Of a DNA stretch of 64,000 bases, positions 1 to 64,000 are shown in pieces. Numbering within the stretch: position 1 is the stretch's first letter; the number at the start of each line of letters is the position of its first letter. The DNA is from Harmothoe impar. Lineage: Eukaryota; Annelida; Polychaeta; Phyllodocida; Polynoidae. The stretch spans positions 83,204,622 through 83,268,621 of the forward strand of contig OX381709.1 in NCBI GenBank assembly GCA_947462335.1. The letters are read 5' to 3'. The notes beneath the pieces were generated by a model. The model worked only from the letters and a program-made list of their open reading frames with translations. It made no database searches and had not been told where the DNA came from. The translations under genes and the position numbers were made by a program.

Positions 1-1
1 G

Positions 2-3000
2 TTCTTAAGTAAGTTAGAGAGTGTCCCTCCTAGTTTCAGGAAAAGAGGTATGTTACACTTCCACCGAGACTCTTACAGTAAGAGAGTGTACAGAGACAAC
101 TTGTGTTTCTTTAGATGCTTGTCACACCACTTGTATAAAACATTAGATAGAACTGTAGAGCTTTTCAAAGAAGCTTATCCAGACACTTGTCAGAAAAAGT
201 TCAAAGGTATTCTCTTAAGTGATTTAGATAGATTAGAGAAAGTATTCAAAATAGACATACGAGTGTTCAAGCTGTCTAGTACTAATAAAGTGACTGTAGT
301 GCGAAGCAAGCTTTGTAGTAGCAAGAAAGTCTTGAATCTCAACATGTACCGCAACCACTTGAGTCTGATAGTAGACATGTGTAAATATGGGCGCGTGTAC
401 AGTTGTGAAAAATGTTACAAAGCATTCTCTTCTAATTACAACTTGAAGAGACACACTGCTGTAACAAAAGACTGTACTAAAGTACGATTTATATACAAAG
501 GGGGTGTGTACAAACCTAGTAGAACTATATTTCAGAAGTTGAGTGAGCTAGGTGTACATACACCTGCTCACTTAAAGATATACCCATATAAGATTGCTTT
601 CGACTTTGAAAGTTATTTTGTAAAGAACGGTGAGAAAAGTTGTAACACAACTTTTGAGTTAGATCATGTACCACTGTCTGCTAGTGTAGCTAGTGACTTT
701 CCAGGGTATACAGAACCAGTGTGTTTTGTCAGAGAGAGTAACAGGGAAAATGATGACTTAGTCAGTCGTGTATTAGGGTACATAGATATGTTAGCTTGTG
801 AAATAGGTGAATGTGTCAGAGAGCGTTTTAAAGTAGTGACAGATCAGCTAGATGCTCTGCAAGCTGAAGAGGAAAGGTTAGAGAGTGCAGCTTTGAAAGC
901 TGCTAAGTTAGAGAAAAGTAAGTATAATTTATCACCTGTCGTCAGAGCTAAACAAGCTCTGACAGCTTATATGAACAGAGTACCTGTAGTAGGTTTTAAC
1001 TCAGGTCGATATGACTTAAATCTAATAAAGAGAAGCTTCCACACTTTCTTCTCAGAAAGAGAAAAGAAACCTATGACTACTATAAAAAGGTGCAACCAGT
1101 ACATTGCTGTATACACTGAGCACTTAGTCTTCTTAGACATGGTGAACTATCTAGCTCCAGGTTATAATTACGCTAGTTATTTGAAAGCTTTTTTGAAAGA
1201 CACAGAGAAAGGTTTTTTTCCTTATGAGTGGATGGACAATGTCCGAAAATTAGATAACACAACTCTCCCACCTAGGAGAAGTTTCTATAGCTCTCTGACT
1301 GGGAAAGGTATAACTCAAGCTGAGTATAGAAGCTGTAAAGAAGTGTGGGTGAAAGAAAAAATGAAAACAATGAAAGACTACTTAGTGTACTATAACAATT
1401 TAGATGTAGCTCCATTTGTCAGAGCTATAAATGAACATAGCAAGTTCTTCATAGAAAGGAGTGTCGACATGTTCAAAGATGGTTTGACACTTCCAGGTTT
1501 GACTTTGAAGTTCCTCTTTCAGAACACTGAGTTGAATGCGACACCTTATGTTCTCTTTTCACATCATGAAAAAGAAGTCCACAACTTACTGAGAAAGAAT
1601 TTAGTTGGTGGACCTGCTATAATATTCCACAGACACCATCGTAGTGGTATAACTAGAATAAGAGAGCGTAAGTATGGAGTTGAGAGTAAAAAGTGTGATC
1701 ACATTTTAGGAGTAGATGCAAATAGTTTGTACTTGAAATGTATGGGTGAAGCTCATTGTACAGGTTTCTATGTAGTGAGACGTCACGAAGATGATTTCAA
1801 GCCTGTTCTCAGTCAGCAAATCAGTTACTCAGCTGTAGAATGGCTCCGTTACAGAGCTATAGTAGACAAAGTACCTATTTTACATCAATACAACTATGGT
1901 GAAGTCAGTGTAGGTAGTCAGCGTATAAGAGTAGATGGGATAGTCGCTGATCGTAAATTGATATATCAGTTCCACGGTTGCTATTGGCATGGTCATACAT
2001 GTCAGATCAACAAGACATTGATGACTAGTACGAAGGGTCGGGAATGGATAGAAGAGCGTTCTACTAAAACAGCTGCTGTAACTCTGTATCTGAAAAGTTT
2101 AGGTTACACAGTAGTAGAACAATATGAATGTCAGTGGATCAAATTACGAAAAAACACTCAGTGTTTGAAACTGAAACCTGAATGGAGTGTTAATAGACCG
2201 TCTTCAGCTGGTAAGATGAGTCAAGCTGAGATAATAGAAGGTGTGAAAAGTGGTTCAGTGTTTGGGTTGATTCAAGTAGATATTCACACACCTGAACATC
2301 TCAAACCATATTTTGCTGAAATGACACCCGTTTTCAAGAACATTCTTGTCAGCAAAGAAGATGTAGGTGACCATATGAAAAGTTATCTAGAAAGTGTAGG
2401 GAAACTGCGCCAACCTCAGAGACAGTTGATAGGTAGTTTCCATGGATCAGGTCTTCTACTAGGTACTCCGTTACTTAAGTGGTATCTAGAGAAAGGTTTA
2501 GTAGTTAGCAAAGTGCACTTGTTAGTTCAATACACACCTGAAGAAACTTTCAGACCTTTTGTGCAAGAAGTGACAGCAGCTAGACGGAAAGGAGATGAGA
2601 ATGTTGACTGCAAGATCTTGTCTGACTTGTATAAACTGTTAGGTAACAGTTCATATGGTAAGACTATATGTAACAAGCAGAATTTCTTGAATACTAAATA
2701 TGTAAGTCCAGATTTTGCTAGTCGACATTGTCTGCACTGGTCAGTACAACAAGTGCATGACATCAGTGAGAACACTGTAGAAATGTCATCTCTCCCGACT
2801 AGTATCACATACGACTTACCTGTTCAGATTGGGTTCATGGTATACCAGTATGCTAAACTGAAAATGTTAGCGTTCTACTACGACTTCTTGTTGAAGTTCA
2901 TTGACTCAAAAGACTTTGAAATGTGTGAAATGGACACTGACAGTTTTTATTTTGCATTGTCTAAAAAGAATTTAGACGAAGCTGTCAAACCTGATATGCG

Positions 3001-3466
3001 TGAGCAATACTTCAGAGAGCGCCACAAGTGGTTACCTTCTGAATCTTGTGATAATCCCGAACATAGAGAGACGTACATTCAATGCAGAACACACAACTAC
3101 CCATGGGTACAACCACCGTGTTGCTATCGCCGCCTGGTGTTTGACAAGCGAACTCCAGGTCTGTTCAAGATAGAGTGGGAAGGAGACGCTATGACATCTT
3201 TGAACCCTAAATGTTACATGTGTGTCAGTGAGACAGGGAATAAGACTAGTTGCAAAGGAGTTATCCAGAGGCAGAATAATCTTACTGAGACAAATTATCA
3301 GAACGTTTTGAAAACAGAAAAGACTCATGTAGTGACAAACAGAGGTTTCAGAGTTATAGACCATCACGTCACTACATACTCTCAGAACAAGCAAGGTCTA
3401 AATTACCAGTACATTAAGAGAATAGTATGTGAAGATGGTGTCAGCACTGAACCTTTAGATATATGA
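2..3466 (+). CDS. Protein-primed type B DNA polymerase (Polinton pPolB), 5' end outside window
   Basis: Replicative polymerase of a Polinton, expected to start DNA synthesis from a protein primer at the inverted repeats. The frame is open from base 2; the first Met is at 50 (1138 residues from there), so the N-terminus is probably cut by the window edge. Counting from base 50: a CFFRCL segment near residue 24 and a C2H2 finger (CEKC...H) near 120 are typical N-terminal features of metazoan Polinton PolB. Exonuclease motifs follow: DFES (about 186), FNSGRYD (about 316) and YNNLD (about 450). Palm motif A is VDANSLY (about 554), motif B is LLGNSSYGK (about 860) and motif C is MDTDSFY (about 961). 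An FHGCYWHGH segment near 645 looks like the Vsr/PD-(D/E)XK-like insertion of this family. No stops or missing catalytic residues were seen, so it may be functional. Confidence 0.9.
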   Translation, partial: FLSKLESVPPSFRKRGMLHFHRDSYSKRVYRDNLCFFRCLSHHLYKTLDRTVELFKEAYPDTCQKKFKGILLSDLDRLEKVFKIDIRVFKLSSTNKVTVVRSKLCSSKKVLNLNMYRNHLSLIVDMCKYGRVYSCEKCYKAFSSNYNLKRHTAVTKDCTKVRFIYKGGVYKPSRTIFQKLSELGVHTPAHLKIYPYKIAFDFESYFVKNGEKSCNTTFELDHVPLSASVASDFPGYTEPVCFVRESNRENDDLVSRVLGYIDMLACEIGECVRERFKVVTDQLDALQAEEERLESAALKAAKLEKSKYNLSPVVRAKQALTAYMNRVPVVGFNSGRYDLNLIKRSFHTFFSEREKKPMTTIKRCNQYIAVYTEHLVFLDMVNYLAPGYNYASYLKAFLKDTEKGFFPYEWMDNVRKLDNTTLPPRRSFYSSLTGKGITQAEYRSCKEVWVKEKMKTMKDYLVYYNNLDVAPFVRAINEHSKFFIERSVDMFKDGLTLPGLTLKFLFQNTELNATPYVLFSHHEKEVHNLLRKNLVGGPAIIFHRHHRSGITRIRERKYGVESKKCDHILGVDANSLYLKCMGEAHCTGFYVVRRHEDDFKPVLSQQISYSAVEWLRYRAIVDKVPILHQYNYGEVSVGSQRIRVDGIVADRKLIYQFHGCYWHGHTCQINKTLMTSTKGREWIEERSTKTAAVTLYLKSLGYTVVEQYECQWIKLRKNTQCLKLKPEWSVNRPSSAGKMSQAEIIEGVKSGSVFGLIQVDIHTPEHLKPYFAEMTPVFKNILVSKEDVGDHMKSYLESVGKLRQPQRQLIGSFHGSGLLLGTPLLKWYLEKGLVVSKVHLLVQYTPEETFRPFVQEVTAARRKGDENVDCKILSDLYKLLGNSSYGKTICNKQNFLNTKYVSPDFASRHCLHWSVQQVHDISENTVEMSSLPTSITYDLPVQIGFMVYQYAKLKMLAFYYDFLLKFIDSKDFEMCEMDTDSFYFALSKKNLDEAVKPDMREQYFRERHKWLPSESCDNPEHRETYIQCRTHNYPWVQPPCCYRRLVFDKRTPGLFKIEWEGDAMTSLNPKCYMCVSETGNKTSCKGVIQRQNNLTETNYQNVLKTEKTHVVTNRGFRVIDHHVTTYSQNKQGLNYQYIKRIVCEDGVSTEPLDI

Positions 3467-3480
3467 CTCTCTCTTTCTGT

Positions 3481-3514
<34 letters not shown>

Positions 3515-4141
3515 TTGTGTTTGTGTGTGATAAAGACAAGTGAGTTGTATCACTCAAAAAAAGTAAAAAAACTAACAGTATTTTCCTACAGTAAAAAAGA
3601 AAAGAGAAAATAGTTAAAGAGAAAAAGGAAAATTTTCTGTGAAGAAAAGAAAATTTCCACAAATGGAAATTAAGTAGTACTAACTATATAGTAAAAAAAG
3701 AAGGAGTAAAGGAAAATTTTCTGTGAAGAAAAAGAAAAAATTTCCATAATTGGAAATTAAGTAGTACTAACTATATAGTAAAAAAAAAAGAAGAAAGAGA
3801 AAAATTTTCATGAAAAATTTTCATAAAAATGTAAATAATACAGCTTCTATAAAGAGAAAGAGAGAGAAATTATAGTTGAACATTCGAGGAAATTATCCAA
3901 TTTCTCTCCGAATGTTTCACCTCAATTTCTCTCCTAGTGAACTATATCGCTAAAAAAAAGCTCGTAAAATAACAAAAAAAAGTGAACTGTATCACACCAA
4001 AAAATAAAAAGCAGGCGTGAAAAGAGAGTTGTTACAAAGACGCCACTGACTGATTTCAGACTACTTTACTAAACTCTCTTTGTCCGTCAAATTCATCAGA
4101 GAAAATTATTTTTTTCTGATTAGTGTCAAGAAATATATACA
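3467..4141. repeat. AT-rich intergenic spacer of Polinton A: TG microsatellite and duplicated block
   Basis: No gene seen. A TG-rich microsatellite lies at about 3479-3528 directly after the polymerase stop. An approximately 80-bp block with GGAAAATTTTCTGTGAAG and AGTAGTACTAACTATATAG occurs twice (about 3628-3695 and 3711-3780). Arms AACATTCG and CGAATGTT (about 3878-3917) can form a hairpin. The stretch just before the next ATG (4142) is T/A-rich and may hold its promoter, but no clear TATA box was identified. Confidence 0.7.
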
Positions 4142-5080
4142 ATGGCTGACAGCAAGTTGACGTCAAAAATAGACGATATCCTTGACTCTGTCAGTATGTA
4201 CAGTTCTATATATGGTAGTTGTAGTTCTAGACTTGATGCTTCAGCACCAACTCTCTCACCACGTGAAAGTGAGAAAAATGTTCATACACCCCCACGCATT
4301 ACAACTCATGTAAAACCAGTGTCACCTCGTAACTTCGACACAGCTTTGACTTGTGGTTGTAGAGGTCATTTCTTCTGGGAGTTCATACCTGTAAATAATA
4401 TTAGCTATTTTAGAGGAACCTTACCTGATGTTGTTGAGCGCTGTTTTTCCAGTATACATGTGTACAGAGATTTCCATGAAGCTTTCTGGGATGCATACAC
4501 TCAGTGTATAGAGCAATCCACATTGAATCTGCCTATATTCGTTGCAGATTTCACCATTGCTGTGTATCAAATGCATAACTCTCTGACTTGCCCCAGACAC
4601 TATGCTAGATACACTCTAGGGAGTTTCAAGAGCTTCATGGAGTTCAACGAAGTGTTACGTGAATCACCTATTATAGGCGCATTCTGTAGGTGTAATGTTC
4701 CGATGAACCCTTCAGATATCGCTTACAATGTGTGTTTCACGTGTCTGCAAGCTACTCTAGAGTTGAAAGCTTTGTCTCTCACAGCCGTGTTACAGCATTT
4801 CTCGTATGAAGTCAGTTTCAAAACTGATTACTTGAATGCCCTGACTCCAGGTGTGAGAAACAATCGCGAATACTTTCTAGCTCAGTCATTGTTTGATGTG
4901 AAACTATCTAAAATTGTGAAGATGGGGACTGGTTGGGTGAGTACTTGGAATACTCGAGGTGTTTCTTGGAAAGGCCAGAAAGGTTTCACAACCAATCGTT
5001 CTTTCTGCATCATGTGTAACATTGCAGGGAATGGTCATGACTTGTTTGTGTGCAAGAACTGTACAAAGTATAAAATGTGA
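4142..5080 (+). CDS. Unknown Polinton A protein with paired cysteines (312 aa)
   Basis: I do not recognise this protein. It lies 675 bp downstream of the polymerase in the same direction and is the last gene before the terminal repeat. The N-terminal ~65 residues are Ser/Pro-rich and probably disordered. The rest is globular with CGC (about residue 72), CRC, CFTC, CIMC and a C-terminal CKNC. Such spaced cysteine pairs suggest zinc binding, and the last two pairs could form one ribbon-like finger. No transmembrane segment or signal peptide is evident. An AATAAA-like sequence follows the stop (GTGAATAAAG, about 5078-5087). AT-rich codon use matches the polymerase, so both belong to the same element. 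DNA or protein-primer binding is possible but is only a guess from position. Confidence 0.7.
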   Translation: MADSKLTSKIDDILDSVSMYSSIYGSCSSRLDASAPTLSPRESEKNVHTPPRITTHVKPVSPRNFDTALTCGCRGHFFWEFIPVNNISYFRGTLPDVVERCFSSIHVYRDFHEAFWDAYTQCIEQSTLNLPIFVADFTIAVYQMHNSLTCPRHYARYTLGSFKSFMEFNEVLRESPIIGAFCRCNVPMNPSDIAYNVCFTCLQATLELKALSLTAVLQHFSYEVSFKTDYLNALTPGVRNNREYFLAQSLFDVKLSKIVKMGTGWVSTWNTRGVSWKGQKGFTTNRSFCIMCNIAGNGHDLFVCKNCTKYKM

Positions 5081-5109
5081 ATAAAGTAACCAAAATAATA
5101 TTTCTTGCC

Positions 5110-5429
5110 TTGTGTTTGTCTTTAGCATGTGACGGCATTACTCAATGTCATTGTTGACATTTATTTCAACCACGTGGTCTTAAACACGTGTCATTGTTGA
5201 CATTTATTATAAGCACGTGGTCTTCAACACGTGTACAAGTGAAGTAGGTCATGTTGACATTGTACTAGCCAATCAGAAGCTTGTAAAGTATGTCATGACC
5301 TCTGATGACGTCACTTCCTGTCATTTAGAAGCTTCTGATTGGTTGACAGAGGTCACTTCCGTTCTGCAAGTGTCAACTGACCTAGATGCACCCGTTTACT
5401 ACGCGCTGAATATGCTCCTATATACTACT
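5110..5429. repeat. Terminal inverted repeat zone of Polinton A (right copy)
   Basis: Non-coding and palindrome-rich. It contains two CATTGTTGACATTTAT blocks, CACGTGGTCTTAAACACGTG and a related copy. Further in are GTAGGTCATG, and CCAATCAGAAGCTT facing AAGCTTCTGATTGG as an inverted pair (about 5269-5343). It ends TATACTACT at 5429. The same vocabulary (CACGTG, CCAATCAGAAG, GTAGGTCA) fills the inverted repeats of Polinton B, although the two are not collinear. The matching left copy is outside the window. Confidence 0.6.
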
Positions 5430-8400
5430 GTCATCTTGGTCCTCCTGGCATATATTGCAGCCTTTTACCAACCTCTCTATATCATTGTTTATCCTTGGCC
5501 AGTAGACTGTATCACGTGCCAGCAGCCGTGTCTTCTCTATGCCTAGATGACCACGGTGCAGTTGGGATATGATATCCCCTTGCATGCTCTCCGGGACAAT
5601 GATTTGCCTTCCTTTGAATAGGACTCCATCATCAAGACCAATGACATCTCTATAGGACCAGAACACTCGGAGGTCAGTTGGCAGGTCCCCAATCCTTTCT
5701 GGCCATCCACGGTACACAACCTCTGCAAGGGCATTAAGCACTGGGCATCGTTGGGTCTCTCGTCGAAGCTCCGCCTGCTTGCCTGGGCTAAAGCTGATGA
5801 GGTCAAATGAGATTCCGTCAACACGTAGATCCAGTTTGACTTCCGATTTATTGTTCGGGTTTGGAAGTCGTGATAGAGTGTCTGATAGGACCATCTCCTC
5901 TCCTGGCCGGTATACCACACTGTAATCATACCCGAGTATCCTCAGCAACATCCGTTGGAGTCGAGGGGGTGCTGATATAATAGGCTTCCTACAGATCATT
6001 TCAAGGGGTTTGTGGTCAGATACAATTGTGAAAGATCTGCCATACAGGTATGTATGGAACCTTTCTACCCCATGCACAAGAGCTAGTGTCTCGCGCTCGA
6101 TGTTGCTATAGTTTGATTGTGTCTTGGTGAGTGATTTGGAGGCAAAGGCTATAGGCTTGCCCTCCTGTATCAATGCTGCACCAAGGCCCTTTTGTGATGC
6201 ATCCACCTCCAACGCTATTGGTTTGGTGGAGTCATAGAAGGCCACTTTCGCTTGGTCAGATATGGCTCCTTTGAGCTTCTCAAACGCATGCTGATGGTCG
6301 TCTGACCACTCGAATGGGACATCTTTTTTGAGCAGATCCCGAAGTATGGCTGCTTGTGTACTGAGATTTGCGATAAAGGATCCCAGATATGTTAGTAGGC
6401 CTAGGAAGCGTTGTAGGTTTTCTCGGTCTTGTGGGACTGACATCTCATGGATATCCTTCACCTTGGCCGGATCTGGTGATATGCCATCTTTGCTGTACAC
6501 GTTTCCAAAAAAGGAAATTGACTGCTTCTTTATAGCACACTTTGCCGAGTTAAAAACAAGACCATGCATCTTGGCAGCTTCCATTAGCTTCAGGAGTCTA
6601 GCATCATGCTCATCTTCTGTGGAACCGAAGACACAGATATCGTCAGCGATGCCAACACATCCATCGAGATCCTCCAAAATCTCATCCATTCGTTGCTGGA
6701 ATATGTCTTGGCTAGTGTTCAGGCCAAATGGCAACCTCTGAAAACAATATCTACCAATAGGTGTGCGGAAAGTCGTAAGTAACTGACTGCTCTCCTCCAG
6801 AGGAACACTCCAATACCCAGCCTTTGCGTCCAGTTTGCTGAAGTATTTCGCACCTGTAAAGAATGGGTTGATTTCCTCTAATGTGGGAGTCTTATGAGGA
6901 CATCTTTTAACCGCATTGTTGAGATGTTTCGGATCAAGGCATACCCTCAAGCTACCATCACCTTTCGTGCTATAGACAATGCTTGAGCACCAGTCGGTAT
7001 GTTCCCTGACTCTTCTGATTATGCCATTCTTCTCCATATTTCCTAACTCGGCCTTGATTTTGGGAAGAAGGTTCACATTACACTTCCTGGGACGGTCAAT
7101 GTACGGCTCTGCATCAGGTTTGAGCAATATCTTCGCTGGGTCTTTGAACCTTCCAATCTGGTCAAATTGGCAAGGGAATGACTTTTTAAGGTCCTGCAGG
7201 GAGTTGACTCTCCGGCTTGGCTGGGCCACTATGGTCTCAACATGACAGTTTATAGTTACTAAGTTGAGTGCCTCACACATAGGAAGACCGAGCACAACCG
7301 GTCCTGGCACATCAACAACATAGAATGTTGTGCGTACCCAGTCTCCTCTGCCGTACTTGCAGTCGCATGTGAGCTTGCCGATGCATTTTATGTCTTCACC
7401 GGAATAGGCTGTTAGCTTAGTTTTGCCCACAGGTGACAACACATCATCAGGGTCGATGTCCCCAAACATCTGCTTGAAAGTGTGTACTGGTAATGCGTTA
7501 CCTTGGGCACCAATGTCAAGCTTCAGCCTGAGACCCTTTGTGCCGTCTAACCCTGGACACTTAATGCCGATTGTAGTATACGCTTCATCGCGTGTAGATC
7601 TGGATATGGCATCGAAACACTTATCAGACATCTTAATGCAGTAGAAACTTTCTGAATAGTTACCAGGGTCACTTGCGTCCGAGCTACCAGGTGTCTCATT
7701 TTCATGTGCAGTTACTGCATGCACATTCTTCCTTTGCTTCCCTGCGTTCGGATAGTGTTTCTGGGGCTTGGAACTGGATTTGCTTTGAGTGTTCTGGCCT
7801 CTGTTGCCAGTGTCTTCGGGCTTCGACCTGCAAAATTCTACCCAGTGTCCTTGTTTCCCGCATCCTGAACACTCATCCCTGAATGCCGGACATCTTCGGA
7901 TTGCGTGGTGACGACCACAGTTCCAACAGGGCTTCTTTTTGGAGACGTGATCTATAGAAGTCTGGTCAGACGTGTTCTCGCGAAGAGTTCGGATCTGTTC
8001 ATTGCCTTTCTCGGTTGCTTCGTGTCGTCGGCCAGTGTTGAGAGTTTCTTGCAGTGTCAGTGTTTTGTCTTTATCCAGGAGTTCCCGCCGGAACTCTGCA
8101 ATGGGAGTGCTGGCGATGACAAGCTCGATAATGCGCTCCTGCAACTCTGCGTCTGTAAACTCACAGCGCAAGCCCTGCGTTCGTGCACGTGTGACAAAAG
8201 CATCAAGTGACTCACCGCTCTTCTGTCGGTACTGCATCAAATTCAGTCGCTCAATACGGAAATTTACCGCAACTCTCAGCTGTTTCTCAAACAGATCCCA
8301 TAATTTCTCCGGTTTCTTTAGATCTACTTCACTAAGGCCAGATGCATTAATACGGCGTAAACCCTCTTCTCCTACACTTATCTTGATTTTTCTGGCTATC

Positions 8401-8519
8401 TTGGAGGCATCAGTGACTTCGTTATCTTCACATACCAAGAGTAGCCTCTGTTTAAAAAGTGTAAATGTCTCTGCTACATCAGAAGCATCCCAATTCATAG
8501 AAGGGTATTTGGCAGCCAT
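5418..8519 (-). CDS. Ty3/Gypsy Gag-Pol single ORF, truncated in integrase by Polinton A
   Basis: Retrotransposon polyprotein in one frame with no internal stop. The frame extends to 8573, but the first ATG is at 8519 (MAAKYPSMNW), which I take as the start (1033 codons). Order: Gag region (about residues 1-190), two zinc-knuckle-like motifs of which CSGCGKQGHWVEFC fits CX2CX4HX4C, and a retropepsin-like site LDIGAQGNALP with Ile in place of Thr in DTG. Reverse transcriptase follows, with LRVCLDPKHLNN, LPFGLNTSQ and the catalytic box as IADD. Next come RNase H (LEVDASQKGLGAAL) and the start of the integrase HHCC finger (HRGHLG...CNICQ). The frame then runs three codons into the Polinton A terminus and stops. 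The DDE core, C-terminus and 3' LTR are missing here. It resembles K02A2.6-type Gypsy polyproteins. The uninterrupted frame indicates a young copy. Confidence 0.88.
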   Translation of the reverse strand: MAAKYPSMNWDASDVAETFTLFKQRLLLVCEDNEVTDASKIARKIKISVGEEGLRRINASGLSEVDLKKPEKLWDLFEKQLRVAVNFRIERLNLMQYRQKSGESLDAFVTRARTQGLRCEFTDAELQERIIELVIASTPIAEFRRELLDKDKTLTLQETLNTGRRHEATEKGNEQIRTLRENTSDQTSIDHVSKKKPCWNCGRHHAIRRCPAFRDECSGCGKQGHWVEFCRSKPEDTGNRGQNTQSKSSSKPQKHYPNAGKQRKNVHAVTAHENETPGSSDASDPGNYSESFYCIKMSDKCFDAISRSTRDEAYTTIGIKCPGLDGTKGLRLKLDIGAQGNALPVHTFKQMFGDIDPDDVLSPVGKTKLTAYSGEDIKCIGKLTCDCKYGRGDWVRTTFYVVDVPGPVVLGLPMCEALNLVTINCHVETIVAQPSRRVNSLQDLKKSFPCQFDQIGRFKDPAKILLKPDAEPYIDRPRKCNVNLLPKIKAELGNMEKNGIIRRVREHTDWCSSIVYSTKGDGSLRVCLDPKHLNNAVKRCPHKTPTLEEINPFFTGAKYFSKLDAKAGYWSVPLEESSQLLTTFRTPIGRYCFQRLPFGLNTSQDIFQQRMDEILEDLDGCVGIADDICVFGSTEDEHDARLLKLMEAAKMHGLVFNSAKCAIKKQSISFFGNVYSKDGISPDPAKVKDIHEMSVPQDRENLQRFLGLLTYLGSFIANLSTQAAILRDLLKKDVPFEWSDDHQHAFEKLKGAISDQAKVAFYDSTKPIALEVDASQKGLGAALIQEGKPIAFASKSLTKTQSNYSNIERETLALVHGVERFHTYLYGRSFTIVSDHKPLEMICRKPIISAPPRLQRMLLRILGYDYSVVYRPGEEMVLSDTLSRLPNPNNKSEVKLDLRVDGISFDLISFSPGKQAELRRETQRCPVLNALAEVVYRGWPERIGDLPTDLRVFWSYRDVIGLDDGVLFKGRQIIVPESMQGDIISQLHRGHLGIEKTRLLARDTVYWPRINNDIERLVKGCNICQEDQDDSSI

Positions 8520-8835
8520 TTTGATAACACTAGTTTTGATATGGTGCACTGGAGCTATTTGTGTCAGTGGCACTAACTAGCATTTAACAATCACAGTTCT
8601 GGTATAGGCCTAAGTTGCATTGGACACTACACAACTTGTGTATATGGCTGGCTCCACAATTGATTGGGTTTACTTGGCAGACTTGGGTGATATGAAGGCT
8701 TGGCTTTATGTGACTGTAGACACACAAGGATAGCTTAGGACATGGACACACAAAGATAGCACATGGTCTGATGTGGGGAAAAGAAAAGGTGCTCTACTCA
8801 CAATTCTTGGTGTCCCACAACATCAAATATGTGGC
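5430..8835 (-). mobile_element. Ty3/Gypsy element 1, 3' part displaced by Polinton A
   Basis: The coding block starts exactly after the Polinton A terminus (5430) and continues to 8519. The region 8520-8835 would hold the leader and 5' LTR in minus orientation. On the minus strand a TGTTGTGGGACACC motif (about 8812-8826) could start an LTR, and TTAGTGCCACTGACACA just before gag looks like a primer-binding site. With no second LTR in the window the boundaries cannot be fixed. The 3' remainder of integrase and the 3' LTR should lie to the left of Polinton A, outside the window. Confidence 0.6.
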
Positions 8836-9679
8836 ACACAGTCTCTTCAAACATCCTTTTACCGCTAGCCACCATGAAGTGATATTGTTAAGCAAAAGGA
8901 GGCAGTTTAGTTTGGTTTAAGATGACTTGTATTTATGAACCATGTGCGCCATCCCGCTCGTCGCCCAAGTGCCCCGAAAGTAGTGACGTCACAACATGTG
9001 TACGTCGGTATCACAACACTGACCACCTTTTGGCTGTGTCGGTTTTATAACTTTATCTATCTATATGAAAATGAAAGAGGAATTAGAAGAATAAGAAGGG
9101 TAGATTACCAAGATTGGATATATTTGTCATAATGTGTTTTAATGCCATTTCAAATGGGCTCAATGTACACAACACATGTTTCACTAGGGCTCAAAAATCA
9201 ATAGGCATATACTTTATCATGCAGAATTAGCCATTTGTCCCCTATATGCATGGCCTTACTTTATGTGGGTGCTATCTACTTTATTTGATCTCATTCCATA
9301 GGATTTAGCTTATAATTCAACTAATTATGCAGATTTAGCCTCAATTTACTAGTTTCAGATGCAGGCGATTATTGCACCCATTGGAAATGCACTGTGAAAA
9401 CTATACCTTGGCCTTATGTACCCTCTATGCCGGGCCTCTATGAGTCTATTTATAGGGTATAGTTGCCCCAAGAGGCAATTTATTGTGCCCCATTCTTCAA
9501 ATATTATATTGTTCTAGAATGTGAAACACATTTGAATGGGACTCAAGAGAAATTGTAAAAAAACGGACGATGCATTTAGGTGTCTATTTTTTCATGAATT
9601 CTGTTGTTTTGAAGGTAAATGACAGGCTTTCACATATGGTTCTTTCACAATGGTTTTGCCCAAACAAAAACGGTGGTTT
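8836..9679. other. Non-coding stretch, no gene seen
   Basis: AT-rich unique-looking sequence between Gypsy element 1 and the tRNA gene. The only long frame (8935-9132, plus) has no recognisable domain and ordinary flanks, and I do not count it as a gene. No LTR partner, splice pattern or repeat family member was recognised. Confidence 0.5.
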
Positions 9680-9752
9680 GGCCAATGTGGGGGTCGAACC
9701 CACGACATTCGCGTTATTAGCACGACGCTCTAACCAACTGAGCTAACCGGCC
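9680..9752 (-). tRNA. tRNA-Ile (anticodon AAT)
   Basis: A 73-nt gene that folds into a full cloverleaf on the minus strand. The acceptor arm is GGCCGGT paired with ATTGGCC (G-T wobbles only). The D-arm is GCTC-AGTTGGTTA-GAGC. The anticodon stem TCGTG/CGCGA encloses the loop CTAATAA, giving anticodon AAT. The T-arm is GTGGG-TTCGACC-CCCAC. A and B boxes for RNA polymerase III are intact, and there is no intron. It looks functional, unlike the decayed tRNA-like repeats elsewhere in the window. Confidence 0.95.
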
Positions 9753-10078
9753 ACCTGATAGCACTGGTCGAAAGTGGGTGGGCTGACTCATCGAGTTACG
9801 ATGGCAGCCAAACACTGGGTATAGGATATGTCTCCCGGTATGTCTATCCGATCTCCAAGAGCAGGACTAATAGGGAGAACTTGTCAATCAGTAAAGGCTA
9901 ATTGGCTACGTCGGATTTGATTTTTAAATCCCTATTTACAGCTCAAATTTAATTGATTGATTGATTGATTGTTCATTTTATTTTATCCTGAGGTATAGGT
10001 ACAAGATCTTATAGATCTTACTCCACAGCATTTCTCTGATGATCTGAGTAATGTTTGAACGTTAAGCGGCATTTGTAG

Positions 10079-10145
10079 CAGCCTCGAGCTCTCCAGGCCC
10101 ATTATAGCCGCCAGGCTGTAAACGTACAGTCAGGGCCCGAGACTG
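10079..10145 (+). mobile_element. Short hAT-like MITE copy
   Basis: About 67 bp from CAGCCTCGAG to GGGCCCGAGACTG. It is flanked by CATTTGTA at 10070-10077 and 10146-10153, an 8-bp target duplication with one extra g on the left. The ends match those of the longer copy at 11784-12294. CAG...CTG ends and an 8-bp duplication are hAT-superfamily traits. Confidence 0.6.
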
Positions 10146-10266
10146 CATTTGTATCCATTTGTAGCCGCTATTATAGAATGTAGGAATGGTCATGTAACAT
10201 TTCAAAAACACCTCCTTCATAGTCACGCTGATTTAGGGTGGAAACGCACCCATTTTAACTTCTGCC

Positions 10267-10276
10267 CCCCCCCCCC
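10267..10276. repeat. Poly-C run
   Basis: Homopolymer run in non-coding DNA. Comparable G or C runs lie at about 10694-10713, 10987-11010, 12540-12549 and 12700-12782. Confidence 0.8.
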
Positions 10277-10334
10277 GACCCCAAATACTCTTATTTTCGA
10301 TAATTCGCTGATATTTCAACCCATCAATCCTTGA

Positions 10335-10481
10335 CTCAGCTAACAAGAAAACGTTATTTTACGTCAAAATAACGTTTTAAAACTCTATATAACGTTAAGC
10401 CATAGTAATGAACCTTAGAGAAACGTTATATAACGTCATATGACGTTATAAAATGTTGTATAACGTTTTTTGTTTACTGGT
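10335..10481 (+). mobile_element. Family 1 (AACGTT-type) MITE
   Basis: About 147 bp, from CTCAGCTAACAAGAAAACG to ACGTTTTTTGTTTACTGG. It contains the family hallmarks: TTTTACGTCAAAATAACG on the left arm, repeated AACGTTATATAACG on the right arm, and a central CATAGTAATGAACC-like segment. The outermost bases are slightly degenerate compared with other copies. Confidence 0.8.
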
Positions 10482-11783
10482 ACTTGTACCGTTGTAGAAT
10501 CATCATTGCTGAAGGTGATTGAGTCTTATAAATAATAGGTTAGGAACGTGTCAATTAAACAGCAATGTCAGGCATCTTCTAAATGCTGGTTGGGAGTGTG
10601 CTGTAAGTTATGCACATGGAGTCGAGTGGGTCTGCAACCCTAGAATACCATGGTTGGGATGATGTTATGGACCAGCCATTTATTACTGGGGAGGGCGGGG
10701 GGGGGGGGGGGGGCTTAGTGGATTTTCCCAGCATGGCGAAATTTTTCCGCCGCTCCCAACAGAAGTGATTGTGAACTACCCCTCCCGGTCCCCACTAAGT
10801 TCCGCATTTGCGAAATAGTTCCTCAAAAATTGCATACACTGGTGGTATTATGCGATGCCGTGATGAATTAGATGGAGCAATGATTGAATTTGGCCACCCC
10901 CCTTTACCAGCATGAAGGCTTATCAAATTCCTCCCCCTCCACCAAGGGCCTGTTTTTCATTATGACCTCCCGGCCCCTATATATATTCACCTAGCCCCCC
11001 CCCCCCCCCCAGCTGGCGATAAATGAGCTGTCCCTTTGGGAGGCAGAAAACGGGAGAGGGGATGGGTAAAAGGTAGGCCTCACCTGCCCCCCTCCACCCC
11101 ACCTCCTGATACCACCCTCCCAGCTACCCCTGGGACAGTCTGCAGCTCTCTAGATAAGGAGGTAGGAACAGCCCCCTAAGCTGGTACCCGCTGGTGCCTC
11201 CTTATTCCATGCCTCAGTCCGGGTACCAGCATCACCAACACCAGCACCAGTCCCAGTAGTAAAACCAGCACTCGTTTCCCAATGATTTCCAATTACATTT
11301 ATTAGGTATTATTTGATTTTCTTAATTTTGAGGGATGTGTAATCAGCTCTGGGCTGCGCATGGCACAAGGGCACAGAATGAGCATTAATGTTTTTGTTGT
11401 GGAAGGAGATGGTGGAGAAGATGCAACGGGAAGGATTTGAAAGATTTCGAGTTTTAGAAATGGGTAATGAAATTGATGAGTTAACTGGCAGGAAAATAAA
11501 GAAATGAGGATGAGTCTTAAAGCAGGGATTAAATAATCAACCGTCAAAATTCAATTGAACACAGGTCTAGAAACACCTTGAACGCCATACGCAAACCTGC
11601 TAATTAATCATTAAAGAACATGCATACTGAAAGATTGATGCTATAATATCCCCATAGAAATATATGGTCTGATATCTGAACTGGTCTTATTACTTAGACT
11701 CAGTTCATCTTAGTTGTTACATGCTCCAAACTAATTTACATATGTGATTTTGATAATTCTCAAAGACTTAGCCAACCCAAGCC
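10482..11783. other. Non-coding, G/C-run-rich, no gene seen
   Basis: Contains long G and C runs (10694-10713, about 10987-11010) and degenerate C-rich sequence. The minus frame 11302-11547 has no recognisable domain. Nothing else is supported. Confidence 0.5.
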
Positions 11784-12294
11784 CAGCCTCGAGCTCTCCA
11801 GGCCCATTACAGCCGTCAGGCTGTAATGGGCCTGGACAATTTTGTATCTAACAAAATCTAGCCTACTTAGAAAAATGATCCGGGATCCTGGATCATTTCT
11901 TAATGAGATAGCTCAACTATTGATTGGTCAGTTATGGTCACATGATCATGGGTGAGGTTGTGCATGACATCATGGGTTCGAATCCCACCTTGGCACAATA
12001 GGTGGTTCGTTTTTTTACATTATCTATTAAACCCATTTAAAGCATAACTCCAGGTACAATGACATAATAAAATTATCTATTCAATATGTGACTAGGTACA
12101 TAAGGTAAAATTCAGGTCAATTAAGCAGATATCAATTGAAGTATTGATTGAGCTACAGTAGGGTTCGAACCCACATCCTCCTGAGTGCTGAGACACAGTA
12201 GTATAGTATATAAGGGCGTTTATAAGGGCAAGTGTAGGTATAGGTCTATAAGTAAACCCCCAGACTGTAAACGTACAGTCAGGGCCCGAGACTG
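11784..12294 (+). mobile_element. hAT-like MITE, 511 bp
   Basis: Runs from CAGCCTCGAGCTCT to AGGGCCCGAGACTG; these ends are imperfect inverted repeats (11 of 14 match). The flanks are ACCCAAGCC at 11775-11783 and 12295-12303, a perfect direct repeat of 9 bp, consistent with an 8-bp hAT duplication plus one chance match. Inside are two tRNA-type B-box motifs, GGGTTCGAATCCC (about 11984) and GGGTTCGAACCC (about 12162). No transposase is encoded. Confidence 0.75.
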
Positions 12295-12329
12295 ACCCAA
12301 GCCTTGCTTTTTAATACATGAAATGATGG

Positions 12330-12540
12330 ATTACATGCTAGAATAAACATTGCTTAGAACAAAGGAGTCACTACTCATTAGGAGAATCTCAGATGTGAGT
12401 GAGGGTTTGAAAGAGTTCGTGGAAGATCCGGCTTCTTTACTTTGATTAATTATAAGTGATAGGTCCCTCACAGTTCACTGGCTGCTTCTACATATCTGAG
12501 ACTGAATCATGTATTTGGTGATGTACTGCCATAATAACAG
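12330..12540 (+). repeat. Dispersed repeat, copy 1
   Basis: A block of about 200 bp matches 37040-37235 in the same orientation with moderate divergence. Shared segments include TCATTAGGAGA, ATTATAAGTGATAG, CCCTCACAGTTCACTG and GTATTTGGTGATGTACTGCC. No coding potential. It is an interspersed element of unknown class. Confidence 0.7.
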
Positions 12541-12790
12541 GGGGGGGGGGTGATTTTCCACGCGGAGCGCAAAACATTTTTTTCACCCCCCCGTCAATGG
12601 GTCGAAATGTTTTACCCCCCTCCTACAGGTCGGAAATCGGCGCGCGCGGGCCCTTTGAAGCATAGTAATGCGCGGGCTTTTTGGCCCAAAACAGGTTAAA
12701 TTTTTTTGACCCCCCCCCAAGAGGGGTCCACATTTTTTACACCCCCCCTGTCAAGGGGTCCAAATTTTTTTGCCCCCCCCCTCCGTTGAT
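12541..12790. repeat. C-run repeat block
   Basis: Tandem-like degenerate units of the form GGGGTCCAAATTTTTTTGACCCCCCC occur about four times with G/C runs. Low-complexity, non-coding. Confidence 0.6.
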
Positions 12791-12921
12791 AAAAAATGAT
12801 CACTCCCTAAGGCTTGAAACCCACTGTTCAAGGATTTATAACATTCTATCAAATTGTTGATTGACTAACACACTCAAAGATACGTTTGCATATACAGTGG
12901 TAAATCTCTTTTAGCTGTTCA

Positions 12922-13012
12922 CACACAGAAAAGGGAGAGTCATTGTCACTAAAACTGCCTGACCCTCAGGTGAGGGTGGTTTTAGCGACAATGACTCTCA
13001 GTTTTCTGAGGG
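12922..13012. repeat. Imperfect hairpin
   Basis: Arms GAGAGTCATTGTC (about 12935) and GACAATGACTCTC (about 12987), extended by CTAAAAC/GTTTTAG, enclose a CCTCAGGTGAGG centre. A palindromic MITE-like structure with no coding content. Confidence 0.7.
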
Positions 13013-13110
13013 TGTACTTTATTGGAGCTACTAGTCCTGCCAATCCATAGGTCTTGACATCTGCTGGTTTGTGTATGACATTGAATCATTTACCCAAGTG
13101 ATAAATAGAC

Positions 13111-13204
13111 AAAGGTGCACGAGTAGAGGTCCTCACTGAGGGTTATTTCACGAGGCGAAGCCGAGTGAAATAACCCTCAGTGAGGACCTCTACGAGTGCT
13201 CCTT
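13111..13204. repeat. Long hairpin with GC-rich loop (hairpin family)
   Basis: Arms of about 41 bp (13111-13151 and 13164-13204) contain a perfect core AGGTCCTCACTGAGGG / CCCTCAGTGAGGACCT. The loop reads GAGGCGAAGCCGA. Structure and loop type recur at 33608-33702 and 42080-42200. Confidence 0.8.
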
Positions 13205-14142
13205 TGTGTTTATTTCATGTAATTATTAACAATATTCGTTAAAATTCCACTTATTGGCTCTGAAAAAGTAATTTATAGTGGTTAAATCAACAATTTTGGT
13301 GATTTTACAGGCCGTTAAATATGGGCAAGGGTTATTTCACGGGGAGTGTTAAATACGGCCTTCCTTGGTCAAGTCAATGGGAGTGCCGTATTCATCATGA
13401 AGTAAAATGCCAATGAAACATTGTCTGACACCGTTTTGAAACAAATCTAAAAACAAATACTCTTTCACCACTTTTTCATTCCATGTATTGAAATGCATTT
13501 CCTGACATTGGATTGCCCTCATTGCATCCAACTAATTTTGTGACACATCTGTCACTAATGTTGAATGAAATTGTGCTCTGCAAAATAGAATATATGGGTT
13601 AAAATCTAAGTGTGTATCTAATTTGATAATTGGATCAAAAATACAATTCTGTATTTCATATGAAGATCAGATAAGAGAATGAAAATGTCAGGAGTAGGTA
13701 GCACGGGAACTATGTGTAAGTGTACAGAAAATGTTTTATTTTGTGCCCAATAATCCAATATACCAACTTGAAAGGAGCAATACTAGGTTTCATAGACTCT
13801 GCAAAAAAAATCCATTCTATCAACCCTTCTACGCTGGTGTCCTTTTGTGTGAAGCGAGCTTTGTTAAATGTATCTCCATCTTTCTCCAGTCAAGACATTT
13901 CTAACCGACGGACTGGATAAAACCCCACTTGATGCATGGCAGCATTCCATCTATAGATATCAGTCTTAGGAAATGTTCACACTATCACTAAAATGCCTTT
14001 AATTAGATTCATAACATAAAAATGAACGACCTATTGCCTATATCTATATATCAGTTTGTCAGGTACTTCTTTCTGCCTCCACCACAGATCTCTTTGTGAT
14101 ACAGCTTTGTCTGATCTCAAAGGGGACTGATAACACATTGAT
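13205..14142. other. Non-coding stretch, no gene seen
   Basis: AT-rich. A short inverted pair (GGCCGTTAAATA near 13310, TGTTAAATACGGCC near 13347) surrounds a TTATTTCACGG segment related to the preceding hairpin. No supported gene. Confidence 0.5.
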
Positions 14143-15346
14143 CCCAGCTAGCAAAACTCGTATGAATTACGTTATCTCTACGTCTTTTCTCAACAGATAT
14201 TTACTACATTTGGTTACGTCAGAAAGTGGCGCCCATTACATACTATGTGCAAATCTTTAAGACGTGCTTTTGACGATGTAATATCCATGTAAAAAAATCA
14301 TGTGTATCTTACGTAAATAAGTTACATGATGTAGACATCATCATCAATTATATATATGATATATATACACAATGTAATTTAGATGGTCATGGGTGACATT
14401 AATCTGATCTCAGCATAATTTTGTTTTTGAAATAAATCCCTATGTATTTTATATACAGACAGCATAATTATGTTAAAAACATGTAAAACCAAAACATTAT
14501 TTGCACCTATTTTCTCTGTGTGTGGTACTCCATCAGAAGCAAGTAACATCCAGGCAATCAACATAATCAAGGGTTTCTTGCCTGTAAACATCACCAATAG
14601 TCCTACAGAGACTAGCACATTGATCCTAGCAAATTGGCCAAGATGTGATGCCAGCTCATGGTCAGTATTTTCATTTGAATAGTTGTAGCAACCAAAGAAA
14701 AGGTGTGCTCATACGAATCTCCTGGTTTTCCTTTAAACAATCATTCTACAGGAACAAGAATGACATATCATACATTGCAGACAAAAGTTGGTCAAATTTC
14801 ATCTTCTTTGGAAATTCTTTGTGTTAAACAAACACTCATTTATGGTCAAAGTATTGCCAATGTAGATTGGATTCTATCGATATTGGTTAAGGGAGACATC
14901 TTGTGTTAAAAGAGTGAACCACTTGAAAGGTAAAGTACAGATGTGTTATAGACGTCAAAATCTGACCAGATAAGGATGTACCACATTTATGAAGTAGACG
15001 TAATATTGATGTCAAATCTATCACGTCATTTTAGTATGCACCTTAAGTCATGAATTTGACATCAAGGTTTTACGTGTATAGTTTCTCCAAAAAAAGATGT
15101 ATTATTCTGATCAAGATTTTACCACCCGTTCTCTCAAATAGTTACCACATTCAAACGTATGGATGATATCAAATGACTAATGTCTTTTTCTCATAGCCAT
15201 TTAGATGTAAATAATACGTAAGTTTCCTGTCAAACTACTATGTGAATTGATTTACTCCCTCATGATGTAATTATGGGGTCATTTTTATGTATCAACGTGA
15301 ATATGACCAGTAAAAGACGTACTTTTTACATAAGGTGCTAGCTGGG
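14143..15346 (+). mobile_element. Family 2 non-autonomous DNA transposon, uninterrupted copy A (1.2 kb)
   Basis: Ends CCCAGCTAGCAAAACTCG and TAAGGTGCTAGCTGGG, flanked by AT on both sides. The same element lies in reverse orientation at 31161-35576, split by two later insertions. Minus-strand codons between about 14379 and 14618 hold a receptor-like fragment shared with copy B. It contains an AT-rich dyad (TATATATGATATATATA, about 14352) and many ACGT motifs. No transposase. Confidence 0.85.
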
Positions 15347-15401
15347 ATATTTCAATGTTGCAACCCTCTCATGGATATTATCAAGATGTCACATCAGGCC
15401 G

Positions 15402-15623
15402 GACTCCACTAGGGCGACACAGCTACCTGCGAAACAGGGCGTTCTTTTAGGTGATTTGTTTTTAAATAGATCACCCTGTTTCGCCCTGAATGTCGCCCTG
15501 AATGTCCCCAGGACCAGGGCTACATTCAGGGCAAAACAGAGTGAAACAGAGCGAAACAGGGCGATCTATTTGAGAACAAAGAACGCCCTGTTTCGCAGGT
15601 AGCTGTGTCGCCCTAGTGGAGTC
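15402..15623. mobile_element. 222-bp palindromic MITE
   Basis: Inverted repeats of about 40 bp are perfect, starting GACTCCACTAGGGCGACACA and ending with its complement. The inner part also pairs, through repeated GAAACAGGGCG / CGCCCTGTTTC motifs. No coding content. The family was not identified. Confidence 0.85.
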
Positions 15624-16569
15624 TGAGCTATTACTCTAAGTTGTGTTTTGTCTGATACAGATGAGGCATGGAGGCATTAGAGTAAACAGCAAGCCTTTTT
15701 CACTGAGATATGCCTCAATCTTATTTGTTTGACAGCATAGAAAAAACAACCATAGACATTCTGATGTAGAAATTTGGACCATACAATGTTTAGTATATAA
15801 GGTAAGTAACGAGGAGGTAGAGGTTGTTTCCCGAAGGACCACGACTACAAAAGTGCCCTAGAATCTGTAGACATTCACCATGTAAACTTAATTATGCATC
15901 AAATTTCCCACCTCTGTTCTCATTGGCTGTTCATGTGGTCAGCTGGTCACACTGTGGTCAAGCCCTGACCTATTCATACTGACACTGTGCTCATGTAAGT
16001 GCAGTTTGCTAGACACTGGCACCTGTTGTGGTGGGGCCTAGTTTTGTGTATTGTGAATTCCACTGATAGTCAGCAGGTGCTAGGACCTGGCTATACTATT
16101 TATGTGGTTACCAACTGTTTGTGTATGCATGAAAGCTATGAGAGGGATAGGCCTAGGGCCTATTTGTAAAAGGTGGTTGGGCTAGATAGCATACATTGTA
16201 TAACTCAATATACTACTATGCTATTCTATTGGCCTAGCACCCACTGGTGCTAGGCCTACTTTTGTAGTTTCGACCTATTATGGCATCATCATCAGGTGGA
16301 TTTTACCGGGAATAAAAAATACATACGTAGTTGGACTAGTAGTATTTTATGGGTGACTTGGAATTTGTATCGGGTGACATGTGTGGTGTCCACCGGGCTT
16401 CTGATACAAATTAATTGATCATAACTCTATAGAAATTGCTTTATTTATAGATCTAGTTTTTGGTGAAGTTATAAGAATCTAGGATCAATTTAGTAGGACA
16501 CTGGTCCTGGTAGGGTGACTCGTCGAAATGTATGCTGTGTAGCGTTGTGAACGAGGACGGGTTGACGAT
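15624..16569. other. Non-coding stretch including probable Penelope 3' flank
   Basis: No gene seen. The part next to 16570 is downstream of the Penelope-like frame and may be its untranslated tail. The frame 15636-15842 (minus) has no recognisable feature. Confidence 0.45.
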
Positions 16570-16926
16570 TCACCCATGGCTGCCGTCCTTCGTATTCATT
16601 CCCCAGGGTGAATGACTACGAAGTTTTTCGATCCAGTGGAATTCCACTAGAGCTAGTAGCCTCTTTCCTTCTTCGCTTTTCGGATGTCGGTTTATGAAAT
16701 CCACGACGAAGAATTTGACGTCTTTGTCTTTTTTGTGGTCACATTGGTTAAAGTGCCACGGTACATCTGTTTCTCCCTCATTCTTTTTGACCGAGTGTAT
16801 GTGCTCATATATCCTGCATCGGATGGCACGTTCAGTCTTCCCCACATACTGCATTTTGCACGTTCTGCATTCTAGGCAATATATGAGATTCGAGCTTTCG
16901 CAAGTATATAACATTGTATGATTCAA
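16570..16926 (-). pseudogene. Penelope-like retroelement fragment, C-terminal GIY-YIG endonuclease
   Basis: 118 codons matching the C-terminal endonuclease of Penelope-like elements. NLIYCLEC and CKMQYVGKTERAIRCR match the GIY-YIG core with its cysteine pair, EHIHSV supplies the following His region, and the end FHWIEKLRSHSPWGMN is the typical final motif of these proteins. The reverse transcriptase that should precede it is absent: upstream sequence (above 16926) is unrelated, so this is a 5'-truncated copy, the usual fate of Penelope insertions. The remaining frame has no stop. The annotated Met is simply the first in frame. Confidence 0.85.
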
Positions 16927-17212
16927 TGCTGGTCATCTCATATTAGTGATATATATCACAGCTGATGTGTTTGGCTATATAGATCGCTTTCTGATCTTAG
17001 AGGGAACCAAGCGTAAATCAAGCGTTTACCAAGGAGCCTGAAACCTGAAAACCACAAAAAAAACAGCAGTATAAATGTATAACTTATATTTAAAATTATG
17101 ACTATTATCCTATTTTCTTTTAAGACTGTTTACAAGTTTAATGTTTGGGTAGTTCTAGACTACTGTACATCTTGCATACTATGTACATCTTTATAGGTAT
17201 GTTTACCAAGGA

Positions 17213-18307
17213 CCCTAGTAGCAAGCCCGCACGGGGCCAATTTGGTTTTAGCTCGGATTGGCTGTTTGAAGTTGGGCAAAACTGAGCTGGGTTTCATGTT
17301 GGGCAGATGGCTGGGCTGAAGTGTGGCCCCGATCGGGCTGCCCATTTTGGGCTCAGATCAGTTTCAAAGCGGGCTGCCCGATTTGGGCTCAGATCAGTTT
17401 CAAAGAGGGCTACCCGCTTTGGGTTCATGTTGGCCAGATGACAGGAAACCCGTCCAAAACCCGTTCTGAGCCCAATTCGGGCAGCCCACTTGGGGCCACA
17501 CCAAAACCCAGTGCCCTAAACCAACGGGCGCCCGTCGGTTAGCCCACTCCGGGCCGATGAGGGCTGAGGTTGGGTTTGGACAGGGTAACTGGTCTAATAG
17601 TTCTGATGATTGACACCAGATGTCACTACTATACAATATCTAGAGTTTTCCAACAAAGCCAGATGAAATTGACAGTTTGGAAATAAGATAGACTATATAT
17701 TTGAATGATGAAAAGGAGGTCCTCTAAGCAGCTATCCAGTGTAAACACTATTTCTGTGGCATTACAATCTTAATAAAAGACTCATGTGCCCCATGTAGGT
17801 ATGAACTATGGCTTTGAAGGCCAATGTGCACCATAGACACTTGTCTATGCTGCATGTGGCTCAAACCTGATGATAATAGGCCTGCTTGATACTTCCATTA
17901 TTGGGTAGGAAGAGTATGATTATGCTTTGGGTTGATTAGCAGGACCTAGGATATCTGGTTCAACAAATACAAGAAATCATTGGAGAATGATTGAATAGAT
18001 TCTAAAAACCCATAATTATCCGATCTTAGCCCGCTTTCAACCCGTCCAAAAACCGATCTAAGCCCGCTTTCAACCCATCCAAAAACCGATCTGAACCCAC
18101 TTTCAGCCCGTCCAAAAACCAATCTGAGCCCAAAGTGGGAAGCCCGTCCAAAAACTGATCTGAGCCCAAACCGGGCTTCCCGTCCAAAACCCGATCTGCG
18201 CCCAACATGGGAAGCCCGCACGGGGCCAGACCAAAGCCCAGTGCCCTAAACCGACGGGAGCCCGTCGGTTAGCCCACTCCGGGGCCACAGTGGGTTTGCT
18301 ACTAGGG
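17213..18307. mobile_element. Family 4 MITE (GGGC-rich inverted-repeat element), full copy
   Basis: Inverted ends CCCTAGTAGCAAGCCCGCAC and GTGGGTTTGCTACTAGGG. Both arms are filled with short repeats of the type TGGGCTCAGATCAGTTT and AACCGATCTGAGCCC (17320-17480; 18010-18240) around an AT-rich centre. Frames through these arms give repetitive pseudo-proteins, which I reject as genes. A related, internally deleted copy lies in an intron at 38919-39455. Confidence 0.8.
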
Positions 18308-18381
18308 GAGCTCCCTATGGAGATTCACTGTCTGATACTGCCCAGTGTACAAGAGTTATTTCTGTATGCTGTGTAAGGGAA

Positions 18382-18462
18382 CCCAGCTAACAAAAAAACG
18401 TTATTTTACGTCAAAATAACGTTTTAAATTTTACATAACGTTATGTCATACTAAGGAGCCTT
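18382..18462 (+). mobile_element. Family 1 MITE, left half only
   Basis: Starts CCCAGCTAACAAAAAAACG and follows the family through ACATAACGTTATGTCATACT, then breaks off. Truncated copy. Confidence 0.75.
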
Positions 18463-19317
18463 TGGGAGCGCTAACATTTTATCTATGTATGTATAAGTGA
18501 TTCTTTCAAGAAGAATTCTGTATATGATAGATTTGAACAGTACCATCCGTGAAGACTGGTAAACAAAGTGAGGTGGGGTTACCCAGTGTATACAATAAAT
18601 CTGACACAGTTTAGGAACTTTGCAACCAATATTACTTTGGATTTCAATCAACTGCCCAATAGTTAATATATTTAACATCATTGATTTATAATAATCATAT
18701 TGTTTGACCCTTTAAGTCAAGGAAAACACAGCGGCTGCATTCATGCATCATGACCACAAAGGGTATGACCACCATACTGGGACAAGTTATAGAGGATGTT
18801 CTTTTGTGGAGATTGGCTCAGGATCATGTTAAGGGATAAGTGCTTTTTCGTGTCGTTCAGAGAGATATTTTTATGGGTGGCCTGTAATCTTGCCCTGTCA
18901 ATACTCGGCTCCTGAATGTTATAACCTTCTCTGTTCATCAAACCAGTCTGTACCATGGTCTGGGGGGAGGGTAGCAGGTTAGGGGTGTTTCATAACATGG
19001 GCAAGAGTCTTTCCCAGACTTATTCTGACACAGAAAAAAGTCACTGAAGGTCGTGTCTTACCAAATCAATACAAGTTGAAAGACCGGGTGCAATTTATGG
19101 CAGCAGGGGGGGGGGGGGGAACTATGACTGGCATGAAAGCTTATTTAGGGCAGACGTACCTAGATATGGCCAGAAAGGTTCATAGATGTCTTAAGACTTA
19201 ATGACTTGATAACTTGATTTTATTTTAATTCAAAGCAATTTCAAATTCACAATTGCCAGTCATAGATTGCACCTGGTAATAGATTGCACCTCGTCATAGA
19301 TGTCTATAAATCAGAAT
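18463..19317. other. Non-coding stretch, no gene seen
   Basis: Contains a G run near 19106-19119. Frames 18451-18681 and 18741-18956 (minus) show no recognisable domain. Confidence 0.45.
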
Positions 19318-19735
19318 GCTAACAAAGATGGCTGCCCTCCTTAGTTACCCCACTATTGCTAGCCATAAGTTACAGTGCTAACAAAGATGGCTGCCCTCCT
19401 TAGTTACCCCACTACTGATTGCTATAAATTGGAATACTAACAAAGATGGCTGCCCTCCTTAGTTACCCCACTACTGATGTCTATAAATCACAATGCTAAC
19501 AAAGATGGCTACCCTCCTTAGTTACCCCACTATTGATGGCTATAAATTACAATGCTAACAAAGATGGCTACTCTCCTTAGTTACCCCACCACTGATGTCT
19601 ATAAATCACAATGCTAACAAAGATGGCTGCCCTCCTTAGTTACCATACTATTGATTGCTATAAATTGGAATACTAACAAAGATGGCTGCCCTCCTTAGTT
19701 ACCCTACTACCTCCTGGCTATAAATCACAATGCGT
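19318..19735 (+). repeat. Minisatellite, about 59-bp unit, seven copies
   Basis: Unit core CTAACAAAGATGGCTGCCCT then CCTTAGTTACC, followed by a variable ACTATTGATTGCTATAAATT spacer, repeated about seven times with small differences. Spacers vary as much as cores, and there is no CRISPR-like partition. Confidence 0.9.
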
Positions 19736-19782
19736 TCTAACAAGGATAGCTGAGGCCGGGAGGACGCTTGCATATGTCAGCA

Positions 19783-19788
19783 CGGGGA
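19783..19788. other. Target site duplication of Polinton B, left
   Basis: CGGGGA, repeated exactly at 30331-30336 on the other side of the element. Six-base duplications are diagnostic of Polinton integrase. Confidence 0.9.
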
Positions 19789-20180
19789 AGTAGTATAGTA
19801 TGTATCGGAACGGGACTATAGTTAAGTACTGTTTATTACTCAATCGACATGCAGCCAATCAGAGGCCTCCATTTGGTCACGTGACCCGTTGCCATGGTAA
19901 CGTGACCTACTTAGGGCTCTCAGCCAATCAGAAGCCAGCATTCTGGGTGACCTACTGACCTACTTAGAAGCTCTCAGCCAATGAGAGGCTGGCATTCTGG
20001 TAACTATGGTAACGTGACCTACTTACGTCACGTGACCTACTTAGGCTCAGCCAATCAGAAGCCGGCATTCTGGTAACTAGGGTAACGTGACCTACTTAGG
20101 GTTTGTTTGTAAACAACACCACGTGGCTCTCTTGTTTGTAAACAACACCACGTGACACGTGACTGTTTGTAAACAAACAA
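19789..20180 (+). repeat. Polinton B terminal inverted repeat, left
   Basis: 392 bp matching the reverse complement of 29935-30330 with few differences. Built of repeated modules: CACGTGACCTACTTA, CTCAGCCAATCAGA, GCATTCTGGTAAC, and at the inner end GTTTGTAAACAACACCACGTG. These supply multiple E-box (CACGTG) and CCAAT-box matches. Confidence 0.95.
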
Positions 20181-20296
20181 CGTATATATAGAAAAAAACA
20201 CAACAAGTTCCATCTTATGTTAAAATTATATTTTCGAATAAAAAAGCACATCTGTAACAGCGTCTATGTGTAACTACGCGCGTTCTCATTCAAACA

Positions 20297-20932
20297 CTAT
20301 AACACTATCATACCGTAGCAGCAGCAGGTAGGACCGGAAGAAAAGCAAGCGCACGAGCAGAAGCGACGACACCATTTGCACCATCCGGCCGTCGCGTTGG
20401 TAGCCCTACTACCCGTCGCGCGTTCCACTGGAGCGGCTTTAAGAGTGACAAATGACGATTCTTTGTCGACGCGACTGCTAACATCAGCATCGGCAGCAGC
20501 ATCGGCAGCATCGGCAGCAGCATCGGCAGCAGCGGCAGCAGCCTCGGCAGCAGCGGTAGCAGCAGTAGCAGCAGCGGCAGCAGCAGTAGCGTGAGCATTA
20601 GCAACAACAGCAGCAGCGACAGTAGCAAGGGCGGCAGAGCGGGCACTAGTAGCGTTATCAGCGGCGTCATCGGCAGCCGCAACAGCATCAGCAGCAGCAG
20701 CGTCGGCATCGGTGGCATGAGTAGCTGCATCGGCGGCAGCAACAGCAGCAGTCACAGCCGCAGCGGCAACAACAACAACGTCATCATGACCCGCGTCACT
20801 AACAGCCGCAGTAAATGCAGCAGTAGCACGCTGAGCAGCACTAGCAGCAGCAGTAGCAGAGGCTACAGCATCAGCTTCACATTCGCGCGCCGCTTCGTCA
20901 TTCCGCTTCATGTCACGGTAGCAACTTTCCAT
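20297..20932 (-). CDS. Alanine-rich protein with cysteine-rich tail (leftward Polinton B gene)
   Basis: I do not recognise this protein. The frame extends up to 21043, but a TATA box at 21049-21055 would place transcription start near 21020, so the strong-context ATG at 20932 (MESCYRDMK) is the likely start (211 codons). The poly-Leu segment before it comes from a TAC/GTA microsatellite and would be leader. After a charged ~25-residue head come about 140 residues of Ala with regularly spaced Asp, Thr and Val, an alanine-coil-like helix. The C-terminus is short and cysteine-rich (WCKWC, CSCAC, TCCCYG). It is the only leftward gene of the element. Possible roles are a fibre-like stalk or a lipidated membrane anchor; both are guesses. 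Alternative: a low-complexity frame with no product, although the TATA box argues against that. Confidence 0.5.
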   Translation of the reverse strand: MESCYRDMKRNDEAARECEADAVASATAAASAAQRATAAFTAAVSDAGHDDVVVVAAAAVTAAVAAADAATHATDADAAAADAVAAADDAADNATSARSAALATVAAAVVANAHATAAAAAATAATAAAEAAAAAADAAADAADAAADADVSSRVDKESSFVTLKAAPVERATGSRATNATAGWCKWCRRFCSCACFSSGPTCCCYGMIVL

Positions 20933-20962
20933 CACGAGGATCTGCAAATTGAGGCGCGGTGC

Positions 20963-21007
<45 letters not shown>

Positions 21008-21048
21008 CGTGAACGATGATGACGATGCTGAATGTGGTTTCACTCCCC

Positions 21049-21055
21049 TTATATA
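21049..21055 (-). promoter_or_regulatory. TATA box of leftward Polinton B gene
   Basis: GGGTATATAAGGGG on the minus strand, about 117 bp upstream of the preferred ATG at 20932 and only a few bases from the frame's first Met at 21043. This is why the later start is preferred. Confidence 0.6.
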
Positions 21056-21560
21056 CCCTTACGCCCCGCCTTTTTTCAAGCCACCGGCCAGCTGCCCCTT
21101 CACGGCAGGTCTTTAGATCAGCCTTAAGTCGCTTACTACGTGGCTCATCATCCCTCTAATCGCATTTTCCAGCCGCCAGCCGGCTGTCTGCTGATGACAG
21201 GCGAGGGTGATTTGTTTTTTTCTTTAGATATAAGCCGCTTACCACACGCGCACCCTCTAGTCACAGACAGAGTGACAGAAAGGGAGGGGGTCGCTTTGTT
21301 CACGCTACCTGTAGTTGTTTTTCTATACACACGCTGAGCCCATGACCCGTTAATCCTTTATACAGGTAACACGCGTTCAACTAATTACCCTATTGTATGA
21401 CAGTCGGTACACAGATTTAATTTTAAACCGCCTTCCCATCTGGGATCCATGTCTGGCGGGGTGGAAGGATCCAGCTGAAAAGTGTGATTAGGGCTTTTGT
21501 TTCTCTTATGATAGCAGCAGGTCAGCATGCGACAGCTGAAAATGTCAGACTCGCCGCTCC

Positions 21561-21568
21561 TATAAAAG
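21561..21568 (+). promoter_or_regulatory. TATA box of rightward 216-aa gene
   Basis: TATAAAAG within CTCCTATAAAAGACTGAG, a near-consensus TATA box about 218 bp upstream of the ATG at 21786. Predicted start is near 21590, giving a leader of about 195 nt that contains GCC-rich repeats. Confidence 0.65.
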
Positions 21569-21785
21569 ACTGAGATGCGTCTCTCTTTCCACACACCCTT
21601 CTACCATCGCCGCCGACACCGCCACCGCCGGCCAGCCGACCGCCGCCACCGCCTGCAGTCACCGCCATCACGCCAGCAGGGAATTTCGAGCTGAGTCTGC
21701 TTATTGCTTATTTTTTTTCTTTGAGCTTTTTGTTTTCTTAAATTTTTATTTTCACTCAGTCTTTTTTGTTTCGGAGGAAAGAAAT

Positions 21786-22436
21786 ATGGCGCTGCAGAGG
21801 GCGCGAGTTTCTAAAAGACGGTCGCGCGAACAAAGCGCTCTCCTCAACTGCCCGGCTATTTTTTCATCTCAAAGGAGAGAGCGTCACGTAGTTGAGGTTC
21901 ACGCTTCTCTTGAGGCGTACCGAATTCTCGAGAAATGCAAAGCTGAGCGCCATCGTCGTTATACAAGAGCGGAAAAGGAAAACGTAGCGACATGGCCGAG
22001 AGCCGTCTTCTCAGAACAGCATTTACTCTACTATTGCATAACAGCTGCTCTCAGCGCCCCCACTCGTTGGGCGTTTCATGAAAAGAAAGAGCGCCGCTAC
22101 TCTCCTCACCCTGCCTCCTCTTATAAAGTGAGAATAAGTGCTATGAAACGATTCGACAAGCCGATCGGTTTCTTGGGAGCGACTGCAGCTCCCACTCGGT
22201 GGGCGCGCGTTGTGGCCGACGTGAACACGGTCTCTAAACGTTTCGACGTCGTCACTTGTTATCCCGCATATTGCAACGCAGCCGAATTGAAGAAGATAGG
22301 GACGCACTATTTTAAACCATACGCTCCAATATGTATTTGTCACCGCCGCGCTCACACGCCTTATTGCTTTTTCGAGACGATCGTGTCACAACACAGAAAT
22401 AGAAAAAAAACCGGCAAAGCGACGAGCTTTGCCTAA
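21786..22436 (+). CDS. Basic protein of unknown function (216 aa), Polinton B
   Basis: I do not recognise this protein. It starts at an ATG in good context (GAAATATGG) behind a leader driven by the 21561 TATA box. It is rich in Arg/Lys (SKRRSREQ, HRRYTRAEKE, FHEKKERRYS, RNRKKTGK) and in aromatic and Cys residues (TCYPAYCN, ICICHRR, PYCFFE). Two near-identical segments, LSAPTRWAFHEKK and ATAAPTRWARVVA, sit about 60 residues apart and suggest an internal duplication. No membrane span. It occupies the position where other Polintons hold PolB or early genes, so a nucleic-acid-binding early function is possible but unproven. A poly-A tract of about 39 A follows the stop. Confidence 0.6.
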   Translation: MALQRARVSKRRSREQSALLNCPAIFSSQRRERHVVEVHASLEAYRILEKCKAERHRRYTRAEKENVATWPRAVFSEQHLLYYCITAALSAPTRWAFHEKKERRYSPHPASSYKVRISAMKRFDKPIGFLGATAAPTRWARVVADVNTVSKRFDVVTCYPAYCNAAELKKIGTHYFKPYAPICICHRRAHTPYCFFETIVSQHRNRKKTGKATSFA

Positions 22437-22441
22437 ATGAT

Positions 22442-22485
<44 letters not shown>

Positions 22486-22558
22486 CTCCTCCTCCTCCTC
22501 CTCCTCCTCCTCCTCCTCCTCTTCCTCCTCCTCCTCTTCTTCTTTTTAAAAAAAAAAA
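22442..22558 (+). repeat. Poly-A tract and CTC microsatellite
   Basis: About 39 consecutive A directly after the 216-aa gene, then TTAAT and about 50 bp of CTC repeats, then a second short A run. It separates the early-like gene from the late-like array. Confidence 0.95.
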
Positions 22559-22564
22559 TAAATA

Positions 22565-22597
22565 TTTGTATCAGACTCCTCTGGAGTCTGATACAAA
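22565..22597. terminator. Perfect 15-bp hairpin after 216-aa gene
   Basis: TTTGTATCAGACTCC, loop TCT, then GGAGTCTGATACAAA. It lies between the 216-aa gene and the ATPase-led array. An AATAAA (about 22558-22563) overlaps its left flank. A role in 3'-end formation or as an insulating structure is inferred from position only. Confidence 0.5.
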
Positions 22598-22804
22598 CAT
22601 TTATGACTATTGAGTGAAAATAGAATTTTATCGCAAAAAAAAGTCACTTCTGCCGCCGCTACTGTGACACCGGCCGGTATCAATAAAAAGGTCGGCTGAC
22701 TTTTCTCCACAACCATTCACTACCGACCGTTCGAGTGAGAAACACAGCAGACAGTCAGACACACAACCGCTCTCTGACGCGTCCTGAAAAAAAAACAAAA
22801 AAAA

Positions 22805-23524
22805 ATGTCCAGTAGTAAAAGCAAACTCTTCACAGAAATTCATTTCGACGCTCGACTACAAGGACCCTTTAGTTGTATCATTAGCGGTCCGTCGGGTTGT
22901 GGAAAATCGCGCTTGGTGGATCAATTTCTGAGCGACGTGAACAATTTGGTCACGCCGCCGGTGGAAAAGACTTTTTACCATTACGGCGAGTGGCAACCTC
23001 TGTTTGAAAAAATGCAAAATCAGTACGGTGTGGAATTCAGAGAAGGTCTTCCTAGCAAAGAGTCTATAGCGGGAGACGTGGAAGTAGCAGAAGACGCTTT
23101 ACGACCCCACACTCTACTGATATTGGACGATCTGATGAGCAGTTCCAATCAGCAAGTGGTAGCCGACATCTTTACTAAATACTCGCATCACTGGAACGTG
23201 AGCGTCATATACATCACTCAGAACCTATTCCAGAAATCACCCGACTTTCGAACTATGAGTCTGAACGCTCACTACATGATCGTTTTCAAGAACCCGCGCG
23301 ACATGGGGCAAATAGCTAGTCTGTCTCGCCAGGTGTTTCCGTCCAACGCGGCGGCCCTCTCTAGTATATTTACCCATGAACTCAAGCGACCTCACTCATA
23401 CCTCCTTCTGGACTTCAAGCAGTCAACACCTGACGATCTGAGAATACGCTCCTCTTTGACGTCCATACACTCTCAGCTAGTGTTCGTACCGCTAGACAAA
23501 AAAAAGAACAAGAGAAAGCAGTAG
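22805..23524 (+). CDS. Genome-packaging ATPase (FtsK/HerA type)
   Basis: Pumps DNA into capsids in Polintons and related viruses. 239 residues, close to the usual 220-250. The Walker A motif is GPSGCGKSRL at about residue 29, Walker B is TLLILDDLM near 105, and a VSVIYITQNLF strand near 138 fits the sensor region of the family. The start is chosen at ATGTCC directly behind an A-rich leader (AAAAACAAAAAAAA). An ATAAAAAGG TATA-like element lies near 22684. First gene of a tight same-strand array; the next ATG follows after 9 nt. No defects seen. Confidence 0.9.
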   Translation: MSSSKSKLFTEIHFDARLQGPFSCIISGPSGCGKSRLVDQFLSDVNNLVTPPVEKTFYHYGEWQPLFEKMQNQYGVEFREGLPSKESIAGDVEVAEDALRPHTLLILDDLMSSSNQQVVADIFTKYSHHWNVSVIYITQNLFQKSPDFRTMSLNAHYMIVFKNPRDMGQIASLSRQVFPSNAAALSSIFTHELKRPHSYLLLDFKQSTPDDLRIRSSLTSIHSQLVFVPLDKKKNKRKQ

Positions 23525-23533
23525 CAAAAAAAA

Positions 23534-23866
23534 ATGTCTTCTCATCTACTCGAAAGACACTTTGGTACTCTCAAGCACTTAGCTAAGTGCTCGCCAAAGG
23601 ACTGCTCGCATCTAATAGACTCTGGAAGCGACGATCTGATCGCAGCGTTAAGTGAGATCTGTCACAATTTACTGGTAGGGAACATCCCGCTCAGCGACAA
23701 ACAACTGGACAAGCTTCGAGAATCGGCTGACGTGTTGAGGGAGGTCGGCAAAAAATCTACGCCCATCAAAAAAAAGAGACGCGTCTTGGTACAAGAGGGA
23801 GGTTTCCTCATTCTGGCTCTCATAGGGATGGCCTTACCGCTTATAAAGAGCATTCTCCGTATATGA
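23534..23866 (+). CDS. Small Polinton virion protein, pX-like (110 aa)
   Basis: A conserved small protein of metazoan Polintons and adintoviruses, usually compared with adenovirus core or minor capsid protein X. The N-terminal half is helical with AKCSPKDCSHL and LLVGNIPLSDKQLDKL. A basic stretch PIKKKRRVLVQ then leads into a hydrophobic C-terminus GGFLILALIGMALPLI. That layout suggests DNA or capsid contact through the basic part and a membrane-active or capsid-buried tail. It begins 9 nt after the ATPase stop, behind CAAAAAAAA, and its stop overlaps the next ATG (ATGA). Confidence 0.75.
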   Translation: MSSHLLERHFGTLKHLAKCSPKDCSHLIDSGSDDLIAALSEICHNLLVGNIPLSDKQLDKLRESADVLREVGKKSTPIKKKRRVLVQEGGFLILALIGMALPLIKSILRI

Positions 23867-25062
23867 GACACCTCATTCGACACCTACTCGCCGACAGCAC
23901 CACCACCACCACCACCACCACCACTACCGCCACCACCAGCGTCATTGCCACCGTCGTCCCCATGACGGACTCAGAGCAGCAACAACACTACAAACGTTTA
24001 GCGCTCGTGGATCCTGAGACGCTCTACAAATCATCACGAGCAGGTCTACTTCATCATGTGCCCGCTGCTGCTGCTACTACTAGCGCTGCTACTACTGCAG
24101 TCGCTGCTGCTAGTACTTCTACTGCTCCAAACCTTCCTCCTCTTCCTGATGAGCGCACTGAAAAGAACGAGAGTTCCGCTCCTGCCACCGCCGCCCGCCT
24201 ACCTGCCGACATGGCCTATTACCACAAGCAGGCAGAACAGTCCCTTCATCCCGACGCGGCCTTGCACCAGGTGCTACAGTTTATCTACAGGGACTTGGAT
24301 TTAGTGTTGAACGACCCCACTTTGGAATCGCGCGAGAAAATGTTGAAATACCGAAGGTTGTTGAATAGATTGCAATTTTTTCTCGCGAATCCCCACAACA
24401 GCAACATCTCTTCGTCCTACTCTTCTTCGCCCCCGGCTCACCTCCGTCAGTCTGCTGAAGAGGCCAGCGCGTCCCTACTCGAGCGGTTGGTGAACCAAGT
24501 TCCCAAGAGGAATCGCACTCGGACCGTGGCGCTGTACAAACAATTGGAGAAATCCGGTGTGATCAAGTGGAACGAGGACGGTGCGGTGCGCGAGATGTCG
24601 GGTCGGAGAATACCACCTGAGCGTCGCATCAACATAGTGGACTTACTGAACGACGCCGCCAGGTTCAGGAAGACGGCGCCCAGACCGGCGGGCTACTCGC
24701 CGTTCACGAAAGCGCTGCGCGAAGCAGTTCCCACAGACTCCTTGATCGGAAACCATCTGTATAAAGCGAGCGGACCTGGCCAAAGTTTGGACACACGGCT
24801 TGCTGACAGAGGTCGGAAACGACCGAGCTTCGACTCGGAAGAAGGAGAAGCAGCAGCAGCAGCAGCAGCAGTAGCAGCAGCAGACTCTTCTCTCCAGGTG
24901 GTGGACGATCAATCCTCTGAAGACGAGGAGGACGACCGTGAACTTTTCCAAACTCCGACTTCCTATAGGAGCGTGCCGCGTAAGAAAAGGAAAGGGCGCA
25001 ACCGCCTAGCGGCGAGCTCGTCGTTCACGCCCTCAACAAGCCCACCATGGGCAAACCAGTGA
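23863..25062 (+). CDS. Conserved Polinton protein of unknown function (399 aa)
   Basis: The N-terminal ~100 residues are low-complexity (Thr run from a CAC repeat, then Ala/Ser). The middle is helical (LHQVLQFIYRDLDLVL, EKMLKYRRLLNRLQFFL). The conserved core at about residues 210-300 has the family pattern KQLEKSGVIKWNEDG, then INIVDLLNDAARFRK and SLIGNHLY, which I recognise from proteins encoded beside capsid genes in other Polintons. The C-terminus is acidic then strongly basic (RKKRKGRNR). No enzyme motif. The start overlaps the preceding stop by ATGA, suggesting termination-reinitiation; the end overlaps the integrase ATG by 16 nt. A later start, such as ATGACGG at about 23962, would remove the Thr run and cannot be excluded. 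Confidence 0.7.
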   Translation: MRHLIRHLLADSTTTTTTTTTTATTSVIATVVPMTDSEQQQHYKRLALVDPETLYKSSRAGLLHHVPAAAATTSAATTAVAAASTSTAPNLPPLPDERTEKNESSAPATAARLPADMAYYHKQAEQSLHPDAALHQVLQFIYRDLDLVLNDPTLESREKMLKYRRLLNRLQFFLANPHNSNISSSYSSSPPAHLRQSAEEASASLLERLVNQVPKRNRTRTVALYKQLEKSGVIKWNEDGAVREMSGRRIPPERRINIVDLLNDAARFRKTAPRPAGYSPFTKALREAVPTDSLIGNHLYKASGPGQSLDTRLADRGRKRPSFDSEEGEAAAAAAAVAAADSSLQVVDDQSSEDEEDDRELFQTPTSYRSVPRKKRKGRNRLAASSSFTPSTSPPWANQ

Positions 25063-26183
25063 AGAGACTGACCAAGAAGGAAAAAGAAAAGAAGCGCGTA
25101 GTAGCTAGATATACCGACGTCAAAGCGCCCTCCAGTTTCACTAGCGTGACTAAACTCCAGAAACATCATTTTCGCCACCTGAACCCGGCCGTCATCCGAG
25201 ATGCTTTAGTGTCGCTGGACGCCTACACTAAACATAAACCCATTCGGAGAAAATTCGCAAGGAACAAGACTATAACCGGCGCAATCGATCAGCAGTGGCA
25301 GATAGATCTGATGGACATGCAAGCTTTGGCGTCTCACAACGACCGCTTCCGGTACGTGGTGACGGCGATCGACGTTTTCTCTAGGTACGCGTGGGCCGTT
25401 CCCATTAAATCCAAGAGCGGCGCTGATGTCACCGAGGCCTTCCGAGAGATGACAGGCACTGGCGAGAGACGACCGCGCACTGTTCAGACAGACAAGGGGA
25501 AAGAGTTTTTGAACAAGATCTTTCAAGATCACTTGAAGAGCGAGGGCATAGAGTTCTTCACTGGCGAGAACGACGACATCAAAGCTAGTCTAGTGGAGCG
25601 CTTGAACCGCAGTCTGAAGGAGAAGCTGTGGCGTTATTTCACACACAAGCGCACGTATCGCTACGTAGACGTACTGCACCATGTAGTGTCTTCTTACAAT
25701 CGCACTTACCACAAGACATTGAAAATGGCGCCGGCTCAAGTCAGCTCGGCAAACAGCGAAACAGTTTTCTACCGACAAGATCTCCCAACTAACAAACAAA
25801 TCGACGAAATATGGAAAAAGAAGAAAAAAACAAAGACGTCCGCCGTCGACGTCATCGCTCCGGGTGACAGAGTGAGGATGTTGAGAACTAAAGGCGCCTT
25901 CGACAAAGGGTACGAGGGAAACTGGCGCGAGGAAGTGGTCGACGTTGCTAAGACGTTGGGAAGCAGAGGGTTCGAGCTGAAAGACGACAAGGGCGAGGAG
26001 ATAAAAGGCGTCTTCTACCCGGAAGAGGTTCAGAAGGTGTACAAGAGTCGTTACGACAACAACTACCTGATAGACGAGGTGTTGCGCCGCAAGACCGTCG
26101 ACGGTAAAGAGTTAGCTTTCGTACGTTGGTTAGGTTACGACGACAAGTTCAACGAGTGGATCCCCGTCAAAAAAATAACGTAG
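25047..26183 (+). CDS. Retroviral-type integrase with C-terminal chromodomain
   Basis: Inserts the element's linear DNA, making 6-bp duplications. 378 residues starting in a perfect Kozak context (CCACCATGGG). The RNase-H-fold core has the DDE triad in QWQIDLMDMQ (D at about 90), VQTDKGKEF (about 151) and DIKASLVERLNRS (E at about 190). A beta-barrel-like domain follows (GDRVRMLRTKGAFDKGYEG), then a chromodomain ending AFVRWLGYDDKFNEWIPV (about 358-375), which in related integrases binds histone marks and can steer insertion. All catalytic residues are present. It overlaps the previous gene by 16 nt and is followed by 24 nt made almost only of A before the next ATG. Confidence 0.93.
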   Translation: MGKPVKRLTKKEKEKKRVVARYTDVKAPSSFTSVTKLQKHHFRHLNPAVIRDALVSLDAYTKHKPIRRKFARNKTITGAIDQQWQIDLMDMQALASHNDRFRYVVTAIDVFSRYAWAVPIKSKSGADVTEAFREMTGTGERRPRTVQTDKGKEFLNKIFQDHLKSEGIEFFTGENDDIKASLVERLNRSLKEKLWRYFTHKRTYRYVDVLHHVVSSYNRTYHKTLKMAPAQVSSANSETVFYRQDLPTNKQIDEIWKKKKKTKTSAVDVIAPGDRVRMLRTKGAFDKGYEGNWREEVVDVAKTLGSRGFELKDDKGEEIKGVFYPEEVQKVYKSRYDNNYLIDEVLRRKTVDGKELAFVRWLGYDDKFNEWIPVKKIT

Positions 26184-26207
26184 AAAAAAAAAAAAAAAAA
26201 AAAAAAA

Positions 26208-27325
26208 TGAACATCACTCTACCTAGCAACAGCTCTATGGAGTATTATCCTGACAACAGCTTGACGTCTTTCCGAACTCACTTCGACTCGCCGCTCCTTC
26301 TGCCCGAAGCGTACGAAGCGGCTCTGACTGAGATCATCCTCCCTACAGAATGGACTAACGTGCACGACGACGACTTGATCATCGTTGTTCCTCTGCGCAC
26401 CAAAGGTTCGCTAGAGGAGGCGATCCAGGTTTTAAAAGAAACTAAATTCTCCGAAGGAAAAAAACCACAGGTAGACTGGAAGAGAATGAAAAACGCGAAC
26501 GGTCTGAGCAAGCTAACGTTCAGCTCAAAATTCCCGCTGAACTGGAAGGAAGCGAGCTATGTAACGGTGGAAGAGATATCAGACACGTCGGAAGAGCAGC
26601 AATTGAAACCGGAAACAAAAAGGTTCAAGAGAGAGGTCGACTTGAGACAGACGAATGCCGTATACAAGCAGTTCTTGTCCCCGGCGGTGAAGAAGAAGAC
26701 GATCAGCCATCAAGCAAGACAGATGATCGAAAAGATGGAGAAGGACATGGGAGTGCGCAGTTTCATGCCAAACATATTCGAGATACCTCCTATTTTCACC
26801 GGAAGCAACCACACCCTAATCGAGCGCTTGAGTGAGACGTTGCGAGATGACAGACTAGAGGGCGACAGCTTCTTGCTCAAACCGATGCGGATCTTATCGT
26901 ACGACGCCAAGACGAAACGCGTCACCATCAAACCGCCGAGACACTGTGCTGTCCTGCTGAGTCAGCATCTCGCATGCGTTCTAGGCTGCGGAGAGAAGAC
27001 GTGTTTCGCGTCGCCGACTACCGGCGCCTACTCGATGGATGTTTACGGGGACGTGCACTCTGTGTACATATACACCGACATGATCCAGGAGAGACGTGTG
27101 GGCGACATGCAAGTGCCGCTGTTGCGCTGCTTGGCGGTGGACAGAGGCGGAAAGCGTCGAGGTGGCGTGCAAGCTATCAGTTTTCCCCATTTGGATTATT
27201 TCCCCTTGAAATCCAAGAGGTTTACCGAGGTCGGCATCTATTTAAGAGACCGATCCGGTCATTCCATCCCATTCGGTAGAGGCGAGGTGACCGTGACACT
27301 TCATCTGAGACCTATTGAGCGCTGA
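26208..27325 (+). CDS. Penton-like minor capsid protein
   Basis: The frame opens at 26126, but the first in-frame ATG outside the integrase gene is at 26208, immediately after an A-tract, giving 372 codons. The N-terminus SMEYYPDNSLTSFRTHFDS then LLPEAYEAALTEIILPTEW is the signature of the Polinton penton family (single jelly roll forming capsid vertices). Later segments AVLLSQHLACVLG and SVYIYTDMIQERRVGD, and the C-terminal VGIYLRDRSGHSIPFGRGE, also fit. The length is in the family range. It lies between integrase and the pVI-like gene, 11 nt before the latter. Confidence 0.85.
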
Positions 27326-27336
27326 AAGAGAGAAAA

Positions 27337-27762
27337 ATGATGCGTCAACGCGTTCCGTACTTTCCACCCAGGCGCACCGTCGGCAGAGGGTACAGCGATT
27401 ACTACAACGCGCAGCTGGGCAACGGCGTCAACGTGTACAGCGGGCGCTCTTTCCAGAGCGGGCACGGTTTAGGCGGCGCTCTGTTAGGTCTGATGCGCTC
27501 GGCTACCCCGCTATTGAAGTCGGTGGGAAAAACGCTGCTCCGCGCCGGTGTGGGCGTAGCTAAAGATGTGCTGGCGGGTCGGACTTTAAAGAGCAGCGTG
27601 AAAGACCGAGGCGCAGGCGCTCTGAAGAGACTGGCGAGTACGGCGTTCTCGGGAGGAAAGACGCCTGTCGCGTCTAAGAAAGGGTCGAAACGTCGCCGGC
27701 ATTCTCCTCAGACGGGCGGTGGCTCTTGCAAGAGACGTAGAGGGGATGTATTCGACCGGTAA
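27337..27762 (+). CDS. Adenovirus pVI/pX-like minor virion protein (141 aa)
   Basis: A small basic protein that usually precedes the major capsid gene in Polintons. YYNAQLGNG, then GHGLGGALLGLMRSATPLLK forms a Gly-rich to amphipathic helix, the part likened to the membrane-lytic helix of adenovirus protein VI. The remainder is Lys/Arg-rich (KKGSKRRRHS, CKRRRGD) and could bind DNA. The start is ATGATGCG, 11 nt after the penton-like stop, behind GAGAGAAAA. A 79-nt gap with a TATA box follows before the capsid gene. Confidence 0.75.
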   Translation: MMRQRVPYFPPRRTVGRGYSDYYNAQLGNGVNVYSGRSFQSGHGLGGALLGLMRSATPLLKSVGKTLLRAGVGVAKDVLAGRTLKSSVKDRGAGALKRLASTAFSGGKTPVASKKGSKRRRHSPQTGGGSCKRRRGDVFDR

Positions 27763-27779
27763 GCGCCTAGGCGTTCAGG

Positions 27780-27787
27780 TATAAATA
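27780..27787 (+). promoter_or_regulatory. TATA box of major capsid gene
   Basis: TATAAATA in GGTATAAATAAAAAGACTGG, 55 nt upstream of the capsid ATG. It suggests separate strong transcription of the capsid-protease end of the array. A short out-of-frame ATG lies in the leader at about 27826. Confidence 0.65.
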
Positions 27788-27841
27788 AAAAGACTGGAGG
27801 CGGCCGGCGTCAGTCTGTCGGCCGCATGAAGAGAGAACACA

Positions 27842-29146
27842 ATGGCTTACGTACACGAGAGCAGTAACGAGTGCGCGCTCTCTGAGCTCGACCTGCACAC
27901 CGTAGCGCCGACTCAGACTACTATCTTAAAGTCGTCTTTCCTGGGGATAGAAACAAAAAACTCTTTAGAGGATGGAGGTAACATAAATTTCACCATCAAC
28001 AAGTCGCAAGAGTACACAGACCTGAACGAGAATTACCTTCATCTGGAATGTCAAGTGCTAAAGGACGGAGCGGCGATCGAGGACACCGACGCGGTAGCTC
28101 CGGTGAACAACTTGGCTCACTCGCTCTTCAAAGACGTCCAAGTCTCCATCGGCGGTTTCAAAGTGTCTGGCAACACCGAGACCTACCCTTACCGAGCTTA
28201 CTTGGAAGGGTTACTCAACTACAACAAAGACGTGAAGGACGGCGTCATGAGCGCCCAGGGGTGGCATGAAGATACGCCCGGTCAGTTTGACACGTTGACT
28301 GACGCGAATGCGGGGTACAAAGCGCGCAAGAAGCTAATCTCCAACAAGCGCTTTTCGCTGATGGCGCGACTGCACTTTGACCTGGCTCATCAACCGAAGC
28401 TCATCGTTGGAGAGACAGAAATCAATCTCACTCTGAAACAAGCGGCGCCCTCTTTCTATCTGATGTGCGCCGCTGACGGAGGCTACAGCTTGAAGATCTA
28501 CAAAGCAAAGCTCTACGTGCGACGCGTGCTGGTGGCGGACGCTGTAGCGGAAACGCACGAGAGAGCGGTGATAGAACACGGGCCCTTCGACTACCCGGTG
28601 AACAGAGTGGAGGTGACGACCTACGCCATCCCTCAAGGTAACAGAGATCACAGCTACACGCACTCCAACACAGGCCAGCTTCCCAAGTCGATGATGATTT
28701 GCTTCCTTGACCACGACGCCTTCAACGGTAGCTACACCAAGAACCCGTTCGAGATGAAGCATTACGACATCAGCTCGCTTCAAGTGATAGTGAACGATCA
28801 GAAAGTGCCGAACGACGCCTACGTGCCCGACTTTAAGACCAAAGCGGTCGTGAGAGAGTACTTGGCGCTACACACGGAAACGGGGATGTACGAGGGCGCG
28901 CGCTCCTGCGGTATTTCATACGAACAATTCCTGAACGGTTACACGGTGTTCCCCCTCGACTTAACCCCAGACAGATCGCACGACGGGTGTCGCGTGAACC
29001 TTATAAGAGCGGGTCAGCTGAGGGTGGAAGTCAGTTTCCGCTCGGCGCTACAAGCGACAACAACGGTGCTACTCTACTTGGTGTACGACAACGTCGTCGA
29101 GCTGACCCGAGATCGACACCCCGTCACCGACTACCACATGAACTGA
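27842..29146 (+). CDS. Major capsid protein (double jelly roll)
   Basis: The main shell subunit, expected to trimerise into pseudo-hexagonal capsomers. 434 residues, near the family's ~450. The N-terminus ECALSELDLHTVAPTQTTI is the typical opening of metazoan Polinton capsid proteins. NLAHSLFKDVQVSIGG and ETYPYRAYLEGLLNY belong to the first jelly roll, and the C-terminal half ends RVEVSFRSALQATTTVLLYL before a short tail. No stops or frameshifts. It has its own TATA box, and the leader ends GAACACAATGG, a good start context. The protease gene follows after 29 nt. Confidence 0.92.
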   Translation: MAYVHESSNECALSELDLHTVAPTQTTILKSSFLGIETKNSLEDGGNINFTINKSQEYTDLNENYLHLECQVLKDGAAIEDTDAVAPVNNLAHSLFKDVQVSIGGFKVSGNTETYPYRAYLEGLLNYNKDVKDGVMSAQGWHEDTPGQFDTLTDANAGYKARKKLISNKRFSLMARLHFDLAHQPKLIVGETEINLTLKQAAPSFYLMCAADGGYSLKIYKAKLYVRRVLVADAVAETHERAVIEHGPFDYPVNRVEVTTYAIPQGNRDHSYTHSNTGQLPKSMMICFLDHDAFNGSYTKNPFEMKHYDISSLQVIVNDQKVPNDAYVPDFKTKAVVREYLALHTETGMYEGARSCGISYEQFLNGYTVFPLDLTPDRSHDGCRVNLIRAGQLRVEVSFRSALQATTTVLLYLVYDNVVELTRDRHPVTDYHMN

Positions 29147-29175
29147 AGACAAGACGGCGGTACTTGGCGTATCGT

Positions 29176-29628
29176 ATGAACACGCTTGAAATAAGCAGAG
29201 TGTTGAAGGAAAACGTTCACACAAAACATCGTTTCCTGGGCGTTTTCTCTTGTGACACTATTCCGAAGCACCCTATCAAAGACACTTGTTTCGTGAGCAA
29301 CACAGATCCGCAACATTTACCAGGTCAGCATTGGGTGGCGTTTTACGTGTCGAGCACGGGTGAAGTGTACTACTTTGATTCCTTCGGCTTACCGCCGCTG
29401 AGTGCGGAGTTCTTGTCTTTCGTGGAATGCTCTGCTCCGTTCAAGTGGCAAAGAAACCGCATTCAACTACAAGACACTTCTGCTGACACCTGTGGACCTC
29501 ATTGCGTTCATTTCCTAATTGAAGCATGTCGAACAAGAAACCCCAAGAAGTGCGTCATGCGCATGAGCAAAATCCCAAAGCTGAGCGACCGGGTCGTGAG
29601 TCAGAAGCTATCGATGATGCTGTTGTGA
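29176..29628 (+). CDS. Adenain-like cysteine protease (virion maturation, C5 family)
   Basis: 150 residues. The frame opens at 28987, but ATGAACACGC at 29176 is the sensible start because everything before it overlaps the capsid gene. The catalytic His is in GQHWVAFYV (about residue 55), the acidic partner in YYFDSFGLPPL (about 73), and the Gln/Cys part in LQDTSADTCGPHCVHFL (Cys near 110-114). In adenoviruses and Polintons this protease trims capsid precursors. Its last 103 nt overlap a second frame encoding a 99-aa protein. Confidence 0.92.
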   Translation: MNTLEISRVLKENVHTKHRFLGVFSCDTIPKHPIKDTCFVSNTDPQHLPGQHWVAFYVSSTGEVYYFDSFGLPPLSAEFLSFVECSAPFKWQRNRIQLQDTSADTCGPHCVHFLIEACRTRNPKKCVMRMSKIPKLSDRVVSQKLSMMLL

Positions 29629-29825
29629 CGGGTTGTTGCGATGGCGGCCGTTTCATGGAGGCAAAGATTCTCTGCCTTGCCGAAATGGTGTTGGATTTAT
29701 CCAAAGTCGTGCAATGTCTATTGGAGAAAAGTCGTCCGGGGTGTGGTGGTGCGAGTGACGGCGGCGTGAGACTTTGCGGCCTGTTGAGTTGCTGCAAATC
29801 GAAGAAGCAAGCTAAAAAAGCATAA
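29526..29825 (+). CDS. Small overlapping protein with CxxxxCC-Lys tail (99 aa)
   Basis: Not recognised. It starts inside the protease gene in another frame (AAGCATGTC, A at -3) and continues 197 nt beyond the protease stop, directly up to the element's tandem AATAAA signals. The part beyond the protease is not constrained by overlap yet stays open and ends sensibly, which supports a real gene. The middle FMEAKILCLAEMVLDLSKVV is an amphipathic helix. The C-terminus RLCGLLSCCKSKKQAKKA resembles S-acylated, Lys-rich membrane tails. Alternative: random open frame. Confidence 0.5.
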   Translation: MSNKKPQEVRHAHEQNPKAERPGRESEAIDDAVVTGCCDGGRFMEAKILCLAEMVLDLSKVVQCLLEKSRPGCGGASDGGVRLCGLLSCCKSKKQAKKA

Positions 29826-29857
29826 ACTTGTGTGTTTTTTCTGATTGAAAATGAAAA

Positions 29858-29870
29858 AATAAAGAATAAA
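29858..29870 (+). terminator. Tandem polyadenylation signals of Polinton B late array
   Basis: AATAAA at 29858-29863 and again at 29865-29870, some 30-40 nt after the last stop, followed by a T/G-rich stretch (TTATCTTGTTGTGTTTTTAT). Expected 3' end of the capsid-protease transcripts. Confidence 0.75.
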
Positions 29871-29934
29871 ATGAAAAGAAAAGAAATTATCTTGTTGTGT
29901 TTTTATTTCTATATATAAGTTACATAACTTTTTT

Positions 29935-30330
29935 TTGTTTGTTTGTTTACAAACAGTCACGTGTCACGTGGTGTTGTTTACAAACAAGAAAGCCACGTGG
30001 TGTTGTTTACAAACAAACCCTAAGTAGGTCACGTTACCCTAGTTACCAGAATGCCGGCTTCTGATTGGCTGAGCCTAAGTAGGTCACGTGACGTAAGTAG
30101 GTCACGTTACCATGGTTACCAGAATGCCGGCCTCTGATTGGCTGAGAGCTTCTAAGTAGGTCAGTAGGTCACCCAGAATGCTGGCTTCTGATTGGCTGAG
30201 AGCCCTAAGTAGGTCACGTTACCATGGCAACGGGTCACGTGACCAAATGGAGGCCTCTGATTGGCTGCATGTCGATTGAGTAATAAACAGTACTTAACTA
30301 TAGTCCCGTTCCGATACATACTATACTACT
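29935..30330 (-). repeat. Polinton B terminal inverted repeat, right
   Basis: 396 bp, inverted copy of 19789-20180 ending TACTATACTACT. Differences are few (for example CCAATGAGA versus CCAATCAGA), so the insertion is recent or the repeats are kept alike by replication. Confidence 0.95.
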
Positions 30331-30336
30331 CGGGGA
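30331..30336. other. Target site duplication of Polinton B, right
   Basis: CGGGGA, identical to 19783-19788. Confidence 0.9.
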
Positions 30337-31160
30337 TCATGGCCGCCGTCACGGCCACCAGGGGGCTCCACCATCCCATAATACCCCATAACCAAGGTAG
30401 CATCTCGCTGCCATATATGGTCAATGCCAAGCCAACCTCATTTACATATAGAAGCTTTCCTGTGACGAATTAATGTGGCGGTGGACGTCACATGACGTAC
30501 CAGCAGACATCTGGGCGACACTTCCTGTAGTGGGAGACATGCGGGTACAGAGACACACACCCCAGGGACCTCACCAAGCTACGGCTTATACTACAACCAG
30601 ACTCTGTGACGTCATGGTGACGACTGTTTGATGTCAGGGATGACGTCATGATATATAGAGGGCTGAACTATTGAAGGTTATACCATGAAACAAGTTGTAG
30701 CAACATTGAGTTCCATGCTCTAGGTGTTTATAACTATTTTTTTTGTGGTCGATGAACAATGTTAACAGAGATTAAGTCATTCTTTAAGCAGCTTTTATTT
30801 CAGTAAATGCCATTTAAATGTCACAGAAAGGTCATGATGACACTCATGCGGATTTAAAGAAATTAACGTTTACTGGAAATAAAGATCCTTTATTAAAGTT
30901 TGACTTTAAGCAGTCCAAATCTTTGCTTGAATGCAGTGATTTTACACAGGATTTGATGAAATTTAAGCTTTTGAGTAGATTTTGCTTTTACTATGGCTCT
31001 GCATTAGCTAATACACGTTTTAGCCTCAGATGACGAGGGTGGCAGCGAGCTACCACATATAATTAGGTGTGCTGGAAAGAACTCAGATCTTCCATGAGCC
31101 CTTTCACATCTCCACACACTGGCGACTAATTTTTTCTCAACCGGCCAATTCTCATATCTA
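30337..31160. other. Non-coding flank of Polinton B, no gene seen
   Basis: GC-rich start, then AT-rich. The frame 30818-31033 shows no recognisable domain. It represents the pre-insertion neighbourhood, continuing the sequence left of 19783. Confidence 0.5.
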
Positions 31161-31800
31161 CCCAGCTAGCACCTTATATAAAAAGTACGTCTTTTACTGG
31201 TCATATTCATGTTGATACGTAAAAATGACCCCATAATTACATCATGAGAGAGTAAATCAATTCACATAGTAGTTTGACAGGAAACTTACGTATTATTTAC
31301 ATCTAAATGGCCATGAGAAAAAGACATTAGTCATTTGATATCATCCATACGTTAGAATGTGGTCACTATTTGACATAACAAGTGGTAAAATCTTGATCAG
31401 AATATTACGTCTTTTTTTGGAGAAACTATTCACGTAAAACATTGGTGTCAAATTCATGACTTAAGGTGCATACTAAAATGAAGTGATAGATTTGACATCA
31501 ATATTACGTATACTTTATACATGTGGTACATCCTTATCTGGTCAGATTTTGACGTCTATACTTTACCTTTCAAGTGGTTTACTCTTTTAACACAAGATGT
31601 CTCCCTTAACCAATATCGATAGAATCCAATCTACATTGGCAATACTTCGACTATAAATGAGTATTTGTTTAACACAAAGAATTTCCAAAGAAGATGAAAT
31701 TTGACCAACTTTTGTCTGGAATGTATGATATGTAATTTTTGTTCCTGTAGAATGATTGTTTAAGGGAAAACCAGGAGATTAGTATGAGCACACCTTTTCT

Positions 31801-32056
31801 TTGGTTGCTACAACTATTCAAATGAAAATACTGACCATGAGCTGGCATCACAGCTTGGCCAATTTGCTAGGATCAATGTGCTATGTCTCTGTAGGACTAT
31901 TGGTGATGTCTACAGGCAAGAAACCCTTGCTTATGTTGATTGTCTGGATGTTACTTGCTTCTGATGGAGTACCACACACAGAGAAAATAGGTGCAAATAA
32001 TGTTTTGGTTTTACATGTTTTTAACATAATTATGCTGTTTGTGTATACGATACATA
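31801..32056 (+). pseudogene. Receptor-like coding fragment carried by family 2 elements
   Basis: Here and on the minus strand of copy A (14379-14618) the same frame reads SVGLLVMSTGKKPL, then LLASDGVPHTEKIG, then NNVLVLHVFNIIML. The pattern of a hydrophobic helix, an SD.VP.T linker and another hydrophobic helix resembles the M2-M3 part of Cys-loop ligand-gated channels. It could be an exon captured by the transposon; the match is by eye and weak. It is not a working gene. Confidence 0.3.
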
Positions 32057-32629
32057 CCCAGTGAACAAAAAACGTATTTTTACGTTTTGAAACGTTCTCA
32101 TGCACAACGTTATGTTACGTTATATGTAAAACGTTATTTTACGTTCTTATATGGTTGTACATATAAACGTTTGTATCCACAACGTTATTTAACGTTATTT
32201 AACGTTTCTAGGGGTTATCATGGAGAGATTAGGGTGTGCCTTTAATAAGTCTATGGTGTTAGTATGGTCTAATTTCACTCAAGACAAGTAGGGTAGATTG
32301 ACCTAGAGCCAACCACGCACCTTGAGATGTCCATTTTATAGTCATTCATAAATGATGAGCCCTCTTTTTGCGTATCAGAGTACACCTTAAAGGTTACTTC
32401 TTCCAGCAAAAGACAAATAGAGACAATACCTCCAAGGAGGTTTTATAGCTTATACTCCATCCTTTTCCAGGCGACCTTTCGACCTGGTGCAATAATTTAA
32501 GCGACCTGGTGACTTTTGGAGAAATTTGGCTATAGTAAAAATAGTCTAAAAAGCGACTTTCCGACTTTAGGCCCTTAATTTCGGCGACTTTCCGACCTGA
32601 GGGGGGGGGGACCCCTCTGCACCCCCAAT

Positions 32630-32700
32630 GGTCAGAGCGATGGTCTTCAAATGGTATGCTTTACCAATGCCAGGGTTCGAATCCCACTAAGACCAGCATT
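32630..32700 (+). repeat. tRNA-like sequence
   Basis: Contains GGTCTTC...GGGTTCGAATCCCACTAAGACC with a good B box but no full cloverleaf. tRNA-derived repeat head, not a functional tRNA gene. Confidence 0.5.
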
Positions 32701-32744
32701 TTAAGAAGGAATGAGCCTACAAATTATTTAGAAAAACCAGGGCT

Positions 32745-32820
32745 GCTATAGTGGGACTCGAACCCATATGGATAGGACTCATGTGCCAGTGCCTAGACCA
32801 CACAGCCACGGCGCAAGCAC
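32745..32820 (-). repeat. tRNA-derived SINE-like repeat, copy 1
   Basis: On the minus strand GCGCCGTGGCTGTGTGGTCT, then AGGCACTGGCACATGAG, then the B box GGGTTCGAGTCCCAC. The same 70-bp unit plus flanking similarity recurs at 33148-33224 and 33808-33886. Confidence 0.7.
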
Positions 32821-33147
32821 ATAATTTGGTACCTGAGAATGCCTACTGCAGTTACAATACACATTATAAATTATAAACAACAGAATACTTTTAATGACAA
32901 AAATCTTTTCAAAACATAGAGATGGTTGGATGTAGTCATCAAATATTTTGTATAAAGTCTACTATAGTTCCATGTCATTAGAGCGTGGAGGATACACTCG
33001 GTCACCTAACTATAATTGGCCCTAGGGTGTCTTTACAAAAAACTTCAATTCTGGGACGAATTTATATCGTTTTGCATCAGGCAAATAATAGGCACATTTA
33101 AGCCCCGCCCCCCCCCAAAAAAAAACACAAAAAAAACAACAACAAGG

Positions 33148-33224
33148 GGCTCTTGTGGGACTCGAATCCATGTGGGTAGGACTCATGAATCAGTGCCTAG
33201 ACCACACAGCCACGGTGCCTACTC
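33148..33224 (-). repeat. tRNA-derived SINE-like repeat, copy 2
   Basis: Same unit as 32745-32820. Similarity continues past the tRNA-like part (CATAGTTCGGTACATAAGAA versus CATAATTTGGTACCTGAGAA), showing a shared repeat and not independent tRNA genes. Confidence 0.7.
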
Positions 33225-33295
33225 ATAGTTCGGTACATAAGAATACCTGTTTAACTTATAATATATATATATACCGTGGGTGAAAGGGGGGAATA

Positions 33296-33404
33296 GGGAC
33301 CTTTAGCACACCACGTAAAAGCTTATGAAACGCAGACGTAGCAGTGCTAAAAGGATAGGCTACGTCTGCGTTTAATGAGCTTTTACGTGGTTGCTAAAGG
33401 TCCC
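33296..33404. repeat. Long hairpin
   Basis: Arms GGGACCTTTAGCA...CACGTAAAAGCTTATGAAACGCAGACGTAGC and its near-complement (33359-33404) around a 16-nt loop. Confidence 0.8.
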
Positions 33405-33607
33405 CATTATATCGTCCAGAAATTAATGAGCCATGACACAATTAACTTCTCTTCAGAGGTCCTGTGTAGTCATTCCCTGTAGCCGGTGCACTTAGTTTCT
33501 ATTCCCCTATACAGACCTAACACTTCTAGACATAGATATAACACATTTTTTGGGAGGTTATATATCATTTATGAGTAAACATACTATTGTGAATGGAGTA
33601 TAAGCTA

Positions 33608-33702
33608 GAAAACCTCCTTGGACCTGTAGTATTTGCTGTAAAACCTGCTCGGCTACGCCTCGGAGGTTTTACAGCAAATACTATAGGTCCACGCAGGTTT
33701 TC
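33608..33702. repeat. Long hairpin with CTCGGCTACGCCTCGG loop
   Basis: Arms 33608-33645 and 33665-33702 (ATTTGCTGTAAAACC / GGTTTTACAGCAAAT core). The loop type is shared with 13111-13204 and 42080-42200. Confidence 0.8.
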
Positions 33703-33807
33703 CATCACTTATACTATATACTATTACTAGGTAATTATTTGCATGCCTAAGTTAAATATCCCTTTTTAGAACAAAATATGGTATCCTCTAAGTTGAAAAT
33801 TTAGATG

Positions 33808-33886
33808 GTTTATTCTGGGATTGGACCCTACATGGGTAGGACTTTTGTACCAGCGCTTAGACCACTAGGCCACAGCGCCTGCACAT
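33808..33886 (-). repeat. tRNA-derived SINE-like repeat, copy 3
   Basis: Third, more diverged copy of the unit at 32745 (GCTGTGGCCTAGTGGTCTAAGC...GGGTCCAATCCCAG). Confidence 0.6.
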
Positions 33887-34361
33887 ACAATGTAGTGCCC
33901 TGGAAATTTGAGTTTTAGATCTTTTCAAAACCCCAAAAAACGTAAAATAACGTTGTCATAACGTTACACATTCAAACGTTTTTGTATAACGTTATTATAA
34001 CGTTATTTTGAGTCAACGTTTTAACGTCAGATAACGTCATATTTCCGTCATTCTATAACGTTTACCAAACCTTTAGAAAACGTTATTGTAACGTCAGATA
34101 ACGTTTTTTTGTTAGCTGGGTAGGGATTTATTTCAAAAACAAAATTATGCTGAGATCAGATTAATGTCACCCATGACCATCTAAATTACATTGTGTATAT
34201 ATATCATATATATAATTGATGATGATGTCTACATCATGTAACTTATTTACGTAAGATACATATGATTTTTTTACATAGATATTACATAGTCAAAAGCACG
34301 TCTTAAAGATTTGCACATAGTATGTAATGGGCGCCACTTTCTGACGTAACCAAATGTAGTA

Positions 34362-35515
34362 CCCAGCCAGCAAAAATACGTTGAGCAAACGTTGGGGCAA
34401 CCGTAGGTAATGTTGGACTGATGTCAGATGTATGACGTTGGGCCAACGTTCATTTTTCCGTCCATCAGAACGTCGCCTAGACGTCATAAAGAAATGACGC
34501 TGGGCCAACGTTGGGCCAACATCAGAATCTGACGTTGTATCAACGTTGTACCAACATTGGGCCAACCGGATTTAGAGCCTAAAAATGAAGTTGTTTCAAC
34601 AGATTATTTCGACATTGGCCCAACGTCTACGTAGGCTACATTCAATGAAATATTCATTCAAATATCAGGTATTCATTTAATACTAACTCTGTTAAAGACT
34701 TGGCTGTTAAGAATAATCATTTTATAAACAGCTATATCTGTTTCTACTTTCACTTTAATCTCAGCTTAAAGGGTCAAGAGGTGATACAAGGCAATCCTAT
34801 CCTTTAGACTTTTATTTACCTACCATCCCAGTAAACAAAAAACGTTATACAACATTTTATAACGTTATATAACGTTAAATAACGTTTCTGTAAGGCTGCT
34901 TACTATGGCATAACGTTATTTGAAATTTTATAACGTTATTTTGACGTAAAATAACGTTTTTTTGTTGCCTGGGATTACCAACAAAAGGGTGTCCTTCTAG
35001 CAATATAACCAGCATTTTGTTATATAACAAAGAAAGGCAGTAATTAAGAATCATATAGATTACAGATGGAACATTCATTGCTTCAAAAGCTATATAACGC
35101 ACATGGGGCCTAATAAATGACCAATTATGAGGAATGATAACAGGTATGCTGGGCAGAAATATCTCCACACAACCTTCAATACCCTCTGGTAGAGGTTGGG
35201 AGTACTAGTCTTGGGCTAATGTTGGCCCAACGTTGGTACAACATGAATTATTTGACGTTGTACCAACATTGGCAAATCACTTGGATTATTACCAAGGTTG
35301 GTACAACATGAATTTGCCAACGTTTGTACAACCTGAATTATCTGACGCTGTACCAATGTTGGCAAATCACTGAGAGTATCACCAACGTTGGTATAACATA
35401 AATTTGCCAATGTTGTATCAACGTTGGCAGACCAATGTTGGTACAACGTCATACTATTACCCGCGACGGTGCCGATCATTGCCAACGTTAGCCCAACGTA
35501 TCCTTGCTAGCTGGG
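34362..35515 (+). mobile_element. Family 3 element (AACGTTGG-type, 1.15 kb) inserted in family 2 copy B
   Basis: Ends CCCAGCCAGCAAAAATACG and TATCCTTGCTAGCTGGG with TA on both sides; copy A gives the empty site (GTAGTAAATATC). Both arms consist of degenerate repeats around ACGTTGGGCCAACGT / TTGGTACAACAT. It contains a family 1 MITE at 34827-34973. No coding content. Confidence 0.88.
34827..34973 (-). mobile_element. Family 1 MITE inside family 3 element
   Basis: 147 bp, CCCAGTAAACAAAAAACG to ACGTTTTTTTGTTGCCTGGG, flanked by AT. Third nesting level: family 1 in family 3 in family 2. Confidence 0.88.
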
Positions 35516-35576
35516 TAATTATCTTTTGAGAAAAGATGTCGAGATAACGTGATTCATACGAGTTTTGCTAGCTGGG

Positions 35577-36769
35577 TAGCTGCTGGGTTTGCATTGCTGG
35601 AGTTTCACCCCTTAAGTGCATAGTGTACAGTGCTTTTATATAAAATGTAATATGGCCCACTGCAGCACTGCATGAAAGTTTGCATTTTAGCAAAATGTTT
35701 AAGGTCATATTTCATATTTACAAGTTATTTCTCCATAAAGCTAACCTTTACATGACATTTACACCACATTATTGAACTTAAAGCAGCTATGAGTCACTCT
35801 AAACATATTTAATTGCTTAATGTGAACATGTATGCAGGGCATTGATGCACCATGACGACCCTACAGGGTTGATACACTGCTGAAGGCTTACATCCAAGCA
35901 GTGCTGGGGAATCAGTGTAAGGCACGGTATCCCTGCATGACCACACCAGACTTTTACAAAAGATTTTCTTGACATAAAAGCTGTGCTTCTCAGAAATTGC
36001 CAACGGTCCAAATTCATACAACAAGTTCAAATAAAGAAGCCACACCGTTCTTATCATTGCCCTCATCGTATTTTCCATGACTCGATGATAAGAAACTCGT
36101 GGAGTGGCTTAAGCTGATTAAAACAATGGTAATTGTAAGCTGCTCTTTAAGCAGTTATTTGAGTTATACTACGTGTTTGTTTTGTCATTCATTTTTAATT
36201 ATCTGTTTTGTAATTGGTTCTGTATCCCTGTGTGCATACTTTAACCTTCGCCCACTTTAAGGATGGATGTCGCTAAACGGTGACATTCATTGTCATGGAA
36301 TGCAGCCCCGGTGAGTAACTTGCCAGTGCTGCATTGCTGCATCATGTTGAATCTCTGGGACTGTCCCAAACCCATAGGATCGGTATTATTCTTGAATGCA
36401 GTACTCACCAGGGCTGCACTTATTCATCATGACAACCAAGGCATGTTGCATCAAGGCATTACGTCACCCTTAAAGGGTTGATTCTGGTTGAGCTGCTCAT
36501 TTGTCACTGTCATAGCATCCAGCTCCCTGCACCCTGACAACACACATGTACATACATGATCGATGACTGGTGGGCTGACATGGGTGTAGATATGAGGTGG
36601 GGGGGGGGGTATGGTTTGAACATTGGTTTGTGTACTAACATATTAAATGTAGTAGATATGGTACAAATGAGTTACTGCATAAATGTTATAAGCCAAGGAC
36701 ATGGTAATTGTCCAAGGCGCCCTGACTACCTTTTTGAAACTATAGCTTATCAGTGAAATAAAGCAACTT
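35577..36769. other. Non-coding stretch, no gene seen
   Basis: AT-rich. Short frames (35809-36078, 35817-36017 minus; 36290-36481, 36556-36756 plus) show no domains. A run of G lies near 36599-36608. Confidence 0.45.
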
Positions 36770-36894
36770 CCCTGCTAACAAAATTACATCATTTTACGTC
36801 AAAATAAGATTTTAATGTTATACAACCATTTGCTATAATAAGGAGCCAGAGAGAAATGTTCTGAAATGTTGTATAACTTGTTTTATTTACTGGG
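36770..36894 (+). mobile_element. Degenerate family 1 MITE
   Basis: CCTGCTAACAAAATTACATC...TTTTACGTCAAAATAAG...TTTTATTTACTGGG. Same layout as other copies, but most AACGTT units have decayed, so this is an old insertion. Confidence 0.65.
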
Positions 36895-38366
36895 TCGCAG
36901 TCCTTAAAAGGTCGATGTTGGAACTCATTTAAATTATCTTTGAAGGTCCATCACTTTTTCCTCATGGCACGAGAATGTTCTGTCTCTGTAAGCATTCACC
37001 CTATCCAGCTCATATTTCATATAAAATGTTTAAATTAGATGCTAGAGTAAACCTCATTCAGAACAAAGTCGTCACCACTCATTAGGAGATTCAAAGCAGC
37101 GCGTGGAGATTTGAAAGACTTTGCTGAAGATTCGTTGTCTTTACTTGAGCTAATTATAAGTGATAGCTCCCTCACAGTTCACTGCCTGCTTCTACATCTG
37201 AGACTGAAACGTGTATTTGGTGATGTACTGCCTTAGTAAAGGCCAAAACCCAGCATGTAGTCTCTACCACAGCTGCCTCTGGTTTTTCCTATGATCCTGG
37301 AATCTATTACTTTAAAGGTTGCATTGCAATACAGGGTGTGAGATATGGTCTGTCTTTTTTTAGGTTTATTAATCATTTATTGTTTCGTTTGCACATAGTT
37401 AAGTACAGTTACAGATTTGGATCCACGTCAAGGAATATATGCTCACATTTGTAGGCAGGCCTTTACACAATAAAAGATAGTTTATGTGCACACCTGCTGA
37501 TACCATCATTCTGTGGGGTTGGTGGACCATATAGCTATGATAGACATGTAACAAAGTTGACAATAAGTGAAAGGCTTTGCCTTCATCCCTACTCTGGCGA
37601 GTATTAGGTTGCTGTTACGGCAATACCCTGTTGACCATCGGTCACTGTGTGAATATATTGAAAATAAATGTAAAACTGGGACTATGGTAGAGTAACAGTA
37701 GAGGGGGAGGGGGGATGCATGGGTTCAGATACCATGCTCTAGTGTATCTGGAATAATCAGAAATATATTTTAGAAATTTGGTGAATTCAGAAAATTGCAT
37801 TGGAGGCCTGATTTTGCAAGGCCAATGGCACATTCCAAACCATTCAGTGGGTGTAGTTCCACAAAAGGAATTAGATTTATTATCGCTTGGCATTAAAACA
37901 TCATATGTTATATCATAAAATTATTGAATACTATTAAGATGAATAAATTTGCTTTCAACCTAGCCATAATTGAGCCAATATGTTCGCTGATACCCCAAAA
38001 ATCTGAAACATACCATTCAGTGGCCTTTGCTATAAGCTTGTTGGGATTTGTCCTTTATAAGTTAACCATGCAGAATCTCTAGAAGGCTTTTCATCTCAAG
38101 ACTTGAGACTAATCAAGTGAGGGCGGCCTCTGAAGCCGCGACCGTCCATGAATCTCACATCCCAATACATGAAGGTTCATCAGATTAGACCAAAAAGCCT
38201 CAATCATTCCGTCACCATCTAGGCAGGGTGTTCTGTTAGAATAGTGAATGGGTAGTGAGAAAGACCAACTGTTACAATATCAGTTAAAACGTCCCAAAAT
38301 TAAGTTATAGAACAACATTTCAATTGCTTTCATTTACTATTTTCCCAGTGTTTGACATGATTCTTT
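36895..38366. other. Non-coding, contains dispersed repeat copy 2
   Basis: 37040-37235 matches 12330-12540. The minus frame 37642-37893 has no recognisable domain. Downstream flank of the potassium-channel beta-subunit-like gene. Confidence 0.5.
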
Positions 38367-38430
38367 CCCAGCTAGCACCTTATGTAAAAAGCATGTCTTT
38401 TACTGGTCATATTCACGTTAATACGTTTTT
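38367..38430 (+). mobile_element. Family 2 end fragment
   Basis: CCCAGCTAGCACCTTATGTA then TTTTACTGGTCATATTCACG, matching the first ~60 bp of copy B. It lies in the 3' region of the beta-subunit-like gene. Confidence 0.7.
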
Positions 38431-38599
38431 AAACACGACTGACACAGAAAAATTAGGTATAAAAATAGACAGACATAGATTTTTCTGAATTCCCATATAC
38501 ATAAAATGCTGTTTCCCCTAAATGCTTTTCCCCCTAAAAGTAACACAGTGAAACACTCAAAAATCAGACTATACCCATGTAGGGGCACACAGAGCTGCA

Positions 38600-40398
38600 T
38601 TACAATATAACGGGCACCATTTTCTCCCTTAAACATTTACTTTCACTTATAGCAGCACATACTATGAAACACAAACCAAGCAGACAGAATGCTGCAGGCC
38701 ACAGGACGCTGTGGAGAGCCTCAGTGTAGGTGGGTGACTTCTTCTTCTGAATGACCTGCTGGAGGTCATGCTGATTGATGAAACATGATGTAGAGTTTTT
38801 TCTCAGATTGTTTATGATATTACTGATTTCTGTTTCTGCCTGTCCTATTGATTTGTAGCATCTCTCATAGGAACATGGCTTGAAGATAGGAAAAAAGAAA
38901 ACACCAGAATATTCTTATTTCCAAACTGTGAGAACATCTATTTATTGTTTCCTATTCTACATTACTTTAACATTTTATTGTATTATTATGTAATGTCAAT
39001 TTCATCTGGTTTTGTTGGAAAACTCTAGATATTGTATAGTAGTGACATCTGGTGTCAATCATCAGAACTACTAGACCAGTTGTCCTGTCCAAACCCAACC
39101 TCAGCCCTCATCGGCCCGGAGTGGGCTAACCGATGGGCGCCCGTTGGTTTAGGGCACTGGGCTTTGGTGTGGCCCCAAGTGGGCTGCCCAAATTGGGCTC
39201 AGAACGGGTTTTGGACGGGTTTCCTGTCATCTGGCCAACATGAACCCAAAGCGGGTAGCCCTCTTTGAAACTGATCTGAGCCCAAATCGGGCAGCCCGCT
39301 TTGAAACTGATCTGAGCCCAAAATGGGCAGCCCGATCGGGGCCACACTTCAGCCCAGCCATCTGCCCAACATGAAACCCAGCTCAGTTTTGCCCGACTTC
39401 AAACAGCCAATCCGAGCTAAAACCAAATTGGCCCAGTGCGGGCTTGCTACTAGGGTATCCGGTCCTTCATAAATGTAGCTGGTCCTGCAACATTGAAAAT
39501 TTGCTGGACCGAATATCCTGTGGGATAAAAAGGTTTTCACAAAGACTGCCAACATTCTTTCTACTCAATTCCTTGTGAAATATTCCAAATGAATGAGTCT
39601 CTTTTGTTATAATCTCCTTACAGTCAATAACTCATGTAGACCCTATACATTCAAACTGAGAGAACAATATTCATATATATGTCATATAGCACTGTGAAAG
39701 ATTACTCACCTTCCTTTTCAATAATTGTTCCATATTCTCAAATATAGTTGATCTATGCACAACTTTATCAAGGTCCCTGTAGGTCACTTCCACCACATAG
39801 CATGGGAAACTGCTCTTCGAGCAACCCGTATCTCCACAACTAGAATGTAAGCAAATTTGTAGATATTTGTAGGAGTCCCTACCATATTGTGCCTCAACGC
39901 ATACAGAAGTAAAGGGAATGTAATGTTTGTTTACCAATTATTTTTCATCAAATAGGCTTACACCTTTATCATACAGGCACATTGACTCATAGCTCAGCGG
40001 GTTAGAGGCCCAAATCAGAAGAATCATGTATATTACAATAAAAGCAAGAGCAAAAGCAGGTGTATATCTACATGACACTTCATATAAGCAGAGTCAATAA
40101 CTGTTTGACACTCCATTTTTACCAGTGCCTAGTGGACACCCTTAATTTTCTGTGTGTAGGCTATCCATGTAAGTACTTACTTGTATTTACAGCCCTTGAT
40201 TCCATGGTCATTTCTCATTTCTGTAAATGTGCACTGGGCAGGGATGCTAAAGTCCTTATACCTCCGGTAGACACCCATAACAGTAAGTCCCGTTATCAAA
40301 AGTATGAAAAAGGAAAGAATGCTGGAGATACTGCATATACATACTGAATATTGCTTGAACTTGACAAGTAGATTCTTATCTTTGTCCTTTATAGCCAT
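38600..40398 (-). CDS. Calcium-activated potassium channel beta-subunit-like protein, three coding exons
   Basis: Auxiliary membrane subunit that in known animals assembles with BK channels. Coding exons on the minus strand: 40398-40181, 39839-39710 and 38878-38600, total 208 codons. The 5' splice sites are AA|GTAAGT and AG|GTGAGT; the 3' sites are TTCTAG| and CTTCAAG|. Phases (2, then 0) fit, which is strong support. Topology fits the family: a short cytoplasmic N-terminus, TM1 (ICSISSILSFFILLITGLTV), an extracellular loop with many cysteines (CKYNCGDTGCSKSSFPC, CSYERC), and TM2 introduced by ALHSVLWPAAFCLLGLC, comparable to the family's LFHSLFWP region. The length matches family members (about 190-280). 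Which paralogue is unclear. A MITE copy lies in intron 2. Upstream non-coding exons and promoter were not found. Confidence 0.8.
38919..39455 (-). mobile_element. Family 4 MITE, partial copy inside intron 2 of the beta-subunit-like gene
   Basis: The right end GCTTGCTACTAGGG and GGGC-rich arm match 17213-17640 in reverse. Flanking AT-rich sequence up to about 38919 also matches (CAATTTCATCTGG, TTTTCCAACAAAGCC type). The second arm is missing. Confidence 0.75.
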
Positions 40399-40472
40399 GT
40401 TGAAGTACAGGAGAGGGTTCCCTCCTAGACATCACCTGTAACATCAAGGAGACACACAGTGTATCGCGACAT

Positions 40473-40609
40473 GCCAGTGAACAAAAAAACGTTATTTTAC
40501 GTCAAAATAACGTTTTAAAACTTTGTATAACGTCATGCCATAGTAAGGAGTCTTAGAGAAACGTTATATAATGTTATAAAATGTTGTATAATGTTTTTTG
40601 TTTACTGGG
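40473..40609 (+). mobile_element. Family 1 MITE
   Basis: GCCAGTGAACAAAAAAACG to TTTTTTGTTTACTGGG with the usual arms and central CATAGTAAGGAGTC. About 137 bp; lies just upstream of the beta-subunit-like coding start (40398, minus strand) and so in its 5' region. Confidence 0.82.
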
Positions 40610-40829
40610 ATTAGCCTCTATAAGTTTGGAAGCCAACAAGGGTAACATCCCAGCTAACAAAAAACGTTATTTTACGTCAAAATAACGTTTTAAACTTTAC
40701 ATAACGTTATGTCATATTATTATACGATTGGGGCTCTGATCGTGCTTTTTTTGGATAACTGAGTTCTGTTATCACACGATAACAGGCACTGCTAGTTCCA
40801 AATTTCGACTTAGTTAAAATCGTGCGTTT

Positions 40830-40905
40830 CGACGAAGGATCGAACCCCGGACCACAAGACTGCGAATCCGACGTCCTATCCACTAGACCGTGCCGGCCAT
40901 GCAGG
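40830..40905 (-). repeat. tRNA-like sequence
   Basis: Minus strand GCCGGCACGGTCTAGTGGAT...GGGGTTCGATCC. A and B boxes are good and the T-arm pairs, but the acceptor stem does not, so this is a SINE head and not a tRNA gene. Confidence 0.55.
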
Positions 40906-41152
40906 ATAAGGGTATAAAACAAGAAGTCTACAGACACATTCCCAGCCGTCTAGCTCTTATATTAACAGAGATACAGCAATTTTTACACTTTTTGTTATAA
41001 CTTCTCCTAAAATCAAAATTTTTTTATAATTTTTTTTTCTATAAAGGTAGTAGTTGGACTTATTTTACCTATTCGTTAAAATAATTCTGGGGATTTTTTT
41101 TTCACATACATATAGGAACTTTAAAAATGCTACATTTCCACCCGTCCTCCCT

Positions 41153-41219
41153 CAGGTTCGAACCGGGGACCCCCTGCATGTGAGCCAGACGTTCTAACCG
41201 CTCGGCCACGGCAGATATG
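41153..41219 (-). repeat. tRNA-like sequence
   Basis: Minus strand CTGCCGTGGCCGAGCGGTTA...CTCACAT...CCGGTTCGAACC. Looks like a tRNA with anticodon CAC, but the T-stem and acceptor do not pair well. Decayed or SINE-derived. Confidence 0.5.
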
Positions 41220-41381
41220 GTACAAAGTAGGGGAAACGCTGGTTAGGTTCTAGTCTATCCAAAGAATGCGCCCCGCGCTCAGGTGCCAAAGCCTTTTTGT
41301 ATCGTGTCCTCTCATTGGCTGTCCCGTTTTAACTCCACCAATCAGCGAGCAGGTTGGTGGGATGTCAAAATCAACATGGCG

Positions 41382-41972
41382 CCCCACTCAACAAAAAACG
41401 TTTGATAACATTTGCAAACGTTTGTACAGGGTTTGTAGGAAAAAGTTTGTTTAAAGACGTTTTATAAACGTTCCTACATAGTTCATAATACAAACGTTGT
41501 TATCTAGAAAGTTATTTAACCTTTCTAGAAGGTTTAAATGGAAACACTTTTTTCCACAACGTTTTTGAACATTTCTCTATGGTTTGGAGGAAAACGTTCA
41601 TCTAGAATGTTATCAAACGTTTCTACATGGTTTTGGACAAATCAATGTTTTTATCTACAATATTATTTAACATTTCTTTATGGTTTGGACCAAAACGTTT
41701 GCATTCAACACATTATTAAATGTTTCCACATGGTTTGGAATAAACTGTAGTAGAAAAACGTTATTTTAACGTTGATAAACGTTTCTGTTAATTCAGGTAT
41801 CTGCTGCCAGGAGGCAGCACTATCTCTCTGATGGTATTTAGCTGGGTCTTAACTTCATTATCTTATTTGGAGTCAACGTTTTTACGTAAAACAAACGGTA
41901 AAAACAAACGTTTTGCAATCCTTTAGGAAGCGTTTTTTCCAGGGCAAAATAACGTCTTTTTGTTGAGTGGGG
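41382..41972. mobile_element. Related inverted-repeat element with CCCCACTCAAC ends
   Basis: 591 bp between CCCCACTCAACAAAAAACG and CGTCTTTTTGTTGAGTGGGG. The interior is a series of degenerate units ACGTTT...TCTACATGGTTTGG. Same AACAAAAAACG core in the termini as family 1, but different outer bases and no TA duplication visible. Confidence 0.75.
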
Positions 41973-42079
41973 CCCACCTTGCTCGATCTAGTCTAGGTAA
42001 ATATCCTTCAAAATGGCGAAATTAGGACGTTTTACAGGTAAATAAGGACATTTGAATGGAAAAATCGTAAAATAAACCT

Positions 42080-42200
42080 AATAATAGATGTATAACAGGC
42101 ACACTCGGGCCTATATACGTCTCTAACACCCTCGGTGCTTCGCACCTCGGGCGTTATATACGCATATAGGCCCTCGTGTGCCTGTTATACATCTATTATT
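42080..42200. repeat. Long hairpin with TCGGTGCTTCGCACCTCGG loop
   Basis: Arms 42080-42120 and 42160-42200 (ATGTATAACAGGCACAC / GTGTGCCTGTTATACAT core); an inner palindromic loop lies around GCTTCGC. Confidence 0.8.
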
Positions 42201-42286
42201 GGTTAACTAAAGAGCCTTAGAAAAACGTTGACATATAACGTTATATAACGTTATAAAATGGTGTATAACGTTATTTTTTTACTGGG

Positions 42287-43133
42287 ATATCTATCTATAT
42301 GAAATAGTTTTCTTTTCCACATTTCTGTATAATTTATGCAATTTCTCAAAAACACAGTTTCAGGCCAGGTCCATTCGTAATCTCATGTTGATCTCACTCC
42401 CGACGCCCGATGCCGCCGGGGTCCCCGGGTCGCCTGCACCTCATTAGCACCAGATTAGTATCAACTCTGTGGTTGTTTTAGACACTTGATACCATGGGAA
42501 TGGTCCAGGAGCTATAGGCCATTTTCTGTATGAAGGGTACCAAAAGGTTTGAAGGGCTTTTCTAACCTAAAAAATCGTGCCGAATCCAAAAATCAGCGTC
42601 TTAGTCGTCAGAAAGTGCGCGAATTTAACGAGAATTGACGATTTCTAAAAAAATGTTGAAATTTACCCAAAAATTCTTTAAAAATGGTTAAAAGTAGAAC
42701 TCACTTAGATTCACCCAAAAACTACTGAAAACAACTCTGTATATGACCCCTGACATGAGGAATGCATATAAAATGTTTCATTTGACCTTGACCTACTTAT
42801 CAAGGGCAAAGGTCATGAAAATGGTTTTCACCATATCTCCGCTTCTAGATGGAATATTATTATGATTTAAAGTCCTCAATGGGTGCTTTGTGCTGGGTCT
42901 AGTCCATTAGGGTATGTTTGCTTCTGTAGGAGTGTGTTATGTAAAGGATAACCCACAAAGACGTGCGTCTCTGTAAAAAATAACCTTGCTAGACTGGCCA
43001 GTGCATTCATGGCCACTCTATCATTGTTATTTTTACATATGAAAATACAATTCACAAATGACCTCACCTTTTTCTGGACTATTTTCAGAATCCCCCAATC
43101 CCCCCCCCTTCAGACACACACACATTGGCCACC
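42287..43133. other. Non-coding stretch with target-site duplication of host sequence
   Basis: No gene seen. GGCCACTCTATCATTGTTAT at about 43011 resembles GGCCACCCTAT at 43127 plus the sequence right of the retroelement (CTATCATTGTTATTTTT, from 57460). The target was thus a partly duplicated segment. Confidence 0.5.
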
Positions 43134-43137
43134 CTAT

Positions 43138-43841
43138 TGTCAGGTATGACCGGCGAGCCCGGCGAGCCCGGCGCTGCGGGCGCCCGCGTGTTCAAGCCGA
43201 CGGCGGGAGACGCTACTCCCGCCGCCGGCACACGCAGGCGCGCGCCGGCCCGCATAGGCGGCGCTCCAGTCGGCACTCCCGCCGCCGCCAGGCGACGCTC
43301 ATCCCGCACATTGTTTCCCACAGACCAGCATAAGGGTCACCCCTTTGATGTACACTAACAGGGGTAGACAAACTATGGAGGGGTATTGTGTGACTGTCTC
43401 TCTGACTGTTACAGCCCTCCAACCACTGTCAACTGACACTAACACTCAAGATGCCATGCTGGTAGCCTGGCCCCCTTAAATAGGGTCAGGTCCCAGCACT
43501 GGGCATCTCCATCCTCACTCTACACTTGGACACCACTGAGCAAGGACCTCTCCACTGACTGAGAACAAGGCTATAGGCTATGCCCTACTAGGCCCAACTA
43601 TCAGACATGGTGTAGGACCCCCTTGGCTCTAGTCCAGTACTAACCTCAGGGTTATTAGGTATATTTACCAAGACCTATATTATTGTGTGGATAGGTGTAA
43701 CTGAGTGGAACCTACATTGTACTTACTGTACTGTTGCTGTCAACTTGTAATAAATACCAACTATACTACAAGACCTCAAGACTTAGTCAACTTCCTCACA
43801 TTACAAGGAGTCTCCCAACTAAGGGGATTCCTTGTATGACA
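43138..43841 (+). repeat. 5' LTR (704 bp)
   Basis: TGTCAGGTATG...TTGTATGACA. The first ~190 bp are a CpG-dense block, unlike the rest. TTAAATAG (43476-43483) is a TATA-like element and AATAAA (43749-43754) a polyadenylation signal, which places R roughly at 43510-43775. A candidate primer-binding site TGGTGGAGAAGTCC starts 4 nt after the LTR; its tRNA was not identified. Confidence 0.95.
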
Positions 43842-44212
43842 AAGTGGTGGAGAAGTCCTAACAAGATCCCACAAGCTGGCAGCACAGACTACCAAGACTC
43901 ACCTCCGCAGCAAAGGACCAGCTACCCCTGGATCTCTACCCAGCAGGAGGAGGAGACCCAGCTCCAAGGAGTCATCCAGGAGCTCCACTCCAACACCCTC
44001 AGCTTCACCACACCACACCACTCAAGAGAGTGACTTCCAAGGCAAGCTTCACCTGGACACCCTAGCTGCCCTGGACAGTATCCAGGACACACAGAGTGAC
44101 TTGTTCTCAAACGGTCAGCATACCCCAGGATCAGGTATGAGTGACGATGAGACAGTACCCCCAGGCCAGGCAGCCAAAGAGGAGGCTGAGGCACTTCTAC
44201 TCATAGCCCAGA
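43842..44212 (+). other. Leader between 5' LTR and gag
   Basis: Contains the candidate primer-binding site. A CAG|GTATGAG splice-donor match lies at 44134/44135. One frame stays open from just after the LTR to a stop at 44226 (SRSSTPTPSASPHH, HLDTLAALDSIQDTQ, EEAEALLLIAQN) with protein-like composition but no ATG before 44137. It may be an N-terminal Gag extension joined by frameshift or splicing. Confidence 0.5.
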
Positions 44213-45913
44213 ATGTATGTGGATAAGACACTTAGGCCTGAACTAACAGCCCTACACACCACACATGAGGAAAGCACCAGCCGAGCCTTAAGGAAGGCCA
44301 AAGAGGAACAAGAGAAGGAATTAATATTACTCAGACAAGCCAACCAGGCACTGAAGAACTCTATGGAGACCCAAAAAGCTGAAGCCGCTCAAGCACTACT
44401 TGATATGCAAGCTCATCTACAAGTGACAATGAAAAACCAGCTAGCTGAGGCCCTAGCCTCACTCAAGTCAGGTGCACCCAATACCCAAGGAGTGAACCTG
44501 ACTAACACTGACACCTCCTCAGCACTCCTAGATGCCTTGAAAGAGGAAAGAGTTGCAAGGGAGGCATCTTTCAGTGGGTTAAGGGACCAGCTAAAACGGG
44601 TCAAAGAGGAAAAATACTGTGATATTCTACAGCCAGAAAAGTTTTCACAGTCCTCTCTCACACAATCCGCCAGGAGGCACTGCACAGACTATGAACAATA
44701 CTTTGATTCCAGATATGGGTACCATCCCAGTAACAGAATCAAGTATTTCTCAAACTACCTAGATGGTAAGGCAAAAATTTGGTACAAAGCCTATAGGACA
44801 GCCCATCCAACAGCAGACTATGAAGAAATGAAGGCAGCTTTCCTGATATACTTCAAGAAGGAGGACGACAGATTTGATGCTAAGGCATTGAGGAAGCAAA
44901 ATCCAAAAGAATCCGTATCAGACTATGCCATGGCCTTACAAAAGATGGCCACAGCTCACAACAAGTCTGAGGAGAGAACAAGGGAAGCCCTGCTACATGG
45001 TCTAAGGGACGACATCAGTGCAGTAGTCATCCACAGGGAAGCAACTACATGGGATAAAATACTTGAAGTTGCAGAGGAGTATGAGAACCAACAAACAGTC
45101 TCCACTGGTAACATTAAAGATGAGATAAAAGCAGAATTAGGCTCAGAGCTACAGGAAACAATAGAATCCATGCAGGCACAACTGAAGTCTGTGACACATG
45201 TAAACTCTATGATTGTGAAGCAAACAAAGTCACAGAAAAATGGAAACCCCTCAAAGAAAGCCAAATCAGACCCAAAGACAGTTCAAATGGATCACTCATC
45301 AGAGGATGAAGACCAAAGCCTAAACCTCATGTCAAATGAACATGTGAGGAGGCAAGAACAAAGGGCACTGAAGGATCAAGGTAAACCCAACAACAGCCAA
45401 CAAAGGAACTCTGGAAATAACAGAGGAGGCTACCGAGGCAAAAACTTTGACCCAAACTTCAGAAATAGCAACAGAGGAGGACAACGAGGCAGAGGTGGAT
45501 ACAGCCAAAATAACAGCCGAGATCACCAAAGCAACAGTCAGGACACCAGCCGTAGAGATAACAGCAGAAGTCGTGACAACAGCAGACACCGTGATAGTAG
45601 CAGAAATCGCGACTACAATCGCCGTGATAACAGCAGAGACCGTGATTACCACCGTCGTGACCAGAGCAGAGATCGTGACTACAACAGAGGTCGGGATCAA
45701 AACCGTCGTGACTACAGCAATAGTCGTGACAGACAGCATGACTACAACCGCAGTCGTGACAACAGCAGAGGTCGAGACAGCTACAATGGCTACAGATCCA
45801 ACACACAAGGCTACAACCCCCAACAGCAGCCCCAACAGCCACCTCAAGCTATCCAGCCTGACGTGCTTCAACAGATCAAGCAGCTACTAGGATCTTCAAA
45901 CTCGGGAAACTAG
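44213..45913 (+). CDS. Gag polyprotein without zinc knuckle
   Basis: Structural polyprotein. The chosen start is the first ATG after an in-frame stop (MYVDKTLRPE). The N-terminal ~110 residues are coiled coil (RALRKAKEEQEKEL). Residues about 150-250 match the retrotransposon Gag fold (YFSNYLDGKAKIWYKAY, SVSDYAMALQKM). A linker of about 100 residues is followed by RGG boxes (RGGYRGK, RGGQRGRGGY) and about 100 residues of RDNSRSRD-type repeats, ending in a Gln/Pro tail. No CCHC knuckle is present; RGG and RD/S repeats presumably bind RNA. It ends at TAG 45911-45913, right after the slippery heptamer. The upstream open frame may add an N-terminal extension. Confidence 0.88.
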   Translation: MYVDKTLRPELTALHTTHEESTSRALRKAKEEQEKELILLRQANQALKNSMETQKAEAAQALLDMQAHLQVTMKNQLAEALASLKSGAPNTQGVNLTNTDTSSALLDALKEERVAREASFSGLRDQLKRVKEEKYCDILQPEKFSQSSLTQSARRHCTDYEQYFDSRYGYHPSNRIKYFSNYLDGKAKIWYKAYRTAHPTADYEEMKAAFLIYFKKEDDRFDAKALRKQNPKESVSDYAMALQKMATAHNKSEERTREALLHGLRDDISAVVIHREATTWDKILEVAEEYENQQTVSTGNIKDEIKAELGSELQETIESMQAQLKSVTHVNSMIVKQTKSQKNGNPSKKAKSDPKTVQMDHSSEDEDQSLNLMSNEHVRRQEQRALKDQGKPNNSQQRNSGNNRGGYRGKNFDPNFRNSNRGGQRGRGGYSQNNSRDHQSNSQDTSRRDNSRSRDNSRHRDSSRNRDYNRRDNSRDRDYHRRDQSRDRDYNRGRDQNRRDYSNSRDRQHDYNRSRDNSRGRDSYNGYRSNTQGYNPQQQPQQPPQAIQPDVLQQIKQLLGSSNSGN

Positions 45914-45946
45914 AGACCCACAGCGCCGCTGGGCCAGTGCGTTGTG
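45904..45946 (+). promoter_or_regulatory. -1 ribosomal frameshift signal between gag and pol
   Basis: The slippery heptamer G GGA AAC (45904-45910) is in the correct Gag register, directly before the TAG. An 8-nt spacer (45911-45918) leads to stem CACAGCGC (45919-45926), a 12-nt loop and GCGTTGTG (45939-45946), eight pairs with one G-U. The -1 frame is the pol frame and is open through this point. This is a canonical layout; the loop GGG could pair with the CCCCCC downstream to make a pseudoknot. Confidence 0.9.
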
Positions 45947-48900
45947 AGCCTCTCCAACCCCCCATCAAGATCCAAGATCAACAATCCCTAGGACAACCAA
46001 AGACAATTGCTAGTATAGCAGAGACAATCCCCCAGATGCACACTGGGAAATCAAGCCGACCATCAGTGATTCACATCACACCTCAACAAGATGCATCGCA
46101 AAAGGAAATGGGTGAGAGTACCAAAATTTCTGTTGAACTTCTTAAAAATGGCTGTTTAAATGCAAGATTCTATGAACACACTGAAATACCTTGTTTAGTT
46201 GACACCGGTGCCACTATCACCTGTGTCAGGGATACTTTTCTTAGGGAAATTCAGAAATCTCGAGATGTAGAAATCAAAAAGAGAAAGTTCAATGTACACT
46301 TAGCAGACGGATCCATATGCCATGTAAGACAAGCAGCAGTATTGAAATTCAAAATTCATGGTACCAGATTCGAATTCCCATTCTCAATTATTCCAAACCT
46401 CACAAAGCCAGTTGTCCTAGGCACAGATTTCTTAAAAGCAACACGATCACAGATCGAATTCAATGTAGACCCAGAGCTACAAGTCAAGCCAGTCCGAGCT
46501 GTTAGGGAGGCTACAATCCTTCCTTTCACAGAACTAGCAGTTCTAGGACAAGTCACATCCCTCAAATGTTTAGAAGGATGTGTAGGCACATTAGACAATT
46601 TGCAGAGGAACAACAGAGTTCCATACCTAGTTCAAAAGGGAGTAGTAACACCCTCAGAAATGAACAGGCACCCAATCATACTGCTCAATACAAGCCACCG
46701 ACCATACAAGGTGAGGAAGGGTGATATAATAGCCCTATTCACAGAGGTAGATCCCTCTGAGTTACATCAACCAGATACTGACATCCCTACTGAGGAACCC
46801 ACACTACAAGTGCTAGACACTGAAGAGAATTGTAGTGACACAGAGTCAGACTGTGCCTCAGTATATGCAGATCCAGATACAAACCGTGGAGATGACACTG
46901 ATGATGAATTGGCCACAATTCACAGTGAGGCTCATGACATTATGCCAGACATAATGGAAAATGTGCCACCCAAATGTGTACTAACAGATATTGGACAAGA
47001 GAGACTCCAAAAGTTACTCCACAAGTATCAAGATGTATTTGTAGGTAAAGACAATGACATAGGTACAACCCACCTATACACACATTCAATTCACATCAAA
47101 CCAGATGCAGTACCATGTCACTACCTACCATACAGGCAGACGCCTGAGAAGCAAGCTAAGATGGGAGAAGTCTGTGAAGACCTAGTCAGACAGGGCATCC
47201 TCAGAGAATGTGCAGAGGGACCCTGGGCATCCAGATCATTTTTAGTACAGAAAGCATCTGGAGGCCAACGTCTAGTCACAGACCTACGCCACGTCAATGC
47301 TAATATGATAAACCAAGCTTTATCAACGCCACGTGCAGACGACACACTAGACATGATAGGGTCACTCAAACCTACTGTTTTCAGTAAACTAGATGCGCAA
47401 CAAGGGTTTTTCCAAATTCCCATAAGAAGGGAGGATCAACACAAAACTGCTTTCATAGCAAATGACAAAAAGTATGTCTATCAAAAGATGCCGATGGGTT
47501 TGGCTACCGCGCCGGCAGGATTTTGCCATCTAGTAACTCTAATTCTCAACAAACTGAAATACAAATGTGCCCTACCATACCTAGACGACATTCTAGTCCT
47601 ATCACCAGATGTAGAACGACATTTTTCAGACCTTGAAGATGTCTTCAAAAGCCTGAGAATTGGGAAACTCAAGCTAAAGAAATCAAAAGGTGAATACTTC
47701 ACAGATAGGATAGATTTTCTAGGAATGCGTGTCACACCAGATGGTTTACAACCATCCCCAGAAAAGGTGGAAAGTGTCAAAACCTTTCCCACCCCAAAAT
47801 CCGTGAAACAAGTCAGATCATTCACAGGACTATGCCAATACTTCAAAAAGTTCATCAAAGACTATGCCAATATTGCTAGGCCACTGTACGACCTACAAAC
47901 AAACCTAAAGGTTTTCAAATGGAATGAGGATGCAGACAATGCTTTCAAAACATTGAAACATGCACTCTGTACCCATGCACTATTGAGATACCCAGACTAT
48001 GACAAAGAATTCAGTCTAGCAACAGATGCTTCAAATGTGAGCCTAGGAGCTGTTCTATCACAACGCAGTAGTGAAGGAGTACTGAGACCAGTAGCCTTCG
48101 CAGGTAGAACACTATCAAAGCATGAAAGAAACTACAACACAACAGAAAGAGAGCTACTAGGTGTAGTATATGGGATACTACATTTTAGGCACTACTTAGA
48201 AAGTAGACACTTTCAGTTGTACACAGATCATGCAGCTCTAATACCACTGCTCACAAACACAGGTTTGACCCACAGGTGGGCCAGATGGGCACTGGATATC
48301 CAACAATTTGCATTCACAATACAACATGTAAAAGGAGATGACAACATTCCTCCAGATGTGATGTCAAGAAGAGAATATCCAGATGCACCACCAATGACCA
48401 ACCCCCCACCACCTCCAAGAAGGAAAAGGGCAGCCACCAGAACCAAATTCTCTAAAATCCAAACCAAGATACCATTCAACAGAGATGACCCACCAAAAGC
48501 AATTGACAGACCAAAACCAGTGATCAGAGGTATCTTAAAAGAGACCACCCATTATGTGTTCTGTCATTGTGAAAGGGAATACTGTGAAGAGTATCCAGAA
48601 AACTGTTTTACCCCGGTTGAGACCAACAGGATTGCACAGATGGTGAAAGCCACATCCCGTGAACCACCATGCAGTGCATCAGGAAATCAGTTGGAAGAAA
48701 AACTGCATAAAATTGCTTCAATCACCAAGGTAGTCAGATTTGCAGAAGAACAGCTGGATATGGAGGAAGAACAGGACAGAGACATTTGTGTTGTCACCAC
48801 ACGTTCAAAAGCAAAACGGTCGGTTGCAGAGGATACAAGGTCTAATGACCACCCTCAGCAATTAGGCCTAAAAGCCAAAAAGAACAAAGTGTCAACCAAA

Positions 48901-50715
48901 TCCTCTTCCCCTACTAAATCCCCCATTTCAACACCCAGCACACCCACAGCCAATTTGCAGAAGCACTCAGACAGAGCAGGTACTGCACAGAAGGCTCACA
49001 AAACCAAATCTGACCCCCATCCCAAAAGAACAAAGGCCGCCTCCACCAGCACAAACAGAGGAGCAGCCAGTTCAAAGGAGCAGACAGTCAACACAGACAT
49101 AGCAGTTGAACAACCAAAGAAACAGACAAAGACCAGACCTGCACCAAAATCTCCTGAAGCAATCCAGGCAGAGAAAGATAAAGAAAGGCTGGCACAGCAT
49201 ATAATGGAATTAGACCAGATGTTAGACCAAATCCCAGACAGTTCAATCAACTCCACACTGTTGAAAGAAGAACAAAGGAAGGACACTGGACTAATACCCA
49301 TTATAGACTACCTAGAGAAAGGTGACCTACCTGTAAAAAGCACTGAAGCAACAAGGATTAGGAATAATGCTCAGCATTACCTACTCCTAGACAACATTCT
49401 AGTACACATATCCCCTACATCATGGAGAAAAACAGACACAGTACCACTACAAGTTGTAGTCCCAAAAACTTGGGTTGAAAACATACTGCAACACTTCCAT
49501 GACTCACCAATGGCAGGTCATGTAGGTACTTCAAAAATGATGTCTTCTCTCATACCTAGGGTATATTGGAAATCTATGATGGCTGATGTCAATCAGTATG
49601 TGTCAACATGTGACACTTGCCTAAAAGCAAAAAGGGCAGTGCACACCCACAAAACACCAATGACTGTAAGGGACTATATGCCAACCCCCATGAAGCACCT
49701 AAACTTAGATGCTGTGGGACCACTCCCAGAAACAGCCAGGAAAAACAAACACATACAAGTTTGCATAGATTATTCAACTAGATATGTCATAGCATATGCC
49801 ACAAAGGATCTCACAGCAGAAACCACACAACATGAGTTCTACAAGAACGTCATATGTCAGCAAGGTGTACCAACTTCAGTTCAAACTGACAATGGCACCT
49901 GCTACACAGGCAGCAATTTTAAGAAACTGATGAACACCCAGAAGATTAGACACGACCTGTCAAGTCCATACAGACCACAATCAAATGGATTAGTGGAAAG
50001 ATTCAATGCCAGTATAGGAACAGCATTAAGGACTTTCTGTTCTCAGAATCAGAAAACATGGGACCTGTACATAGAATCAATTACATTTGCATTGAACAAC
50101 ACAGAGTCCCAGACAACAGGTTACACACCATTCTTCCTACTTCATGGCAGAAATCCTCAAACCATTGTAGAAACTGCCCTAAACATAGAGGAAGAAATCA
50201 AAACAGTAGCCGAGCATGTATCTGGAATGATACTGTCTCAAGATGAGTCTAGAAGAAAGGCAATAGACAGAGTCAAAAAGCTACAACAAGGAAGGAAGTC
50301 AAGATATGACAAAAAGCTTACACCACAAGCTATACTTCCACTAGATATTGTATATATCAACATTCCCAGAATTCTGTTGACCACAGATTCAAAGAAGCTT
50401 CAACCCCTATTCATGGGACCATATGTTGTTGCAGAAAGACCAACTCCAACCAGCGCAAGGTTGAAGAACCTATCAAATAACCTACTAGTCCCCAGACCAG
50501 TACATATTGATAGGCTCAAAAAGGTCACAACACTGAGGAAAAATGAGTTTGCACACAGACTCATTCCCCACACCTCAAAGTTTATCCACAGGATAACAAG
50601 GGATAAATCCCAAATCACACTCACCAAAGAGTCAGTTGGTCTAAACCAAATAGTACCCAGACCAGCCCACCACAAGGTGAAAAGAAACTCCAGGCAAGGG
50701 AGAATATCTAAGTAG
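45910..50715 (+). CDS. Pol polyprotein: protease, reverse transcriptase, RNase H, integrase
   Basis: Made by -1 frameshift from gag; there is no ATG near its 5' end, and the nearest alternative start codon (45937) is GTG. Aspartic protease LVDTGATITCV (about residue 90). RT motifs are RLVTDLRHVN, LDAQQGFFQIP, LATAPAGFCH and YLDDILVLS (about 550). RNase H has LATDASNVSLGAVL, TERELLG and LYTDHAAL. Integrase follows: zinc finger (HDSPMAGH...CDTCLKAK) and DDE core LNLDAVGPLP, VQTDNGTCY, NGLVERFNAS. A GPYVV segment near the end matches the GPY/F module. Between RNase H and integrase lies an unusual ~300-residue linker: Pro/Arg-rich, with CHCEREYCEEYPENC and a VVTTRSKAKR motif, mostly disordered. 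No defects. Confidence 0.94.
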   Translation, partial: LETHSAAGPVRCEPLQPPIKIQDQQSLGQPKTIASIAETIPQMHTGKSSRPSVIHITPQQDASQKEMGESTKISVELLKNGCLNARFYEHTEIPCLVDTGATITCVRDTFLREIQKSRDVEIKKRKFNVHLADGSICHVRQAAVLKFKIHGTRFEFPFSIIPNLTKPVVLGTDFLKATRSQIEFNVDPELQVKPVRAVREATILPFTELAVLGQVTSLKCLEGCVGTLDNLQRNNRVPYLVQKGVVTPSEMNRHPIILLNTSHRPYKVRKGDIIALFTEVDPSELHQPDTDIPTEEPTLQVLDTEENCSDTESDCASVYADPDTNRGDDTDDELATIHSEAHDIMPDIMENVPPKCVLTDIGQERLQKLLHKYQDVFVGKDNDIGTTHLYTHSIHIKPDAVPCHYLPYRQTPEKQAKMGEVCEDLVRQGILRECAEGPWASRSFLVQKASGGQRLVTDLRHVNANMINQALSTPRADDTLDMIGSLKPTVFSKLDAQQGFFQIPIRREDQHKTAFIANDKKYVYQKMPMGLATAPAGFCHLVTLILNKLKYKCALPYLDDILVLSPDVERHFSDLEDVFKSLRIGKLKLKKSKGEYFTDRIDFLGMRVTPDGLQPSPEKVESVKTFPTPKSVKQVRSFTGLCQYFKKFIKDYANIARPLYDLQTNLKVFKWNEDADNAFKTLKHALCTHALLRYPDYDKEFSLATDASNVSLGAVLSQRSSEGVLRPVAFAGRTLSKHERNYNTTERELLGVVYGILHFRHYLESRHFQLYTDHAALIPLLTNTGLTHRWARWALDIQQFAFTIQHVKGDDNIPPDVMSRREYPDAPPMTNPPPPPRRKRAATRTKFSKIQTKIPFNRDDPPKAIDRPKPVIRGILKETTHYVFCHCEREYCEEYPENCFTPVETNRIAQMVKATSREPPCSASGNQLEEKLHKIASITKVVRFAEEQLDMEEEQDRDICVVTTRSKAKRSVAEDTRSNDHPQQLGLKAKKNKVSTKSSSPTKSPISTPSTPTANLQKHSDRAGTAQKAHKTKSDPHPKRTKAASTSTNRGAASSKEQTVNTDIAVEQPKKQTKTRPAPKSPEAIQAEKDKERLAQHIMELDQMLDQIPDSSINSTLLKEEQRKDTGLIPIIDYLEKGDLPVKSTEATRIRNNAQHYLLLDNILVHISPTSWRKTDTVPLQVVVPKTWVENILQHFHDSPMAGHVGTSKMMSSLIPRVYWKSMMADVNQYVSTCDTCLKAKRAVHTHKTPMTVRDYMPTPMKHLNLDAVGPLPETARKNKHIQVCIDYSTRYVIAYATKDLTAETTQHEFYKNVICQQGVPTSVQTDNGTCYTGSNFKKLMNTQKIRHDLSSPYRPQSNGLVERFNASIGTALRTFCSQNQKTWDLYIESITFALNNTESQTTGYTPFFLLHGRNPQTIVETALNIEEEIKTVAEHVSGMILSQDESRRKAIDRVKKLQQGRKSRYDKKLTPQAILPLDIVYINIPRILLTTDSKKLQPLFMGPYVVAERPTPTSARLKNLSNNLLVPRPVHIDRLKKVTTLRKNEFAHRLIPHTSKFIHRITRDKSQITLTKESVGLNQIVPRPAHHKVKRNSRQGRISK

Positions 50716-51808
50716 ATTACTTTTATATATTGACATGATCATATGGAATATCTATACCCACAGACTATGAATAATAGTCATATAAGTATATACACTCTAT
50801 ATGAAGGAAATTAATTTTCCAACAACTGTCCAAATCATGAATGATAAGTAGGAATTTCATATCAGCATAGGATATGAACCCACACAAAGGACAGAAAAGA
50901 CAATATACACTATATAGGTTACAAAAAACAACGTGCACACAAAGTAGAATCAAAGGACAGATTACTACAGGGTTGAAGTCTGAAACCCAAAAGGCTACAC
51001 ACAAAAGCCAAAAAGAGACTACCTAAAGGGATTAGCAACCCAAGCTTGAAGAAACCACAATTATCATATTTTGCATCAAAGGCTAGCATCCTTGAAAGAA
51101 TGCACAATGAAAATGTTTGAACCTAAATCCTGTAAAGTACATGAAACAGAGCGTGCTATGCCAAGAGACTACTGGCTAGACACACCCTTACCCTTCAAAG
51201 GACCCACACACTTGCCAGGGCAATCAAACCCCCACAGATGCAGGTGGTCCACACTAATTACCCCAGACATAATTACCCCAGTCAGACAAGCTGACACTGA
51301 TGGCCCATAGCTAGGCCACCAGGGAAACAAAGCCAGGCCCTCAATGGATGAGGGTAGGGTGGGCTACATAAGATGCCCTGACTCCATAGCCAACTCACCA
51401 GTTCTACTCCTGCAGCAGTCAGGTACACACCAGCTGGTCCTAGCCATACCAGTTCTCCTATAGCAGGAGGGACTCTGTCAGAAAGCAGACCACACCCACT
51501 CTACAATATCATACCCAGTCACTACAATCTTGGGAAAGGACTCTAGCACAGATTGGACATTAAGCCAACACTAGCTTGATCATGGAAAAAGGTACAGTTC
51601 AAACACTACATTGATTATTATATTACTACTGGGACCAACCAGGATTTCTGCTCTCAAAACTATGTACACAGAGGCAGTGCCAAGTGGATACTTCACATAA
51701 GCAAAAAGGATAGCTCACAAAATCAGCAAACCAATTTAAACCTAAGTATATTGCAAAAACACTAGTAGAAATCTTACTAAGACATAGAATATATTTTATA
51801 TTTCAGGC
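50716..51808 (+). other. pol-env intergenic region
   Basis: About 1.1 kb without a supported gene on either strand. It ends in the env splice acceptor. The small minus frames at 50765-51107 show no features. Confidence 0.5.
51793..51806 (+). promoter_or_regulatory. Candidate 3' splice site for env mRNA
   Basis: ATTTTATATTTCAG, with cleavage after 51806, only two bases before the env ATG at 51809. With the donor-like CAG|GTATGAG at 44134 it would make a spliced subgenomic env mRNA, as retroviruses and errantiviruses do. Confidence 0.6.
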
Positions 51809-54427
51809 ATGCTAAAGCCAATCCTACTACTAGTGATGATGGCCACTTCTCAAGCCATCACATATGTGCCCACCGTTAGACAGAACGTTGGAGCCATATA
51901 TGAGCCATTACCTGAACCATTGGTCAATGGGCACGATACCACAACCATGATATTGGCAATACCATACCATATACCTGCTCCACCAGAGACCGAAACCAAA
52001 ATACTGGACCAGGTTATGGCACTAACATTTCCTACCTTGCATGACGACAGTTCTACCAGTCAGATATTACAGCAGGCAAGGGAACTAGATCTGTTAATAG
52101 ACATAACAGACAAGGAAATTAACTCTACCTTAGCATCCATCCATTTGTTCCTATCAAATCCAATTAACAGTCAAGGAAGGTACAGAAGAGCACCACTTGG
52201 GTTCCTAGCCCCACTCTTCAGAGGAGCAATAGGTCTTGCCACACTAGATGACGTCAAAGAGGTCATGGACCAGATAAAGAACATAGACGGCATTCTAGAA
52301 GCTTTTTCCAAGCAAGACAAGGAAGCAGCTATATTAATTGATAAGGTCACACAACGCCAAGACAAATTTGTCAAGGCATATGTTAAGGATAAAAGTATGC
52401 TAGACCAATCCATGAACACTCTAGGCCAAAATATGAATTTATGGGCTCAAAATATGACCACATCTCTGAACACTTATGCAAATCACGAGCATACACAAAG
52501 AAGGAAGATCCAAATTTTAACTGATGCACTCACCATTATTGTAGCAAGAATGAACTATCTGCAAGCATTGCAGCGCACCACATCAGCACTCAGGATGCTA
52601 TCAGCAGGCATTATGACTGCTGACATAGTACCACCAGCTGAACTAACGGAGCATCTGAACGATCTGGACATGACACTCAGAATACACTCACCAGGATCAA
52701 AGGTCGCCATAACTGACCTTGACTACTATTATTCCCAAAGAATGATATCCTACACCTATTCGGAACGGCACATATACATCCACCTGGATATCATTGTAGC
52801 ATCCACCGTCTCCACCTTCAGAGTATTTCAACTGGTAACTGCACCAGTACCAATCAACACCAAGGAGACACCTACAAAGGGAGTAACCCAATTAATTACT
52901 GATGTCAAATTCTTGGCTATCTCTGAAGATGGTTCACTATTTATTGAACTAACAAATGCAGATATGCTAACCTGTCCAGGAACTAAGATCAAAATTTGTA
53001 CCAAAACTAGCCCGAGAATCCATAGACATGTACCTACATGCACAGTAGCAATTTATTTGAACCAAGCTCAGCAAGTCAAGGAAATGTGCCAATTTACTAT
53101 CTCACCCTTGAAGAGACCTATCTCACACGCTGTAGCCATTTCACAAGATGAATATCTAGTGACCACAAATTCTCCCACCTACACAGTTACGTGTCACGGG
53201 AAACCAGCTACTACTCACAAAGCACCATCACACCCAATCATAGGTGTACCATGCCTATGTACAGTGAATATAGATCACTATTCACTACCAAATTCTAGGT
53301 TGCCATGCAACACTACAATTTCATTTCACTATGCTTTGGAGACTATAAACCTACCTTTTCTCGCGGCTCTAAATGAAATCAAAGAAATTGGACCAGACTC
53401 CAAGGCAAATCTGCCACCTTTTCCAAAGGTCAACCTATCCAGGACACTGGATATGTTAAGGAAATCAAGTAATATTGATGAATCAACATTACTAGACCTA
53501 AACCCATTCGCAAAAACCCTGCTAGATGATGCCTCCAGCCTGGCAAAGCCACTGGAAAATAGACTAATAGAGTCCTATCTATACAAATTTGCACGGCATC
53601 CAGCAGCATCTATCATACCAATGATACTTTCGGTTATAGCTACAATTTTGGCCACCTACACCCTATTCAAAATGCACAGAGGATCCACACTACTAGCTTA
53701 TATGCCAACCGCAAAAGCATATAGATTTGTCACAGAGAAGCCTATGGAAAAAGCCTTCGAAAACCTATACAAGAAGGACACCACCACGGCACCAATAGAA
53801 CAGGGCCCCACCCCTATTCTAACTATCCAGGAGACCCATACTCTTATCATAGCCATACTATTCACACTCACTATTTACTCAGCCTACAGGCTGACCAAAT
53901 ATTTAAAGAGTATGGCAACCAAGCACTGTGGAAAGGGAAAAGTCACCAAGAGGACAAATCCCACAGTAGTACTAAAAGTCTACAAAGGAGACACCAACTT
54001 CTCCTTCCCCTTGCGTCCAGTGCCACATGAGTTTGATACAATTATAAAAGCTTCAGCCCCAACATACAGAGATATGATTATAAAAATGTACCCTCTCCCA
54101 AGACTAGTATTTGAATGGAATGGACCAGTAGTAATTACTACTAAGAAAGGAGAGACCGCATATTTACTGCCAGAAACTATCAATCTACCATGGCGTGCCA
54201 GGTTCAGCATAATACCAGCGCTCAGGGAACCTAATCTAGATTTTGCCATGTTACTACAAAATGACATTTCACCCCAGCCTGTCACCATGGATACCCATGA
54301 ATCAAAGCTGGAAAATATCATAATTGACGACCAAAGAGAGAGCACCAATACATTCAAAAATGTACTCACCATACTCACCCAACCACCTACAGCTGTAACT
54401 AGTGAGAAAGTACATGGGGAAGAATAA
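51809..54427 (+). CDS. Envelope glycoprotein, F-type fusion protein-like (872 aa)
   Basis: Virion surface protein expected to mediate membrane fusion. A signal peptide covers residues 1-16 (hydrophobic, ending TSQA). A furin-type site RYRR is at 124-127, followed at once by a hydrophobic Gly/Ala/Phe-rich segment like an internal fusion peptide, so the N-terminal subunit is short (~110 residues) and the C-terminal one long. This is the arrangement of baculovirus F and errantivirus Env. Helical regions follow (about 145-270), then a Cys-containing ectodomain. The first transmembrane helix is at about 601-624. Odd: a second hydrophobic helix at about 675-697 and then ~170 more residues with mixed beta-like character, longer than usual cytoplasmic tails. 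The family assignment rests on architecture, not on clear sequence identity. The frame is intact. Confidence 0.8.
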   Translation: MLKPILLLVMMATSQAITYVPTVRQNVGAIYEPLPEPLVNGHDTTTMILAIPYHIPAPPETETKILDQVMALTFPTLHDDSSTSQILQQARELDLLIDITDKEINSTLASIHLFLSNPINSQGRYRRAPLGFLAPLFRGAIGLATLDDVKEVMDQIKNIDGILEAFSKQDKEAAILIDKVTQRQDKFVKAYVKDKSMLDQSMNTLGQNMNLWAQNMTTSLNTYANHEHTQRRKIQILTDALTIIVARMNYLQALQRTTSALRMLSAGIMTADIVPPAELTEHLNDLDMTLRIHSPGSKVAITDLDYYYSQRMISYTYSERHIYIHLDIIVASTVSTFRVFQLVTAPVPINTKETPTKGVTQLITDVKFLAISEDGSLFIELTNADMLTCPGTKIKICTKTSPRIHRHVPTCTVAIYLNQAQQVKEMCQFTISPLKRPISHAVAISQDEYLVTTNSPTYTVTCHGKPATTHKAPSHPIIGVPCLCTVNIDHYSLPNSRLPCNTTISFHYALETINLPFLAALNEIKEIGPDSKANLPPFPKVNLSRTLDMLRKSSNIDESTLLDLNPFAKTLLDDASSLAKPLENRLIESYLYKFARHPAASIIPMILSVIATILATYTLFKMHRGSTLLAYMPTAKAYRFVTEKPMEKAFENLYKKDTTTAPIEQGPTPILTIQETHTLIIAILFTLTIYSAYRLTKYLKSMATKHCGKGKVTKRTNPTVVLKVYKGDTNFSFPLRPVPHEFDTIIKASAPTYRDMIIKMYPLPRLVFEWNGPVVITTKKGETAYLLPETINLPWRARFSIIPALREPNLDFAMLLQNDISPQPVTMDTHESKLENIIIDDQRESTNTFKNVLTILTQPPTAVTSEKVHGEE

Positions 54428-54494
54428 CACAATTATACAGGATCGAGATTGACCAAAACTTTTGTGAAAAGTTGGTTGGCCCTGAAAAGGACCG

Positions 54495-54500
54495 TTTATT
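54495..54500 (-). terminator. Polyadenylation signal of the antisense gene
   Basis: AATAAA on the minus strand, 23 nt after the antisense stop and before the env stop is reached. It keeps the convergent env and antisense genes from overlapping. Confidence 0.7.
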
Positions 54501-54523
54501 TTGACATTTATAGATGCCACCCA

Positions 54524-55132
54524 CTAGTTGTTATAGTCCCCCCATCCCAAGGCCTCCCAGGACTCGGCCAACTCGGCAGCGGCAGGAGATCCAATCCACG
54601 TATCTTCACTGAAGAGCCACTCGTTCTCCTCCCTCCACTGGACAAAACGTGCCTCCAAAGTAGACAAAGCATGCTCAGCGCTGTCTTTAGCATCACCTGT
54701 CACCGTGTAAGCACATAGGCCGACAGCCAATAGGAAGTCCCAGATGACCCCATCATTTCTGGTGAAAAGCAGTCGCGGGTCATATCCATCCAGATCACGT
54801 AGGGCCTGAGCCAACAGCTCCAGAGATGCCGCCCTGCGCATGGAAATCCCGCCAGCACCAAGGAAGTACCAGCCGTGATGACGGCACACCAAAACATCAC
54901 CAAAACTGGCAATGTCGTGCCGGACTTTATGCAACCACCGCGTCCTTACTGAGTCATACCGACTCAAAATACTCCTAAAAGGAGTACCAGGAGTCAGCCC
55001 CTCCAAGGTGTTTTGATCACCTAACCACAGGTCTAAGGCCTGCATGTCACCCTGCAGCCAGGCCTCAGGGAGATATGCAAGTACCTCAGGTACAGCCTCC
55101 ATCTCGTCCTCCAAAATTGCCATATGCGCCAT
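54524..55132 (-). CDS. Antisense accessory gene of the env-bearing retroelement, unknown protein (202 aa)
   Basis: Not recognised. Longest frame in the 2.3 kb between env and the 3' LTR, on the opposite strand to gag, pol and env. Start ATGGCGCATATGG has A at -3 and G at +4. A TATA box lies 58 bp upstream and AATAAA 23 nt downstream, so it has the parts of an independent gene. The protein is acidic and rich in Trp (ten: EAWLQ, DLWLG, HGWYFLG, VQWREENEWLF, DTWIG, ESWEALGWGD) with a helical middle (MRRAASLELLAQALRDL). No signal peptide, zinc finger, bZIP or clear membrane span. The coding block is visibly more GC-rich than env. By analogy with antisense genes of deltaretroviruses a regulatory role is possible, but nothing in the sequence shows it. 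Confidence 0.75.
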   Translation of the reverse strand: MAHMAILEDEMEAVPEVLAYLPEAWLQGDMQALDLWLGDQNTLEGLTPGTPFRSILSRYDSVRTRWLHKVRHDIASFGDVLVCRHHGWYFLGAGGISMRRAASLELLAQALRDLDGYDPRLLFTRNDGVIWDFLLAVGLCAYTVTGDAKDSAEHALSTLEARFVQWREENEWLFSEDTWIGSPAAAELAESWEALGWGDYNN

Positions 55133-55190
55133 ACTGTGTTATCTCAAGGGTACTCAAGGAATAAGTGATCCTACTGTGGTCTACACAGCC

Positions 55191-55196
55191 TTTATA
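55191..55196 (-). promoter_or_regulatory. TATA box of the antisense gene
   Basis: GGGGTTATAAAGGC on the minus strand. It is preceded by a GC/CACCC-type block (GGGGGTGGGGAGGGG, about 55197-55212), a plausible activator site. Predicted transcription start is near 55165 with a leader of about 33 nt. Confidence 0.7.
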
Positions 55197-55235
55197 ACCC
55201 CTCCCCACCCCCAAATGACACTGTTCACCCTCTGA

Positions 55236-56741
55236 AGTGATCCCCTCACTTCAGGTGACAAGTCCATGAGAAGGCACATGATCTGCTCACCAAAAGGTGT
55301 CAACCACCGGTGTCACCGCGGCACACGACGCATCTTGCGCCGCATGACACAATAGCCTCAAGGTGCCACTCAAAAATCTGCTCAAGGTGCAAAATTTTCA
55401 AACTCTCACAATCCCAAGGTCAAAGCAAGGTCTCAGTGTGTGTCAGTAGTATCAGGAAATCAATTTTAAGGTATCCCAAAATGAAACAGCCAATTTTTGA
55501 AAAATTGAAGTTTTACAAAAACAATTGCGTACTCTTAACCATGTCAAACTTGCTCAAACATGCACTTATATGTATGAAATTGTATTATTACAATCTAAAT
55601 TGCTAATCAAACATGTTTGTATATAACACTGTATTTGCACTGTATTTTACACCGTATACCTTTGTATTATGTAAGACTATTTACAGAAAAACATGAAGCA
55701 AAAAGGGAGATAGTCCGCTGACTAACCCTAGGATACTACACAAAAGACTTAAATCTCACAGCAGCGGCCCACTGCAAAGACATTTCTGATCAAAGTGTAG
55801 ATCCACAAGTTGCAAAGTGCCAACACCAAGAATCTTGTAAGATTCAACTATCATTGCAGAAACAAGATACCAAGTCATTTTTATGACATTATGAACACTT
55901 ACCCTCCACCGGATAAGGACAAAATATCTGCATAAAAAGGACTGTATTTGTACATACAAACTTACAAACTTAAGTAATGCAAAATGTCAGATGACACAAT
56001 TATGAACACTTATCCGCCACCGGACAAGCACATAACTATGCATAAAATGTACATTACTGATTGCTATATCACGCAAATCCAAAGATAAGCGCTATCTAGA
56101 AATAACAAAACAAACTTCAAGCCGGTTGGCCTACTTTTATATAAAAGTGGCCTTGGTTTTTTTGGTATCAAACAAAAAAGTTTGTAAAAGATTATCATAA
56201 GATTTTGCATAATCTGCATTATACTCTGTATATTTGTATTCACATGTGAACATTGATATATCAAAATCCACTCAGTTCCACAAAGCACCTATTCACCAAA
56301 GACAGCCTATTACTTGATAACACATTTTTTCATCATGTTTTAGAATTAAGACAAAGATGTACCATACTGTGTTTATAATTCAAACAACGATTTGAAAAGT
56401 GTCAGATAAAGACACAATGTATTACTACACTGTATAACTATGTGATTAAGAAAGTACCAAGTTGGTACAAAGAAGGTTTACATACCTTATAGTTAAGATT
56501 ACACTGTATATAATGTAGATGACTAGCCAAGCACAAAACCAAAATTCTCCCCAGACCTTTGGTATTTACATACTCTCACATCATCTATATTACAAAAAAA
56601 AGTGTACTTCACTACAAAAAAAAAAAAAAAAAAAAAAAAAAGGTAAATTCTATTTGCCACCAAAAATTGTGGACAAAATTCCAAAATTCACCCCAAATTT
56701 TTAGATGGAATGACAACTGACGGAGAGTTGTCCTTTTTCCC
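55236..56741. other. Non-coding 1.5 kb before the 3' LTR
   Basis: AT-rich with no supported gene. Two related blocks, ATGAACACTTACCCTCCACC (about 55889) and ATGAACACTTATCCGCCACC (about 56004), are about 115 bp apart and each is followed by a GCATAAAA segment. An A run lies at about 56617-56641. Likely regulatory for the antisense gene or for RNA export or packaging, by position only. Confidence 0.5.
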
Positions 56742-56751
56742 GAGGGGGAGG
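56742..56751 (+). other. Polypurine tract candidate
   Basis: GAGGGGGAGG, four bases before the 3' LTR, the expected primer for plus-strand DNA synthesis. Confidence 0.6.
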
Positions 56752-56755
56752 CACC

Positions 56756-57459
56756 TGTCAGGTATGACCGGCGAGCCCGGCGAGCCCGGCGCTGCGGGCG
56801 CCCGCGTGTTCAAGCCGACGGCGGGAGACGCTACTCCCGCCGCCGGCACACGCAGGCGCGCGCCGGCCCGCATAGGCGGCGCTCCAGTCGGCACTCCCGC
56901 CGCCGCCAGGCGACGCTCATCCCGCACATTGTTTCCCACAGACCAGCATAAGGGTCACCCCTTTGATGTACACTAACAGGGGTAGACAAACTATGGAGGG
57001 GTATTGTGTGACTGTCTCTCTGACTGTTACAGCCCTCCAACCACTGTCAACTGACACTAACACTCAAGATGCCATGCTGGTAGCCTGGCCCCCTTAAATA
57101 GGGTCAGGTCCCAGCACTGGGCATCTCCATCCTCACTCTACACTTGGACACCACTGAGCAAGGACCTCTCCACTGACTGAGAACAAGGCTATAGGCTATG
57201 CCCTACTAGGCCCAACTATCAGACATGGTGTAGGACCCCCTTGGCTCTAGTCCAGTACTAACCTCAGGGTTATTAGGTATATTTACCAAGACCTATATTA
57301 TTGTGTGGATAGGTGTAACTGAGTGGAACCTACATTGTACTTACTGTACTGTTGCTGTCAACTTGTAATAAATACCAACTATACTACAAGACCTCAAGAC
57401 TTAGTCAACTTCCTCACATTACAAGGAGTCTCCCAACTAAGGGGATTCCTTGTATGACA
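56756..57459 (+). repeat. 3' LTR (704 bp)
   Basis: Same length as the 5' LTR and no difference noticed on reading. Followed by CTAT, the target duplication. Confidence 0.95.
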
Positions 57460-58409
57460 CTATCATTGTTATTTTTAAAATTATGTCATTATTTCATAAC
57501 TAAACTGAACTTAAACCTTTTTTTTGTGAGGGTATAAAATATAATCTTGGAAGGTGTGAAGTCCTTTGTCTTAGCCCTCCACCATGATTTAAATGAACAT
57601 GGAATCTTACGGTTTCATTGATAGGTTTTCAGATAAGAACAAACATATGTCTCTGCCTTGGGCTGAGGTTAACCCCCAAGTATTCATTATAATAGGCCTA
57701 CATTGTTGCAGCATCCAAGTTTATTGGTTTATCTACATTCACTCCGTCAGTCAATGCGCAACGGTGACGGTAACAAAGGCCTTGAGGAGTTCCATGGTTG
57801 TATACCTCCTGTCACAGGCAGAAGATATCTAACTAGCAACCAATGAGAGATGTTTTAATTTATGGTAGAAATGACCATCTATATTTTAAACCTATGGGAA
57901 CGCTGTTCCCAATAACCCCATGAAGTAACCCTTGGTCTCTCTGCACAAGATGTCCATCACAGCCTAAGGGTGATCATGTGACCTCACAAGGGTTTATTTC
58001 ATGGGTTTACAATGATTCATTTTCATAAATGACACTGTAAATCTACATAATGCAGGGTTTCACTTTAAAGTGCCATCCACAATGGTTTCTGAATTGTTTG
58101 ACAGAATCTCATAGGTTTCCTGACAGTATCTAGGAGATCAGGGCTTAAGGGTTTTACCTGCCAGTGTCTAGAAGGTATCAGGCCCTATAATATGAGTGTT
58201 AGGTTTGTGCAAGCCCTCATGCTGTGATTTCATTAATCTAGTTCACACATAACCCTGGAAGTGATTTGAACTAGCCCAATATATTTCAGTGTGCTCCCCT
58301 CTGTGAGACTAACATATATTTCAAATTTCCCCTGGGAGTTTTATCAATTAGCCTTTCCCTTGTCAGCTTCAGCAAATCTTACTGTCTGGAGAATATCTGG
58401 GATATCTGA
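57460..58409. other. Non-coding stretch, no gene seen
   Basis: AT-rich flank of the retroelement. The frame 57593-57832 has no recognisable domain. Confidence 0.45.
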
Positions 58410-59425
58410 GGTCACTTGAATCATGTACTACCTACTGTTGCTGTTGTCCTGCGTCGTGGGGGAATGTCACTGGAGCGATGTGAAGTACCAAGAAATGTGT
58501 ACGCCAAGGAGACCACCTCACTTGACCCCATCATTCTAGATTGTGTTAGTGCTCCTGTCGGCCTTTACCTTCTTCAAAAGTCAGCTTGCAAACTTGGCCT
58601 GTTAGGCCTAACAGCTGATGACATCCCGAAGCCAGAGAGTATGACTGGTCCAAGGCATCTAGTGAAAAAAGTGGCAACTACAAAACAACTACAAAAGCAA
58701 CTACGATCATACGGGCTGCCATCAGGACAGTGACAATACCCCTCAACAAGTCACAAGAAGAAATGAAGGAAGACAAAAGGCAAAAGGGCATAGTGATTCA
58801 GTTGAAGCAGATGCAACGTAGGAGCTCCAACATGAATATGTGCCAGGCACTGTTTAACCCTGACTGCTCCAAACCCACCATCAGCAAGGCAGCACCCATG
58901 TCTACTGCTATATTGGGGTATGTGACATGGGCAACGAAGCAAACAGGCGATATAACGATAGAGGAGTTGATTGTTTCAAACACATCACTCAGCCTCCTGA
59001 TGTCTGCACCTGCACGTCATACTGCACAGGTAGCAATTATGGAGTTCGCTGGCATCAAGTACAAGGTAAAGGCATCGACACCATCAGGGAAGGCATATAT
59101 GGAATCAGTACAAAATGATGTACTTCTGAAATACTTGAATTTCATGCCTTCGCTTCAGTCACTGGTTGTTTGTGAAGAGAAGTATGACTTCACACCTGAT
59201 GCACTGAAGGGTGCCACAAGAGAGAAACGACTGAAAAAAACTGACGCAACAGTTGCTCATCTCAAATCTGGGGATGAAATGATCTGTGATTCAAATTTCT
59301 CGAAAAGTTCTATCATTTCCACACATGAAGGAAAGGTGTTCATGAGCAACCCTCTTTTACTGAGGCAGCAACCTTTGATGCTGGGTCATGCTGAGAAGAA
59401 GACCCTTGACCAATCCTGGGCATAG
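58410..59425 (+). pseudogene. Unidentified coding-like stretch in two overlapping frames
   Basis: Frame one (58410-58733) reads protein-like sequence (EVPRNVYAKETTSLDPIILD, GLLGLTADDIPKPE) without an early ATG. Frame two is open from 58622 and continues 58730-59425 (first ATG about 58763) with GDITIEELIVSNTSLSLLMS and SLQSLVVCEEKYDFTPDALK, ending in a stop. The two together look like one protein interrupted by a frame change or a small intron. There are no transposase or RT motifs, and I do not recognise the family. It may be 3' exons of a host gene or a decayed repeat gene. Confidence 0.4.
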
Positions 59426-60279
59426 GTTTCAACTTAGATGTCTCAACCATTTGCAGTTAATTTGATTTGTTATTTTGATGGTAGGAATTGTTTGGGGGAT
59501 TCTATAGCAGCATTTGACCACTTGTGTGTATATATTGCTTACTGTTTTCCTTGGGTTTGAAACAATAGAGGAAATATGAGGATTACAATTGGTCTACACT
59601 GAGCCCCTTAGATATTGATTTGTACGGTTACGTTTGTGAAATAAGAGTGAACACTTGGTTGGCTAAGACCGTCCCTATACTGCTATAGATGTAGAGCCTC
59701 TGACTTGTGAGTCAGCATCCAATGCTAGTTGAATAGCAAGGGTAGAAGTATCCTTGTTTATAAAGGATAACAAATAAATGATTTGTGAAGATTGGGTACT
59801 TCTTTTGTGATGTAATCAGTTGACTGCTGAAGAGAGTATGTGTCAGCCCAGTTTTTCACCCCATTGGTGTACAAAGTATTTCATCCATTGTGAAACATAC
59901 TATTCCTGTGACCATTTAGATCCCATGAGGCTGAACCATTATGGACCAAGAGTACGAAGATGTATATTTACTTGTATGTCACTTGGGCTATCTAATAATT
60001 TTGTTGACTATTTATAATGTTATAACTGATGTAAATGAAGCCTGAATATATTATTCTGTGGTTAACACTAAGTATACTTGTATTTGGTATCATTCCTTCA
60101 TGATTAGGTATCAACCAGGTTAAATTGTTATTGACCGGTAAAGTGTCTTTTTAACTAACCTAAATAGACAGCTCTCATTGAGCCTGATACAGTATGTAGT
60201 TCCCGTAGTTCTCTCTTATGCTCAGAACTTTTATTCTATTTTGTGTATATAAATGTGTAGTAGTAGCCTGGGGGTGTAG

Positions 60280-60282
<3 letters not shown>
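59426..60282. other. Non-coding stretch, no gene seen
   Basis: AT-rich. AATAAA-like motifs (CAAATAAATG near 59770) follow the preceding frame and could be its 3' end. Confidence 0.4.

Positions 60283-60345
<63 letters not shown>
60283..60345 (+). repeat. AT dinucleotide microsatellite
   Basis: About 31 TA units without interruption. Confidence 0.98.
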
Positions 60346-60346
<1 letters not shown>

Positions 60347-60363
60347 CTGTTACTTAGTATTTC

Positions 60364-62680
60364 TAGGGAAATTCCAAACTTGGCGCCTGGACTATTTAGA
60401 CAGAACCCCAGATTATCCTATATTATACTTTGGATAACTGGTGTAATGTGCATCTAAAGATTTAATCAAATAGGTTGTGGTTAGGCTAAGAAGGGACGTT
60501 GGCACCTAGACTACTCCTTTATTTAACTTGGTCTAATCCTGTATCACTGTAACCTTGTGGCCCTTCCAGAATTAATAGAACACATTATAACTAGGCTAGA
60601 AAAGGGACTTTGGCACCTGGACTATCTGGATAGAACCCCAGATATATGTGGCTCAACACGTGAGAAGGTACCTTCGTGGGGGATTTTTAGTTCTGGTTTT
60701 GGCCACCAGGGGGCATTGGAATGGCAAAATAGTGAAAGATATGCTCAAAAATGTTTTAGGGTACTTTTTTATGGAGAATACAGTAGTCTTCTTAGAATTA
60801 TTCCATCTTTAGTGCTAACATTCTATATTTGGAATGTAAATGGAATGTTTTCTATGGGAAATTGGCACATCAGGTCCGGGAAATGAAGGGAAACCCTCCC
60901 CAGAGCCGTTATTTACACCAGTGTTAATTTTCACAACGCAGGTAGGTGGGAAAACACTGCAGGGCTCACTGCCTACTGGTTGAAGTGGAGGAGCACAGAG
61001 GGAAAGTCTATAGAAAAAGCTTATTTATATGTGATTTCATGGCAATCCCATGTATGATTCACTATTCCCCATGTATGATTCAAGAGCATACACTAATCTA
61101 TCTTATGGGATATAAACATTTAACAGCAAATTGACAGAAAATTCAGCAAATGGGTTATAAGAAAACCGTTGCTAATTTTAGCCCTGTAGTGTTTATGCTG
61201 CAAGCAAAACCGTTGCTAATTCTAGCCCTGCAGTGTTTTCACACCTACCTGCGTTGTGAAAATTACCACTGGTGTAAATAATGGCTCTGGGGAGGGTTTC
61301 CCTTCATTTCTCGGACCTGCACATAGGGCACTTCCTGGTTGCCATGGAAACCATTCCAAGGGTTCTCAATGGCATATTTTGGTGCTAGTCTTTTGAGAAT
61401 TCCATCAGTAACTCAAAACTGAAAACAAATCTTGAAAATTCCTGCTAGAACCAAATCTACATTAGATATTTGCATTTATTTAGCCTATTTTTAGGAAATC
61501 TGACATTTTCATCATTTTTAGTGGTTATTATGGGATACAGCGCATTTAGAGCTTATTTATCATTTTCAGTTATGAGTAACAACCCACCTTTCGAGATGTT
61601 ATTCCCGCAAAACTACAAGGAGTATCTTGCTTTATGATATCTCATTTTAAAGATCATGACATAAACTTTAATCATCAATTCCCCCCTGAGTACCCCTTTC
61701 CATGTGCCTGGTCACATATCCTATTTTATACTTTGAATAACTGGTGTAATGTGCATTTAAAGATTTAATCAAATAGGTTGTGGTTAGGCTAAGAAGTAAC
61801 TTTGGCACCTAGACTACTCTTTTATTTAAATGTGGTCTAATCATATATCACTACAACCTCTGCATGCTCCCAGAATTAATAGAATACATTGTGGTTAGGC
61901 TAAACAAAGGACTTTGGCACCTGGACTATCGGGACAGAACCCCTGACACATTTCCTATATTATACCTTGACTATTTTTAATAGCTGGTGTAATGTACACC
62001 TTAAGAGTTAAAGTGGCATAATCACCAAGCGTACCTCATTCACAATTCTAGTACTAATATAGTCTTCTATGTGGTTAAGTGTGAGTGGTGAGACTGCCCC
62101 TTTAACCCCTTCACCACTGGGTTTCTTGTAACTCAATGCAATTTTGTGCAATATATTGGCTTACCGTGTGGAAGGGGTTAATCAAATAGGTTGTGATTAG
62201 GCTAGAAAAGGGACTTTGGCACCTGGACTATCTGGATAGCACTCACCACCCACATATGGTAATCACCAAGCGTATCCCATTCACAATTCTAGTACTATTC
62301 TAGTCTTCTATGTGGTTAAGTGTGAGTGGTGAGACTGCCCCTTTAAAGTAGCATAATCACCAAGCGTATCCCACTCACAATTCTAGTACTGTTCTAGTCT
62401 ACTATGTGGTAAGTGCGAGTGGTGAGAATGCCCCTTTAATCAAATAGGTTGTGATTAGGCTAGAAAAGGGACTTTGGCACCTGGACTATCTGGATAGCAC
62501 TCACCACCCACATATGGTAATCAACAAGCGTATCCCATTCACAATTCTAGTACTATTCTAGTCTACTATATGGTTAAGTGTGAGTGGTGAGACTGTCCCT
62601 TTAATCAAATTGGGTGTGATTAGGCTAGAAAAGGGACTTTGGCACCTGGACTATCTGGATAGCCCCCACCACCCACTAAT
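60364..62680 (+). repeat. Complex satellite: GGGACTTTGGCACCTGGACT units
   Basis: The motif TTAGGCTAGAAAAGGGACTT then TGGCACCTGGACTATCTGGA recurs near 60370, 60590, 61790, 61905, 62200, 62455 and 62620, intact or decayed. It alternates with a block CACCAAGCGTATCCCATTCA...GGTGAGACTGCCCCTTTAA (near 62020, 62260, 62350, 62520). Non-coding higher-order repeat. Confidence 0.85.
60871..61319. mobile_element. 449-bp inverted-repeat MITE
   Basis: Ends CAGGTCCGGGAAATGAAGGG and the matching inverted end (TCATTTCTCGGACCTG) with ~90-bp arms. CACAT on both outer sides could be a target duplication. It lies inside the satellite block. Confidence 0.8.
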
Positions 62681-63287
62681 GGTGTTATGGTTCCTCCAGC
62701 CCCCCTCCAGCCTCCTCCAGCTGATAGGGAGGTGTGGTGTCAGGTTACACCATCCACTGTCTGGAGGCCCTCAGCCCGATCGGTTCTAAACTGGTTTTTT
62801 TGCTGTCAACATCGAGAATTGGTGCTGTCAGCTGTCAACTTGATCAAAAATATAGCTGTCAACAGCAACAGTTGACACTGACAGCCTTAGTTTCGCTGCT
62901 GACGACAACAAAATATATAATTCATTTTGAGAAATTTGATATAACAAGAATTGCGGTTGTTGCTGTGTAAAAACTTTAGGATATAGTTCAGTTTTCATTT
63001 TAACGACTGGGAGCTCAGCTCTTACAGGCACAAGATAGGGTGAATATGTTGTAGCTGGACAATGCTCATGGTCCGCTGTCCAAACACTGCTGCCTTCTGG
63101 TGAAACTGTTATTTTAGTCTATGTATGAAAAATGCTGAACTTATTCCCTGATGGCCCAGCTTTAATGATATTATAATCTCTTATTTTTTGTGTTTATTAC
63201 TCTTTGTTCACGATTTCACAGTTTCAGCACATACTTTTATTTATCAATTAATTTCCTCATCCCATTCTATGTGGGATCTATATACAT
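62681..63287. other. Non-coding stretch, no gene seen
   Basis: Contains GCTGTCAAC/GTTGACAGC-type short inverted repeats near 62803-62885. Short frames here have no features. Confidence 0.45.
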
Positions 63288-63436
63288 CCCAGCTAACAAA
63301 AAAACGTTATTTTACATCAAAATAAAGTTTTAAATTTTACATAACGTTATTTGATATTAAAGAGCCATGGGAAAACGTTGACATATAACGTTATATAACG
63401 TTATAAAATGGTGTATAACGTTATTTGTTTACTGGG
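63288..63436 (+). mobile_element. Family 1 MITE, full length (149 bp)
   Basis: CCCAGCTAACAAAAAAACG to ACGTTATTTGTTTACTGGG, flanked by AT. Reference-quality copy. Confidence 0.9.
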
Positions 63437-63836
63437 ATGGCACCTTCAGCCAGCCTGGTGTAGTATTTTGTGAATCTAATATTGGTAATAGAGTGAACTA
63501 GAGGTTAAACTCATGGCTACCTACCTTTCCCTTCTAACCATAAGGCAGTTATAGATGTGTAGCGTGGTAGGCAGTAATGGAAGGGTGTGAAGCTATATGT
63601 AGAGTGTCTTCCGTCTGCTCAGGGTACCGGCACAATCTGATGCACAGTCATAAAATTCCCCAGGTTTCCAGGTAGGCCAACCCCATGTTTGTTTAAACTA
63701 CTCCAGCTGGGGTGGTTGGCACAGAGTATTCACCTGGAGGTTATTCATTAGATATGAGGGAGATGGCTGGCCTCTGTCAATATGGGGAGGCAAAAAAGCC
63801 ATAAACGGTGCATGGCACTCTGGTTCAAAGCAGCAT

Positions 63837-63985
63837 CCCAGTAAACAAATAATGTTATACACCATTTTATAACGTTATATAACGTTAAATGTCAACGTTT
63901 TTCTGATTCTCTTTAGTGTGACATAACGTTATGTAAAATCTAAAATGTTATTTTGACGTAAAATAAGTTTTTTTTGTTAGCTGGG
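63837..63985 (-). mobile_element. Family 1 MITE, full length (149 bp), inverted
   Basis: Same length as 63288-63436 but opposite orientation, flanked by AT on both sides. Confidence 0.9.
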
Positions 63986-64000
63986 ATAGGCTAAAGAATT

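Follow-up and report, generated by a model that had tools for sequence, protein, structure and literature searches.

We find that, in a Ty3/gypsy-type element of the annelid Harmothoe impar, the minus-strand open frame located between the env-like gene and the 3′ LTR is a protein-coding gene under purifying selection, and that it is carried by nearly all copies of a recently amplified element family. The copy described here lies in a window of 64,000 nucleotides (the whole stretch of DNA that was analysed; contig OX381709.1, positions 83,204,622 to 83,268,621), and coordinates given without a contig name refer to that window. We give a slightly better than even chance to the reading that this is an accessory gene, probably a regulatory one, which is expressed independently of the LTR from the minus strand of the env-bearing element.

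The layout of the element is given in Table 1. The tetranucleotide CTAT precedes the 5′ LTR and follows the 3′ LTR, which is likely a 4-bp target duplication. Assignment to the Ty3/gypsy (Metaviridae-like) elements follows from the TG..CA ends of the LTRs with the short target duplication, and from a gag frame succeeded by protease, RT, RNase H and integrase in that order, as identified with Pfam. The env-like frame shows, by eye, an RYRRA furin-like site and then a glycine/alanine-rich hydrophobic stretch. When this frame was compared with PDB sequences, only weak matches to the fusion protein entries 9w4d and 9w4c were obtained (E 0.015), and Pfam returned no env family for it at E ≤ 1. Rfam at gathering thresholds gave no match anywhere in the element.

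Table 1. Features of the env-bearing element and of the antisense gene, in window coordinates
Feature	Position	Strand	Remarks
LTR element	43138-57459		Whole env-bearing element
5′ LTR	43138..43841	+	704 bp, TGTCAG...ATGACA; identical to the 3′ LTR
3′ LTR	56756-57459	+	704 bp; matches the 5′ LTR without difference
gag open frame	44207..45913	+	Pfam Retrotrans_gag PF03732, E 1.2e-07
pol open frame	45862..50715	+	Pfam gag-asp_proteas, RVT_1, RT_RNaseH, Integrase_H2C2, rve
env-like open frame, from first ATG	51809..54427	+	From the frame list; motifs by eye
Antisense gene	55132..54524	-	202 codons plus TAG (54526-54524), ATG at 55132; between env and the 3′ LTR
TATA box of the putative internal promoter	55191..55196	-	TATAAA, 58 nt before the ATG
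G-rich box	55198..55212	-	GGGGGTGGGGAGGGG, directly upstream of the TATA; read from the sequence
Candidate AATAAA poly(A) signal of the antisense gene	54495..54500	-	23 nt after the stop
Perfect inverted repeat	55232..55254	.	9-bp arms, 5-bp spacer; upstream of the TATA

Other features were also seen in the window. A 10.5-kb Polinton-like element occupies 19789-30330 and has 392-nt inverted ends (99%). It encodes an adenovirus IVa2-like ATPase and an rve integrase with a weak chromodomain match, and it has a weak match to Peptidase_C5 (the adenovirus-type protease) and two frames judged capsid-like by eye, neither with a Pfam match; polB was not recognised among the six frames of at least 150 aa that were scanned. 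A tandem array with a 59-bp unit (19237-19769) adjoins its left end. On the minus strand, a second Ty3/gypsy-type gag-pol frame of 1052 aa (5418-8576) carries RT, RNase H and the H2C2 integrase finger and lacks a full integrase core in frame, and a tRNA-Ile (AAT) gene is predicted at 9678-9753.

An earlier note, made from the sequence of the window, had described a 202-codon minus-strand frame between env and the 3′ LTR, with a TATAAA ahead of an ATG in strong context and a G-rich box upstream of the TATA, converging with env without overlap, richer in GC than its neighbours and encoding a Trp-rich protein. Each of these features was found. The frame is present in the list of open frames, and since its stop-to-stop extent is 204 aa, the ATG is its third codon, about 1.6 kb from the 3′ LTR. 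The env frame ends at 54427, so the two genes converge without overlapping. GC content reaches 0.54 in the antisense ORF; the neighbouring kilobases, 51001-54000 and 55001-56000, lie at 0.41-0.44. In all of 80 copies compared (L001-L080, which include the window copy and were drawn from protein-similarity match lists), position -3 relative to the ATG is A and position +4 is G. Among 2000 order-1 Markov versions of 54428-56755, none contained a frame of at least 202 codons from an ATG; for 54490-55215 the figure was 1 in 2000.

Copies of the family were counted in the 1.51-Gb assembly with 30-base words, allowing up to 3 mismatches. A word from the antisense gene occurred 435 times, compared with 444 occurrences for the YLDD region of pol and 448 for the 3′ end of env, indicating that the gene belongs to the family and is not a private capture by one copy. 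The window copy differs from seven other copies by 1.1-1.6% over 3.6 kb. In each of two protein-similarity searches, internal stops were absent from the best 150 of 504 candidates, which says little about intactness because these rows were ranked by protein similarity. A fairer count used 56 places on contig C1, all of them exact matches to the env 3′-end word. The earlier note had named copies lacking the frame, or carrying stops in it, as an observation that would speak against a gene; such copies were looked for here, and the frame was intact at 50 of the 56 places, comprising 37 present in the protein lists and 13 of the other 19. The exceptions are L115, with an insertion at gene base 589 and a frame open to codon 200; L125, with an insertion at base 16 and the remainder of the frame open; L127, with a stop at codon 37; L118, without the 3′ half of the gene; L120, 92% identical, with the 5′ quarter unmatched and one deletion; and L122 (C1:80632810-80633435), which is diverged and open for 186 codons. 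Among 30 copies picked by their flank, 29 were intact and one, L089, had an insertion. We also observed four intact copies spaced about 65.9 kb apart on one contig (C2:109627949-109826332), which suggests either a tandem 66-kb segmental duplication containing the element or an assembly repeat.

Selection within the family was assessed in 46 copies whose choice did not favour protein similarity. Thirty had been picked by similarity of the non-coding flank 55260-56200, and 16 came from the 19 C1 copies that the protein match lists did not contain, with L118, L120 and L122 left out; four of the 46 are broken, three by 1-nt insertions (L089, L115 and L125) and one by a stop (L127). Variants common to at least two copies were 12 synonymous and 1 non-synonymous, and singletons were 26 synonymous, 29 non-synonymous and 1 stop (Fisher p 0.004 for shared against singleton variants). 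Neutral expectation is 2.1-3.2 non-synonymous changes per synonymous one, depending on transition bias. Shared variants have probably passed through replication, and singletons are probably for the most part changes that followed insertion. Read in the five other frames, the same sites gave shared non-synonymous to synonymous counts of 10:3, 11:2, 10:3, 6:7 and 12:1, and three fake frames in the upstream non-coding flank, taken from the 80-copy set, gave 33:13, 32:14 and 33:13. The C1 copies that are off the protein lists are, if anything, enriched in non-synonymous change, so the sampling works against a purifying result. The C1 sample alone, with L118 and L120 included, had 39 synonymous changes, 27 non-synonymous changes and 1 stop; L120 differs from the window copy by 23 synonymous and 12 non-synonymous changes and L118 by 3 and 6. 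A first count on the 80 copies (55 synonymous, 16 non-synonymous) was set aside, since protein similarity had served to rank those copies.

A deeper comparison was provided by the diverged copy L122, whose gene keeps the family's usual spacing to an exact env 3′-end word and aligns with the window copy over 184 codons without gaps, at 79% protein identity and 81% identity of bases. By the Nei-Gojobori method, the check between copies that the earlier note had proposed gave dN 0.116, dS 0.749 and dN/dS 0.15 (bootstrap 0.09-0.25), with 31, 18 and 57 differences at the first, second and third codon positions. The same comparison in the other frames returned ratios of 0.87, 1.86, 1.01, 0.33 and 2.23; we attribute the 0.33 to an opposite-strand frame in which changes at the variable third positions of the gene are likewise mostly silent. 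We conclude that the gene has been kept as a protein at a depth far beyond the recent burst. As an observation apart, the identity of the env word next to a gene as diverged as this one may point to recombination between subfamilies, or else to strong constraint on env at that place.

Protein searches found seven sequences, all on ENA contigs, with the 8000 best candidates scored in one of the searches. P0001 matches the common form of the protein. P0002 has 202 aa and is 77% identical to the window protein without gaps; the closest places in the assembly, among the best 150 of 504 candidates scored, are 79% identical to it, so that an origin of P0002 in another lineage or species is probable. 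P0003 matches the query at 75% identity across 76% of its length. Diverged relatives exist within the same genome at C2:39059085-39059579, which is 87% identical to P0003 and has one in-frame TGA, and at C10:74278497, which has the RHHGWYFLG codons in common with P0003. A protein search with residues 75-176 of P0002 yielded no further relatives, and the viral contigs searched contained no relative.

We next considered the signals around the gene. The TATA lies 1.56 kb inward of the 3′ LTR and reads TATAAA in 58 of the 80 copies, TATAAG in 12 and TATAAT in 10, so that its last base is altered in 22. The G-rich box, the TATA and the strong-context ATG stand in suitable spacing, with a predicted leader start near 55166. 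Transcription from the gene's own promoter is inferred from the short leader, from the ATG context held in every copy of the 80 and from a frame that begins at that ATG, and we regard the internal promoter as plausible but unproven. The poly(A) signal claimed by the earlier note, an AATAAA past the stop, holds for the window copy and is weaker family-wide: the site reads AATAAA in only 25 of the 80 copies, AATATAAA in 50, GATATAAA in 3 and something else in 2. In vertebrates, AATATA and TATAAA are weak variants of the poly(A) signal. The inverted repeat upstream of the TATA (CTGAAGTGA-N5-TCACTTCAG) is the sole one in 55140-56755 with arms of at least 9 and a spacer of up to 8; it is unaltered in 77 of the 80 copies, and the element contains no second occurrence of its 8-base core, TCACTTCA. 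It is a candidate factor-binding site and could possibly serve as an operator for a dimeric factor, either of the host or encoded by the element itself. An apparent dip in diversity over the promoter, initially taken as constraint, was dropped when it vanished upon removal of L022, a copy with unrelated upstream DNA.

The predicted protein has 202 residues, a mass of 22.8 kDa and a pI of 4.5, with ten Trp, two Lys and one central 19-residue stretch (residues 128-146) whose hydropathy reaches 1.53. Searches of Pfam, PHROGs, NCBIfam and PDB sequences gave no usable match. With eight members searched in Pfam at E ≤ 10, only DUF1285_N appeared, in one member (E 0.084), and this was treated as chance, as were PDB matches to MgtE and a mannosyltransferase (E 0.76-1.6). 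The structure prediction and structural search proposed by the earlier note were carried out and predicted helices but no confident fold. Mean pLDDT was near 44 in both of two AlphaFold runs with different leading sequences, which are not independent because they used the same eight input sequences; at that low confidence both runs agreed on helices near 52-70, 98-116, 127-145, 152-169 and 183-194. Foldseek with the second model returned 79 matches in the PDB, none at E ≤ 0.001. The motifs DGVxW (127-131) and WxxEN (166-170) were noticed by eye and resemble BH1 and BH2 of the Bcl-2 proteins. A Bcl-2 assignment was not supported, with no Pfam match at E ≤ 10, nothing relevant in the PDB profile search and no recognisable Bcl-2-family protein among the 50 of the 79 Foldseek matches listed for the low-confidence model. 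The earlier suggestion of a captured accessory gene stands in part: the gene is a genuine antisense protein gene, while no donor gene or family was found that would make it a captured one.

We propose that an RNA polymerase II promoter of the gene's own, composed of the G-box and the TATA ahead of the strong-context ATG, would drive the antisense gene, and that its transcript would end between the stop codon and env. With a promoter and an end of its own, an integrated copy could express the gene without the LTR. By analogy with Grande gene23 and HBZ, the acidic, Trp-rich protein with its predicted helices may act inside the cell and in trans, where its most likely role would be to modulate the element's expression or its nuclear steps, or to dampen a host response.

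Several other explanations of the frame were weighed. It could be an accident of a young family, open only through the recency of its copies, and the identical LTRs of the window copy and the small distances among the copies compared are what such an account expects. It is scarcely credible given the excess of synonymous changes among shared variants, the dN/dS at a dS of 0.75, the relatives P0002 and P0003 and the failure of randomised versions of the region between env and the 3′ LTR to produce a frame as long; the selection tests refute it unless their sampling is flawed. It could also be that the antisense transcript matters as RNA, in sense-antisense regulation or as a source of small RNAs, with the open frame as a by-product. 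Antisense non-coding transcripts of micropia and TART and antisense promoter activity in IAP are described in the available portions of PMC7264820, but selection falls on the amino acids, and 202 codons have been kept ungapped in P0002, which makes an RNA role very improbable.

Two further readings concern where the transcript starts and what the protein acts on. An HBZ-like start in the 3′ LTR, or read-through, would leave the TATA near 55196 with no promoter function. Most retroviral antisense promoters described in the parts of PMC10186651 at hand lie in the 3′ LTR, and both the TATA and the AATAAA vary between copies. The ATG is nevertheless far from that LTR, the spacing among G-box, TATA and strong-context ATG is suitable, and a stop-to-stop frame that opens two codons before the ATG suits a short leader from near 55166, so that we consider such a start unlikely. 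The main rival to the regulatory reading is a role directed at defence, in which the protein would be a counter-defence or cell-survival factor (acting on apoptosis, small-RNA silencing or innate sensing) and not a regulator of the element; independence of the promoter would allow it to act before or without LTR transcription. Expression apart from the structural genes would suit this role, as would an acidic, Trp-rich protein with helices predicted in low-confidence models and a central hydrophobic stretch, and the two motifs recall BH1 and BH2 by eye. Pfam and the PDB profile search gave no relevant match, however, the 50 of 79 Foldseek matches listed included no recognisable Bcl-2-family protein, and we regard the proposal as rather doubtful, though less so than a start in the 3′ LTR.

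If the favoured reading of a promoter-autonomous, probably regulatory accessory gene is true, then antisense genes independent of the LTR have arisen outside the plant Retand/Tat elements and the retroviruses, in an element with an env-like gene. The genome has about 440 copies, and the frame is intact in most that were examined, which makes both expression and function testable. Because the protein has no family match, identifying its target could point to a host factor restricting infectious retroelements.

We then compared the gene with known antisense genes. In the passages available from PMC7264820, gene23 of the maize element Grande is antisense, lies between pol and the 3′ LTR with a promoter upstream of the gene, and has a nuclear product. 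The layout seen here is therefore not unprecedented, and the earlier view that an internally promoted antisense gene is unusual holds for an env-bearing element and fails for the layout as such. The available text of a survey of Retand (PMC11963269) reports antisense ORFs in all representatives examined there, with the TRP28 domain present in 97% of clusters; an env-like sense ORF was not found in the region of the antisense ORF. Like Grande gene23 and the Retand/Tat aORF-3R, as described in those passages, the present gene belongs to a Ty3/gypsy element, follows the last sense gene on the side of the 3′ LTR and is conserved across copies. A promoter of its own, as described for Grande gene23, may also exist here, where a G-box, a TATA and a strong ATG context would suit one. 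Unlike the Retand/Tat elements as presented there, which are plant elements mostly with TRP28, this element has an env-like frame, and TRP28 (PF04195) was not found in eight members at Pfam E ≤ 10. This layout combined with an env gene is not known to us.

Among animal elements, the LTR elements of bdelloid rotifers are similar in being metazoan and in having accessory ORFs (extra ORF3s) beside gag and pol, and the accessible sections of PMC5408684 treat antisense only in passages on small RNAs, with no antisense gene. In the portions of the open-licence literature available to us, we recognised no conserved antisense gene in an animal LTR retrotransposon. In retroviruses, according to the parts of PMC10186651 at hand, antisense transcription of HTLV-1 starts from a TATA-less promoter in the 3′ LTR, and the antisense promoter of HIV-1 likewise lies in the 3′ LTR without a TATA, with some starts also reported in nef and env. 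HBZ itself is a bZIP factor (PMC3736048, in the text available), and no bZIP domain was matched by Pfam in eight members of the present protein at E ≤ 10. The gene resembles deltaretroviral HBZ and other retroviral antisense genes in being antisense, in its accessory or regulatory nature and in belonging to an LTR element that bears env, and differs from HBZ, as far as those sources describe it, in having a TATA, which lies 1.56 kb inward of the 3′ LTR. We tentatively suggest, at a little less than an even chance, that an antisense accessory gene with an autonomous promoter arose independently in an env-bearing lineage of animal Metaviridae, encoding a protein family without known relatives and perhaps with a new fold, in functional parallel to Grande gene23 and HBZ.
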